The notes under the pieces: generated by a model
Told to the model about the DNA's origin: nothing
The model's database searches: none
Seen by the model: the letters and a program-made list of their open reading frames with translations, nothing else
Shown here: in pieces, positions 1 to 64,000 of the stretch
Layout of the letters: every line of letters starts with the position of its first letter
Numbering within the stretch: position 1 is the first letter of the stretch
Program-made: the position numbers and the translations under genes
Origin: Harmothoe impar
Lineage: Eukaryota; Annelida; Polychaeta; Phyllodocida; Polynoidae
NCBI GenBank assembly: GCA_947462335.1
Contig: OX381715.1
Span: 38,044,650-38,108,649, forward strand
Direction: 5' to 3'
Length of the DNA: 64,000 nucleotides

Positions 1-1809
1 GAAGGAGAGCAATCTGTCTGGGCTTTAGATTTGGAGTTCTGGTGGTAAGAATCTATTGCTGAAGAAAGTGAAACGTTATCTGTGTTTCTAGGGAGAGAGA
101 TAACTTTAACTATGTTATTGGTTCTAAATCTCCTCTGGCCTGAGCTGAGGGTGTCTCTTCCACTGCATGAGTGTTCGCATTTAAAGCAAGTTTAAGATGC
201 CTTAAAATAACACTTTAAGCAGCTTTAAGTTCAGTAATGCCATGTGAATGTCCCAGAAAGGTCACACCGGTATTCAAGTGGCTTTAAATGGCATTTGCCA
301 TTATGGCGTAACTGCAGCCCTGATGTTGCTGCTTTAACGCATCATGACAACCCTACAGGGTTGATACTCTCTAAAATGCTCGGCATGATGCGTCAATACA
401 GTGTAAAAGAGTTACCTACTGTGCATCTGAAACAAAAATGGACTTGAGGCTTGATATGGTCCTTAACAAAATATCATAAACCGATTCGTTTTTGTAGATA
501 AGTGTGATTGATATGGTACAAGTGAGTCGCTATACAAGTGTACACATGTATGGAAAGTGTGGGCGTATGTAACATTTATACATGTACAAACAGACTGAGT
601 TTGGTAGGGTCGATGCGACCCCTACTTTGTATCCCAAACACCTGACAATAGGCTCCCATAGGTGTACTTCTTTCCATAGTGCTTCAGTGCATCATGCTCT
701 TGTGGGTAACTAGAGAGCGCATCATGAGGGATCATAGTGGGTTGATACACTCACAGACTCGCTAGTACTGTGTTGGTCCATCATGACCACAAGTGGACAA
801 GAAGACTTGATGCATCATGTATTTAAAGGGTCGCCCCCATCACCCTACCCTACGTAACCAGACCCCGTCCCTTGGCCTCATGCCTTCCTGTGACTCCACA
901 CTTAGGGGAGTAAGTGGTCATTATTCAACAATAGGGGGATGCCTCCACCCCCCCACTCCTCTACACGAGCCCAAATATTTCTTATCACCCCTTTCCGTCT
1001 ATGGTAACATACATATAGTGGACAAAACAGGACAACACAAGACATCACATGGGGGAGAAAAGTTGTTGCCCCAAGATGGATCCAGAATCCTCCCCCACCC
1101 GCCTCCTGTTATTAAATGACCGTCCATTTACCGCCTATAACGTAGCCATTACCTTGCCATCCCGTAGCTGGAGCCCAGCTGTGTCCTACTAAGTCCTCTG
1201 CTCTGTGCCTGCTAGGTACATATTTACCTACTCTCGTCCCCCGTGCTCACGGTGCTGGCCATGCTGAGTACATTTGTAATATGCGGGGTAAAGGTGAAAG
1301 CAAAACAAAACGAAACGGAGCATTACACTTAGACTTGCTTAAGTCCTAGAATTTGAATAAAGACAAAAAATATACTTTTCTCAACTATACTTTTCTCGAC
1401 TGTATAATTCTAGTGGGAACAACCAGGGGAGGGGAGGAGGAGGGGGGGGGGGGGTAGTGCGTGGCGGAGTGGAGCTCCCACTGATGCAGGCCAGTCTACA
1501 TTACACTGTTCCGTGATGTATAACCCTGACTGATTTCCACCCAGACCTCTGTGCCGCCCACTGCTAGCCCCCACTTCCCTACACTACTCACATCCTGCAC
1601 AGACCCTCTACCCTGATTGTAGCCCCATCCCTCTCCACTACTCACAACCTACATGTTACACCATGTTCACAACACCAGGTGTAGCCTCTGACGCCGATTG
1701 ATCTAACTCTACAGCACTGAATATAGATTATACAACAAGTAGGTGGTTTGTGTGTGTACCACCCACAACCCCCTCCCCCCGTCTATAACCACCAGTAAAC
1801 CCCAATGTT
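1..1809. other. Host intergenic DNA, no gene seen
   Basis: No open frame here has coding character. It holds degraded pieces of the dispersed palindromic element (around 300-480 and 690-815, recognisable by repeated CATGATGC words) and a poly-G run near 1440-1455. Confidence 0.6.
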
Positions 1810-2006
1810 GACCCTTTATGGGCCGCATAGTGCTTTGATGCAGTGTATCCTAGGTCATCATGATGCATGAATGCCACTAATATCCAAGCATCATGACGAC
1901 CCTATGAGGTATAGACACTCCCGAAAGATGACTCGACAGGGCTGCATCATAACGACACATAGGACAGCACCTAAAGCAGTGTGCGGTCCTTAACCCTTTA
2001 AGGACT
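1810..2006. repeat. Dispersed palindromic element, left part of a split copy
   Basis: This is the left part of a copy of the window's most common short repeat, starting with a variant of the CCCTTTAAGG end and carrying GCATCATGACGACC-type words. The 743-bp fold-back element interrupts it at 2007, and repeat-like sequence resumes at 2750. Confidence 0.6.
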
Positions 2007-2749
2007 CTCAACAGGTTTGTTCAAATTAACACATATGCATGGATTATTTGACACAGATATGTTGAGACTATACAGATTGTACACCAAATTGATCATATTT
2101 AATGTTTCTATCAAATTACTTCCATTTTGGAAGGTTCAAGAAGCCATAGAGTGCAAATTGAACGAAAACGTTCTTTTTTCTTAGAACAGCCGTATGTGAT
2201 GGAAAAAGAACACTTTCGTAACTTTTGATAATTGGAGATTAATCTAGGGGTCATTCCCTGGGGACCTTTTCTTTCTTTTAGCTATATCTCAATTAGTAAG
2301 CTCTACAGAGCTGTTCAAAGTAGCATAGTCACTTGAAAATGGTTGAAAATTGTTGAAAACAGGCGAAAATAGATGAAAATAGGGGATTTTGGCCATTTTT
2401 CATGAAAAATCATCAATTTTCAAGTGACTATGCTACTTTGAACAGCTCTGTAGAGCTTAATAATTGAGATATAGCTAAAAGAAAGAAAAGGTCCCCGGGG
2501 AATGACCCCTAGATTAATCTCCAACTATCAAAAATTATAAAAGTGTTCTTTTTCCATCCCATAATGCTGTTTTAAGAAAAAAGAACGTTTTTGTTCCATT
2601 TGCACTCCATAGCCTCTGAAACCTTCCAAAATGGAATTAATCTGATAGAAACATTAAATATGATCAATTTAGTGTACAATGTGTATAGTCTCAACATATC
2701 TGTGTCAAATAATGCATGCATATGTGTTAATTTGTACAAACCTGTTGAG
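2007..2749. mobile_element. 743-bp fold-back element
   Basis: Two arms of about 335 bp face each other across a short A-rich loop (about 2341-2416). The outer ends read CTCAACAGGTTTGT on the left and ACAAACCTGTTGAG on the right. Inner arm ends are also complementary (GAGCTGTTCAAAGTAGC and its reverse complement). The arms differ by scattered substitutions, so the insertion is not very recent. There is no transposase frame, so it would be non-autonomous. It lies inside a copy of the common palindromic element, which dates it as younger than that copy. I could not identify a clear target duplication. Confidence 0.85.
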
Positions 2750-2950
2750 ATGGCATGTCTTCATGATGATTCAATGCAGCCTGTGCTGCAGTGGGGCAAC
2801 AAGCTGACCCGTCGGGAGTGTCTCAACCCCGTAGGGTCGGCATGATGCTGGAATGCAGTACTGGCAAGTTACTCGCCAGGGATGCATTCAGGCATCATGG
2901 CGACCAAAGGCATGATGCATTAAGGCACTATGCTGCCCTTAGGTGTTAAA
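2750..2950. repeat. Dispersed palindromic element, right part of a split copy
   Basis: Continuation of the copy interrupted by the fold-back element. It contains the diagnostic series: a palindrome around AATGCAG, the CGTCGGGAGTGTCTCAACCC spacer, a second palindrome with GTTACTCGCCAGGG, and a degraded end near 2935-2945. Confidence 0.65.
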
Positions 2951-4069
2951 GCAGTATGCTAACCTCAGAGGGTTAAGCCCAGTTTAAGTGCCCATCTCTA
3001 ACTCAATAAGAGGACAATATGGCACTTCCAGCCCCAGTCACGTTACTCTAACGCCAGAGGCCACCAGCCCAGCCGTGGTGGCGGTGGGAGTCCTGAGGGG
3101 GTTGGGGATGGAAGAGGCGCCGGGAGGGTTTGTTGGCATATGTTTGTATTCTTCAATCCACCATATATACGTGTATAAACATCGGGGGTATCAAATAAGC
3201 ACCGTCTTAAATAGCACCGGCGTTACAGAGATCGTGAAATTAACTAATTCACGGGCTCCCCCTGTGGCTACATCCGTCATTGACGTACGGCGCCACTCTC
3301 CGTGTACACCATGGTCTCCACACGTCTATGCACCAAATGGAACTCTCCTGTGAGGAAATGAGAACGATCAATGCTTAACTAACCTATTTCCTAACCTCAT
3401 CCCACATTTCCAATGGCAACTCGGTGTCACAAACTAATTCCTGAGCATGACAACAACATCTGATTAATTCCCCATGTTAAAAACACACCTCTGAACTGCT
3501 GAAGCCCTATCATGTCTAATACAAGCAAGGTTTAATTGAGGAGGAACCAGATATTTCATAAACAAACACAGTGGTGAAATTCTAGGAGCGAAGCAGAAAG
3601 GTTATTTATATAAAGATATTTTTCGATCCAGCAGTAAAGTAATTTCTGTGTGGCTGTGCGGACCAAGAAACTGCTATAATCCTGATCATTTTAAAAATGA
3701 AAATGCAGTTTTGGCAGAGAGACAAGTGATCACCCACGACAGAATAGTGCAGCGTTTCTGGGGAGTAAAGCATCATAGTGGCCATATTTTACTCTGACTA
3801 TCAGACGTGCACAGCTAATAGACGACTACCCCACACATAACTTCCCCACTATCTCAAATAGATAACGGCAGCTCCAGCCGCCATAAGTCAGCACGTGAGG
3901 CATGGCGGCTCTTTGTCATGTAGTAGGGAGGGAAGAGCAGGGGAGGTTGAGGTATGGTGGGTGTTTTAAAAGTGGCATTGATTGTAAATGGCCTTTTGTG
4001 GATGTGCATACCACAAGAGGCTTTTCCAGAGCCGGAGTGAAGTACATGCCTGCAGGAATGTGGACAATG
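2951..4069. other. Host intergenic DNA, no gene seen
   Basis: Short overlapping frames on both strands lack any recognisable domain. I see nothing else in it. Confidence 0.5.
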
Positions 4070-4265
4070 CTGCATTCATGTATAACCAGATACCCACTGG
4101 CATGATGCGTTCCTATGATGATGATGCATCCCCGAATGCTCTGCATGATGCACCAATGCAGCGCAGACTAGTAACTACCCACGCCTCATTGGTGAATCAT
4201 GGTGAAAAATGAATCATGATGACATAAGAACACCTAAACTTTAGGTAACATACCGTCCTTAAAGG
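4070..4265. repeat. Dispersed palindromic element, diverged copy
   Basis: Diverged copy recognised by GGCATGATGCG, CTGCATGATGCACCAATGCAG and the terminal ACCGTCCTTAAAGG. Confidence 0.6.
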
Positions 4266-5837
4266 AAATGCCTAAAAGGGACTCACCGACAGATAATCAT
4301 GTTGCATGTTAGACAAAGATGGTTTTAGGTAATCTCCTATTCTCTGAGCCCTGCTGGTAAAAGTGCCACCCGGACAGATGGTTCTGATGCCAAGGTAGAA
4401 ATGGATGTAGGCTAACACCAGGGGGACAGCATGCCACATACCAATCAAATTATTATATGAAAGTCCTATTTTGTAACTATAGAAACGCATGTATACACCC
4501 ACTGCAGTGGCGTATTCGATTAATACGCCAACTACAGAATGTTGCCCATTTGAGCAACGGTTTTGCTGAAGCTACTTTCCGCATCACCAATAAATGTCTG
4601 CCTCGATATTTGCCAAACTGATATATGATTTTTATATTTGATTACTTGTGTTGCTAGACTATCATGCTAGGTATAAAAACCAAAAAAAAACTAACTTGTG
4701 TGCACAACAGGAGCTCATATGCCCATTCTATGAGATTTGCTGCTGCCCAGAAGATGCCTGTGTTCTCCTGTAGGGAGCCGTGGATTTCCACTCATGTCCC
4801 ACCTCCATCCCTCCTGGGTAGACATCTAAGACTAGCTTTACTCTTGGTATTGGCATCTCTATGCTAAGACTTATACCAAGAAGGGCAGGGCTACAAACAC
4901 AGGCAGTCCCAGATGCCCTTTGTGGGACACAGGACCTTTTGTTTCCTCCAGTGGCGCCTCTAGCGGCTGTTTGATTAATCACTCACAGGGAAAAGGGCAC
5001 TACAGAGGAGCAGCCACAGAGAGTCAGAAAGGGCACTACAGAGGTCCCTGACAGGGCCACAAAGGGCATAACAGCACAGGTCCCCCAGCATATGGCCCCC
5101 CAGGCTCCAGACTCAGCCCAGCTGGTTAGCCTTTTAACCCTTTAAGATGGTTGCCTATCATGAGTCAAAAGTAACTAGATTTCCTTCAAATTGTTCCCAC
5201 AACACCTTAGACATCATTTGGAACCAAATAGTGAAGAGAAAGGTAGAGGGTCTCAAGCTACTTTTTAAAATATAGAATTTTGAAAAATAAGAGTGGTTCT
5301 CTAAGATTAAACCAGGAAATCATTTATTTTGTGAGCAATGGTAGTAGAAGTATTGTCTTTCATATATTCTTCAGACACTTTCTGAATCAATGACATTGAT
5401 GTCCATTAAAACATGATTGTATGGTCATGTGCATAATTCAGTGAGTTAGGGCAAGTGCAAATAAAAGTAATAATAATCAATAAATCAAAAGGTGGTTTTA
5501 GAGGTAGCTCCCAGTATGACCAGCTGTAGCTCTGCCTCAGTACAGAACTCACATTCTGGGGTTGTGGGTTGGCTCCTTGGTCAATCCATGGCTCATAATT
5601 GTACCTATTGTTATAATATGTTAACTATAAACATCAGATGCGCAGAAAACATCGCAATGGATGTCATCACGATGATAGGCAACTACCTTAAGGAGGACAT
5701 GCTGCTAAAGATGACATTTGTCGTCATGATACACCAATGCAGCCTTAAAGGACAAAGAACCGTAATGTTTTCCTTCTTTTGTGCTTTGTCTTTTTGGTTC
5801 TGTCTGAGATTCACCGCCCCCTCTGGTCTGCTGTCCC
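4266..5837. other. Host intergenic DNA, no gene seen
   Basis: No coding frame with a domain or exon signature. There are short repeated phrases such as GGGCACTACAGAG near 5000-5040. Confidence 0.5.
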
Positions 5838-6091
5838 CTTTACCCCTTTAAGGATGGCACAATGCACTAATGCATCATGCTGACGGTCTTCATGATACAT
5901 GAATGCAGCCCTGGCAAGTAACTCGCCAGTGCTGCATTCAAGCATCATGCAGACCCTATGGGGTTGAGACACTCCCAAAGTCTCGGCATGATGCACCAAT
6001 GCAGCACCAGCGAGTTACTCGCTGTGGCTGTATTGATGCATCATGACGCCAAATGTCAACTTTTAGCAACATGCCACCCTGAAAGGGTTAA
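5838..6091. repeat. Dispersed palindromic element, near full-length copy
   Basis: One of the best copies, about 250 bp. The outer ends are inverted repeats of CCCTTTAAGGATGGCA type. Inside are two palindromes, each an arm pair around a GAGTTACTCGC-like centre: one with TGAATGCAGCC, one with CACCAATGCAGCACC. They are separated by a GGGTTGAGACACTCC spacer. It has no coding capacity, so it resembles a MITE moved by another element's transposase; no transposase is visible here. Confidence 0.8.
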
Positions 6092-6360
6092 GCTACCTGA
6101 GAGTTGTGTGGGCAGCAGACACGAGGACCTCGGTTAGATGAGTGATGCCGTCTGTACCAGGCCTGCTACTTGACAGGACCCTCACTACTGGAGGCCTATT
6201 TATATACACCACATGGAGACCAGGCCATGTGCCCTGGTGTCCTTGGGTATTAAACCCGCAGATCTTACTGCACGTCCAGTAACAGCCAGAGTGCAGTCGG
6301 GACAGGTACTCAGCCCTATATTTAGGGGCGCTGGGGGTTTAAGGGCCATGGGTTTGACAG

Positions 6361-6650
6361 GTCCATGTGTCCAAAGGGCCATACATCCTAAGGATCATGC
6401 ATCAAAGGGGGGGAGCATGCATGGAAAGGGCCATGCATCCAAACGGTCATATGTCTAAAGGGCCATGCATCCAAACCGCCATATGTCTAAAGGGCCATGC
6501 ATCCAAACCGCCATGCGTCCTAAGGGGCATGTGTCCTAAGGGCAATGCATCCAAAGGCCATGCATCCAAAGGGCTATGCACTCTAAGGGTCATGAGTCCA
6601 AAGGGCCATGTGCTCAAAGGGCTATGCGTCCAAAGGGCCATGCCGGGAGG
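6361..6650. repeat. Minisatellite, unit about 18-19 bp
   Basis: About 15 degenerate units of the type AAGGGCCATGCATCCA in head-to-tail order. The long open frames on both strands here are products of the repeat, not genes. Confidence 0.85.
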
Positions 6651-7346
6651 AGGGCTTCAATAAACTATATACGCACGATGGGGTGGAGGTATTTCGGGTA
6701 CATAAACCCTTCATATTATTATGAACAAGAGCCTTAGCGGGAATGGGGTCGGGAAGGGCGATTTCTGCACAAACTGTCCCCCGTTAAGCGGCCCCACATG
6801 CCATAGTTCTTATATTAATGGACAAACCCTTCTTTTGGTTCCCCATTCACACCAAAACCCTGCTCACTATGGCCACCACGACCCATGAACCACCCAGGTC
6901 ATAACCATGACAGCATGAAACACCGTAAAACATCAACATCAGCGCAGAGTCAAATCCCAGCTGCATTAATTGTTAATTCGCCGTCCTTCAGAGCCTCCTA
7001 AAGCCCTCTGGATCACCTCTAAACCAAGCCCCATCCCTCGAGCCTCCTCCGACCTCACCTCTCAGCTTCGGGGATAATTATGATGGGGTTGGCTTATGTT
7101 TTGCCAGACTGCAGGGGTCGTAGTTGGGGGGAGGGTAGGGTGAGGTGTTGGGGGGCAGAGGAGGGGTGGTGGTGCAGGGGTGAAGGGGCGTGGGGAGGGA
7201 TGAGGGGGTGAGGGGTGAGGGAATGCGGGATGGAGGGGGGGGGGGTAGGGAGAGGAGAGGTGGGGGCGGAGGGATATCAGTAGCCGTACGTTTGAGATGA
7301 GGATGGAGTGGAACGCGGGGGTGGGATGTTTTGACACAAAGTCTCC
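6651..7346. other. Host intergenic DNA with G-rich tract
   Basis: No gene. A strongly G-rich, GGGTGAGG-like low-complexity tract spans about 7120-7275. Confidence 0.6.
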
Positions 7347-7592
7347 CTAACCCTTTAATGACATCATGATGTCTAAGTCAGTGAAGGCTTCAAGTTCAAT
7401 TCCACTAATAGAGCTTTCACGAGAAATGACCCATTGCTGCATTCCTGCATCATGCCAACCCGTCGGGAGTCTCTCAACCCCGTAGGATGTTTGAATGCAG
7501 CCCTGGCGAGTTACCTGCCAGGGCTGCATTCATGCATCATGACAACCAACTGCATGATGCATTAAAGCACTGCGCTGTCCTTAAAGGGTTAA
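7347..7592. repeat. Dispersed palindromic element, near full-length copy
   Basis: Copy with both ends (CTAACCCTTTAATGAC on the left, TCCTTAAAGGGTTAA on the right). It has the two internal palindromes around ACTCGCC-like centres. Confidence 0.8.
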
Positions 7593-8422
7593 CACAGCAT
7601 GGAGGGGCTGTTAATGAGGCAGACATGGGTAATATCCTCTATTATCGCTCAGTCAGGATAATTCCCGCCATAATGACGTCACAATAGCGCGCCCGTCAAC
7701 ACGAGGCTGATTAGAAAAGTTTGTATGGATGAGCCTCCATAGCGGCGGCCGCTGATAAAAGCACGGATTGATATTAATAATAATCAAAATCAATAGTAAG
7801 CCTGCACCATGGGGGTTTGAGGAGGGAAAGAGAGAGGGGCAGGGGGTAGGGTGAGTTGGGGTGAGCCGTGGGGGTGAGTTACATAGGGTGAGAGAGGAGT
7901 AAGGTAGGTGGCACGGATAGAGGAATGAAAGGGGTTGGGAGAGGAGAGGGAGAGGGGAGGGAGAAGAGAGGGAGAGGAGAGGGGAGGGGAGGGAGAGGGA
8001 AGGGAGATGGAAGGGGGAGGGAAGGGAGGGAGGAGGGGGTGATAGGGGGATGGAGAGAAGAGGAGAGGGAGAGGAGAGGGGAGGGAGAAGGAAGGGAGAT
8101 GGAAGGGGGAAGGGGGAGGGAAGGGAGGAGGGGGGGGGAAGGGGGAGGGAGAGGGAGATAAGGGAGTAAGAGGGGAAGGAGAGGGTGAGAGGCTGGGGAG
8201 TAAGAGGGGGTGAGAGGGAGAGAGGGAGGTATAGGGAAAAGAAAACGTGATAGTCAGGTGGAGTGATTGTAGACGCTGCCAATTTATCAATACCATTGTT
8301 GATGGCCGTGATTCTCCCCGTTACAATAGACAGGCCGTGTTTGGGTGGAGACCTCCTATTATCTTGCTGTGGGAGTATTTTCTGCTCATTAATAAGGAAT
8401 AGCTCCTGTTCTACACCTGCCA
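7593..8422. repeat. Host DNA with long purine-rich (GGGAGA)n tract
   Basis: From about 7900 to 8240 the + strand is almost only G and A in GGGAGAGG-type units. The long frames read from the opposite strand, rich in Pro, Ser and Leu, are low-complexity artefacts. The rest shows no gene. Confidence 0.75.
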
Positions 8423-8660
8423 CTTAAGGATGGCATCTCGCTAAAAGATCAACTTGTCATCATGATACACTGATGCAGCGGGTAACTCGCCGTACTGCAT
8501 TGGTGCATCCTGCTGACACTTCACGGGTGTCTCAACACTGTAGGGTCGACATGATGCATGAATGCAGCCCTGGCGAGTTACTCGCCAGGGCTGCATTCAT
8601 GCATCATGTCGACCAAGAGTACAATGCATAAAGGCCTCATGCCGTCATTAAAGATAACGA
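8423..8660. repeat. Dispersed palindromic element
   Basis: Copy with one perfect internal palindrome of about 60 bp centred near 8580 (TGAATGCAGCCCTGGCGAGT and its reverse complement), the cleanest example in the window. Confidence 0.8.
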
Positions 8661-10780
8661 GAAAACAATTACCCACTATTTCTGACTTCATTTGTGCACT
8701 GGCGCTTGCTCTATTTAATCAGGATAATAGACATTAACGGTCGTTTTTAAATCACATCCACGGAAAGTAAACTGTTAGGAGAACATCATATATTCTCTAG
8801 ACCTACATGCACAGTCAAGCCGCACTACTTTGAATATGTATTACAAATGTACCTCGAATCACTCATCTCTCCTGGCAACTGTCCTTAGGCATAATTATAG
8901 CCTAGACCAGGACTTTTAGAGAGACGCTTCTATTCGAGAGATTTGAGCAGAAGCTTTCGTACCACAATCCACAAGAAGTAGCTCTCCGACCCTTGCACTA
9001 TCCCGGAGTGTCAGTATACATCTTTATTCTAAGCCTTTAGTCAACCATGAGTCAAGATAATAGGCGCCGCGGGCCTTGAATAGCCGCCTCCATTGAATAG
9101 GTGCTGGGGTATTTGGGTATTGAAAAGAATAGGCGCCGGGGCGCCAAAACGCCACGATACGGTAAGGTGGACATCTTTACGTACGTGTATGGTTGACTCT
9201 AGGACAAGCTTTCCTATGAGATAGTTCATAGTTTAGATGTGCGTTTAGTTCTGGACCTCCATCCCACCTGCTCCAAGTCAACTGGTAGTTTTAGTAGCCC
9301 TCCACCTCAGCCCCTCCCCCATAGGTCGGTAGGTCGGTTGGGGGGGGGGGATTTACTACCTGGCCATCTGCCAAGTGCAGATTTACGTCCTGCCCCCACC
9401 CTCACTCCCACCCTGGTCCTTAGCATGCGGCACAGACTATGGAGATTCAAAGCCCACAGAGGGGCCTTCTGATGACTCTCTCTGCTGCAGAATGGCCAGC
9501 TGCTCTCCAACTACTGTCAATCATCGTGTACATGACTGATAAGCCGCATCCCCAACCTTGACATCCCTACCCAAAACACAACAATAATCATTTCCAAGCC
9601 ATATGCCTACACGTGGCCCTTCATAAGCGTGTATTAGCCTCAGTGGTTAAGAGATAGCGATGTCATATGCTAGGTGTAATGAAAGACCCACAGGGGTCTG
9701 AAAATACTGATTGAATAGTGTAATATACTTATAAAAAAGACTCGTATAAGCCTTATTATTTCATGGTAAATACGGACTGTCAAGGTTAAAGCAATGGGAG
9801 AGCCGTTCCCCAGGGCAGCGTGCAATAACCCTAGGTCGTATTGCACGCTGTGGTCGTATTGCACGTTCCCAAGGGCCGTGGGGGGTCGCTATGGGGTCAC
9901 TATGGGGTCGCCATGGGGTCGCTACGCTGCCGAGGGTCACGTGACCTGCGCAAAATTCAAAATGGCGGCCGACGGAAGTAAACAAATGCCGCAGAAGTAA
10001 ACAAATGCCGTGAAAGTAAACAAATATGGACTGCATTGCTATTTTAGATTGATAAACCCTGAAATAAATACAGAGCGTCACTTTAAAGTGACCTCGTCAC
10101 TGGTTATTGCACTCACGGTTCCTGCCCTGTTATCAACTAAAGCTGAGTCAGACTCGCCTACAAGCCGGGGCTCCTAAGTGACCTACCACGGCCCACAGGG
10201 AGACCTATCAGCAGGATTTACTACCTAGGACCCAACAGGGGACGAACTTACACAGTGCCTAGATACCACCCATTTTACCTGTAATCTTTAAAAAAACAAC
10301 TTTGTATCTTTATGATTCCCCCGTCTCTAGATGGTGCCACTGTAAGTCTGCAAGTCTGAATGTCCTTTCCTTTAGTCTTAATCATCCCATCCTTTAGAGG
10401 TAGATGGATTTGGTTATCGTTCTGTTACAGTTTTAAAAAAATGGGAAAAAAAGAGAGAAAGAAAGAAAAGAGGTGTGTGGGAGCAGAGCCCCCGATATAT
10501 ACAGCAGTGTTACCAACTTACAGTGGTACCATCTAGAGGATAGGCCTAGAAACTGATTAAGATTAACAGAAAAGTGGGATTACTGGTAAAATGGGTGGCG
10601 TCTAGTCACTTGGTTAGTTCGTCCCCACATGCACCTGGGGCGGGCTGCTTGGTACAGATTTACGTGCTGACCCTGCACGGCTCCTTAACATGCGGCACAC
10701 ATACACGCCGTGCCAATAAGGAGCCCCTACATCCTCACTACGGCACAGCCACAACAAATTGCTGCAAATCATCTCAGGTG
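8661..10780. other. Host intergenic DNA, no complete gene
   Basis: No recognisable protein. Around 9880-9925 the word ATGGGGTCGCTA recurs about four times, and 9965-10025 has three units of GAAGTAAACAAATGCCG type. A promoter-like patch is listed separately. Confidence 0.5.
9935..10012 (+). promoter_or_regulatory. Possible YY1/ETS-type promoter patch
   Basis: The stretch contains CACGTG within GTCACGTGACC, then AAAATGGCGGCC (YY1 consensus at a start codon) and CGGAAGT (ETS core). Together these are typical of CpG-type housekeeping promoters. An ATG in the YY1 site opens only a very short frame, so if it is a promoter the coding sequence lies beyond a splice not seen here. Confidence 0.35.
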
Positions 10781-11125
10781 TTAACCCTTTAAGGGCCTTT
10801 AGTGCTTAAATATGATATGCCATTTTCGTGTTGATGCATGAATGCAGCCCTAGTGAGTAACTGGCCAAGGCTGCATTCGTGCATCATGTTTAACGTATGG
10901 GGACAATACTTTAGTGGCCTGTACATTTGAATTAGGCTTTACCCCTGGTGATTATTTTAGACCGGCGCTTACAATACAATTCATTAGCATTTCCAGAATT
11001 ATGGGTGGCCAACATATATTGTTCGGCATGATGAAGCCATGTAGTTCTGATGAGTTACCCACTGGTGTTGCGTTCTTGCATAGTGGTGACATTAGTGAGG
11101 CATGATGCCGCCCTTAAAGAGTTAA
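10781..11125. repeat. Dispersed palindromic element, diverged copy
   Basis: Begins TTAACCCTTTAAGGGCC and ends with a CGCCCTTAAAGAGTTAA-like end. One internal palindrome is clear (10835-10887); the rest is diverged or partly replaced. Confidence 0.65.
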
Positions 11126-11490
11126 GAAGCCCCACTATAAAGACTCAGTACTCAAAGCATGTCCACCACTGTGTACCCAGAGCACGCTAACCAGGGGACA
11201 TCTCACTAATAGAGCCCCCTCAGATGTCCCTGTACCCCCCATCCATCCCCATCCTACAACCCTCTCCCTACCCATGACGCACCACGGCACACATAACAAC
11301 ATGGCGGCCTCCACAGGAGGCGGCCATTGGTCATCATCAGGTGAAGGTGAAGGTCAGGGCGGCGTCTGTGAGCAGGACCCGGATGTGGAGATATTGCTGG
11401 TTGCTACTGTCATGTGGCATCTGTAGGACGGTAACCAGCGGAAGGTGCAGGGTGAGGGGTGGGAACAGGCCAGCTGGGGGGGGGGGGGGG
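11126..11490. other. Host intergenic DNA, no gene seen
   Basis: Includes a second ATGGCGGCC word near 11301 but no open frame follows it. Confidence 0.45.
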
Positions 11491-11790
11491 CTTTAACCAT
11501 TTAGGGTTGCATTTAGGCATCATGCCGACCCTATGGGAATGTCTCAATCCTATGGTGACACTCCCAAAGGTTCAGCACGATGCACCAATGCAGCCCTGCC
11601 GAGTTACCAAAAGGGTTAAGGGCATCATGCTGCTTTAATGAGCTATGCCCCTTTATTGCCATGAATATATCCCTGTTCAGTAACACACCTAGGCTGCACT
11701 CATGCATCATCACGATCATGACGACCCTACAAAATATATGTTGAGTTACGCACCAGCACTGCATCGGTGAATCACATATGACCACAAATA
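11491..11790. repeat. Dispersed palindromic element, rearranged copy
   Basis: Starts after a poly-G run. It contains GCATCATGCCGACCCTATGG and CACCAATGCAGCC words, and an internal end (AAAGGGTTAAG) followed by more of the same family, suggesting two overlapping copies. Confidence 0.6.
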
Positions 11791-13782
11791 AACATTTAAA
11801 ATTGACCGAAAGGTTAAAAAGGAGCCCTTATTTGGTAACTCATCATAATGGTTTATACCACATGAGGAAAATGGATACGGTACGAATTAATCAAAGTATG
11901 CATTGAAAATGAATGGCGAACTGAATTGATATGCATTATATGATGATGAATAAAGATAAATTCAAAAGCAAAGATTTGAAGTATTAAGGCAGCATCCCGT
12001 CCTTAAAGGGTTAGAAGTTGGATCAGTGAGGGTGACATAGGAGAGGGGGAAGAGGACCAGGGACTGTTTACAGATGTACATCGGAGGTAGAGAGGACACA
12101 CGGGGGTGTAAGGGTGTAGAATGGACGAGAGGAGGAAGGAGGGAAGTGGAGGAAGACTGATGGGGTGTGTTGGTACAGTAAAGAGGGCGTGGTGAACAGT
12201 ATAAGAAGCAATGGAGAGCATCAGACTAAGGGGACTGCTAGCCATGTACAACGTCAACAATGTCAACATTATGATAGGGGAGGGGGCCTAAAACTGCAGT
12301 TTTTGTTTCGTTGCAAATGTAGAGAAACTGACATTTCTTTATGATGTCACAGGGCCATGATTATTCAATGGCTTGCCAAAACACAACTTTCCTTCTTTTA
12401 AACCAATGGGTCTCGCGTATTCCACATAAATTAAAGGAGAAGTCGGTTGTGTTAGTATAGTAAAGCGGTAAGGGTTGTAAGCAGTATTAGAAATGGGTAG
12501 TATCAGAAGGCCGGGGTCAGACAGAGAATGAGTAAGCAGTATACGGAATGGGGAGTTGGGCCAGGGACATTCTGTACTTGGGGCTGGGCAGGGGACACTC
12601 TCCAAGCAGATTCTCTCTACCGTTTCTACCGCCACCATTTCCTCTCTGCCAAAACGCAGTGAATCACCTTGAGAAATTACCTATGCCATGCTTTTTTAAA
12701 TAATCATTATTACAACCCTGAATTGTTTCAATTATTCAACTAAGAAGGCCCTAAGAGGTATGAAGAAAAATATGTTCAAAATTAGAAAGTTATTTATCAT
12801 GTTTTGATGCCTAAAATGTAACATATTCATGGGAACTATTTTTGATGTATGGTTACTGCAGTGTGTGATGGGGATAAAAGAGCAGGCAAGTAGTACCCGT
12901 TTCTTCCTTTCTTCCATAGAAGAGTTCCTATAGTCCGTACATTTGGACAGAGTCTTGTTTTAGACTGTGCTGGGAAAGAGGGCAGTGGTGAGGGGGGTAG
13001 GGGGTGCAGGGGGGGGGGGATAGGGGTAGGGGTAGGGGGGCGCCCTCCAGGGTCAGCAGTAATCCTGCTAATACAGACTAATAGGATCCACTCCCCTTCA
13101 GCCCCTCTCCTCCCTCTCCCCCTTCTCCCCCTCCTCCCCCTGCCACCACTGCCACACCAACCCGTCACTAGGTCTGTAGTCACCACACCAGATGTGCAGT
13201 AGGTGTGTGTGGAAGAGGGACAGTGTAGACAGGTAGACCACCACACCACACAGCTTAAGGGGGTGGTCACTTTTTAACAGCAGGGGGTGGTGAGCATGTC
13301 AAAATACTTTTGGTCCCCCCGCAAGAGGGGTCGGACGTTATTTTTATATTCATTATTCTATTATTGAAGGTTATGATTAAATATGTTTAAGAACATAATC
13401 TGCCACTGGACTGGGCAGCGCTGCTATCACGTCCAGGCCATAATATTATGGGTAATTATGGTTTACGATTGAGCAAAGTCCCACTATTCCATAAAAACAA
13501 ATCTTGCTGACCAAAGTCATTAATTTGGTCACCGGAGGGCATTCACCAACTTTCTCAATCAGACTTTGATGTGTTTATACTCAAGCAACAGCTTCAAAAA
13601 AGGAATTCCTACTCAATGGGGCAACATTTATGCCTGTTTCATGCTAAATGTCAATCTGCCTGGGTAGCTCCTTCCGTCAGTGTGTGAGCTGGGACTGCTA
13701 CTAAAACTGGCACCGAGCAGGCCTGGAGCTGTCGGCGCCGTGCTTAAAGTCAATGAAGCAGGGCTCCGTGGTCACAAGTAGG
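11791..13782. other. Host intergenic DNA, no gene seen
   Basis: Frames on the minus strand around 12836-13270 overlap C/G-rich low-complexity sequence and show no domain. Confidence 0.5.
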
Positions 13783-14115
13783 GTTAACCATTCAAGGACG
13801 GTATGATGCTTTAATGCATCATGGTCTTGGTTGTCATGATGCTTGAATGCAGGTCGTCATGATGCTTAAATGCAGGTCGTCATGATACTTGAATGCAGGT
13901 CGTCATGATGCTTGAATGCAGCCCTGGTGAGTAGCTTGCCAGTGCTGCATTCATGCATCATACCGACCCTATTATATTAGGTTTAGAGACTCCCGAAGGG
14001 TCGGAATGATGCGCCAATGCAGCACCGGTGAGTTATTTACTGAGGCTGCATTGGTGCATCGTGACGAGAAATTATCATCTATTATATGTAGCAACATGCC
14101 GTCCTTAAAGAGATT
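13783..14115. repeat. Dispersed palindromic element with internal tandem expansion
   Basis: Starts GTTAACCATTCAAGGACGG and ends GCCGTCCTTAAAGAG. A 23-bp unit starting GTCATGAT is present four times (13833, 13856, 13879, 13902), making this copy longer than the rest. Confidence 0.8.
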
Positions 14116-14448
14116 GTGGTGTGGGGTGTGGATGAAACCCGTATAACGCCTGTCGGCACACACCATGGTTTAATCACCTCCCCACGTAAAGGCTGTACTT
14201 GTGTGCTCCTCAGCGGCTGCTGCTAGTGAGGTTATAAACTAGATCGGTGACACTTCAAACAGCAAGGTGGGTAGAATAGGGCTTCACATGTCATGTACAT
14301 ACCATGGTGTATGATAGACCCTTCTACACCAGCCTCATTGATAACCACACACTGACATAGGGGAGGCTTTCCCGGGATGCATCAAGTGGGAGAGTTTTCT
14401 TTCTAAAAGTATCTACCTCCCTTTCATTACCTCCCTCCGACCGTCCTA

Positions 14449-14583
14449 TTCCTCCCTCCCTCCCTCCCTCCCTCCCTCCCTCCCTCCCTCCCTCCCTCCC
14501 TCCCTCCCTCCCTCCCTCCCTCCCTCCCTCCCTCCCTCCCTCCCTCCCTCCCTCCCTCCCTCCCTCCCTCCCTCCCTCCCTCC
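14449..14583. repeat. (TCCC)n microsatellite
   Basis: About 130 bp of uninterrupted TCCC units. Frames through it on the minus strand (Gly-Arg-Glu repeats) are artefacts. Confidence 0.97.
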
Positions 14584-16860
14584 GGTCATACACTGAATCC
14601 CTCCATATGCCTCACCCATTCCACATACCCTTCATAATGGCGCTCACTGCTAAAACAACTCATTAGTTCGCATTGCTATAATTGCTATAATACTTGCCAT
14701 GTTATATCTCCCAGTCTGGTGTGTGGACTGTTTGTACCTCACCCCGATCCATTCTGCTCCCCTCCCCCGGCTCCCTCCTGCAGCTTCCCCCACACACCAC
14801 CAGGTGGGGCGTCGGGCGGCGTGTGGCGGTCTCAGCGTCCGAGCTGCTCAGTGAGACGCTGCCCTGCGTCTGGTGAGCAGCTCCTGCTGGTTCCTGCCTG
14901 CTGGGGGACGTGTGGGGTGGGTACTGCTGCTGCATGAGGGTACCAGCGGATACCAGCCCACTACTACAGCCCACTGAACTGTCTCTAGGCACCCGGACCA
15001 ACCCAGTACCAGCAACTGCTGCTACCACGTCCTATTGAACTGCTCTACACCTCACTCTGGATACCAGCGAAATGCCGCTGGTGCTGAGCCTTGAGGATTT
15101 ACCATCTTACAAGTTTATTACTTGGATCTAGGATAAGGTTATATATTTTCAGATCTATCCCAGCTGAGTACCAGAGAAATGCCGCTATGCCTATGTGGCC
15201 CTGGCACTGAACCTTGGGGATTTGCTATCTGAATCAAATTCAGAATTCAGATTCAAAAGTTTTTACTTGGTTCTAGTACAAGGTATAGGTTCAGCTTGTA
15301 TCCCTGTAGCTTTAAATCGTGTATATAGATATATAGATGTAGGATTCTGTACCTGATACTACTGAGGACTCAATGTTCCTGAGCTTTCATCTCTATAATA
15401 GCTGGACTGGGACTGGAGCATTCAGTAACGAGAGATGGCGCCACGTGAGCGGGATACCTATCTGTACGGACACGGCCATCAGTGACTAATGTAGGATAAT
15501 TACGCCATTAGTTTTCAGTCTGTACCAAGACTGTGTTGGAAGAGTGACGCCGCTGCTACATGCTTGGACCTCTCAGAGAGAGGGATTTCCTGAGTCGACC
15601 TCTGCCTCGGAATGCCTCTGACATGGATGCCACTTTGCTGCATGGAGAACTGCTCAGTGAGCTGCTCAGTGAGCTGCTCCCTTGCACTGGTCACTTAATA
15701 TCTGATTCAGATTAAGTGCTGTGTTGACAAAAGTGGAAACTGTATGGGCTCCTTAAAGCTTCCTACTGAAGCTATATCATCGGGTAGAGTTTAATACAGT
15801 ATGGTTGCTGCAGTAGAAGCTGTATTGTAGCATGGGACTAGCTCCTGAGAGCAGTAGATAGGATCTATATTGGACATAGATGAGTTGTTATTATTTCATC
15901 GTAAATTAGAACTACTCTAGCTGTATGATATTGCATGCTCTACCTGTGTATCACTATAGCTGCTATAACTGTATAGTGCAGGAGTCCCACTACCTCATGA
16001 TATCGTCACTTACCAGGATCCCTGAATACCTGTGGTACTAGTGGGCTACAGACTACCAGCGGAATACATGTTAGATTCACTTCGGAATTCTGGGGCTTTC
16101 ATCAGTGTCTATCTCACCTGTACTGGCTTAGATAATGGCCGCGCCCACAGGACAATCGGCTCGTTCCCTATAGTCCTGTGGTAATGTATGGACCTGTAGC
16201 ACCAGGAGGTCATTGTCCCGTGGGAATGTACAGAGGAGTATACACCTGAGGACGTAGCTGACACCATGTCACAGCGACACCTGCCTGACGGGGGGACCAC
16301 CTGGCAGTCTATGCAGTGTGTGTGAGCTATACAGCTACTGCTCAGTAGTATTGTGTGTACAACCACACAGGTGAGGACGTACCAGGACACCTGCCTACCT
16401 GTGGTACCAACGGACAGTCTACATTGATAGTCTGACCTTAGTCAGTTCTGGCTAACAACTGAACGCTGTCACGAGTGATTAACCTAGTTGTTCACTTTTT
16501 GGCTCCTTATACGACCAACCAATGGTTAGTTAATACTATCAGGTTGGTCAGTAGTGACCAATCCCCCTTAGTGAGCATATATGTATATTATGTGAGCCGC
16601 TCTTAGGATATCGGCCAGTAATGGAGAAATACACAGCGGAGGATAGCATCAAGAACCCACGCACAGGGACCCTGCCTACCTGTGGGACCGGTGGGCAGTC
16701 TATGCCGGAGCATCTAGCGAGCTTCTGTGAGTTGCTCTGGGGACATTACCGAGTAGTAATATGTAGAGGAGGGTCCAGCTGCAGCTGATGCCGCAATGTA
16801 CACAGATATCCGTGAGCAGCTCCCCTCATCATCCTACAGGTATAGCAGGAGTATAACCAC
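14584..16860. other. Host DNA with short degenerate duplications, no gene seen
   Basis: About 110-130 bp is duplicated in tandem at 15058-15165 and 15170-15310 (shared AAATGCCGCT and ACCTTG.GGATTT words). Near 16025, 16280, 16390 and 16670 a phrase of the type CTACCTGTGGTACCA followed by CAGTCTA recurs. No protein domain is visible. Confidence 0.55.
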
Positions 16861-17300
16861 GTAACCCTTTATAAGCCGCATACTGCTTTATGCCTTTTGT
16901 GGGAAAGTTGCATCATTGGAGCCCTGGTCAGTGACTTGTATGGACTGCAGTCTTGCAGCATGCATCGTGCCGACCCATGTTAATTGATTCAGTCCTTGAG
17001 GGTGGGTATTATGCATCAATGAAAGTGCATCAATAAAACATGTCGTGTCTAAGCATAACGCATATCAACCCTGTAAGCGCTTGCATAGCGTTTCATGTAT
17101 CATGCCTTTGTCGTCATGATGGATGAATGTAGCCCAGGGTGACTTGCTTATGTTGCATTCAAGCATCATGCCAACCCTATAGAGTTGGCACCGGTGAGCT
17201 AGCCTACTCACCGGGGCTACATTGGAGCATCATGACGACAACTGTCACCTTTTAGCGACGTGCTGTCTTTAAAGGGTTAAAGCACTAAGCCGTCTTTAAA
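16861..17300. repeat. Dispersed palindromic element, extended copy
   Basis: Begins GTAACCCTTTATAAGCCGC and ends CTTTAAAGGGTTAA, with a second degraded end just after. Internal CATGATGGATGAATG and GCATCATGCCAACCC words are present. Confidence 0.7.
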
Positions 17301-17454
17301 GGGCTACAGTGCCTCTTTTCCTGGTCAGGTACCAATAGTGAGTCTTGATGAATGAATCATGCTCCCATCTATTCTGTGACCTTACAAGGGAGTAACACCA
17401 CCACGAGGCAATAAGCCAGGGCTTCATGTGCCTCTACATGGGTGTCCACAATAT

Positions 17455-17660
17455 TGGCCGTGTCGCCGTGTCGAATTTAAGCAAAAGGGCCGTGTCACTG
17501 TGTCGAATTTTATATACATAAGAACTGAAAGGAAAATTCCTGTGGGTCGAATTTTAACCCCACTTTAGCCGTGTCCGTCGAATTTTAAAAGGGCCGTGTC
17601 GCCCGTGTCGTTTCTTAAAAGGGCCGTGTCGCCGTGTCCCCCGTGTCGAATTTTACCCAT
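17455..17660. repeat. Degenerate tandem repeat (GGGCCGTGTCGCCGTGTCG)
   Basis: Several irregular units of AAAGGGCCGTGTCGCCGTGT followed by CGAATTTTA, with fainter copies out to about 17860. Confidence 0.75.
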
Positions 17661-18999
17661 GTAGGGGCACCTTCATGTCCCATGTTGATTTTAAGAAATG
17701 GCCATATCTCCATAATATTATATCGATTTTTTTTTAGAAATGATCATATTGCCATATATCGATTTTAAGAACTGCCCGATGTTACATATCACTATCAAAT
17801 GTTTCCTCCTGTCCCATGTCTCTAAGCCCCGACCTTGGCCCATGTCGCTGTGTCGAATTTAGGGGTATAGGGCCACGTATGTGATATCCAACGTGGAGAT
17901 GCCGTATTAGAGGTTTCTGCACGTGACTTGACCACAGTAAGGGATACCCCAAGATGTCGATTTATCCTCCATTACATGGGGACGGCTAGACCTATTAGAG
18001 ATTTCTTAGTCCAATATCTTCACACCACTCAATCATGTTATTAGACCCAAAGGTGTCCAAGTTTCCCTTCTGTGCTTTATGTGGGAATATGTGAAAGATT
18101 AAGATCATTGGAGTAACGACCTAAAATAGCTCAGAGTTTGCATCGGAAGTCTCGGTGCACTGAGCAACTCAGCCGGGACACTGACTAGAATTATTCTCTA
18201 ATACAACACTTGTTAGTGTGGCGCGCCTCGGATGACGTAAAGGTGTTACGTCACTGATACACCCATGACGTCACATATGACGTATATAGTCGCATCTAAA
18301 CGTCAGGAGACTTGGCATACAGCCAACTAGCCCCGAATAGGAGGGGAATAGGAACCAATTCAGGCGTCCTCCGTGGTCACCATGGTGAGGTATAAAGGAG
18401 GCCCTGGGGACTAACCCGACCATCTCACTCCCCGCTATAACCATTGGATGTCTCACGGGTGGTGCCTCCAGTACGAAAGCCAAGAAGGGTCAGAAATAAT
18501 TTTTTACTTTCAAATAAGAATAATGTGTTTTTTAAGGAAAGGTTTTTCTTTTTTCCATGAAAGTTCATTTTCTTGAGAATAGAAAATAAATAGAATCTTT
18601 TACAAAAGGAAAAAAACTTATTTTTTACACAAAATGAGAAGAAAGAACTTTTCTTGTATGAAAAATATCCTGACCCTTTTGCGTACTCCAGGAGGTGTAC
18701 CACATGCTAGCAACCTTCAGGATACAGATGTCTCTATAACTAGGTATCCCAATAGGCAGCCGCTGGCCGTGTCCTCGCGTAAGAACTCGCCAAAACACAT
18801 ACTTTTAGAAATGCTCTTATATCCATACTATTTGGTGTATCATCTATCTAAAGTATGCTAATGAATGCTCTGATGCATCCGCATCACCCCAATACATGGG
18901 AAACGATGCATCATGATGCTAAGTACCACTGCTAATGCTCTGAAGTTAGGTCACATTTGGAAAACGGGACCCTCTGTCAGTGAGTAGCCATGCAGCCCT
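17661..18999. other. Host intergenic DNA, no gene seen
   Basis: Contains a cluster of CRE-like words at 18230-18290 (listed separately) and an A/T-rich stretch with opposing T-rich and A-rich words at 18520-18670. No coding evidence. Confidence 0.5.
18230..18290. promoter_or_regulatory. Cluster of CRE/ATF-like sites
   Basis: Within 60 bp there are GATGACGTAA, TTACGTCACT, a full TGACGTCA and ATGACGTATA. Four CREB/ATF-type words this close are unlikely to be noise in this composition, but no gene next to them is recognisable. Confidence 0.35.
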
Positions 19000-19421
19000 G
19001 GAGCACTCACAGTCTATATACTAATTTCGCTCCCACGCCATTAGAGATATAGTATCAGGAGTTTCACCACTGTATGCAGGACATTCAGGGGGTCATTTTG
19101 AGATATTACAAGTGGGGATAAGCCTAATGGAACTATTTTTTTATGAAAAAATAAGAAGTTTTAGGCGATTTTTGGCACTTTTTCGAAATATTCTAGACAC
19201 ATATTTGGGATCATTTGAAAGGTATTTTTTTGCTCTATCAGATGCACTATCAACCTAATTGATAGGACTAATGGCGTAAGAGCGAAAACAGAATAAAGAT
19301 CCCAACCCCCTGCAGGCCCAAAATAGACACTGCTTTAGCTCCCATATCATTAAGAATTCAGTCTCAGGAGGTTTACCATTCAAAGCAGGACATTCAGGGG
19401 CTCATTTCGAGGTATGACAAG
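19000..19421. repeat. Host repeat: one intact unit and the left half of the unit hit by the Polinton
   Basis: Unit 1 (about 19000-19310) shares GCAGGACATTCAGGGG, an ACAAG word and TAGACACATATTTGGG with unit 2. Unit 2 begins about 19320, is cut at 19421 by the Polinton and resumes at 42193. The comparison shows that the target held a single ACAAG-type site before insertion. Confidence 0.75.
19416..19421. repeat. Target site duplication, left copy (GACAAG)
   Basis: The six bases before the element are repeated exactly after its right end (42187-42192). Six-base duplications are the rule for Polinton integrases. Confidence 0.95.
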
Positions 19422-19550
19422 AGTAGTATATGGCAGGCTCTACGTAGGGGTGTAATCAAAGGTAATTATATTACAATTACCTGGCTATTACTGGAGGGTG
19501 TTTGGGGGTAATTTAGGCAATTACTTGACTGCTTTACACTTACTTGACAC
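19422..19550 (+). repeat. Left terminal inverted repeat (129 bp)
   Basis: Starts AGTAGTATATGGCAGG and matches the reverse complement of 42058-42186 with one mismatch, at 19484 (G here, A in the other copy's sense). Similarity stops after TTACTTGACAC. Confidence 0.97.
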
Positions 19551-19774
19551 CTACTTTTCTCACTTAAGATAGACAAAGGAGTAGTATATGATAAAACAAT
19601 AGAACAGGGTCAAAAGAGGTAATAGAGAACGGAAGCTATTTTGTATTTTATGACTTAATGGTTGAAGTGAGATTTCATTGTATCACTCTTTTGGATCGTA
19701 GTACTTTGGATTGGGTTAATGCGAGCAAGACGTTGTCTACTAGAATCGCTGAAATCTAGGATTGATTTACTATA

Positions 19775-20359
19775 ATGGAGCGTCTATATCGTCATCATGA
19801 TATGGAAGTTTCTTATATTTATCATGATAAAACACACATGGACGACTTGGATTGCCTGATAACAGAGGACGATTCATTTAGCAAATTCCCAGCTACACAA
19901 AATATAACTATCCCTATGGATTTTAAGTATTTGGAAAAGGCTTGGGATCTTTCTGAAAGAGACAGTTCAGTTAGTGATTCTTGTCTTGTTTTGACTCCTT
20001 TGTTTGAAGCTTTGAAAGCCTTCTTAGACATTATCAAGGAAGAGACTGACTATTTTCTTGTGCAACGTTTGGATACTTTAGAGAGAGCTAATGTGAGATA
20101 CGGATTCATGAATTTAGTATTTTATGGACATGCTGTCGTGAGGAACGCCAAGAAAACAAGGCTGACTCCATTGATAGAAACAAAGGAGTTTATTGCTTTG
20201 TTGAAAGCTGGTTATGCTTATAATTCTGATTTGTTCTCATGTATTCAGATTGAGACTAGATCTCAGTTTAAAGGACTGTTATTGAGTTTAATTTATGACT
20301 CTATGTTATGTCAGCATGGTCAAAGTCATTCTCGACCTTTTTATGGTTGGTCTAAATGA
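19775..20359 (+). CDS. Left-arm family protein 1 (194 aa, unknown)
   Basis: I do not recognise this protein. It starts at an ATG about 225 bp inside the left terminal repeat. The first 60 residues are acidic and His-rich; the remainder is predicted helical, and the chain ends with a PFYGWS motif. Its C-terminal half aligns by eye with the gene at 21958-22658 (shared YN..LF...IETR/TKS.F..LL.S...DS and terminal F.GWS), and more weakly with the gene at 24178-24666, so it is one of three paralogs in this arm. Possible poly(A) signals AATAAA follow at about 20824 and 20855. It is likely an accessory, host-interaction protein by position only. Confidence 0.75.
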   Translation: MERLYRHHDMEVSYIYHDKTHMDDLDCLITEDDSFSKFPATQNITIPMDFKYLEKAWDLSERDSSVSDSCLVLTPLFEALKAFLDIIKEETDYFLVQRLDTLERANVRYGFMNLVFYGHAVVRNAKKTRLTPLIETKEFIALLKAGYAYNSDLFSCIQIETRSQFKGLLLSLIYDSMLCQHGQSHSRPFYGWSK

Positions 20360-20536
20360 CAATTATTTTTTATTTTGATGTCGGTCTCTTTCTCCATTAA
20401 TGAAGAGGAGGCCTATGCATAGTGTGATGTATGGGTCTCTCAGGGGACTAGTTGACAGGTAAGAAAGATGCTCTATCCCGAGCAGTACGGGTTAGAAATC
20501 TCCTTCCAGCAACAGCTTAAGAAGACCTACAACATC

Positions 20537-20625
20537 CAGACCCCGACCAGAGGTCGAGGTCTGTGGCTAATCTCGTGAGATATTGCCGGTGTTTTGTTAT
20601 AATAGAGACGACATGACAGTCTATA
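20537..20625 (+). ncRNA. Structured repeat element, copy 1
   Basis: A hairpin (CAGACC..GACC / GGTC..GGTCTG, 20537-20562) is followed directly by TGGCTAATCTCGTGAGATA and then an ATAATAGAGACGACATG box. The central box is shared with copies at about 21010 and 21613. Transcription is not shown; no protein frame covers it. Confidence 0.4.
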
Positions 20626-20979
20626 TAATTATGTTATAACCGCTTAAAGGGGGTTTAGTACTGTACGTCTTTGAAAATCTATGTTTATCAAGTGTAAATA
20701 TGCTATATAGATGCTCATACTGATGTTCTATGAAAAACTCATTTGTTTCTATTTTAAAAACATTTGTATCAGTTGTAACACGTAGATTTAGAATGCTTTA
20801 TGCGCGTGCTTATGTGAAATTTAATAAAAATGACGCTAGTGGCGCCCTCTTACAATAAAAGAAGGAATTAAGTCATCTGGTAGTTACGCATTTTGTGTTG
20901 CGACGGAGAATATTAAATTTAGTTAGTTAGTTGGTCTCCTAAAGAGGAGACTGTTTGTGAGTCTTTTGGACTCAACTTA

Positions 20980-21075
20980 CTAAAGCTTTATAAAAGCTTT
21001 AGCTAGTGAGGCTAATCTCATCAGATACCTCAGTTTTGAGTGTCTGATAATGTTTTAGACTTCATGTAGTTTTCA
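20980..21075 (+). ncRNA. Structured repeat element, copy 2
   Basis: A perfect 10-bp hairpin (CTAAAGCTTT ATA AAAGCTTTAG, 20980-21002) precedes GAGGCTAATCTCATCAGATA. A second hairpin follows (CAGATAC...GTGTCTG), then ATAATGTTTTAGACTTCATG. Order and boxes match copies 1 and 3. Confidence 0.45.
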
Positions 21076-21596
21076 ATAGATTAAGACAAAAGGGGTTTAA
21101 TATTGAAACATCATAAGTCTGCTAAATGTTAATTAAAATACATTAAAACAAGATATTGAAATCTAAAAGCAATAGTCTTAGAACAGTTTTGTTTAGTTTA
21201 TATTTTAAAAACAGGTCGGCATAGTTTCAAGAAAGACACAAACAGAGTACCCCATTCATGACGTTGTGTCGTATCAGGTAAGTGGCGCCCTCTCGCGAAG
21301 TGAATAAATGCCAGCGTTACTCAACAGAGGACGCCACTATAATAGTAAGGATAGAATTTAGTTACAGACTCGAGTGTTTTCTTTGTTTTATGAATAAAGC
21401 AATGTCGTAGACATTATAAGACAGATGAGATAATGATGTCTACGGTGTTACTAATTGTTTGCGGTACTCGTGATTTTGTATAAGTATTTTGATATATGTG
21501 GAATGTGTTGATGTAATGACATACCCCATTAATTAGCGTCTAGAATCTGCATAAGATGTTACTGGAGAACTACAACCAAAGCATAGAGATTGCAAG

Positions 21597-21685
21597 ACAC
21601 TTTAATTAGTGTGGCTAATCTCATTAGGTATTGAGGTGTTTATTTGACACCTCAAATACCTCCCATATAATCTAAAGTCATTTTA
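21597..21685 (+). ncRNA. Structured repeat element, copy 3
   Basis: A short hairpin (ACACT/AGTGT, 21597-21612) runs into GGCTAATCTCATTAGG. A strong second hairpin follows (AGGTATT-GAGGTGT / ACACCTC-AATACCT, 21625-21661, one bulged base), then ATAATCTAAAGTCAT. It ends a few bases before the tRNA gene, so a shared transcript is possible. Confidence 0.45.
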
Positions 21686-21691
21686 TTAGAA

Positions 21692-21764
21692 GCCTGGTTA
21701 GCTCAGAAGGGAGAGCGTCAGACTTTTAATCTGAAGGTCGCGAGTTCAATCCTCGCACCAGGTG
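21692..21764 (+). tRNA. tRNA-Lys (anticodon UUU)
   Basis: A 73-nt cloverleaf fits fully: acceptor GCCTGGT/ACCAGGT (one G-U), D stem GCTC/GAGC, anticodon stem TCAGA/TCTGA with loop CTTTTAA (anticodon TTT), variable AGGTC, and T stem GCGAG/CTCGC with TTCAATC loop. Discriminator is G. The A box (TAGCTCAGAAGG) and B box (AGTTCAATCC) needed for RNA polymerase III are intact, and a TTTT terminator follows at 21771. There is no intron and no encoded CCA. It lies inside the Polinton, between accessory genes, and all stems pair, so it looks functional rather than a decayed SINE. It may read AAA/AAG codons, which are common in the element's A/T-rich genes; that benefit is inference. Confidence 0.93.
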
Positions 21765-21770
21765 ATTACA

Positions 21771-21774
21771 TTTT
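21771..21774 (+). terminator. RNA polymerase III terminator of the tRNA
   Basis: TTTT run seven bases after the tRNA's 3' end. Four T's is a minimal signal, so read-through into the following hairpin is plausible. Confidence 0.6.
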
Positions 21775-21814
21775 GCTTCTATGTTGGTCACCATCTGTCG
21801 TTTGGAGGTGTATA

Positions 21815-21860
21815 CAGAGTAAAAGTTATGACCATGCAGGTGGTCATAACTTTTACTTTG
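21815..21860 (+). ncRNA. 20-bp hairpin downstream of the tRNA
   Basis: A 20-bp stem with a 6-base loop (AGTAAAAGTTATGACCA, TGCAGG, and its reverse complement), with one G-U pair near the base. It lies 50 bases after the tRNA and before the next gene. A tRNA-plus-hairpin layout is known from gammaherpesvirus tRNA-miRNA transcripts; function here is unproven. It could also be a DNA-level signal. Confidence 0.5.
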
Positions 21861-21957
21861 AGCAATTTAGCCGTGGTTAACACAACAAGTCTATGAGGGC
21901 GCTATTTTAGTTCACGCTGCATGGTAGAGAAGACTGTTCTTTTTACTGCTAGACAAA

Positions 21958-22658
21958 ATGTCTGAATCAGACACAGATTTTGAATTAGAAATTATTTTGT
22001 GGGATGAAGTAGATAGAGACGATTATCATACATGTCCAGAAGATGACATTTTAGACTACACTTCTACGAAAAGCATTATTATTCCTATACAGCGACAGTG
22101 TGTTGATGATGTGTATAACCCAGCTAACAAAAAAACGTTATTTTACGTCAAAATAACGTTATAAAATTTCATATAACGTTATGCCATAGTAAGGAGCCTT
22201 AGAGAAACGTTATTTAACGTTATATAACGTTATAAAATGTTGTTTAACGTTTTTTGTTTACTGGGAAGGCTTTAAATGGGCATTCAGTAGGAAGTTTATC
22301 AGAAGAGCTGTTAGAAATCGTTGATTCTTTAAAAAGATTTTTAAAAGAAATAGACGGGGAAACAGACCACATTGCGGTATTTCGAAATAATTTGTACGAG
22401 GTTCATGACGCTATTCACATTGTAGTCTATTGCGATCAAATAATACACTCTGATGACGGATTGATTAGAATAGATCAATTAAAACAATATCAACGTTTAC
22501 TAGTTGCAGCAAGGAATTATAATCAGGAACTGTTTCAGATTGAAACTATTGACACTAAAAGCCGATTCAGGTCTTTATTAGTATCAATGCTGAAGGATTC
22601 AGAGATGTTTGTCAATGGACTCATAAGAGCGTGGGCTTTTCACGGGTGGAGTCAGTGA
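21958..22658 (+). pseudogene. Left-arm family protein 2, broken by an insertion
   Basis: A paralog of the gene at 19775. The first part (21958-22124, acidic, starting at an ATG) runs into a palindromic insertion and stops at 22164. The second part resumes after 22260 and continues to a stop at 22658, ending with FHGWSQ like its relatives. Removing the insertion with one TA copy restores a single frame of about 188 codons, which shows the break came from the insertion rather than slow decay. Unless the insertion is spliced out, the full protein is not made; a shorter C-terminal product from an internal start is possible. No role is assigned. Confidence 0.75.
22125..22260. mobile_element. Roughly 130-bp palindromic MITE-like insertion
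   Basis: Ends are inverted copies of ACAAAAAAACGTTA, and the interior is built from repeated ATAACGTTAT words in both orientations. TA dinucleotides flank it (22125-22126 and 22259-22260), consistent with a TA target duplication of the mariner type. It is A/T-rich with no coding sequence. It splits the reading frame of a left-arm gene, so it arrived after the Polinton gene was formed. Confidence 0.75.
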
Positions 22659-22807
22659 CGCGGGAAATTCTATGAATATACATGAGGTCTCAGACCAATG
22701 ATTCTTTTGTCTCGGAGTTTGTTTTTAGATTTTTCTTTTTTTGCTGAGGAAAAGGGTTTAAAAGAGCGCGACGTCTTTGTGAGTTTGTTGGTTTAAACAC
22801 ATTTACC

Positions 22808-23487
22808 ATGGAGTTCACACATGTTTTGAGCGCTAAAACTACTGTACTATTCAGCGGAGCTGAAGTCAAGTTCACTAGAACTACATTTAGGGGAGTGAGA
22901 CATATATATGTTCCTACTACCGTCGTCGAGTGGGCTACTCAGATGAAAACTGTGATCGATAATTTGGACTGCTCTACTACAGAACAAACAATCGGGACTC
23001 TTCATCCTCAGTGGAAGTTGACTAAGTCTACTTTTAGAGGAGTGGAGTATGTCGGCTTTGTGAAGTACGTCGGCCAGTTGAGAATCGGGTAAGTTCATTA
23101 TTTGGTTTTAGCATGATTCATACTGACGTCATTTCTTGTCATTGACGTCGGTCAACTGAATTAAGTTTTCACATAGATTTGTCTCTGGTTTGAATCAACA
23201 ATCGTGAGAGTTTATATATTAATTTAATTAAATCTGTCGAAATAAATAAGAATACGTCAAGTCTAGATGATTAAAGAACTTCTTATAGATCAAGTTTACA
23301 TTTTTCTTTTTTTAGATTATAAACTACAACTACTTAGCTGAATCATGACTCATAGGTTTATTTTATTTTTATTTCAGCTTTGAATGTGTAAATGTGAGCA
23401 TAGACGACTACTGCAAGCTGTGCGCTATAACATCAGCTGATCCTCCAGAAGCCTCACCAGCAGTCGTCGTCATCAATGACGACGGCA

Positions 23488-23527
<40 letters not shown>

Positions 23528-24173
23528 TGGTCAAAGTGGTGCGAGAGTAGTGCAAGTTCAGGCATCAACCGCTAGAGGGGGTGAAAAGAGGTCTTCCCCG
23601 TTTAAAACTCCTCTGAAAAAGAGGAAAGTCATCTCTGTGTGGAAGTGGGTTCTAGACAGGGGAACAGACCTTTCTATTCAGGAATCTAGTAATTGCTATT
23701 TCGGCAAGGCCAACTGCGAATTCTCTTTAGAGCTTAAAAGAGAGAACTTAAAAAATCAAGAGGACAGTCAAGATTATGAACTCACTTTAAAAGAAGTGCA
23801 GAAGCCCCTCCCCTCTCCAGTAGAGTTAGCTACTAAAGTGTATGAGTATCTTCTTCGTCTGGAGTTTGCTCAGAAAGTGAAAGCAGCTTATTCTGGAGCA
23901 GGTTACTGCACTCCTGAAGAGTTTGATGATGATGATGATGGTGATTGCGTCTTAGAAAATCATATCAAGAAGTATTCAAGGACGTGCCACCTCAAGATCT
24001 CCATTACTCGCTTGCTAGAGGGTTGTAGCACTCTTTCCCCTTTCTTCGAGCGAGCAGGATACGTCAAATACGTCGACGCAGTCGAAGTGCTGGATGAGGT
24101 AGATCCTCAAGTCGTTCTCAGGAAAGGAAAATCCGAATTTGAAAACGAGTTCTGCGAGCTTGAGCTGATATAA
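22808..24173 (+). CDS. Spliced acidic nuclear protein (358 aa, unknown)
   Basis: Two exons: 22808-23088 and 23378-24173, joined at GG|GTAAGT and TTTATTTCAG|CTTTG, in frame. The ATG has a good context (ACCATGG) and a TTTAAAAG box lies about 50 bases upstream. The first 130 residues hold two similar segments, each with a (K/T)STFRGV-type or TTFRGV core, suggesting an internal duplication; the shape recalls small PC4-like DNA-binding modules but that is a weak guess. A poly-Asp run (coded by GAC repeats near 23487-23526) is followed by PLKKRKV, very close to the SV40 large T nuclear signal. A second acidic patch occurs near 23928. I do not recognise a family. A nuclear regulatory or DNA-binding role is inferred. 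Confidence 0.8.
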
Positions 24174-24177
24174 TACA

Positions 24178-24666
24178 ATGTGTTTCGATCCAACATATAA
24201 CTTTGTGATTATCTTGCCCAAAGAAGACCTAGCAAAATTAAAAGAACTGTTTTCTCTTCCTTTAGAAGAAAGGATGTATGACAGCGAAGAAACACAGCAA
24301 TTAGTGCACGGAATTGAGAGTTTCATAGACCAGTTCTCTTCAGATCTATGGCACACTACAGAACATATAGCGGCTACTTACACTGATGAAAACTCGAAGT
24401 ATGCCACTGAGAATCTTGCTGCAATTCAGATCATTTTCCACAACTGTGAATTAGTCACAGGGTTAAAGGTGACGGACACTTCGGAATTTAAATTCCTTAA
24501 AAAACAGCTAGACAAGAACCCTGTCATCAGTTACATGATGCACAGAATAAAAATGAAAGGGCTCTTTAAGACTGAGTGGCAAGAGCTAATGGAGTATGGT
24601 GAGTGGCTCTCTGAGAGCGCTACGTACCTAGAGCCCTTTTTTGGCTGGGAGGAATGCCCTTGTTAA
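24178..24666 (+). CDS. Left-arm family protein 3 (162 aa, unknown)
   Basis: The ATG lies only four bases after the stop of the spliced gene, so it may be translated by reinitiation or from its own transcript. The chain is mostly helical and ends with PFFGWEE, matching the F.GW(S/E) ends of the genes at 19775 and 21958. Its similarity to them is otherwise weak and rests mainly on length, helical pattern and the C-terminal motif. It is followed within ten bases by a perfect hairpin that contains AATAAA. No function is assigned. Confidence 0.75.
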   Translation: MCFDPTYNFVIILPKEDLAKLKELFSLPLEERMYDSEETQQLVHGIESFIDQFSSDLWHTTEHIAATYTDENSKYATENLAAIQIIFHNCELVTGLKVTDTSEFKFLKKQLDKNPVISYMMHRIKMKGLFKTEWQELMEYGEWLSESATYLEPFFGWEECPC

Positions 24667-24672
24667 TTCTAG

Positions 24673-24730
24673 ATTATAAATAAATCTAGCATTCTTTCAG
24701 CTTTGAAAGAATGCTAGATTTATTTATAAT
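24673..24730. terminator. Perfect 26-bp hairpin with AATAAA in both arms
   Basis: Left arm 24673-24698, loop AGCTTT, right arm 24705-24730, all 26 pairs matching. Each strand reads AATAAA, so it could supply poly(A) signals in both directions. The distal half of the arm (GAAAGAATGCTA) recurs once at about 24738. A pre-miRNA-like transcript is an alternative. Confidence 0.55.
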
Positions 24731-25496
24731 CATGACTGAAAGAATGCTACAAAATTAAAAGTATAAGACTTTATTTCTATATTGTTTTGTTGATTAGTTA
24801 ACATGAAGCAATGCAAATATATATGTATGCAGGCAATCATTTGCAAAGGTGTTCTCTTGTCTAGAATACAAACTTAATTTCTGTTAACTTTATACGGTAT
24901 ACAAGGGCGTTATAGTTATAAGTGTTACTTGTCACGTTAGTTATCAGCAGCGGCATTGTAAACGTCAGGGAAAATGCTTACATTAACCTTAATTAGTGTT
25001 CTTGTATATGATATACGGTGTCTCAGTAATATACAGCGTTGTATACGTCAGGGAAAATGCTTACATAGGTTTTAATTAGTGATATTTTATATGATATACG
25101 GTATCTCAGTAATATAGTCTTACATGATAGCACTATATACATTTTTAAGAAAACAGCTAAACATAAAGCACAAACTAATCACAGGCTTAATCAATAGTGA
25201 CACAGTTTGTAATTGTTACTCAATGGTATCAAAGTTTGTAATCGCTATTTAGTGTTTAATTGTACTTTTATACGATATACGGTATCTGATTAATACGGTG
25301 TTATATGATAGCTCTATATAGATATTATTTTCACAATGTCGCTGAGCATGAAGCACAAACAAAATACTTAGTTTATATGATATACAAGTAATTCGCTTAA
25401 TTCTTAGATATATATATTGTATACAAACAATTCAGCTTATAGTTTGAGTATTAAGAATAAATCTGCTTAAATACACGAACGAGTTCTTTTTCCTAT
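24731..25496. repeat. A/T-rich region with degenerate direct repeats
   Basis: An 83-bp unit starts at 24958 and 25041 (shared ACGTCAGGGAAAATGCTTAC and ATGATATACGG). A partial third relative lies near 25270. A TTTATT at 24763 can serve as a minus-strand poly(A) signal for the glycoprotein gene. No open frame. Confidence 0.65.
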
Positions 25497-26393
25497 TCAT
25501 ACTTCAGTTTCAACAATGTTGTCGTACACAATATTGTAAAACTTGTAATATTCAAATTCTGTCGACGTTGATCTGTTGCATGGTTTTTTCTTGACTAAGT
25601 AGACAATCCCAATCACAGCTATCACTCCCATTATAAGACTAACACTTATCCAAACAGGTAACAATTGGGGAGATTGGTTTAGTTCAACAGTATCAGCAGC
25701 AGAAGCAGGAGGAGGAGGAGGAGGAGCAGTAGTTTGATAAACTTTGAAAGTATCAGAATCAGTTTGTGTATCAATAACAGGTGAAGTAGTGATTTGTTTC
25801 AGAGTTGTAGAAACAAAGTTTGTTTCTATACTTCCTTCAGTACCGGTAGAACTAGGTTTTACAGTCCATAGAGTTAATTCAGGATCATAACTGACGCTGG
25901 CCGATTTAGTAGTAGTATCTAGAGTTTGAGTAGACAATGGGCTATTTGTTCCAGGACCTTTAGAGGTCGTGATGTGGGTAGTGGTGACAAATCCGGCGTC
26001 TGTGGAAGTGTGAGTCACCTCCTTTTCCTGTTTAGCTATCGTAAAATCCGAAGGTGTAGAAATGTAAGTAGGATGTACGAGGCAGTTCCATCTGATAGTA
26101 TAGTTTACGTCTTGAGGAATAGAATCGCAGTGAAAACTATCCCATTGATCTCTTATGTCTACGATTTTAAGACTTTGAAATTTCTGAAACACAGCTGTGT
26201 TGAATTTAATCATTTTGCATAGTCTCCAGTCTAAGTGATAATAGTGATGGTTATTCCAAATGTGAAAAGACTCAGGATCGACTTGACGACAAGTGATGAC
26301 TCCCTCTTTGCAGTCACACTTTTCACATATATCGATTTGGCAATTTGTTAATCCAAAAAGAAGCACAAACCCGAGTAAAATAGAACTCTCCAT
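25497..26393 (-). CDS. Type I membrane glycoprotein A (298 aa)
   Basis: The chosen start (ATG at 26393) gives a clean signal peptide (residues 1-18, MESSILLGFVLLFGL core); the frame is open upstream but adds only basic residues. The ectodomain has seven cysteines (23, 26, 28, 35, 59, 89, 104) beginning with a C-x2-C-x-C-x6-C cluster like leucine-rich-repeat caps, then a (V/I)K(I/V)xDIRD segment. A Ser/Thr/Pro-rich mucin-like stalk (about 110-245) follows, with a run of prolines. A transmembrane helix lies at about 252-273. The tail contains tyrosine sorting-like motifs (YNIV, YDNI). It is the paralog of the gene at 26989, transcribed in the opposite direction. A virion surface or cell-surface role is inferred; no fusion peptide is evident. 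Confidence 0.82.
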   Translation of the reverse strand: MESSILLGFVLLFGLTNCQIDICEKCDCKEGVITCRQVDPESFHIWNNHHYYHLDWRLCKMIKFNTAVFQKFQSLKIVDIRDQWDSFHCDSIPQDVNYTIRWNCLVHPTYISTPSDFTIAKQEKEVTHTSTDAGFVTTTHITTSKGPGTNSPLSTQTLDTTTKSASVSYDPELTLWTVKPSSTGTEGSIETNFVSTTLKQITTSPVIDTQTDSDTFKVYQTTAPPPPPPASAADTVELNQSPQLLPVWISVSLIMGVIAVIGIVYLVKKKPCNRSTSTEFEYYKFYNIVYDNIVETEV

Positions 26394-26988
26394 TTTGGGT
26401 TTCCTCTGTTCTCTTCGGCTGTATCCCGTTAACCTAGTTCTATTTAACACAGACGGAATTGATAGTAACTTTACCCGTATGAGAGGCGGGAAATCGCTTA
26501 ACCTAGTTCTTCAAGCATATACTTAGTTAGACAGTTCGGGTTATTACCGCTAAAACTTCTGCTTGGAGAATATATTCAGCGTCTGCGCTGTCTCCATGCT
26601 GATGTCTAACCTTCTTCGTGTAGTACACTGACACTGAACAACGGGTGGGAGAGTGAATATGCGGGTCATTTGTTCTGCGAGGCTGATTCACTCTCCCACC
26701 CGATGTTCAGTGTCAGTGCAGTATAGCGGTAGCGTTAAACAACGGGTGGGAGAGTGAATCAACCTCGCAAGAAGAAATGATGTGTTTATTTGATTTAATA
26801 AGATTATGCATCATCTACGTTTACATTTGCGTATTTATTAAACAAATAATACGGCAATATTTAAACATTAAGTAAACTGTCTTGAAACTTATCTTTTAAA
26901 ACAAAATTTAAAGACCGGTCTCGACGACTGCTTCAGTGTAGTCGCCGCGAAATGTGAATTCAGAACTCAGAGGATAATCGCGTACGAA
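26394..26988. promoter_or_regulatory. Divergent promoter region with two competing hairpins
   Basis: GGGTGGGAGAGTGAAT occurs at 26643-26658 and 26744-26759, and inverted at 26686-26701. The middle copy can pair with either neighbour: left pair with arms extended by ACTGACACTGAAC (26625-26720), right pair extended by TGCGAGG (26676-26769). A TTAACCTAGTTCT word occurs twice (about 26430 and 26499). The region lies between two genes facing apart, so it most likely holds both promoters. Confidence 0.6.
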
Positions 26989-27774
26989 ATGCTTACAGAA
27001 ATGCGAGTGTTTGGATTAGTGAGTCTTTTCATTGCAACAGTTGTATTCTTCGGAAGCTCGACATCGCTACTATGTGATGAGTGTACTTGCCGTCGAGCAA
27101 CAGTCACTTGTCGCCACGAACATATTGTTGGACTGTTTAAAATGGAGAGGGCTAGAGGCTTAGTGCATGGAAGAGTTCACAAACTAGACTTGCGCTTCTG
27201 TTGGATTGGGGCCCTGACTGAAGAACTCATTTTGTCTGTCTTCCCTCACGTCAAAGTGTTAGATATAAGAGATTCAGAACTAATTTGTGATCAACGCTAC
27301 TTGAATTTTAGCGGCAAGTCTTTTACGACTAAATACAGTTGTGATTTAGACACGCTTCTAACTACGACGACTACAACTTCAGTGACATTGAGTGACAAAA
27401 CTAGCACTGTCGCTACAAAGACTACTACTAAGGTTCGAATTCCAATTTTTCTACCCACTACACGCCGAGCTATTGTTGTAAGGACGACAACAACAACAAC
27501 AACAGAGTCAGCCACTACTGACCCTCCTTTCAATCCCGCCCTTCAACAATATACTGCGACCCTCGCTTGGTGGGTCTATGTATTGATCGCTGTTGTCGTG
27601 ATGTTGCTTATTGCTCTCATTGGGGTGCTTATATACATCAGAAATAGAGCTCACCCCCCTATACCGGATATTCCTCTAGACATGTTGTCTAAACATCTGC
27701 ATAAAAGGAGGTCTTCACCACCTCCTAGCAGTCCGTCTTCTTCTCAAACGTTGGTAACTATTCTTTTCTTTTAA
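26989..27774 (+). CDS. Type I membrane glycoprotein B (261 aa)
   Basis: Signal peptide (about residues 5-26), then seven cysteines at 29, 32, 34, 41, 71, 100 and 118, whose spacing and context match glycoprotein A (C-x2-C-x-C-x6-C; LDLRFC; VKVLDIRD...C). The segment at 63-100 looks like one leucine-rich repeat between cysteine caps. A Thr-rich stalk (125-178, coded by ACA/ACT runs) and a strong transmembrane helix (about 194-217) follow. The cytoplasmic tail is short, basic and Pro/Ser-rich. It is a diverged duplicate of the neighbouring gene, since the tails differ completely. A receptor-binding or immune-interaction role is inferred; a captured host leucine-rich-repeat protein is another possible origin. 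Confidence 0.85.
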   Translation: MLTEMRVFGLVSLFIATVVFFGSSTSLLCDECTCRRATVTCRHEHIVGLFKMERARGLVHGRVHKLDLRFCWIGALTEELILSVFPHVKVLDIRDSELICDQRYLNFSGKSFTTKYSCDLDTLLTTTTTTSVTLSDKTSTVATKTTTKVRIPIFLPTTRRAIVVRTTTTTTTESATTDPPFNPALQQYTATLAWWVYVLIAVVVMLLIALIGVLIYIRNRAHPPIPDIPLDMLSKHLHKRRSSPPPSSPSSSQTLVTILFF

Positions 27775-27930
27775 GCTTGCTAATCAAGCCTTAAATGTAA
27801 ATAGTTGTGAATATAAATGTTTATAAGCACGTCTATTAATACATGTATATAAGCATGTCGCTTGAATAACTAATATAATGTGACTCATAATATAGCATGT
27901 CGCTTAAATAGCTCCAAGCTGTGTATTGAC

Positions 27931-27973
<43 letters not shown>

Positions 27974-28103
27974 GATAAGTTTATGCTAAAGGAAATTTTG
28001 AAATAATTTATCCTCAGTGAGCTGTTTGACGCAGAGCAGCTGTTTCCTGGACGGTATAGAGGGAGACAGCAGCAAGTCGAGGAAATCGGAGCTTTCGCCT
28101 AGC

Positions 28104-28398
28104 TCTGCAGACTACACTGCTAGTCAGCTAGACTACGTCAACTACCCTCTTCTCTCAGCTACAGACTTACATGCAAGACTACACTTCTAGACGTCTAGAC
28201 TACTTCAACTACTCTCCTTTCAACACAAGGATATGCCTTCTCTCAAGTACTACAGACTTACATGCAAGACTACACTTCTAGACGTCTAGACCACGTCAAC
28301 TACTCTCCTTTCAACACAAGGATGTGCCTTCTCTCAGATAGAGACTTACATGCAAGACTACGCTTCTTGACGTCTAAACAACGTCAACTACTTTCTAT
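28104..28398. repeat. Three tandem units of about 90 bp
   Basis: Each unit holds ACTTACATGCAAGACTAC, then a palindrome TAGACGTCTA-type core, then CAACTACTCTC. Units 1 and 2 are closest; unit 3 is diverged (CTTGACGTCTAAAC). Confidence 0.85.
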
Positions 28399-29340
28399 CA
28401 TATAGTTTTTGTCTTGTTTTTTGGTTGTTAGATTGTTGCCCAATCTAGATGGAAGGTTCTTACTAGACTAAGACTGACTGACTGACTGACTGACTGACTG
28501 ACTGACTGACTGACTGACTGACTGACTGACTGACTGACTGACTGACTGAAATATCTGTGATTATTCCGCTTTTGAGTTGTTGTTGTTGTTATTGTTGTGT
28601 CAAATCTGTGATTTTGAATCGTGTTCGATCGGCATTGTCATTGTCATTGTCATTTTTAGTGTGCGTGTGTGAATTGTTAGGTTTGTTAAAGCTAATGAAA
28701 ACATATAATCATTATTTGCTAGTCATATAATCTTATTACTATATATTAGATGCATAAAAGCTTAGTGTGTGTGATTTAAAGTAGTAAATCATTTAACTGC
28801 TATGTATTTCACTGTATATCAAGTCGATTAGTGTGTGTGTTAGTAAGGAATCATTCACTGAGTATTTAGTACCGGTACTCTTAGCACTCACTGCATATCA
28901 AGCTGATAAGTGTATGTTATTTAGTATAAGCAACGAATCAGTATTCTTAGTATAAGCATATAACTATATTTTGTTTACTCAAGTTCATAGAACAATCATG
29001 TTATCAGGTATTACATGAATATCAGGTGCTAATCTATATGCTAAACACGCTATCAGGTATCTTTTTATTGAAGTCAAGTATTACATGAATATCAGGTGCT
29101 AATCTATATGCTATACATTCTATTAGATATTTTGTGAGAAAAGGCTCAGAGACATTGCCTAAGTATGCTAATCTATATCTTAAAACATGCTGCTTAGTAT
29201 TTTACGATAATCAGACGCTAAATCATTTATGTATTAACATGACAACTTTTAGTAAACTCTTCAGCGATAGATGAAACAAAAAAGTTCTTTTAAATAACGA
29301 TAATAATAAATACAATAAATCAGACAAATTGTGATCACAT

Positions 29341-29360
29341 TTTATTTATTTATTTATTTC
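29341..29360 (-). terminator. Poly(A) signals of the late gene block
   Basis: On the minus strand the sequence reads overlapping AATAAATAAATAAAT just after the protease stop, giving several AATAAA signals for the leftward transcripts. Confidence 0.7.
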
Positions 29361-29371
29361 ATTTACATTGA

Positions 29372-29791
29372 TTACAAGAAAGCAACTAGTCTATCATTAT
29401 ATTCAGTGTCAAAAGTAAAATGGTTTACAAAGTATTTCAAGTCATGACCGCGACAGCGAAAATAAGCATACAGAATACAATAATCTCCACACACGTCACT
29501 AGTTTGGCTTTGAAGGCGACGAGTAGAATACATATATGATTTATTCGCATTTATTAAGAAAGGTTTAACTTCGCGGGGTGGGTTCCCTAAAGAATCAAAA
29601 TATTCAATCGTGTCAGATAAAAACAAACACACCCAATGCTTGCCAGGTCCAAAAGAACTGTCTGTGTTTACTACATATAATCCGGGTTTTTGACCTTTCA
29701 TCCATAGTTCGTCATAAGCTATTACCCCTTTGAAATATTTAGAAGTGTATGGATCATTTCTAAGATAGTGGGCGATTTCTAATTCATTCAT
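29372..29791 (-). CDS. Adenain-type cysteine protease (139 aa)
   Basis: Maturation protease of the virion, a C5/Ulp1-fold enzyme that cuts capsid and core precursors. Visible catalytic set: His52 in GKHWVCLF, an acidic residue in EYFDSLG (Glu63 or Asp66), oxyanion Gln94, and nucleophile Cys101 in SDVCGDYC. The order and the seven-residue Gln-to-Cys spacing match adenovirus protease, though the chain is shorter than adenain (about 200 aa), as is usual for Polintons. Its ATG overlaps the stop of the major capsid gene as ATGA (29791-29788). It is the last gene of the leftward block, followed directly by poly(A) signals. Confidence 0.95.
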   Translation of the reverse strand: MNELEIAHYLRNDPYTSKYFKGVIAYDELWMKGQKPGLYVVNTDSSFGPGKHWVCLFLSDTIEYFDSLGNPPREVKPFLINANKSYMYSTRRLQSQTSDVCGDYCILYAYFRCRGHDLKYFVNHFTFDTEYNDRLVAFL

Positions 29792-31122
29792 GTTTCAACA
29801 ACAACGTTTCTGGCTTGATCAATTTTCATCAAAGCTTCAAAACTACCGTACACAATCACTGTAGTCGCATTTTCTAAAGCTTTTGCAAATTTAGCAGTGA
29901 GTCTAGTTTGACCCCTTCTTAGAGGGTTAGAATACAAGGCGTTCTTGCTTTTTTCTAAGTCAAAAACATAAATAGCATATCCGTGTAAGAAATCAAAGTA
30001 ACTGATGTTTGGTAGTTCTTTCTGTTCAGGTGGTACACAGTCGAATAACCTACAATAAGTAGATGCGTAGTTCTTATCAGTAAAATTTGGTTGCATTGGT
30101 CGTCCTCCACAACTTTGACCGTCTATTTGAAAATCTAGATAATTCAAGTCAAAATTTTGGAAATTAAACGGGTTATGTTGGTTGTCAGCGCTGTATGCTG
30201 AAGATAGTACAAATCCGACCACGAGACATTTAGGAATTGAATCTTGAAATAGATTATCCATAGTCCAAGTATAGCTGTCTTTTGGAATGTTATATGCCTT
30301 GATTTCGCTTCTGGTGAAAGGATATAGCGCCATTTCTTTCTTTAACATTTCACCATGAGCAGTTAACACACCTGGATGCATTCTAGCATACGGTACAAGT
30401 AAAGTTGCGTCTTGAATGATCACAGAATATGATTTTGACGTAGTTGCATATGACGGATCTTTTGGATCAGGAGTTTTAAACATTAATGCAAAATTGTCAG
30501 GTGTAGGATAAAATTTTAAATTGATAGGGAGTCCGTTAATTAACAGCCTGTCTTGTTGACAAATATCTACAAACATGTTAGCTTTCAATCTCAGAGTTTT
30601 TCCAGATTTAGTCATTTGGTGTCTGTTAGATAGACCAGTGTTACCGTCTCCTAATATAAAATCATCCATTGATTCTGCTGAATCTGGGTAAAATCCAGCT
30701 ACACTCATAACAGTTTTACATTCTTTTTCTCCTTTTTTCAAAAGAACATCAAATATAGCTTTATATGCATTATTACTTCCAACAGTAGACGTGATATTCT
30801 GCTGCTGAATTGAAAAATCAAACTGTCTAAACAGAGATGAGCTAGGTAAATTAATTAAAGAGACTATATTTTTAGCTGTGACTGGCTTGTTTTTATCGTC
30901 ATTAATGATAACATCTAGCAGCAGTGAAATGTCTTTTAACACAATGTAATCAGAGGAATTGTTATGCACGTCAAATTCTAATGTAGACCCTTTAGAAATT
31001 TGCCCGATTGGACGATAGTCTTTGACATAAATATCTTGAATAGCGGTCTCGACTGGTGGGACATTAAATAGAGCTACTCTGTGGTCGAAACCTTCTTCTG
31101 CGTTATTCAACACAAATGTCAT
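29788..31122 (-). CDS. Major capsid protein, double jelly-roll (444 aa)
   Basis: Corresponds to the Polinton capsid family often annotated in animal genomes as F54H12.2-like. Recognisable blocks are the N-terminal P(V/I)xxxxxDxYxxxYRP region, a QLLINGLPINL-like strand pair near residue 195, the central LLVPYARMHPGVLTAHGEML segment with following YPFTRSEI, and the NPFNFQNFDLNYLDFQIDG block followed by a YxRLF stretch. Length agrees with other Polinton capsids. It overlaps the upstream core gene and the downstream protease gene by ATGA. It would form the hexameric capsomers of the virion. No break is seen. Confidence 0.93.
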   Translation of the reverse strand: MTFVLNNAEEGFDHRVALFNVPPVETAIQDIYVKDYRPIGQISKGSTLEFDVHNNSSDYIVLKDISLLLDVIINDDKNKPVTAKNIVSLINLPSSSLFRQFDFSIQQQNITSTVGSNNAYKAIFDVLLKKGEKECKTVMSVAGFYPDSAESMDDFILGDGNTGLSNRHQMTKSGKTLRLKANMFVDICQQDRLLINGLPINLKFYPTPDNFALMFKTPDPKDPSYATTSKSYSVIIQDATLLVPYARMHPGVLTAHGEMLKKEMALYPFTRSEIKAYNIPKDSYTWTMDNLFQDSIPKCLVVGFVLSSAYSADNQHNPFNFQNFDLNYLDFQIDGQSCGGRPMQPNFTDKNYASTYCRLFDCVPPEQKELPNISYFDFLHGYAIYVFDLEKSKNALYSNPLRRGQTRLTAKFAKALENATTVIVYGSFEALMKIDQARNVVVET

Positions 31123-31418
31123 TTTCTTGATTTAGGCTTAGTCTTAGTAGTATTGCTGGTTTTAGTGACTTTTTTAACGGGTTTCTTTTTTGTGGACTGT
31201 CTCTTTGGCTTCCTAACAACAGAATGACGAGTGCTAGGTCTGGAAGCTGTATTTACTTGTCTTTTTAAAGTTTCTTTAGCTCTCTCTATCACTCCTTGTT
31301 CTGGAGAAACTAAATTGAATCCTGATCCTTTTCTTAGAGGGTAAAATTTTTTAGTCGATTTTTTGTTTGAAAGCTGTTTCCAGACTTCCATGTCTGGGAT
31401 ATACGGAACAAAACTCAT
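31119..31418 (-). CDS. Small basic core-like protein (99 aa)
   Basis: A very Lys/Arg/Thr-rich C-terminal half (KKKPVKK, TKTKPKSRK) follows a GSGFNL segment. The position next to the major capsid gene and the composition fit a DNA-condensing or core protein, comparable in role to adenovirus VII/X-type proteins; homology cannot be shown by eye. Stop and next start overlap as ATGA. It is a probable protease substrate, but no clear cleavage site was identified. Confidence 0.8.
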   Translation of the reverse strand: MSFVPYIPDMEVWKQLSNKKSTKKFYPLRKGSGFNLVSPEQGVIERAKETLKRQVNTASRPSTRHSVVRKPKRQSTKKKPVKKVTKTSNTTKTKPKSRK

Positions 31419-31474
31419 CTTAACTGTTCAAAGGTGTGTCTTCAACTGAAGCCCGTGCAGACTAAACACTAAAT

Positions 31475-31855
31475 TTATCGTTTCTTCAAATGCAACACTA
31501 AATATAGGTCGTTGAACTTAGAAGAAAGTAAGCTTCCATCTGACAACTTTAGTGAAAAATTGATCCTTGAAATGTATGTCCTAGATACTCGTATGTAATA
31601 AGCATTTGTATACTGAGCGCTTTTATTAAGAATTTTTAGCGTAGGTGCTAGCTTACCATGAACAATGCTGTTTTCTACTAAGTCACAATTGACATATAAA
31701 GGTTTAGACAATTTTGTTTTAAAACCACATTCTACAAGCGCACATTCCCAATGACCATCAAGTTCTAATGGTTTAGGAAGTTCCACTATAAATTCTGAAA
31801 TTGTGTTATTCAAATAAATGTCTTGAGAATCTTTAGGACTAACGTACAGAAACAT
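31475..31855 (-). CDS. Minor capsid protein, single jelly-roll (126 aa)
   Basis: Recognised by the family's N-terminal pattern: an opening strand, an N-N-T-x-S-E-F-x-V-E-L-P-x-P-L-x-L-x-G-x-W-E-x-A-L run (residues about 16-42) and a C-terminal LYLVLHLKK-like strand. Proteins of this family form the pentamers at capsid vertices. It is shorter than many Polinton relatives. It lies between the integrase and core genes on the leftward block. Confidence 0.86.
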   Translation of the reverse strand: MFLYVSPKDSQDIYLNNTISEFIVELPKPLELDGHWECALVECGFKTKLSKPLYVNCDLVENSIVHGKLAPTLKILNKSAQYTNAYYIRVSRTYISRINFSLKLSDGSLLSSKFNDLYLVLHLKKR

Positions 31856-31886
31856 GTCACGACATCAAATGAAGATGTGTATCAGT

Positions 31887-33032
31887 TTAAGTTTGTTTTT
31901 GTAGATTTTTCAAGTCTCGTTCAGAGACCCAAGAATTATACTTTTTAGGCCAACCTATCCAACTTACTATACGTCCAGGGACTTTTTTCCGAGTCTCTCT
32001 TGTCAAAACTTCATCTACAGTATAAGTTGCATCATCTCTGACTATTATTTTTTCTAGTTCTTCTTGATAAAATTTACCTTCTACAGGATCATTATCCCAA
32101 GACTTGATAGAATATAATGCAATCTCCTGTTGAGTTTCTCTTTCTATTACTGTAAAGATCTCATATGTCCATTTTTCGTCATATGCGCGTTCAAATGGAG
32201 ATCTATATCGAACTAATCGCACTCTGTCTCCAATATTGAATTTATAAGGGGATCTAAGTTTAGGAGGTTTCTTTCTAACTCTAGGGTTTTTAAAATCATA
32301 TTGGTTTTTCCATAGCGTGACAGTATCATCTGTTTCTCGAGCTTCAGTTGGAGTCATTTTGATCGTTCTATGTTTAGACGTGTTGTAAGCTTTTGTGACA
32401 TCATCTAATATGTCAATCCAATTCTGTGTGTGGTTCTGATTCAGGTACTTAACTAATCGACGTTTCAAAGATTGAATTAACCTTTCAGACATTGCTTCTT
32501 TAACTTCGTTAGTAGTTGTAAAATGCTGAATACCTAAACGCCTTAAATAAGTTTGTGTTGATCTACCGGTAAATTCTTTTCCTTTGTCTGTTCTCAATTT
32601 AAGAGGTTTTTCTGTTGTAAATACTGTATCTAAAGCAGTGACCATTTCTTTGCTAGTCAAAGATGTCAGAGGCACTGTCCAAGCATACCGGGTAAACACA
32701 TCAATCATTACTAAAACATGTATGAAACCCTTGTTTTGTACTTTACTTTTCTTATTTCTGCTATATGCAACCATATTCATTGTGTCTGCTCCCCATTGTT
32801 GATTCTTAGCTGAGACAATTATTTTAGGTCTTTTTATTTGTCGATTAGGTCTTGTGTGTAATGTAAATGTCTCTTCTCCTTCTAACCAAGATTTTACGTC
32901 TTTAAATTTGTAACCTAAATTCTTTACAGCGTTGTACAAATCATAGACATCTCCATACGAAGCTGGGTGAGCGGGATCAAAATAAACTGCTGCTAAATCT
33001 GCATTCATAACGGTTTCCAAAAGTCTGTCCAA
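31887..33032 (-). CDS. Retroviral-type integrase with chromodomain (381 aa)
   Basis: Inserts the element's linear DNA into the host genome, leaving the 6-bp duplication seen at its ends. The catalytic triad is visible: Asp83 (WGADTMNM), Asp149 (LRTDKGKEF) and Glu183 (MSERLIQSLK), a DD(33)E spacing. The N-terminal segment (10-60) has the Polinton LYNAVKNLGY..DVKSWL pattern without an obvious HHCC zinc site. The C-terminal SH3-like region (about 255-300) precedes a chromodomain (about 335-380) ending WIGWPKKYNSWVSERDL, which could guide integration to modified chromatin. The first 28 bases overlap the end of the upstream gene. Confidence 0.96.
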   Translation of the reverse strand: MDRLLETVMNADLAAVYFDPAHPASYGDVYDLYNAVKNLGYKFKDVKSWLEGEETFTLHTRPNRQIKRPKIIVSAKNQQWGADTMNMVAYSRNKKSKVQNKGFIHVLVMIDVFTRYAWTVPLTSLTSKEMVTALDTVFTTEKPLKLRTDKGKEFTGRSTQTYLRRLGIQHFTTTNEVKEAMSERLIQSLKRRLVKYLNQNHTQNWIDILDDVTKAYNTSKHRTIKMTPTEARETDDTVTLWKNQYDFKNPRVRKKPPKLRSPYKFNIGDRVRLVRYRSPFERAYDEKWTYEIFTVIERETQQEIALYSIKSWDNDPVEGKFYQEELEKIIVRDDATYTVDEVLTRETRKKVPGRIVSWIGWPKKYNSWVSERDLKNLQKQT

Positions 33033-33137
33033 TCTTCTTCTTTTTCTTCTTCTTCTTCTTCTTCTTCTTCTTCTTCTTCTTCTTCTTCTTCTTCTTCTTC
33101 TTTAATTGTACTTAACGCTTTGCTGTTTCTTGAAGAG

Positions 33138-33171
<34 letters not shown>

Positions 33172-33661
33172 GTTTATATACCGGTACTTTTAGCTTGTCT
33201 TCTACTGGTGTTAGTTTAGACTCAACTGTTATGCTTATGGGTTTTCTACCTACCGGTACTCCCGGTGGTGGAGGAAGTGATAATGATGTCAATCCAGACC
33301 CTATTAGCTTTCTTCTGTTAGGGTTTCTGACTAAAGTGTTTGGAATATTAGTTAAATTATTGTAAAAAAGTTCAAGTCCTATTGGTTCATAGTTTTTGTA
33401 ATTGAACAAAGCGTCTTTTATCAAGTCTGTTATATGAGAACCTTTAACTGGGTGGCTATCTATTATTATCTCACCTCTCTCATTCCAAGGTATGCTTTTT
33501 TCTACATATGATAAAAGAGCTTCTGCATTTCTCTTTTGATTTTTAGAAAATGGTTGAAGCACTAATTCTTTGTCTAATTTAGCGTCTACTGTTTTGTTTG
33601 CTGTGACTAGTTCTGAAGTGTGAATATACTGATCATACGGTACTAACACCATTTTCTTCAT
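33005..33661 (-). CDS. Conserved Polinton protein with acidic tail (218 aa)
   Basis: Matches in outline a family found in most Polintons next to the capsid or integrase genes: an N-terminal MVLVPYDQY start, a SIPWNERGEIII block and a P(I/V)GLELFYNNL...IPNTLV block. Its biochemical role is unknown to me. After residue 150 it becomes low-complexity: a poly-Ser stretch (from GAT/ATG repeats near 33139-33171) and a Glu run of about 20 (from TTC repeats at 33040-33106), ending DWTDFWKPL. Acidic tails with a terminal aromatic group occur in some single-strand DNA-binding proteins; that parallel is speculative. Start overlaps the upstream gene's stop by ATGA. Confidence 0.82.
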
Positions 33662-33981
33662 AGCAATTTTAATAGAGAGTCTTTAGCAGCTCTCAAGACG
33701 CTTATCATTTCCCGATAATGTTTTTTGATCAACTTTAATTTAGAATTGAATGCTAGACGTTTTTTAACTAACTTCTGTAGCAAAATTTTATACTTTGTTG
33801 TCACTCTGCGGATTTTAGATGGTAGTTTCTTGACACAGTTTAGTAAATTGTATGAAATTTCGCACAAAGCTTCTACTTGCTTAACTGTAGCTGTTGATAA
33901 CAAACACCGCGCTTGTTCTACACTAGTGTTCAATAATAGTTTGATGTAATCCGCCACAGCTCTTAACCGAGCAGAAGGCAT
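33658..33981 (-). CDS. Small helical basic Polinton protein (107 aa)
   Basis: Short, Leu/Lys-rich, helical protein with the layout typical of a small conserved Polinton protein: LL-T-S-V-E-Q-A-R-C-L-L, then EISYNLL, then a basic stretch with KLKLIKKHYREMI. Molecular role is not known. It overlaps the next gene by ATGA and follows the BIR gene by 44 bases. Confidence 0.75.
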   Translation of the reverse strand: MPSARLRAVADYIKLLLNTSVEQARCLLSTATVKQVEALCEISYNLLNCVKKLPSKIRRVTTKYKILLQKLVKKRLAFNSKLKLIKKHYREMISVLRAAKDSLLKLL

Positions 33982-34025
33982 AATTCAAATGACAACTAAA
34001 AGGTCAAGCATACAATATTTATCAC

Positions 34026-34523
34026 TCAAGTTGGGGTGTTTACATCAGAAGCTGAACACGCAAATGCTGATACATCTTCTAGCACATCAGGCTGGGTGGG
34101 TATTACAGGCATGTATGATCGAGTTTTAGACAAGTCTACTTCATCTGCATTATCTCTGACAAAGCGCATATTATTCACAGTATCTTGTATACGATTCAAT
34201 TTCATACTATAGTCGTGAAGATTTTCCAGCAATAACAACAAGACGTCTCTAGCATTAACAAGTCCATTTGACATTCTGTTTTTTATAAATGAACAGTAAG
34301 GCGAATGTCTTAAATGTTCTAAGTCTACAGTATCAGTCGGTCTCCAAGAATGAAGAACTATACCACAATAATGACACTGTACTGAATCTGCGCCTCCAAG
34401 ATAAAATAATCCAGACTCTACTAATTCTTTTGGATTAGTAAATCTATTCCATGACACAAAGGTTCTTTCTCTTGTTCCACGATCAGCAAATCTAGGATAC
34501 TTCATTTTTTGGCAGATAGACAA
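34026..34523 (-). CDS. BIR-domain (IAP-type) protein (165 aa)
   Basis: One baculovirus IAP repeat fills residues about 10-80. Zinc ligands are Cys50, Cys53, His70 and Cys77 with exact C-x2-C-x16-H-x6-C spacing, plus the GLFYLGGADSVQC approach and the W-x3-D pattern. BIR proteins of viruses commonly bind caspases or IAP partners to block apoptosis; here that is inferred from the fold. There is no RING finger, and the rest (85-165) is a helical then unstructured tail, so it would act by binding rather than by ubiquitin transfer. Its first 32 bases overlap the end of the ATPase gene. Confidence 0.93.
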   Translation of the reverse strand: MSICQKMKYPRFADRGTRERTFVSWNRFTNPKELVESGLFYLGGADSVQCHYCGIVLHSWRPTDTVDLEHLRHSPYCSFIKNRMSNGLVNARDVLLLLLENLHDYSMKLNRIQDTVNNMRFVRDNADEVDLSKTRSYMPVIPTQPDVLEDVSAFACSASDVNTPT

Positions 34524-35151
34524 CTGTAGTTTCAGTAGGAAATATGTTTGTTTTCAACCTCAAGTCTCTGATGTTATTAGGTGAAAGGTCCAACACTAAA
34601 TAACCAAAAGGCTTCGACATGCAATCTTTATACGCTTCTTCTAGGGTTTTTCCTAATCCAGTTTGTCTTCCTAGTAGTTTGATCTGATTGATATCTCGTT
34701 CATTTTTCATTAAGATTAAATAATGAGTATTTAACATGATAGTTTTTGCACACTTTCCTTGCTGGTAAAGATTTTGAACTAAATAAATGACTGTTATGTT
34801 TCGGTGATGAGAACCTCTAGTAAAAAGATTTTCTGCTGATGAACATTTCATGACGTCATTCATGAGATCATCTAATATGATTATAGCATGCTCGTCACCA
34901 TTTAAAGAACCATTTGGAATATCTAATCCTTCTCTGAACTCTACTCCTCTCATGTCATTGAAAGCTTTTTGCCACGTTCCATAGCAGTATATCACACGAG
35001 TAGGTAGTGTGCTAAACAGACTTAAGTTGTCTAAAAGCTTTTTTAGCCAAGTAGTTTTACCTGATCCAGTTGTTCCACTGATAAGTATTGTAGTGGGACA
35101 AGAAAACACATAGTGTGGTACTTCATACATGTTGAGAAATAATGAGAACAA
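34492..35151 (-). CDS. FtsK/HerA-type DNA-packaging ATPase (219 aa)
   Basis: The motor that would pump genome DNA into capsids. Walker A is GTTGSGKT (residues 26-33), Walker B is the AIIILDD run (89-95), and a VIYLVQN sensor-like strand follows, matching the A32-like packaging ATPases of Polintons and their viral relatives. Length is normal. An alternative start is the ATG eight codons in (MYEVPHY). It begins 55 bases after the polymerase stop and ends inside the BIR gene. Confidence 0.95.
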   Translation of the reverse strand: MFSLFLNMYEVPHYVFSCPTTILISGTTGSGKTTWLKKLLDNLSLFSTLPTRVIYCYGTWQKAFNDMRGVEFREGLDIPNGSLNGDEHAIIILDDLMNDVMKCSSAENLFTRGSHHRNITVIYLVQNLYQQGKCAKTIMLNTHYLILMKNERDINQIKLLGRQTGLGKTLEEAYKDCMSKPFGYLVLDLSPNNIRDLRLKTNIFPTETTVVYLPKNEVS

Positions 35152-35206
35152 AACAAAATGAGTTAGCTTATATAATATTTACTTATCGCTGACTTAGAAT
35201 ACAAAA

Positions 35207-38200
35207 TTACAAAATGTCTTGCCAATATTTCTCTCTTAATTCTTCCCACAACGTTCCTAGTGTATTTGAACCTCTATAATCAGAAGTCACAGCAGCGAGT
35301 CTAGACCCCATACCAATCCCCCAATACACATCTGACGCACAGTACAATAACTTTAAATGTGCTGTATTTCTCAATGTTTTTCTGACGGCTTCACAGACTC
35401 TCATTTTTTCAGTAAGAATTTCTATCATAACTTGTCTCCTGTGCTGTAACCACACAGAGTTTAAATTCATTTTCTGTTCATGCACTTCTTCATTGAAAGG
35501 TATACTGTTCTGAGTCTTTAGCTGGAAATCATAAGCTTCAGCTGCTGAATTGAATTCTTGATTGTATAACTTTAATTTACAAGGATACTCATTAGCTAAA
35601 GAGTGTGAAGTTGTAGCTGAAAACGCTTCATATGGAAGTATTTTCCAAGGCGATAAAGTCATAGCTAATGGTGACGTTGTAACACCGTCATCAGATACTA
35701 TCCTTTTACAATAGTAATAGGACAATCCTGATCTTTCTTGAGCATAGGTAAATATAGTGTTGTCTTTTACACGAAATCCTTTGTTCAATCCGCTAGCGTT
35801 TTGTTGGTTATTTAACACATTTTCATAGTCCTCCATAGGCTGTGACAAAGCGTTTTGGTTTATCCCTTTGCAGACAATCTTAAAGTAGTCATCGTCTTTG
35901 AGAATGTAAGTCTTGCTGCACAATGCGATCATTTCAGTACCGCTAGCCTCTAACTGAAAAGAAATAGTAATAATAGATATCTAAGATTCAGCTCTACATA
36001 TAAACTTGCAAATTGTTTATAACGCAGACTAAATAATGTTAGCTTTAATGCAATATCACTAACGGGTATCAAAGATTCAGCTGTTACAACAAAACTATGC
36101 AATATTGTTTATCACACAAAACTAAAACAATGATAATTTTGACACAATAACAAACAAGAAAACTCACTCACTTTAAACAACCCGGGAGTCCTCTTGTCGT
36201 AATTCATATGTTCAGCACAACATTGACGAGGTAACCAATTAAACAAATCGGCTTCATGTTTAGAAGAATGACAACTTCCATAAACTCTCTCATTATATTC
36301 AGCCATCATTTCAGGCTTGATGACTGATTCTAAAGTATCTCCACTTATTGCAAAATAAGCAGAATCTAGAAAATAAATAAAATAAAATAAAATATTAGAA
36401 AAGAAAATCATCTAGCAACTATTTCTAGATAAGTCTTGTTAACTTAATAACTGCAAAACTTACCTGTGTCCATTTCCAGATATTCAAAATCCTCTCTTTT
36501 CACAAACTTGTCCAGAAAATCATAGTACCATTGCAGCATTCTTAGCTTAGCGTATTGTAAAATGAAATATCCTAGATATATAGGCAAATTCATATTGATC
36601 ACTTTCTTCACTGATTCGACCTCAAATAATTCATCGTCTAATTCAGTCATCTTCCTGTACTCAGGTTTATTTGCAGCGAGGCATGCTTTTCTTTTACCAG
36701 TGCAGTATCTTACGTTTGTATGCTTCTCTTTGTCCATGATCAGGCTACCATAGCCAGAATTACCGATTAACTTCATTGTATCAGCTATAATAGATTTAGA
36801 TTTGTCCTTGTCTCCTTCACGTCGGGCTTCAGACACTTCGTCTTGAAAATCTTTGAAGCAGCGCTTTGGCGTAAACTCTACTACTTGATAGATTTTAGTC
36901 ACTTTCATCCCATGATCTAGATACCATTTCAGTAATGGAGTAGCCAACAATATCTTTTGTGCAGACATTCCTCCGACTAACAGTCTTCTAGGGTCCTGAA
37001 ACATAGAACAAATTGACACATTAATACTGTATAGTTAGTTAGTTAGTTTTAGCTATAGCAAGATTTCATTGATAATGCAAACACTTACTTGTGACAAGTT
37101 CTTTTTCTTGACATGATCTTGCATATGTGAACCAATCTCTTCAAAAGGGATCTCAGTAGTACAAAATATCGGAGACATTTCAGAGAAATATTGAGAAGGA
37201 GTCAAGTGAGATAAAGACCGGTCTTCTTCTCCCCATTCATTCGGTACCTAGATCAAATAAACCCATAGTTTGATAATTAAGTTTTATAAGCAAAAGAGAC
37301 AACTACCTGTAACATTGATAAACTAACGTCATTCCCTCAGCTCTTAAACTAAATAAAAAAGATGATTGTATTTCAATACTAGTATTCACACATACTTACA
37401 GTTATGTCGACTTCTACAACTCCAAACAAATCTCCTTTCTTGACATAGTGTAGAATTTCAGTTTCTGTCATCTTTCCAGGGTGTTTTTTAGAAAACTCAG
37501 GTAACACATTCATTTCTTGCAGACCAGGTTCAGTAGATTTAAGACGACGAAACTCGCATTCCCAAACTGTCTTAATAGAATATCCCATTGATACTAAATA
37601 GTCTTCTCTTAGCTGAGTGTTCTTTTTTCTTTTCAGTCTCTCTTTCTCTTCTAGCTTATTTTTTTGACATTCACATCCATGTATGTAGCAACCATAAAAC
37701 TGAAAAACAAAATAAAAAAAGGGTCTTATAAATCTACTACTGCTACTAGTATGCAGTAGCGAGTTCAAAAAATAAAATACTTTTTGAGCAGTATCATAAT
37801 TGCTTGATTGATGGATAATTCCTTAAATAGTTTATAGATATGTATATACTCACTACCGGGTACCTGATATTGATAATCATTCTTTACTCACTTCATAGAT
37901 AGTTTTTGTTTGAGCACAATATCCGTCAGCCAAGAAAGGTCCTACTCTCTTCTCATGACCAGAGTTGAGCTTGTGTATGATGTCCACCCCCTCTACCGCT
38001 GTTCTCCAATCTAACCATTCATACATACTGACGTAATGGACTTGTCTTGTTGGTTTGAAATCGTCATCACGATGTCTTCTGACATAGACATTTGTGGGTA
38101 GGGGCATTCCCAATGAATAGAGGTATAAAGCATTTGAGTCAAACCCCACTACTCTCTTACACAATTTATTGCCTCTGATACGAGTTTCATTAGCTTTGTG

Positions 38201-41200
38201 ATGTCTGTGAAATATAATAGAAGGCCCCCCTACGATATTAGTTTTAAAAGTTCTATATAAATCCTCGTCTAAAGGACTAAATAACTGAAAATGAGTGTTA
38301 TTTCTTTTAGCTGTATCAAACAGCATCTTTCTAGCAATACCGGGTACAGACATAGCTATCTTGAATATGTCTATATTTCTGTCAAAATAGAACTCTTGTA
38401 ATTTAATCACTGCTGCTACAAAAGGTTCTACATCTTTATTGTTGTACCAAATGAGGAAATCTCTAAATGTTCTCATGTTGTTTTCCTCCCAGACAGTCTT
38501 AAGATATTCATAATCTACTTCGCTGATATTAGTCTCTTTCAAAGTCGAGTAAAAAACTTCACGAGGGGGTAGATTTGTTTCTTCTAATTTGTCTACTGAA
38601 TCAAAGTATTCATAAGGAAACATCCCTTTCTTTTCTTTTATACCATAAGCTTCAAGAAATCTCGTATAATTTGATCCAGGAGCTAAAAAGTGGATAATGT
38701 CTAACATTTTAAAACGTTCAGTGCTGATATTTGTGTAAGAGTTATTTCTTTTGATAACATAGCCGTTCTTGTTGTTTTTTCCAAAATCTAAATGATTGAA
38801 CAGCTTAGACTTGATCAAGTTAATGTCATAATTAGATGAATTGAATCCAAGAATCGGTAATTGATTGATGTAATTTTTAAATTTTGTATATATCATTTTC
38901 AATTTGTTAGACATGATAGTTTTAGCTTTTTTGAGATTTTGATTCTCTACAGCGTCGCTATTGTCTTTTATGAAATCATAATCCCTCACTTCTTCCCCCT
39001 CCTCCTCCTCCTCTTCCTCTTCCTCCTCCCTCTCCTCTACTTCTACTTCCATCTCTTCTTCTTCTCCGTCTGACTCAAGAGTCAAATCTACAGTGGCTTC
39101 TGGAGGTCTCCATTTCTCTATTTCTATTTTTAAAGAATTCATAACTTTACCCCATTCTTTTTCTGAGTGTTTTTTAGCTTCTTCTTGTATTTGTGTCAAA
39201 TACGCGATCATTTTAAGCAACAAAGAATCTAAATCATCGTCTATGATACATTTAGGTTCAATAAAATTTGGAACATTGCTACATACAGATACTGATATAG
39301 GGCGATGCTTCTGAAACCATTTCAGTTTATCAGTAGGACGTTCGTCATGCTTTTCCAACATAGCTTCCATATCAAACACAGCAAAATATGGATAGAGCTT
39401 TTTACATTTTGATGTATCTATACCAAACTCTTCTAACTCTTCAAAAATAGTAGGAGTAGGTTGGAAGAATCCCCCTGGAAATTTAAGTTTTGTTCGTCCA
39501 GTACATATTCTAATATGAGCTTTATATTGACTGACTGTGCTGACGTGTTTGTTGCAAGTAGGACATTGGTATTTTTTAGCATAAGTGCTAAATTCCTTGA
39601 TGAAAGATAAATGACCGTTGTACAAGTTAGTGTACATAACAGACTTAAATCGAGAAGAAGGTTTATATTGCAATACAGCCACACTATCTGGTTGAAGGTC
39701 ATATATATACAAAGAGACTTCAAAACACTTTTCAAAATCTGGTAGATCTTCCCAAGCTAAACCTTCAAAGTCCCTCTGATCCTTCGGAACTGCACCACCC
39801 CCCATATACTTTCTCCATTGATTGTAATATAATTTAACAGCAGCAGCGAGTCTAGTTTGTTTGTTTTGAAGAGCCAAACATCGAAAAACACACAAGTTAT
39901 CTTTATAGTAGTGTTTATAATCACCAGGAGGATGTTCTAATCCTTCTATACAGTGTTTCAATTTGATATAGTCTGGAAGTGCCCCTCCTCCAAGATTGAA
40001 GCCGGTATCCGTCACATAGAAAACTATGTTTGGAACAAACAAACCCTTCCATTCAGTGTTATCTCTAACTTTCCTGAAAAATTCGCCTAATTCAAGATTG
40101 TTCAACCTCTCTCGAACCCCGTCAAGATCTGCTTCTGTAGACACTGGGATAGGAGCTTCAAAAAATGGGACATTAGTAAATGGGATGTAATACCTATAAG
40201 CCCCTGTGACATTGTGAATTAACATGACGCCCAAAGTTCCATTTATCCTATAAGTACCTCGTTGATCAGCGTGGACTGTTTCTAAAGCTTCAATTAATTC
40301 AGCATTACCTCTTTCTAAATCATTACTAGGAAAATTATATGTAGAGATAACTTCCCCAGGAGAATGTTGAGCGAGAATATATCGGTAATTTGACTGAAAT
40401 GAACGCCTCAAAGAATCATTGATTGCCCCATTTTGATCCACCCACGGAGGTCTCTGCCAAGGTTCATCTTGCAACTCTCCAGCTCCTCCATGCATCAATC
40501 CTTTGTGGATGTATAATTCTTTGCGAGACTTATGTATAGCTCCACATGTCCTGCACTTGAAAGTCTTACTCTTCATCTGATAAATAATAATAAAAGACAA
40601 GTACATGTATAATCCCTCCTTTTACAGTGTAGTATTCAATGCGCTACTACTACTACGCCGTCTGGTGTGATATTTGTTAACTACTCGTAACTCGATCATG
40701 AAAACAGAATATAATACAAACATTAAATCTTTTGAAAGAATTATAATCTATACTCACCTTCTTGTTTGAGAACAATTTCTGTGCAGCTTGTAATTGAGTT
40801 CTTCTTTCATCAATTGCTGGATCATTCATAGTCCCGACATAATTGTCCAACTCTTGCACTGAAGTCATACAACTTAATATCTTGCGCCAATCATCATCAC
40901 TCAATGTATAATCCATGCCAGATTCTATTTCCACTAATCTAGAGATGACTGAAGGGTGTTGAAGTTGATCATGATACCTAGCCCAAGCCGTCAATTGATT
41001 TTTGTCATTATACGACTTGATAATAGCTTCTACCTCTGAATGAGATCGTTGAGACATCTGAAAAGTCATAGTTAAAACTTGTTATTCAAAGTCTTCCATG
41101 TACTTCCTCCCTTTAATATCTGTAGCTTTTATCGTAATGTAAAATTTTATAAAATCCTCAGTTTCATCTATGTGTAAATTATAGCAATATAAAATTAATA

Positions 41201-41791
41201 TAGTCGACGATTTTCATGCAAACAAATCAAATGAAATCGTTCAATTGATACTCACTGGTAGTTCTGGATAAAATCGTCCAGTCTGGACCAGCTGAGTACG
41301 TCTCTCTTGAACAATTGGATCAGACTGTGCTCCATTGAACGTGACATATTGATCTAATTCTTGAACAGATCCGAAACAAGATATCATCCCACGCCAGTCC
41401 TCATTTGATAACGTATACTGATTAGATTGTTGTTGAATTTGACCTCTTTCAAAATAGATCAATCTCTGAATGAAGACGGGATTTTCTAGCTGATTCTCTC
41501 TTCTAGCCCAATCCACCAATCGATTCTTGTCATAGCAAGAGTTGATCAAAGCTGCAATCTAATTAGATAAAAGTAATTAGTCTAAACTGACTATAAATAT
41601 CAAGTCATCTACAATTACTCTGTAAAAAATATAATATATTCAATACTTACTCGATCCAACTCCTGCAGCCTGTTCAACACTAATGGATGATCCTGGACAT
41701 AGTTGTCTCTCGACCATTTCAAGAGATAATCCTTACACAAGATCCTTTTTATGTGATTTTCTAAATCTGAATCATTCCAGTTAGTAGCCAT
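35207..41791 (-). CDS. Protein-primed family B DNA polymerase, nine exons (about 1786 aa)
   Basis: Replicates the element from protein-primed ends. Exons, reading leftward: 41791-41651, 41558-41256, 41057-40758, 40576-37892, 37699-37400, 37247-37089, 36995-36464, 36365-36172, 35953-35207. All introns have GT-AG ends; lengths and phases keep one frame, and only the seventh is not phase 0. Approximate residues: N-terminal repeats 1-248; C2H2 zinc finger 256-277; OTU-like D474/C477 and H570; second zinc-binding site 586-606; exonuclease motifs FDMEAM (649), SSNYD (830), YNNKD (960); acidic insert 751-777; polymerase motif A FDSNALY (1061); motif B GNSGYG (exon 7); motif C DTDS split between exons 7 and 8; KGIN-type motif in the last exon. 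The motifs needed for synthesis and proofreading are all present. Exon positions are inferred from splice signals and could shift by a base at the 40576 acceptor. Confidence 0.93.
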
Positions 41792-42057
41792 GTTGTCCCT
41801 GTGCTATATTTTAAGAAAGTAAACACTACACACACATATATACAAAGTTTCCTTCCACCTGTTGAGTATAGCTGAAAAAAGAAGTTCATTGTTTCTAGCA
41901 TGATTGCAGGTTACCCCTACGTCCTTATTCTTATTGTGTGAGTCGTAAAATAGTAAACTTATGCACCATTGTCTACACATGTAACAAAGCATCGTAAACC
42001 TATTTCCTATTAGAATAACTCTATTCATAAACATGAGCATATGATTACCCAAAGTAC
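41792..42057. promoter_or_regulatory. Region between polymerase start and right terminus
   Basis: No gene. By position it must hold the promoter or a 5' untranslated exon of the polymerase; an acceptor-like TATAGCACAG lies just before the ATG on the minus strand. No clear TATA box could be singled out. Confidence 0.4.
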
Positions 42058-42186
42058 GTGTCAAGTAAGTGTAAAGCAGTCAAGTAATTGCCTAAATTAC
42101 CCCCAAACACCCTCCAGTAATAGTCAGGTAATTGTAATATAATTACCTTTGATTACACCCCTACGTAGAGCCTGCCATATACTACT
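42058..42186 (-). repeat. Right terminal inverted repeat (129 bp)
   Basis: Reverse complement of 19422-19550 with one mismatch (at 42124). It ends ACTACT directly before the duplicated GACAAG. Confidence 0.97.
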
Positions 42187-42192
42187 GACAAG
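42187..42192. repeat. Target site duplication, right copy (GACAAG)
   Basis: Exact repeat of 19416-19421. Confidence 0.95.
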
Positions 42193-42400
42193 CATGGGTA
42201 GGCCTTTTAGAAGCATTTTTTAATTTAAAAACCTTGAACTTTTGGGCTATTCTTGGCACTTTTTTGCACTTTTTTGAAATGCTAGATACACATATTTGGG
42301 TTAATTTGAAAGACATTGCTTTGCTCTATGAGATTCACTAGCTACTTAGTTAATATGATTAACAATGTAACAGTGAGAGTAGAATAAACCACCCAGGCCC
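42193..42400. repeat. Host repeat unit, right half
   Basis: Continues the unit cut at 19421: GGCACTTTTTTGCAC, CTAGATACACATATTTGGG and GAATAAACC match the intact unit at 19110-19310. Confidence 0.75.
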
Positions 42401-43899
42401 ATGCACCAGAGTCCAGGTCTGAAGGGATATGTCCTCACATATTGGTTATAAAGGTTGCATAACATGCTGTATCAATATGTATGATATATATACACCCTTC
42501 AGGATCCTCATACATGTACTTCCCTACAAACATATCAATTACAAATCCAGTCATTGCCACATAAAGAACCAATATATCAGGATTTGCAGATGATTATGTA
42601 ATAGGCCTAGAGGTTACATAATTGTGTTGTTATGTTATAGGAATAGTATAAATGAGTTGATATTAAAAGTTGGATTCAGAGGCCAAGAAGAAATTTTGTC
42701 CTAAGATGCTATAAAGCAGCTAGACAGCAGTGATATTTCAGCAATTTCACCAAATTTCATGTTTTCCATCAATTGACTGAGTATTATGTAATACTTTTAA
42801 TGGGTAACAATTGCTTGAAAATTATGTGTGCCATATTGATCTGTGCCTATTAAAGAATGCAACTTGATATATACAACTACAGTTGTGTGGTGTTGATTTA
42901 GAGTTGGGTCATTTTCACTGTTCAGGGACAATGGGAAAACTAGTGGTTTCCTCATTTTCAATTGACAATGGTTTAGTCAACCATGATTATCCAGAACAGA
43001 AAAAAAATAAGCATGGTCTCTATTACCTAGAGAAGAAATTTCCTCAGAACCAAAGCTATATATTACATATTGGTGAAATCAGATACTACCAAACTTGCAA
43101 TATTTTTCATATCTCTGTGGAAAAACTATGAGTTACATGAAATATATCACAATTTTGGGGGCCTGTAACAATGAAACTTGATGTCTGAACTCATTGAGTC
43201 TTCATTGAGATAAGGAGATATTTGCTGTGATCATGATCGAATCAGTTTACACCATCTATTTCATTTCCCAGATGTTACAGAATGAGTATCATATGCATGC
43301 ATAATGAGCTTGAGGAGTGGGGCCAAATTAGGCTAAGTCCAGACCTTATTATGACACTTTCAAATGGCTCCCAAATCTAAACCGCTTGACCGATATGTAT
43401 CATATAAAAACTGGTTTTCCTCTTTTAACAAGGTCTATCAATCTAATTGGTTTCCACATATGCAACAATGTTATCTTCAAACCTCCTGGGATACCTACTA
43501 TAACTTTATCAATCAATGATAAGTTTAATACAGTATTGTTGCTGCATTTCATACAGGACCAAGGGAAGAGTATTACCTGAGCATTATAATGCAGATAGTC
43601 TACTGAGATAAGAACTAATATCCCGTCGCTTGTTCTAAGTAACCAGTTAGCTTCCTGTCCTCACCTGACAGGTTAACTCTTTAAGGTCAGCGTGGTGCTT
43701 TAATGCACCTATTATCTTTTTATTGCAAGATAAGTAACTCACCAAGGGTGTATCGACTCTATACACTCCCTATGTTGCCATACCATAATTTAAAGGAATG
43801 TATTCGATACAAATAAAAATGATTATATGTGATAAAATATGACTGCAACACCAAATGTAATGTACATACGTAGCAGTATATATATAGCCTTGATGCACA
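42401..43899. other. Host intergenic DNA, no gene seen
   Basis: No domain in either strand. A partial copy of the palindromic element lies at about 43671-43790 (GTTAACTCTTTAAGGTCAGC). Confidence 0.5.
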
Positions 43900-45949
43900 A
43901 CATATCTCCTATCTCTGCACTGTAGGAACCCTGATGACCTTTAAGGTACTGGAGGTGCAGGTCAGGTGTTGAGGGTTGCCAGGGGCAGTTGACTAGAGGT
44001 GGCTGCCTCCCATCAGCCTGTCAGTGTCAGGTGTGTGGTGTAGGTACAGGTTGGTGTCAAGTACACCTGGACCGTCTCACCTGTAGCTGTAGGGTCTCTG
44101 TCATTTGTCAATATATGTGCCCTTGGGGGTCTGAGGTCATGATATAACCTGATACTCGGAAGATTCTTTGTGTATTGGGGTTGACAGCTAAGATCCTGTA
44201 AGGTGTGAAGGTGTCTGTCATATGGCAAGGTGGTTCCCAGCATTGGTGCCAATGAGATATTAGGGTTGGAGGTCACAGTTTAACTCAGTATAGGCATCAA
44301 AGTGACATTACAATTGACAGCTAGTGTTCTGTAATACTCCTCTCAACTGTCCTCAGTGTAAGAGTACAGGTGGCAATGTGACAATTAGTAAGTCTAGCAA
44401 GGCCAGTATAGGAGTGTAAGAGGCTTCTGCTAAATATCATAGTGTGAGCTGTATATATATGTGTCAATGTAATGAAGTAGGTTTTAAGTGACTTTTGTCA
44501 ACATCCATTTGACAACGATATTAATGTGTGAATAACAGCTAAAAGGAGGGCATCTTTCACCTTCCAACTGGGTAGGTGTTAACATAAGGTCATTCTATTA
44601 TAGGTATCAATGTCAGGTATTCATAATTCAATAAACTGGGTGAGTACAGGTAGACGAGCAGGCTTCTACCTGGATGTAGGAAGTCATCCTCACCATGCAT
44701 TGATGGCCATTTGCAGTCATTTAGCTTCGCTGTAGCCCAGGGCGTGGTCATCCCTGTCAGATATGAATGTATACGCCAGGTCTTCACATCACTACTGCTC
44801 TCAAATAAGCATCTGGGGGTATAGTGGTGTTGAACTAAATGTTAAAACATTAAAACCTGGCTTTCAATAAGCACCCAGTCTATCATAGCCACTATCTGGT
44901 AATAGGATCAGTCACAGAACCAAGATGCAGGCCACCCATTTTTGTCTGGCGCTCCAGTTCTAGCCCATGTGTTCAGGACCAGGCAGAAAATTAAGGACAC
45001 TTGATCGTTCTAATAGAGAGTAGGGGACATGTCCCAGTAGCGGTTTTCTGCTATAGTTCAATCAATTCAGTGATCCAATCATCTATGGATATGACGACTG
45101 CTGTATTGGGCAAGCAGCATTTAAATACCTGTGCAACTGCAGACTACCACTATTTGTGGATGGCTTCATCGCTACTTTGAGGCACTCCAATGAGGCACTT
45201 TATGTGGACCGGGTCGTTAAACCAATCAATCAATCTATCAATCAATACCCATGACGGCAGATTGTTAGAGGTCACCAAGCTAGATCTCGAGGACAGAGGT
45301 GTGAGTAGCTCGTCGATGACCCGCTGTACCGTCGCGTGTAAGCGCTGGGTTTTAGATAAGCACCCACCTTGTATAAGCACCAGGGCTATATAGACCTCAA
45401 AGTGTCAGGGCGCTTACACACAACAGTACTGTACTTACACACAGGGGTCGAATCTACTCCAACTACCGTACAATCTCCCTTGGCAGAGACTCCCTCACTC
45501 ATCTCTGCCCCGAGTTACAGACTTTAGGACATCGTTTGTGAAAGAAGGGGCGATAGAAGGTCTCTTCTGTGGAAGAAGTGCAGAAAAGGATACTACCTTA
45601 CCGTTCTCCTATCCACATCGGAAACTGCCAGTATCCCTACCCAAAAATAGTTCCACAATATCCACAATATCTACCAGATAAATGTAACCAACTTATAGAA
45701 TATCTTGTTTAGATCTCTTCATTCACATATTTGAATTGATTTGTTTATAAATAAGAAATGACATAAAATTTCAGTCCATATTGTGTAGGCGGCAAGAATT
45801 ACCCGTTGGCTTGTGCACTGCCAGGTTCACCCTATTGAAATACATTGTTTTAGACCATGACTGAAGTAGAACTTAACATTAGGAAAGAAATAACTGATAT
45901 AGCCACTTGAACCAGGCCTAATCATAATTGTTCAGAATGGCATGATGTC

Positions 45950-46260
45950 TGAAGGATTAACCTGCATGTGATGCACCAATGCAGCGGTCAGATCCCTCTC
46001 ATTGATCCCCTTAAGGGCCGCATGGTGCTTTAATGCCGTTCTGTCTTAAAGATCCATGAATGCGGCGCTAGTGTTAGTAACCCATGGCCACCTGTTTTGC
46101 ATTCATGCAGTATGCCAACCATATGGGGTTAATACACTGTCGAGCAGTCAGCATGATGCAAAAATAAATACAGTTCTTGTTACTGTGAGTTGGTGCATTA
46201 TGGCAACAAAGGAACATTAAACTTGAGGTAACATCTCTCCCATCATAGACTCAACATAAC
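45950..46260. repeat. Dispersed palindromic element, diverged copy
   Basis: Carries CCCCTTAAGGGCCGCATGGTGC, CAGCATGATGCA and a palindrome remnant around TTTTGCATTCATGCAG. Confidence 0.6.
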
Positions 46261-46559
46261 CCCTAACAGGTTCTTATAGTCTCAGACTACTAAGTCAGGC
46301 GTACATACTGACAGCTCATACAACCGTATGCTTACATTACACCCGAGGCCTAACCCTGGCCATGACCTACTCCCAGCCCTACTCCCCATACCATAGCTGC
46401 TCCCTTCCCAAGAGCCAACACAAACTTGACGCGGAGAAACCCTAAACGATTATACCCTGATCCATAAGGCCGGTATTGCATCCTACTCAGGGCTTATATT
46501 TCACCCTGACGCTTAACCCTGAACCCTACCAGCCTGCTCACTTATGCTGAGCTGCTCCC

Positions 46560-46850
46560 ACACCCTTAGGTGCTCTCAACATCCTAAGATGCTCCCTTAC
46601 CCTGAGTAGCTCCCACACCTGTAGAGCCTGCTCTGCTCTCTCATCCTGAGTTGCATCTCATTCTGAGTTGCTCCCTCACCCTGAGCTGTTCACCTCACCC
46701 TGAGCTGCTCCCCTCATCCTGACCTACTCCCTTCACGCTGTCCTTCACGCTGAGCTGCTCCCCTAACCTGAACTACTCTCCTCACCCTGAGTTGCTCCCC
46801 TCACCATGAGCTGCTCCCTCACCCGGAGTTGCTCTCCTCACTCTAGGCCT
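46560..46850. repeat. Minisatellite, unit about 20 bp (CTCACCCTGAGCTGCTCCC)
   Basis: About a dozen degenerate units. The same array is present in the second duplication copy at 58600-58920. Confidence 0.85.
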
Positions 46851-48049
46851 TATACCCACCCTGAGTTCCTCCCAGGGCAGACTGGACTGTTGTCAGGTCG
46901 GCTGACAGATAGCCCCCGGTGGTGGGGTTTCTGATGAGACCTGAGACCAATTCCCACCACCTAGGGTAGTCCGGGACTCTGGGGTTCTGTGGTTATTAAG
47001 GAGTTGCTCAGAGTGGATGGATCAGGGCTATAAAGGTTTGTGGGATCAGAGATTATACCCCAAAACGGCATATGATGGTCATTATTGGCTACCAGCCAAA
47101 CAACCCAAAAAGGGGTATGAAGGCAATACACAGACTGCTGGTTAACTGTCCATCCCCCCTTAAGGTGCTTCCATGGAGACCCATAGACTGTACATCTTGT
47201 TCGTATAGAGGTGGTATGTTAAATGTATATATTAGGAAGAAAGATGTGCTGTATATCTATATTACTACACTAAAGAATGGTTTTGAGGGTAACCCCCTAA
47301 GTAGGGGTTAACTGACTTTAGAAATAAAGAGGCAATTTGAGGTACCATGGCTATATTATGTGTCCATCCACCCTAAGATGGGTATGCTTATGGTAACCCT
47401 TAAATTCTACACTATGGTGATACAGAGGTTGAATGTTAACTGCCTATTAGCCATAAAGAGGTACTGTATATCTACATTAGTGCAGTAAAGCCTTTTTATA
47501 GTAGCCCTGAGCGTATAGGTCAACTGCCATTAAAAGTAAAGGGGTAAATTTACTGTTAATATCTAAGGTAAAACATGAAAACAACATTGATGAATGCTTA
47601 TGGGCTGTCTGAGACCTTGCTGACAGCCCATATCATACATAGTTTAAGCCCTGATCTACCCCTGAGGCCCATCTCACTATGCATGAAAACCTGTAGCAAG
47701 TAACCTTTGAAGACACAGGGTTGGGTGCCTGTCCTAATGCTAAAAGAACTTTTAATAAAGAAAATTGAACATATAAATAACCCAGTCAGTGTGTAATGCC
47801 TCAAATATTATAGGACTTGGAGCAGAATGTCTCACCATATAATTACACAGGATTTATATATGGTGATATTATATCATCTAGAATATGAAAAGGCTGGCCT
47901 TAGCCAGAAGTCTGTGGCATATTATGTTCACTATTCTCTCAGCTTCAATTCAGACATATAAAATTTCCAGATGTCTGCAACATTTCAGATGTTTGAGGAT
48001 GATATGTTACTGTATAAAAATCATTTCATTATTCTCGACTACATGTCTT

Positions 48050-48270
48050 AGGTTAACCATTTAAACAAGGCATGATACCTTAGATGTTTAATAGTTATCA
48101 AAATACACCAATGCAGCACAAGCCAGCACTGCGATGGTGTATCAAAAGGTTAAGAGTGTAGAGTCTGCATGATGCACAAATGCAGCAACAGTGAGGTGCT
48201 GGTTGTATCTGCATCTATGCATCTTGACAAAAGGTCATAGATGTATTCTACTCTTAAAGAGTAACATTTC
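48050..48270. repeat. Dispersed palindromic element, diverged copy
   Basis: Contains TTAACCATTTAAACAAGGCATGATACC-type start, CACCAATGCAGCAC and a decayed end near CTCTTAAAGAG. Confidence 0.55.
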
Positions 48271-49884
48271 TTAGCCCTACCCATCTGAGGTCCCAAAACA
48301 GAAAGGATTTAATGACTATACCTACTGATATTGAAATGATTTTTTTTATAAACTGTGAGCTGTAGGCATGCCTCAATTGAAATTAGACCCCCCCTCCCAT
48401 TCCAACTCCTCTAGATCTGGGATTATTCTTAATCAACCGTCAGATCGTTTACACTGTCTCTCAAGATGTTTGGAGTTCTGTATAAAACATTTCACTCCAT
48501 CTAAAATAACAAATAAAGATTCATGTCTTAAGGACCCAAATAACCTTATTGGTTTCAGGTTCACAGTGAGGAACTTTAGACCAGACAAAACAAGAATATA
48601 TATTTCTCTTTTCCATAAAGCTGAGATCAGTTGCACAAAAGCATTTGGTTTGTTCCTAATACTGACCTGATAGATAGCATCTGTTCAATGAAGAACACGA
48701 TGAGGTCCGAAAACAGCAATGTTGACCTTTATCTTAATTGGATTGGGATTCTGCATTGGCTGGAAAATTAAACTTTCCACAGATTGACAGCGGATATTTA
48801 TAACAGAGTGGCCATTAATTAATATCAGGTAGCAACTTGATGGATTTGGAAGCGTGAAAATGATAATACTCCCTTTGCCAGCTCTTAAAGGGCAGTTGGT
48901 GGAAAACGGAGAGGGGTGGGGTAAAAAGGTCCCCATTTATCAGCAATAAAGGATGGGCATTACTGTAGTTTAAAGAGGGTCATGGTAGTAGAACATTTCA
49001 ACACTTTTGAGGGGATGCCTGAGAAATCTTTTTTTTCTAGATGGGGGGGGGGACTGGAAATGTTAAGGTCCTCATATCCCGTGCCTTTACAGCATACTCC
49101 ACAATATCCCCCTGTCATAAAATAATGTTCATCTAAAAAACTCTGCCCTCGAACTGGCCAGCCTTCTCCCTATTGTCCTGGTTCATTGAGCAGCTCTTGC
49201 AGTGGGTTGAGCAGCTCAGTATGACACGAGAAGCTCCCCACGCCCTGGTGGACGTTATCTATACTACACAGCCCCCTCTGGTGGCCACTGGACACATTAC
49301 ACACTAATTATTCACGCCTCATGGAGCACAGGGAAAACAGAGATCAGACTGCTGGGGATGAATGCTAGAGGGGTAGGGGATCAACAGCAAATTGCTTTTT
49401 GAACACTCAATCATTGATCACCATGTATTTAGTCCAGCTCACTTTTTTCAGGGGAAAAACACATCCGGCCCTTGGCAGTTATGGAATCTTGGGAAATTTG
49501 AAACAAGGATGTGAAACTCACGGGAAATGAAAAGAAATTTATATAGAAAACCCACTACTACTGTAGATATAAAGCTCTGCAAATTGAAGAGTGACAGTGT
49601 CCAATAAATGTGGTTAGCACACAACCGTTGTTTTATGGTCATCCCAGCTACTGGCAAAATTATCCACAAGAACTAAATGGCAGCCCCAGTGAGATGCAGC
49701 TCCCACCCTGTGGCACAAAAATTGTTTGTATGTAAATGTACTTGTCCCTGAGACATATGTCCCATTTTCTATACTACTCACATATCACACTCTCCAAACA
49801 CAATTTACAAATCAAGAAGAAGGTAATATGTTTGTTAAGTACACCCTGAATTCTCTCTTGATACATCCTGGAAATCATCCATTT

Positions 49885-50105
49885 CCTTATAGGGCTGCAT
49901 GGTGCTTTTATGTATTATGCCCTTTCATGTCATTACCAGTTCTGCATTTGTGCATCAAGACAAGGTTAGCACTTTTCAAAACATCAATAAAGGCGATCAT
50001 AAGACTGACAATATTACAACAGTGTATCAATCCAGACTGGTCAGCAGGATGCTTATATGTAGCACTCCTGAGAGCTGCATTCATGCATCAGGATGATTAA
50101 GGGTA
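49885..50105. repeat. Dispersed palindromic element, diverged copy
   Basis: GGGCTGCATGGTGC start, GAGCTGCATTCATGCATCA near the end; interior diverged. Confidence 0.5.
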
Positions 50106-51720
50106 TGATATGTTAAAAGACTAAAGCAGCAGGAAGCACATCAGCCCCTCTACACAGTAGAGCTACCACTCCTGTATCATATTCTCTCCACATAATTCTC
50201 AGAAAAAAACCTGAGCTTGGTGCTAAGGCTTAAAGAGAAGTATTGGACACAGGAGGCTTTGGTGCAGACAAATATTTCTGCAGCTGATAGACATGGGTGT
50301 TAGTAATGTTTATGTAGGCTGTGGCCTGGCTGCACGACTAGGGACAAACTCCCATGTGGCTATACTACCTACTGGTTCTACTCAGACCCTACCACAACTA
50401 GGTGAGGGTCCTAGTGATATCTAGTCCTATGAAGACCTCTGTAAGAACTAGGTGAGGGTCTTGCTGGGAGGTAGTCCTGCCCAGACTCCTTCCGAAAGTA
50501 TGCGCCAAGAAATAGTATTACATTCAGTTTGTCTACTGTGGCAATTGAACACATTTGAGTGACAAGTATCTTAAAATGCAAAGTGTCATTTCTAATGTTT
50601 TCTTGCATTCTTACCAATACATAACGAGAGAGAAACATCACTGTGTCCTTAGGAAATCACCAACAATATGTCCACAAACTATTCTGGACCTTTCACATGA
50701 CAACAGATCCCAGAGCTAGATGGCAAACTTTAAGACCACACTACTACTGGCTCCCCATCTACAGCATAGAGCCAAGACTCACACACTACAGTACCCTTGG
50801 ACTTGGGAGGTACCCAGTTGGCAGGGGGAATGGTGTCATGTAGTTGATACATGGGAAATAGTTTTGGTATATGAACATGTAAGTCTGTAGGAAGGTTTCT
50901 TGATGTGAGGTTCACGTGACCATGACAAGGAGACAACATTGCAGATCTGCCACCTACATTGGCCAACATAGGAACTGCCAAACTAAAAAGCTATATGCAC
51001 AAAGCCGTATAGTGCCTTTGTGACTGTTAGGTCATATCATGAGCATTTAATTCCGACCATTTCTAGGATGTTGTGAATGTTTCATAATTCACAATAGAAT
51101 AAAGTATATTGAGACATGTACATCCCAACATTATAAAATGCTTGTTTAGTTATATTGAAGGCAGGCCTATTCATGTTGGTGTTCAGTTGTCAAAGCGGCA
51201 TCTTGTTGATGAATGTATTATAATGGGTAACTTGGTATAAACTGCATAGGCTTACTTAACTCTAGTTTTGACATCATATTTTGGCCAAGCGTCTGGACAC
51301 ACCTCAAAAAGACACACTAAGTGATGCTGTGTCCCTGTGTACCTCACTTGGTCTGCTGTCTCTGTGTACACACTATGCAGCTGGAACATCTAGAGGCAGG
51401 GTCCATTGATGATGGGCTATCACTGGGTTCAGGTTGTCTAGTAAGGCTATCAGAACTTCACATCTACAAGTCAGGTCAGGTTGATACTGATGCACAACAT
51501 GGCCGCTCAATTAGCAGAGCTTGCTTTCCAAGCTGAGAGTATGTCCTGTAAACTCCATTTCTGGCTGATAGTACAGGGTCCATATTGTATGATTGAGTCA
51601 GGCATCAAAGTAAAAACAAAGTAGTAGACTAAACTTTATTGTAATAATCCAGGGATGAATAATCATTTTGTTCTCAATCATCACTCACTGAGATTCTAAA
51701 GATTCACAGTAAAAAAAGCA

Positions 51721-52309
51721 AATTAAATTTATGCCTCAATTGCTTTCACACTCACAGTGGTACTGACCCATTTCTGTGTAGACTGTGCTTACTCTGCAAG
51801 GGTCTGCCCATGAGGAGAAGGGGGCATACTGTGGTTGGTCCTATGTGAGCATCACATACACAACAGTGCATGGAGCGGCAGTTGATCAGAACGGGGTCAG
51901 GCTAGCCTCAGGGACTGATGATTAAGCTACTCACAGTGCTTCCTGGCCCCTCCCTGTATAGACTGCACTTACTCTAATACTGAGTCCTGCATAATGACGG
52001 TTGGTGAAGACCTCTGAATATTGACCATTGCATATTGTGTACCAGCCAATGGCAGCACAATAATGGTGCCTGTGTTCTGACCTCTAGTTTTGGTGACCAC
52101 TGCCTACTGAGTGTTACTTATTGACCACTGGATATTGACAAAGGCATAAGTACATTTGTATGGCATTTAGAACATTAACAAATCCATGATTTATTTTATG
52201 TGATGTATTCAGTATGGACAAATGCATACTCGCTGTTGTGTGCTTTTTGCTAAATTATCAAATCAATAATAGTGATCTACAGATACTGAATGTTGGATAT
52301 CAATGTTTT
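51721..52309. other. Host intergenic DNA, no gene seen
   Basis: Between the segmental duplication copy and a local tandem duplication. Short recurrent phrases such as TTGACCACTG; no coding frame. Confidence 0.45.
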
Positions 52310-53470
52310 TATGCCAGTATGATGACCTTTGCAGTATTTATTTCTCTGAGTACGACAGCCTTCAGAGAGTTTGATGTATACTGTTCTTGAGGGCTCCCTA
52401 TACCCTAGGGATCTACCCTAGGGATCTACTCCTAACCCTCCTTTACCCAGACTCCTATACAGGGTTTATAGATCTCTGCATAACCACTTCATCCCTCACT
52501 CATACCCCACTAAGACCCCCCCCCCCCCAGACTTTTACTGATGGTGAGAGCTCCACTCCTAACCCTCCCTTAACCAGGCTCCTATACAGGGTCTGTGTGT
52601 CTGTCCCAGACTTCCATCTAATCCCTCACTCATCCCTACCTAGACTCCGCAGGGTGTGCAGATAGGCAGTGCTGTGGTGACAGTGATTGTGGTTGGAGCG
52701 GTCAGCACATAGCAGTGTAGGTTATCACATATTGATGCTGTCCACCCTTGGGGGTGAGTGGCCCCGTTAACTTTCCCATCTCAGGGCTCTCACCCCTCTC
52801 ACCCTGTAAGGAGTGACACATACTGACCTTTAGATCGCCTTTATACCAGTACAATGATCTTTGCTGTACTTATCTCTTACGTTATACCAGCCCACAGAGG
52901 GTTCTAAACTGGTACTGAGGGCTCGCTTTACCACAAGGAAATACTGCTTACCCTGCCTTAGACCCCTACCCAGACTCCTATGTACAGGGTCTATAGATAT
53001 AGCAAGTATGTTTCCGACGGTCTGATCATAGGTTATCTCCTATGATCATCTCCCAGTTAGAGTCAAATGGTGTATATATTAGTGTTCCTGTAATACTTAA
53101 TAATGTGATTTCCGTATAGTAATGGCACAAATGATAAGAAGGAAGTTCGAAGTTCTGTTGTATTAAAATGTTAGGAAAGTTATCTTACAAAATAATCAAG
53201 TGCATAATTATAACAAACCTTAGGTTCAGGCAACATAGCTCGATATAGCTTTAGCCCCTCACTCCTCACTTTACTCCGACCCCCACTTTACCCTACAATC
53301 GGACAGGGTTTGCAGATAGCCCGTATTGTGGTGACACTTATTGCAGTCTGAGGAATCAGCATATAGGTTATAGTATATTGATGCTGTCCGCACTCCAGAG
53401 GGTGAATGGCCCCATTTAGCTTTCCTATCTCAGGGCTCTCATCCCTTTAAGCCTGTGAGGGCTGTATGGT
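52310..53470. repeat. Local tandem duplication, unit about 550-650 bp
   Basis: 52320-52440 matches 52850-52960 (CCAGTATGATGACCTTTGC-type opening, GAGGGCTC), and 52735-52815 matches 53375-53460 (TTGATGCTGTCC, GAATGGCCCC, CTCAGGGCTCTCA). No gene inside. Confidence 0.65.
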
Positions 53471-53690
53471 GTTTCAACGAACTATTCGTTTGTCATCATA
53501 TTGCAGATATACAGAGTAGACTCTCCAGGTGGTAGTCATGCATCATGCCAACCAAATATGGTCGGCAAGATGCTTAAATGCAGCACCGCCAAGTTACTCA
53601 CCGCTGCTTCAGTCATGCATCATAACCACAGGGGTATAATGCAGCCTTCAAGGAGCACTGAGTAGGGTCCATACTGCATTCAAACACTAT
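53445..53690. repeat. Dispersed palindromic element
   Basis: CCTTTAAGCCTGTGAGGGC start, GCATCATGCCAACC, and a palindrome around CAAGTTACTCACCG. Confidence 0.65.
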
Positions 53691-55509
53691 GTGGCCCTTA
53701 CAGGGCTGCTAAAGCCCTGCCCCTTCCCTATGTCCCTGTGAGAGCCTCTTACCCCAGTGGGTTCAGCATATTGGGATTGGACAAGGCTGTGTGGGAGGTC
53801 AGTGCCCCAGTGCCCCCAGTACAAATACTGCCCCCGACTCCCATACAACACTTCTACAGGCCACAGCTGGTCTCCAGGCACCCTCCCAATGTAAATCATC
53901 TCTGCCCCAACCTTATGTAGAAGACAAATACTCCTACTTCCCCCATGGCCTCTACTACAACTGCTCCCCCTACACTCAACTCCTAAAGAGCTGATAGTAT
54001 CCTTTGCTCCTCCTATACTAGACTTCTCACAGGGAATCATATGTTATCTCTACCTAGAACCTGAACTCTTCAGTGGAATAATATAATCCTGTTCTCTTAA
54101 CTACATCACAAACTCTATGTGTGCCTAGACATAAAGTAGTTCATTATACTTTAATTACTACCACACAATCATGGTCGTTTACACATGAATTTAAAGAACT
54201 GAATTTCAACTAGAATGAGTAATGGGGAAAATTCATCGATTGTAATGTGCATAGGCAGGTCATCACAGAGAATGAGTGACTGCATGGAGCTCTGACTGGA
54301 GAACGGCTGAGACCTCCAATAAAACTTCTGCTGCACACCACAGCCAATACTGCTGCACCACACAAAATGTCCAGTCTACCCATCATATTGCTCAGTCATC
54401 ACTGCCCCTTCCTCTAAGTGTGCTCATCATGACTCAGCCAATCCTATAGCATCAACATGGGGGGAGAGGGTATTAGCAACCTGTCATCTGCTGGGAGAGT
54501 GAGGAGGCCATATCCTGTTCCCCATCGTCATGATCTAAAGTGGTATTAAGAGAAGGATGCCCAATCGATGACGTCATTTGAGGAGGATGACGAGAAAGGG
54601 CTAAATCCCCACATCAATAAATACTGCTGCCATCTTGTTCCTCGCTGGTACCTCGATTCCAATACTAAGAGTTACACACACATGCCGGTCACCAACTACT
54701 CTCACCACTTCAGGTAGTGCCCACATCGGGACATCTGGCCAGTTGTTTAATCGCCAAGGTCACGTGGCAAGGTCACTTGCAACACTTCTCAAGGTCAAGA
54801 GGGTCAGCTGCAACAGATTTTATTAAAAGGGTGGCACTAGAGTGTGGACACTGGGACAACCAGAGAGGTATTCTGCAGGAGGGGGAGTAATCAGAAGGCC
54901 TCTCTGAGGAGTTCAAATATCCAGCAGGGGGTCACTCTCCATCAGATGCTTTTGTCTAAACTCAAATCCAACTGCATAAAGTAACATGTGTGGACGTGTA
55001 AAAATAGCAGTATACAGACAAAGAAGTAAATTGTCTTTGCCGGGTGGCACCATCCTTCACTATAGAATGACCATGATTGTGGACACCCAAGACAACCAAA
55101 CAGAGAGAGATATGATTAGGGTGGAAAATAGAGTTGTGACACACCATACTCTGAGGACAATATGAGGAGTATTGAGCAAACAGAATTGTTGCTGAATTGC
55201 ACAAACGTCATTGTTGTCTCTTATTGCCTATTGCTGGGATATTGACACAGTAATCTTCACAGTAATCTCTCATGCAAGCAAGCTGGGGTCACCTTAGGTT
55301 TATGCTGTTTTCAATATGGTACCCATTACATGGTCATTCTGTAGTAAAAGATGGCACCATCTGTCAAGATTATTTATCTCTCTGTATGTATACAGCCATC
55401 TTTAATCACCAGTGGAAAATATACATTAACCTATGCAGTTGGGGTGAAGCCCAATAATTCTGAGAATGATGTCTCTGCTCGAGATGTAAATCTTGTAGAG
55501 GGGCCTTCT

Positions 55510-55510
<1 letters not shown>
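53691..55510. other. Host intergenic DNA, no gene seen
   Basis: Short frames on both strands (for example around 53687-54040) show no recognisable domain and are not bounded by convincing splice signals. A short duplicated phrase, ATGGCACCATC with GTAGTAAAAGATG-type context, links 55040-55080 and 55330-55370 in opposite orientation. Confidence 0.45.
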
Positions 55511-55585
<75 letters not shown>

Positions 55586-55600
55586 TCTCTCTCTCTCTCT
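55511..55600. repeat. (CT)n microsatellite
   Basis: About 90 bp of CT repeats with one CCCT interruption. The Arg-Glu and Ser-Leu frames through it are artefacts. Confidence 0.97.
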
Positions 55601-55707
55601 AATGTAGAATGTTCCATGGCATCTAATAGCTGTAGAACAGCACTGAATGTCACAGAATCTTCTTCATTGGAAGCCCGCACTGAACATCCTTGTTAAGGCA
55701 TGTCTCC

Positions 55708-55935
55708 AACTAAGCCTTTAAGGGCAGCATACTTCTTTAATGAGCTATGCACTTGTAACCGTATGATGCACAAGGTGATAAAGTCACCAGGGCTGCATTG
55801 ATGTCTCATGATGATCCCTTGGGGCTGATACACTTCCTAAGGGTCTGCATGATGCACTGATGCAGCACCAGTGGTGTATTGGTGTATCATGCCTTTTAGG
55901 ATTACCTTGCAGTGATCTGCTGTCTTTGAAGGGTT
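55708..55935. repeat. Dispersed palindromic element
   Basis: Starts GCCTTTAAGGGCAGCATAC and ends GTCTTTGAAGGGTT, with TGCATGATGCACTGATGCAGCACC inside. Confidence 0.65.
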
Positions 55936-57819
55936 CAACACATCTCTCTAACTAAAGGACTCCTTACAAAATAAACTACTGCAGGCATCTCAGGATAGTG
56001 AAAAGGCTGGCTTGTCACATGTCTCACTACTAGCCCCTCACGTGCTGCCTAGTGTCCTGGCGTCAGAACTAGAGCCTCACACGCCCCCGGTGGGCAGGGG
56101 GCAGACAGTTTCCTTAGTGCTGTGACCTCACACACCTATTGGACGCAACTTCTGTGAGGTTGCTTTGACTACAGCATCACCTAGTTGCTATCACAACAGG
56201 ATCCACATGATGTGGAAGGAATTGGAAAACTGGTCTGATTCCAACAGGACACTACCACTGAATGCCTTAAACAAGGGACTCATCTGTGGGGGTTTCATGG
56301 ATACACTTTGTAGCTGGCTAATCAAGGAGTAGAGCCTCACTTTGGGATCCAGTTCTTGTCAACAATCACATAACACTCTTAACATTAGAGTGGTATGATA
56401 GTGCCAACATAGACTATATGGATTACAACAGTGTTTTTATGTGGACAACGTATTACAGCAAGGACCTGAGAAGAACTACTAACTACCTTGAGGGAGATGT
56501 GCTGTGTATGAATGAAAGATAGATACTTCATCTCAAATGAATATAAACAGAAAATGCATGGATTCAGAGTGGATTGAGAAACCATTAATCTATTAACCAA
56601 AGCCAGTTTCAATTTAATAGCTAGTTTGCGGTAAAGATATGCTGCAAATCATATACAGTGAGAACTCAATACTCCTACCATTCCCACCAGATGTTGAATC
56701 TGCCAGATTATTGAAGCAAATTTATATCCTTATATATATAGAACTGTGCCCGACAAATGTAAAGGTGCCGGATTATTGAGGGCAGCATAATCAAGGCCTC
56801 ATGGTATAGAACAATGATGATAAGGTCTGCTCACAAGCCATTCTAGATTAATGCATTGCATGCTGATATGGATTACACCACCACCTTTGGATAATGTGTT
56901 TACTTAACAGCTAGTAGCTGGGTGTATTATTGTGACAACTGGATTAATGTGTCTGTCCTGGATAACTGGACGTTACTATTCATTTACCACATGTGTGTGG
57001 GCTGTGTCATTGCTTCTGATTCCTGTCCTGGATAACTATGCTTGAATTACCAGTAAGCATGGCACAGTGAATAAGTGTTAAGGTCTTATGGAGTACTGCA
57101 GTGCCAGAATTACCTTGATTACTATTATATTGGAGTACCAGCAGCAGACATGGGTACGGTGAAGCAGTGGCTGGCAGACGTCTGCAGTTGGCTGTCTGTG
57201 GACGGCAACCAACAACTCAGTAAGTACTGTTCTTTTGAAATCTGTTACGGGCTTCAGGCAATTGAATATTTGTTTGGTTTGATTTTTTTAATTTCACCAC
57301 AGCAGACAGCAGTTTACATATTCTTTTAAATCAAATGATCTGGTCCACGTGTCACATAATTATATTTAGTAACTAACAGATTCATATTAAAATAGATGCC
57401 TTGGACCAATAGCAGTAGGATCAAGCACAGGCATGTATCCTTGTGAGACCACGCTGGTATGGTACAAAGTAGGGCTACCAGTTAAAAAATCATGAATTGT
57501 GTATGCATATTAAATAGAATAACCATGTGTTGTCTGGTGTAAAGATTAGTTTGATCACTGGTCCTCACTGAAGGTCTAAGTCGAGGGTTGATAACTCTGG
57601 ATATTGAACGTGGTAGACAAAGACTAATTTGGGGTTTACCGGTAATGTGAAATGATTGTGCGCTAATAGGTCATGGTGGGCCATGTCTAGAATTGATCAT
57701 GGGCATATATATATAATGATAAGAGTACTTGCATATGGTCTCCCTGGCTTGTAGAGACCTTGACAACGTTTTTAAAAGGTACTGTGGTACAGAGGTGTAC
57801 CTGTATACGGTTGCACCAC
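55936..57819. other. Host intergenic DNA with one possible exon
   Basis: No repeat family or complete gene recognised, apart from the candidate exon at 57150-57219. Confidence 0.45.
57150..57219 (+). CDS. Possible host coding exon (partial)
   Basis: An ATG opens 23 codons of balanced, GC-richer composition (MGTVKQWLADVCSWLSVDG...) and meets a strong CA|GTAAGT donor. The frame is open upstream of the ATG, and a CAG acceptor-like site precedes it, so it could be a first or internal exon. No downstream exon was found by eye and I do not recognise the protein. Confidence 0.3.
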
Positions 57820-58599
57820 ATATTACCTATCTCTTCACTGTAGGAACCTTGATGACCTCCAAGTCCTGTTGGGTGTTGAGGGTTGCCAGGGGCAGGTGTG
57901 TGTGACTGGAGGTGGCTGCCTCCCACCAGCCTTGCAGTGTGTTGTAGGCCTGTCAGTGTCAGATTGTACATACAGGACAGTGTCATGAACAGCTGGACCG
58001 TCTCACCTGGTGTAAGGCTTCTGTCACATGTCAATGTGATACCCATTATAGGTGTGCCCTTAGAGTTGGAGGTTATCATAATCTGGTACTCAGTAGGTTA
58101 CTTCGGGGTTGACAGCTATGATTCTGATATGCATCACATGACAATGTGGTATCCAACATAAGTGTCAATATAGTATTCTCGCAGGAAATCATAATATTAT
58201 GCAGTGTATGTGTTGATGTGACATTGAGTTTGAAGGTCATAGTGTAACTGTGTTTATTTTTATTGAATTGTTATTTTAGCCTCACACTACCAAGGCAAGT
58301 CTGCATAGTTAGACCCACAACCTGAAGGCTTACATTACAGCCTAGGACTAACCCTGGCCATGACCTGCCCCTGGCCTTGCCCCCTCTACCTGAGCTGCTC
58401 CCTACTGCTGAAGACCCCTTCTTTCTGCATTATTACCAAGCACGTTACTGCCAAAGTAACCTTAAACCTGAGAAGCCCTGTGGGCTCATACCCTGATCCA
58501 TAAGGCTTATATTGAACCCTACTCAGGGATTATATTCCACCTATAGTCTTAGTCTAGCAAAGATCACTCTGAACCGTCTGCTGCTCTAACCCAGGGGTT

Positions 58600-58920
58600 G
58601 CTTCACCACCCTGAGCTGCACCCTCACCCTGAGCTGCTCCCCTAACACAAAGCTGCTCCCTCAACCTGAACTGCTCCCCTTGCTTGATCTGTTCCCCATC
58701 CCTAAGCTGCCATCACACCCCGAACTGCCCCCACACCATGAGCTGTTCCCTCACCCTAAGCTGCCCTCCCACCCGGTGTTGCTCCCTCACAATAAGCTGT
58801 TCCCCAACCCTGAGCTACTCCCCTCACCCTGAGCTTCTCCCTTACTATGAGCTTTTCCCTCATCTTAAGCTGCTCCCCTCTTCCTAAGCTAGTCCCTTGC
58901 CCCCTCCCCCTCAACTACTC
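58600..58920. repeat. Minisatellite, unit about 20 bp, second array
   Basis: Degenerate CCCTGAGCTGCTCCC units, the counterpart of the array at 46560-46850. Confidence 0.85.
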
Positions 58921-60149
58921 CCGGGGTGATGGGGCTGTTGTCGGGTCACCTGACAGATTGCTCCTGGCCGTTGGCTTCCTGATGAGACCTGGGACTAACT
59001 CCCACCACTCAGGGTGGTCTGGGACTCTGGGTTTCTGGGGGTGGAGATTTTATCGAGCAGCTCAGAATAGATAGCAATAGAGGCTCGATGGGATCAGGAA
59101 GTATACCACAGATATGGATATCATGGTCATATGGAGATTATAGGCCACCAGCCTAACTACCCACAAATGGGTACCATGGCTATATTTGATACCATATATA
59201 GACTGTGGGTTAACTACCGAAAGAGGAGTGTTGCATTCTTAAAGAGGAGGGGAGGCTATATAAACGACGAAAGAGCATGTGAACCCACAGGGGGCCCCAT
59301 AAATGGTAGGGTAAAGAGCTCTAGTCACAATTTCAAATAATCCTGAATATTTGTGTCTTTAGTGGATATCTATTCCTAGAAAAGGTATGCCAGCTGTGGG
59401 AATATCTGATCTATAGATCTAGGTAAAATTTAGATAAATTCCTCAAGTAAAACATTTCCAAAAGCCAGTTTATCATTTTCCCAACTGTCACAATTTTGAA
59501 ATCTGGCTGTTCCCACAATGGAAACACCCCCTCTACTGTCTGGATGTAGGTGGGCTTATGGAGCTGCTCCCACCACCACCCACCCCCCAATGACTCCAAA
59601 CAGCTCAAACTTCAAACAGGGACTCCCTGTAGGGCAATAAAGATTAGCATCTCGTTGTGGGTGCGGTATAATACCTGCTGGGGGCACCCAGCAGGACACC
59701 AACTTGTTGGTACACTAACAAAATCATCCCCTTTAAATGGAGACCCATATATCTTACATTATAGTCATATTAAGGTTATATGCTAACTGGCTGTTACAAT
59801 AAATAGGTACTTAATATTTATATTATTACGCTAAAGAACGGTTTAAATGTAACCCCCCAAGTTTGGGTTAACTGCCTTTAAAAATAAAGATGCAATTTAT
59901 ACCGCTAGTATCTAGGGTAAAGCATGAAACCATCATTGAAAAATGTATATGGGTTGTCTGAGACCTTGCTGACAGCCCATATCATACATACTGAACGCCC
60001 TTATCTACCCCATAGGCCCAGCAGTCCTATTAAGGAAGACATGAACGCACCTCATTCTGCATAAAAAAAACTGTAGAAGTAACCTTTGAAGATACAGGCT
60101 AAGTAAGTCTTGTACATTATTGATGTTTGAAAATCATATTCTACTAGGA

Positions 60150-60258
60150 AAATCACTCCATGGGGTTGGCATGATGTATACACACAGTCATGGGCTGTAT
60201 TTATTCATCATAACAACCAAGGCATTGAAGCCATATGTGGCCCTTTAAAGGTTAAAAC
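60150..60258. repeat. Dispersed palindromic element, decayed fragment
   Basis: GGGTTGGCATGATG and GCCCTTTAAAGGTTAAAA ends with little in between. Confidence 0.45.
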
Positions 60259-63200
60259 CCTTATATGGGCCTTACATGTTTTAAGAACAAATTGGATTGG
60301 TAAAAAACCAGTGGAATTTACTGAAGGAAAAGAGATCAGCAAAAACACAGCTAAAATACATTATAGGAAATTGATAACATTCTGTCACATCTTTAAAGAC
60401 CATTATCAGTTTATGAGCAGCTCATTTTGTGTTTTCTCTGTCACAGCTAGTCATTATAGCGCTATGGGCGGCTCCTTTGGTCTCATGTCATTATGAGAGC
60501 AGCTCAGTTATTGGGTGGAGCAGACAGAGATGGATGGTAGACATGATCAAGGAGGATCCTGTCAGTGTCTGGTAGGACATAACAGGCATTAGGACTTAGA
60601 CTGTTACAGGCAACAAAAACATTGGCAGCCAGACCCTCAATATCCAGGCATATAATCTTCAAGACCAACACAGTCCTTGTCACTCATTCTGAATGAATTC
60701 GGTTTTTCACATTTTTAGAGATATCACAGGACTTATAGACTCTCCAAATACCTAAACAATACCCTTAGGAATATGTACAACGTGAAAAAAGAAATCTGAT
60801 TGATTCTAACCTGCGATACTTTAACCCAGACAAACAAGAATACACATGTATATTTCTTTTGAAATCTCCTGAAATTGGTTGCACAGAAGCATGTGGTCTC
60901 TTCCCAGTATTGGCTGATAGCATCTGTTCAATGAAGAACAAAATGAGGTCCAAAAATAGTGTTAACCTTTTTCTTAATTGGATTGGGAATCTGCATTGGC
61001 TGGAAAATTAATCTTTCCTCCCACAGACAGCTGATATTCATAAAGGAGTGGCCATTACCAATGGCTCCTGAGAAATTGTTTCTCTAGATGGGCAAACTGT
61101 ATATATGTGTTGATCTGCTTACCCTGTACCTTCACAGCATGACACACAACCATAAAATAATGTTCATCCAAAAAACTCTGCCCTTCTCCCTGTTGTCCTG
61201 GTTCATTGGGGCAGTGGGTTGAGCAGCTCAGTATGACACAAGTTCCTCTCCACCCCCTGGTGGATGTTATCTTTACTACACAGCCCCCTCTGGTGGGCAC
61301 CAGACACATTACACACTAACTATTTATGGAGAACAGGAAAAAACTGAGATCAGGAGTGTTGAGGATGGATGCTGGAGGGGTAGGGGATAAACAGCAAATT
61401 GCTTTTTGAACACTCATTCATTGATTACCATGTATTTAGTCCAGCTCAGATGTGTCATGGAAAAATAATCTGGTCATCAAGAGTAATGGAACCTCGGGAA
61501 ATTTTGCCTTGAGAAAGTGAAACTGAATGAAGCTGAAAAAAAAGTAAGAAAATTAAACTAACAAAAGTCAATACTACTGCAAGTTGAAGAGTGCCTGTGC
61601 CCAGTAAACATGGTCAGCACACAACCATTGGTTTTCCCATAATCCTTGCTACCATGTACGTCAGACTGACAAAAATATCCCCAAGAACTAAATGCCCTGC
61701 ATCTGTCAGCCCCTGATGCAGCTCTTGCCCCGCAGCACCAAACACCAGTTTATATGTAAATTTACTTGTACCTTATGGCTCATGTCCAATTCCCTATACT
61801 ACTCATATAGCACACTCTCCATACACAACATACAAATCAAACCTCTGGGTGGAACTTAAGAAAGAAAGTACTCAGTATCTGTGTGTGTTAAGTATTAAAA
61901 GACTTTACACCAGGAAGAAACACTTCAGCCCCTCTGCATAGCAGAGTTACCACTCATATACCACGCTCTCCCCACATATTGTCATACAAAACCTCAGCTT
62001 GGAGCTTATACTTGAAGAGAAGTATTGGACACAGGAGGCTTTGGGACAGACAAATATTTCTGCAGCTGATAGACACTGGTGTTATTGTAGACAGAGGCCT
62101 GGCTACATGACCAGGGACAAACTCCCATGTGACTGTACTACTTACTGGTCCTACCCAACCTCCTGCCAAAACTAGGGAGAATCCTCATTGTTTTTAGTCC
62201 TGCCCAGACTACTACCACAACAAGGTAAGGGTCCTTGTGGTACAGTTGAGTGACACACAAATGACCACACACTATTCTAGACCTTACATGTCACAACAGA
62301 GCCCATGGCCACACCCCACTACTACTGGCTCCCCATCTGTAGCTTACAGCCAATACTCACCACAGTACCCTGGGACTTGGGAGGCACCCAGTTGGTAGGG
62401 GGAATGGTGTCATGGAGTTGAGAGATGGGAAATAGTGTTAGTATATGAACACGAAAGTCTGTAGGGAGGTTTCTTAATGTGAGGTTCACGTGACCATGAG
62501 GAGAAAAGGAGACAGAGAGAGAATTGCAGATCTGCCAACATGGGAACTACCAAAGTAAAACTATATGTACAACTCATATATCTATAAGCTGATAATAAGT
62601 TTATGTCATGATGGGTTCATGCCAGTTGTAGGATTTAATGTAAAGGCATTGTGTCATCAGCATTTAATCCTTGCCACTTCTAGAATGCCATTTTCTCATA
62701 ATTCTCAAACAAATAAATTGAATGAAGATTATCAAAAAACGTGTTCAATTATATTGAAGGCAGGCCTATTCACGTTGATTTGTCAACCCTTCTGAACTTT
62801 AACATGTTCCTATGGTCAACATGACACGTAAATGCAACACTATCATAGTGACATTATATTGATGAGTATATTATAATGGGGTTACTCTGTATAAACTGCA
62901 CTGGCCTGCTTAACTCCAATATTGACATCATATTGTGGCCTGTTCATACACACTGTAAAACAGGCAAATTAAGTGATGCTGTGTACCACCCTAGGTCTGC
63001 TTCTCTGTGTACACACTATACCGCTGTCTTATAGAGGCAGGGTCCATCCGCCTAGTACACACAGAAGGACCTGGAGTAGTCTGTAGAGGGTTCGGCTCCC
63101 TGGTCTGTAAACTGGGCTATTTATGAATTACCAAATTGGCAAACTGGTACTTTGTCAGTCTTTTGATGGTAAGCCATCGCTGGCATTCAGAATGTCTTAT

Positions 63201-63720
63201 AAGGCTGCCAGAACTTAATTCACTTCTACAAGTCTGGTCAGGTTGCTGCTGGTGCACAAAATGGCAGCTGACTTCCCAAGCTGAGAGTAGGTCTGAATAG
63301 ACTCCATGTTTAGTTTATACATGGTTTATATTGTATGCTTGAGTCAGCCATTAAATCAAAATTGGCAAGCTGGTCAGTCCCTTGATGGGGAGCCTCTGCT
63401 GGCATTGTTTTGTAAGATTGTCTTGTAAGATTGCCAGAATTTCATTCACATCTACAAGTCAGGTCAGGTTGCTGCTAATGCAAAACATGGTTACTTGATT
63501 AGCAGAGATTGCGTTCAATGCAGAGAGAAGGCCCTGGTAGACCCCATGTCTGGCTGATGACATATTTTCCGGGATACCTGATTAATATTGCATGCTAGAA
63601 TCCTGCTGTCAAAACAAAAAGTAAATAGTAGACTAATCTTTATTCCATTAATCTAGGGAGGAAAATCATATTCTTTATAAGCTCCCAATTATCACTCACT
63701 GATATGTCAAGAGATTCACA

Positions 63721-64000
63721 GTAAAAAAGCGAGTTGAACGCATGTTCAAAATAGCTTTCCCATCACTTATATCAAATATATATTCCAAAGCACCCCTCAA
63801 TATAACGCCTGTCCCCATGTATCAACATACCACTGTAATAGCACCCTTAGGCACTCTACTGTAGATTAGACCCCTTAGGTGGGTGGGGTGGACAGTGAGG
63901 CTCTGTGTCTGTGTGCATACAGCGTCTCTTATCTCTCAGCTCACAGAACGATTCATGGAGCAGATATGGGCCAGGGTGTCCTGTTGGACTGATGATTGAG
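63721..64000. other. Host intergenic DNA, no gene seen
   Basis: Nothing recognised to the window's end. Confidence 0.4.

What the first reader, a model, noticed from the sequence alone, without database searches (positions are those of the whole stretch)
25497..27774. Divergent pair of paralogous membrane glycoproteins
Both have a signal peptide, the same seven-cysteine pattern, a mucin-like stalk and one transmembrane helix, yet their cytoplasmic tails are unrelated. Polinton virions are not expected to need an envelope, so two type I surface proteins hint at entry, cell-cell spread or immune interaction. The single leucine-rich-repeat-like segment between cysteine caps suggests capture from a host receptor.
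Basis: partly seen in the sequence, partly recalled or inferred. Interest (0 to 1): 0.75.

Follow-up and report, generated by a model that had tools for sequence, protein, structure and literature searches.

The report
Paired LRR-headed surface proteins of Polintons
A large virus-like mobile element carries two back-to-back genes for related, receptor-like surface proteins, and about a hundred related elements in the same genome keep the same pair, so these proteins probably matter to how such elements live with or spread between host cells.

Summary
Confirmed and extended. The window holds a complete Polinton (19422-42186). Two divergent genes, P1 (25497-26393, minus) and P2 (26989-27774, plus), encode type I membrane proteins with a ~95-aa seven-Cys head, S/T-rich stalk and unrelated tails. 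The heads are homologous (hhalign 98.4%). Profiles of relatives match nearly only leucine-rich-repeat (LRR) chains in the PDB; reversed heads do not. I read each head as N-cap, one LRR and C-cap, but both structure predictions failed. In the window's own genome 108 head-to-head pairs were found, none arranged otherwise; of 95 MCP loci 95 have P1 and 91 P2; 24 further MCP loci have neither. Heads and P1 tails are constrained, stalks much less. In one lineage P2 alone was replaced (56% identity). Likely role: receptor-like proteins on the infected-cell surface; entry, immune evasion and superinfection exclusion stay open. Capture from a host is inferred. No relative was found outside this genome, nor a listed paper describing the pair.

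The parts
19416..19421 (.). target site duplication GACAAG, left
   Evidence: identical to 42187-42192
19422..19557 (.). left terminal inverted repeat, begins AGTAGT
   Evidence: 134 of 136 identical to the right TIR
24178..24666 (+). neighbour ORF conserved beside P1 in part of the lineages
   Evidence: relatives in syntenic loci
25497..26393 (-). P1, type I membrane protein, 298 aa
   Evidence: ATG ORF, hydrophobic N-terminus, seven-Cys head, TM
26070..26336 (-). P1 head, read as N-cap, one 24-aa LRR, C-cap (aa 20-108)
   Evidence: alignment A6, PDB profile match, motif spacing
25668..26069 (-). P1 S/T-rich stalk (aa 109-242, boundaries)
   Evidence: composition, dN/dS
25593..25667 (-). P1 transmembrane helix (aa 243-267)
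   Evidence: hydropathy
25500..25592 (-). P1 tail: three YxxPhi matches, C-terminal ETEV (class I PDZ ligand pattern)
   Evidence: pattern matches only
26394..26988 (.). region between the starts of P1 and P2, with inverted repeats 26591-26658/26686-26753
26989..27774 (+). P2, type I membrane protein, 261 aa
   Evidence: ATG ORF, hydrophobic N-terminus, seven-Cys head, TM
27064..27354 (+). P2 head, read as N-cap, one 25-aa LRR, C-cap (aa 26-122)
   Evidence: alignments A7 and A8, joint PDB profile, motif spacing
27355..27564 (+). P2 S/T-rich stalk (aa 123-192, boundaries)
   Evidence: composition
27565..27639 (+). P2 transmembrane helix (aa 193-217)
   Evidence: hydropathy
27640..27771 (+). 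P2 tail, unrelated to the P1 tail
29372..29791 (-). protease, syntenic neighbour
   Evidence: syntenic; name from gene order (passage) and sub-threshold Pfam matches
29788..31122 (-). major capsid protein (MCP), syntenic neighbour used for the survey
   Evidence: name from gene order (passage) and size, no Pfam match above cut-off
42051..42186 (.). right terminal inverted repeat, ends ACTACT
42187..42192 (.). target site duplication GACAAG, right

Best explanation
P1 and P2 are two anciently diverged copies of one virus-encoded surface protein. Each has a single leucine-rich repeat held between an N-terminal and a C-terminal cysteine cap, lifted from the membrane by a mucin-like stalk. They are standard genes of one group of Polintons and lie head-to-head with a shared upstream region. 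Most likely (inferred) they pass through the secretory pathway to the surface of the infected host cell, where the LRR heads bind host or neighbouring-cell surface proteins in trans. The P1 tail, with Tyr sorting patterns and in one set of lineages a PDZ-ligand C-terminus, would place the protein at cell contacts or control its endocytosis, helping cell-to-cell spread or blunting recognition. P2 can be exchanged as a unit between elements. Shown by sequence: pair, homology, LRR-type profile, synteny, selection, one P2 exchange. Inferred: surface location, binding in trans, tail function, origin from a host receptor.
For: Heads homologous. LRR type: the P1 profile has best E 1.6e-6 and, of 58 matches, only one (RecR, E 0.32) is not an LRR protein; the joint profile has best E 5.1e-9 and all 60 shown of 79 are LRR proteins (that TLR, VLR, CD180, TrkC, U2A' and the like are LRR proteins is recalled); some align from the N-cap (VLRA, LINGO1, LRRC4B, Slit2); 22 reversed heads give 2 matches, both VPS15 at E 1.5. 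P1 repeat spacing 24 aa in 15 of 15 heads where both motifs were matched (16 scanned); fifth Cys replaced by the canonical Asn in P2 of L018 and L029. Survey: 108 divergent pairs, 0 convergent, 0 same-strand within 6 kb; P1 at 95 of 95 MCP loci (92 within 15 kb, 3 within 35 kb), P2 at 91 of 95, order MCP-P2-P1 in 91 of 91. dN/dS: heads 0.06-0.26, P1 tails 0.03-0.24, stalks 0.39-1.02. P2 replacement. No third ORF with N-terminal segment plus TM in the element.
Against: No structure: both AlphaFold models failed (pLDDT 37-38). No head passes a Pfam cut-off. P2 alone matches LRR chains only weakly (20 matches, best E 0.023). PDB whole-chain E-values add up several repeats; the best single stretches in the alignments shown have i-Evalues of 1.7-8 and 3. 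No homologue outside this genome. P1-P2 distances correlate (0.839) no better than P2-protease (0.839), so nothing points to special P1-P2 co-evolution. YxxPhi is absent in 6 of 20 P1 tails (no chance level was computed) and the PDZ pattern in 11 of 20; P2 has the PDZ pattern in 2 of 20 and YxxPhi in 4 of 20. 11 of 119 P1 and 4 of 112 P2 places are unpaired. No expression data.
Confidence: 0.5

Rival explanations
1. Virion envelope or attachment proteins: Polinton particles of this group take on a membrane and P1/P2 bind the receptor for entry, as proposed for fusogen-bearing nematode Mavericks.
For: P1 at 95 of 95 and P2 at 91 of 95 MCP loci; P1 tail strongly conserved, as for tails that contact a capsid; nematode Mavericks code for a putative fusogen (passage in PMC10680173).
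Against: P1 and P2 of the window have no second hydrophobic segment in the ectodomain (one relative, P2 of L010, has one above threshold in the head); no third ORF with N-terminal segment plus TM in the element; heads are about 95 aa; capsid genes are of the kind known from non-enveloped viruses (recalled).
Confidence: 0.25
2. Superinfection exclusion or self-recognition: the heads occupy the receptor or mark the cell so that related elements cannot enter; P2 exchange changes the exclusion group.
For: Many related lineages share one genome; P2 was replaced while P1 and the neighbouring sequence stayed about 99% identical; eight a-type and six b-type copies coexist.
Against: Only one clear replacement was seen; no functional data; immune escape would give the same pattern.
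Confidence: 0.15
3. The head is a separate small Cys-rich fold (for example VWC-like) that only resembles an LRR cap in sequence.
For: VWC is a sub-threshold Pfam match in 2 of 29 heads, best E 0.14; no structural model.
Against: LRR chains dominate the profile search in the forward direction only; 24-aa spacing and Cys-to-Asn exchange fit LxLxxN.
Confidence: 0.08
4. Passenger genes without function for the element.
For: Copies with stops exist: 3 of 104 P1 rows and 5 of 91 P2 rows.
Against: dN/dS of heads and P1 tails below 0.3 where measurable and presence of P1 at 95 of 95 MCP loci.
Confidence: 0.02

Closest known systems
Extracellular LRR receptors with Cys caps (LRRNT-LRR-LRRCT: VLR, LINGO1, LRRC4B, Slit2, TLR)
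   Same: Profile match, in some chains from the N-cap into the first repeat; 24-aa repeat in P1; Cys caps
   Different: One repeat only; no head reaches a Pfam cut-off; encoded by a Polinton; long S/T stalk
Platelet GPIb-beta / GPIX (single-LRR type I proteins; recalled)
   Same: One LRR between Cys caps, short type I protein working in a complex (recalled)
   Different: Not named among the rows shown (60 of 79 rows shown); no sequence evidence of closeness
Adenovirus E3/CR1 membrane glycoproteins (recalled)
   Same: Accessory type I glycoproteins of a non-enveloped virus group (recalled)
   Different: Only a sub-threshold Pfam match for P2 (Hum_adeno_E3A E 0.0011, 19.6 bits, cut-off 22.9) over stalk, TM and tail, not the head; none for P1
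Nematode Maverick fusogen (work of Widen, seen only as a passage in PMC10680173)
   Same: Polinton-encoded membrane protein proposed to act in transfer
   Different: That is a putative fusogen; P1/P2 heads are small LRR-type domains; no sequence comparison was made
Candidate envelope glycoprotein of Adinto14876 (passage in PMC11071296)
   Same: A Polinton relative with a candidate surface glycoprotein
   Different: Sequence not compared here

Membership tests
Polinton/Maverick | TIRs, 6-bp target site duplication, (AGT)2//(ACT)2 ends | tested here: met
   end motif as described for vertebrate Mavericks in a passage of PMC8097293
Polinton/Maverick | Retrovirus-like integrase and packaging ATPase | tested here: met
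   rve E 9.9e-15 and Pox_A32 E 2e-6, both above cut-off
Polinton/Maverick | Protein-primed DNA polymerase B, adenovirus-type protease and major capsid protein | tested here: inconclusive
   ORFs of fitting size and gene order (order as in a passage), but no Pfam match above cut-off; Peptidase_C48/C5 only at E 0.063/0.069
Extracellular LRR proteins (LRRNT-LRR-LRRCT) | Sequence profile of LRR ectodomains | tested here: met
   P1 and joint profiles match LRR chains, reversed control does not; P2 profile alone weak
Extracellular LRR proteins (LRRNT-LRR-LRRCT) | Curated Pfam LRR/LRRNT cut-off on a member | tested here: not met
   29 heads scanned; best LRR-type E 0.012 (LRR_4, 1 head), LRRNT in 1 of 29 at E 0.89
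Extracellular LRR proteins (LRRNT-LRR-LRRCT) | LxLxxN/C repeat of about 24 residues | tested here: met
   P1 24 aa in 15 of 16 heads (the other not matched by the pattern); P2 25-28 aa in 12 of 13
Extracellular LRR proteins (LRRNT-LRR-LRRCT) | LRR fold in three dimensions | tested here: inconclusive
Adenovirus E3/CR1 glycoproteins | Pfam E3 family cut-off | tested here: not met
   P2 19.6 bits against cut-off 22.9; P1 no such match
Viral fusogens | Fusion segment or fusogen sequence family | tested here: not met
   In the window's P1 and P2 only N-terminus and TM are hydrophobic; no family match. Structure-level resemblance not tested

The most novel reading that the evidence does not exclude
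A group of Polintons took a host LRR receptor, duplicated it into a divergent pair and made it a standard part of its gene set; the pair works as a surface recognition system, with P2 as an exchangeable specificity gene by which co-resident elements tell self from non-self (or escape host recognition) and pass between cells.
Probability: 0.3. Interest if true: 0.88.

Novelty: new variant of a known kind. Interest (0 to 1): 0.68.

Why it matters
Whether Polintons of animals live as infectious viruses is open, because particles have not been observed (start of the abstract of PMC8097293, listing). A pair of receptor-like surface proteins kept at 95 (P1) and 91 (P2) of 95 MCP loci, with constraint on heads and the P1 tail, gives concrete handles (ligand, location, sorting partner) to test an extracellular or cell-surface phase. 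The exchange of P2 alone between otherwise near-identical elements points to one protein on which selection for diversity may fall.

Tried and rejected
AlphaFold on two-row head alignments gave pLDDT 37-38; no fold search was run on such models. Single-sequence PDB and Pfam searches gave nothing usable. Viral-contig scans with P2 and MCP found no relative; alignments A1 and A6 had no stretch conserved enough. Upstream regions showed no obvious shared promoter motif by eye. The GTG start of the minus ORF was rejected for the ATG. The host was not identified; that it is an animal is assumed from the kind of element and of LRR caps, not tested.

Dropped rows: A6 holds 16 of 21 P1 heads (near-duplicates L012, L021, L040 and the odd L017, L018 left out). 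A7 holds 13 of 25 P2 proteins (24 loci and the window; near-duplicates and heads lacking Cys or truncated left out), so statements on P2 columns hold only for those 13. The reversed control used 22 of the 29 heads. dN/dS ranges leave out pairs with saturated dS or almost no change. One P2 place overlapping a P1 match was dropped before the count. There the rows were added by eye where new (15 P1, 28 P2); some P1 matches may rest partly on S/T-rich stalks, but those used lie at MCP loci in the expected place and strand. One search came later and is not in the counts. The genome search scores only its best candidates, so counts are lower bounds.
Full report
WHAT IS THERE. The window holds a complete Polinton at 19422-42186. 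Its TIRs (19422-19557 and 42051-42186) match at 134 of 136 positions, begin AGTAGT and end ACTACT, and are flanked by the same 6-bp duplication GACAAG. Integrase and ATPase pass Pfam cut-offs. Polymerase, protease and capsid genes are named from place, size and the gene order given in a passage of PMC8097293, not from Pfam. Between the plus-strand small ORFs and the protease lie two divergent genes: P1 on the minus strand (25497-26393, ATG start) and P2 on the plus strand (26989-27774), 595 bp apart. Among unspliced ATG ORFs of 60 aa or more in this element they alone have both an N-terminal hydrophobic segment and a separate TM helix; three other ORFs have one weak segment each.

ARE THEY REALLY A PAIR OF PARALOGUES? 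Yes. Both heads share C-x2-C-x-C-x6-C, then LD.R..C, then DIRD, then two more Cys. BLASTP gives E 1e-5. A shuffle test gives 0 of 5000 and, with Cys fixed, 3 of 5000. With relatives added, profile against profile gives 98.4% and E 7.8e-15. BLASTP found nothing convincing between stalks or tails; the TM segments pair weakly (E 0.25).

HOW WIDE IS IT? The window's own genome (unnamed, 1.51 Gb, 736 contigs) gave 91 P2 rows and 104 P1 rows, merged to 85 and 104 places, of which 80 P1 places sit head-to-head with a P2 within 5 kb; no P1 row overlapped a P2 row. After three more queries the union is 119 P1 and 112 P2 places with 108 divergent pairs within 6 kb, none convergent, none on the same strand; 11 P1 and 4 P2 places stay unpaired, though ORFs in L029 show that one of these P1 places does have a P2 beside it. 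The MCP search gave 115 rows, merged to 95 loci; only 95 of 2420 first-look candidates were scored. P1 lies on the MCP strand at 95 of 95 (92 within 15 kb, three at 16-27 kb), P2 on the other strand at 91 of 95, and the order is MCP-P2-P1 in 91 of 91. At one locus P1 and P2 are 23.9 kb apart and a Gypsy-like ORF lies in between. A second MCP query (100 of 2468 candidates scored) found 3 more loci with the pair and 24 loci with neither within 35 kb; none of the 113 rows lies near those 24 either (compared by eye). No MCP tree was built, so 'group' here means groups by search score. In 19 of 20 fetched lineages beyond the window used the protease lies next to the pair on the MCP side by construction of that set; synteny over all fetched loci is listed. 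Other genomes could not be searched; the protein database gave no relative although it holds 57 MCP relatives.

WHAT IS THE HEAD? Single sequences match no Pfam family above its cut-off. The P1 profile (16 sequences) matches 58 PDB sequences at E up to 10; all but one (RecR, E 0.32) are LRR proteins, best E 1.6e-6. The joint profile (29) gives 79, all 60 shown being LRR proteins, best E 5.1e-9. For some chain names (TLR, VLR, CD180, TrkC, U2A') the LRR nature is recalled. The P2 profile alone is weak (20 matches, best E 0.023, not all LRR). Reversed heads (22) give two matches, both VPS15 at E 1.5. Whole-chain E-values sum several repeats; the best single stretches shown have i-Evalues of 1.7 or more. 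In several chains the match starts at the N-cap: VLRA 4-67 to 5-72 (E 0.00037), LINGO1 6-67 to 6-67 (E 0.016), Slit2 3-71 to 5-67 (E 0.00073). The distance between the two strand motifs is 24 aa in 15 of 15 P1 heads where both were found (16 scanned) and 25-28 aa in 12 of 13 P2 heads; in P2 of L018 and L029 the fifth Cys is Asn, as in LxLxxN. This would also explain the odd seventh Cys: two pairs in the N-cap, one in the C-cap and one Cys at the Asn position (inference). P2 heads vary more: L013/L014 types lack the first pair, L026/L031 the last. Both structure predictions failed.

SELECTION. Whole-gene dN/dS (NG86) is 0.29-0.38 for P1, 0.20-0.36 for P2, 0.055-0.16 for MCP and 0.08-0.19 for protease (saturated or nearly unchanged pairs left out). 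By domain: heads 0.06-0.26 (six measurable comparisons), P1 tails 0.03-0.24, P2 tails 0.20-0.73, stalks 0.39-1.02. These are short segments and rough estimates; head and P1 tail are the constrained parts.

TAILS. A class I PDZ-ligand end ([ST]-x-[VILF]) occurs in 9 of 20 P1 tails, in six lineages that all end alike (ETEV, ETDV, DTEL, ESEL), and in 2 of 20 P2 (one of them a truncated frame); chance in shuffled P1 tails is 0.9-3.4% each. YxxPhi occurs in 14 of 20 P1 and 4 of 20 P2 C-termini; no chance level was computed for it. These are pattern matches, not tested motifs.

P2 REPLACEMENT. Over the 8 kb compared, L013 and L014 are near-identical for about 3 kb including P1, differ over about 3000-4650 of L013 (P2 lies at 3168-4244), and are near-identical again just after, with repeats and indels further on. 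P1 is 100% identical (dS 0.005) and P2 56% (dS 2.0); for L013 against L037 the P1 head part is 100%, protease 99% and the P2 head part 56%. Eight places carry the a-type (94-100%, one broken copy with an 87% piece), six the b-type (50-56%); C326 is a broken copy (60% over 222 aa, 94% over its head). Replacement of the P2 block by recombination is the simplest reading; its direction is unknown. Distances of P1, P2 and protease correlate about equally (0.82-0.84), so nothing shows special P1-P2 co-evolution.

HOW IT MAY WORK. Shown by sequence: hydrophobic N-terminus, TM, LRR-type head, spacer-like stalk, constrained P1 tail. Inferred: display on the infected cell, binding in trans, sorting by the P1 tail. 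No fusogen candidate was found among unspliced ORFs of the element, which speaks for a cell-surface role over a virion envelope, but particles were not examined.

WHAT IS KNOWN. Searches of the held open-licence paper library (of 40 of 143, 8 of 13 and 10 of 46 papers were listed) showed no title or abstract start on an LRR glycoprotein pair in Polintons. Passages seen: nematode Mavericks code for a putative fusogen (PMC10680173); candidate envelope glycoproteins are mentioned for Adinto14876 (PMC11071296); vertebrate Mavericks have accessory regions and (AGT)2 ends, and the words transmembrane, glycoprotein, envelope and membrane do not occur in that main text (PMC8097293); none of five membrane-protein terms occurs in PMC11071308. 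The adintovirus paper of Starrett et al. was not held. No paper was read whole; subscription papers are not covered.

Noticed in passing
window 21692-21764: A well-scoring tRNA-Lys(TTT) gene lies inside the Polinton (ARAGORN; Rfam 68.2 bits).
   Followed up: no
window 19775-20359 and 22254-22658: Two small plus-strand ORFs are clear paralogues (local score 137, maximum of 500 shuffles 49); g22254 and g24178 are at most borderline (1 of 500 shuffles reaches the score).
   Followed up: partly
window 34026-34523: BIR (inhibitor of apoptosis) domain ORF, E 1.6e-16.
   Followed up: no
window 35207-35932: NADAR domain ORF, E 1.6e-11, unexpected in a Polinton.
   Followed up: no
window 26591-26769: Overlapping inverted repeats in the P1-P2 upstream region.
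   Followed up: partly
L035 3039-9284: A Gypsy-like RT/RNaseH/integrase ORF of 2081 aa lies between P1 and P2 of one copy.
   Followed up: partly
24 MCP loci listed: Further MCP loci in the same genome have neither P1 nor P2 detectable; what sits in that slot was not read.
   Followed up: partly
window 28159-28424 and 24953-25116: Short tandem repeats of 87-91 nt and 83 nt within the element.
   Followed up: no
window 47551-51548 and 59900-63536: Flanking host DNA holds a duplication spaced about 12 kb, with 82-90% identical pieces.
   Followed up: no
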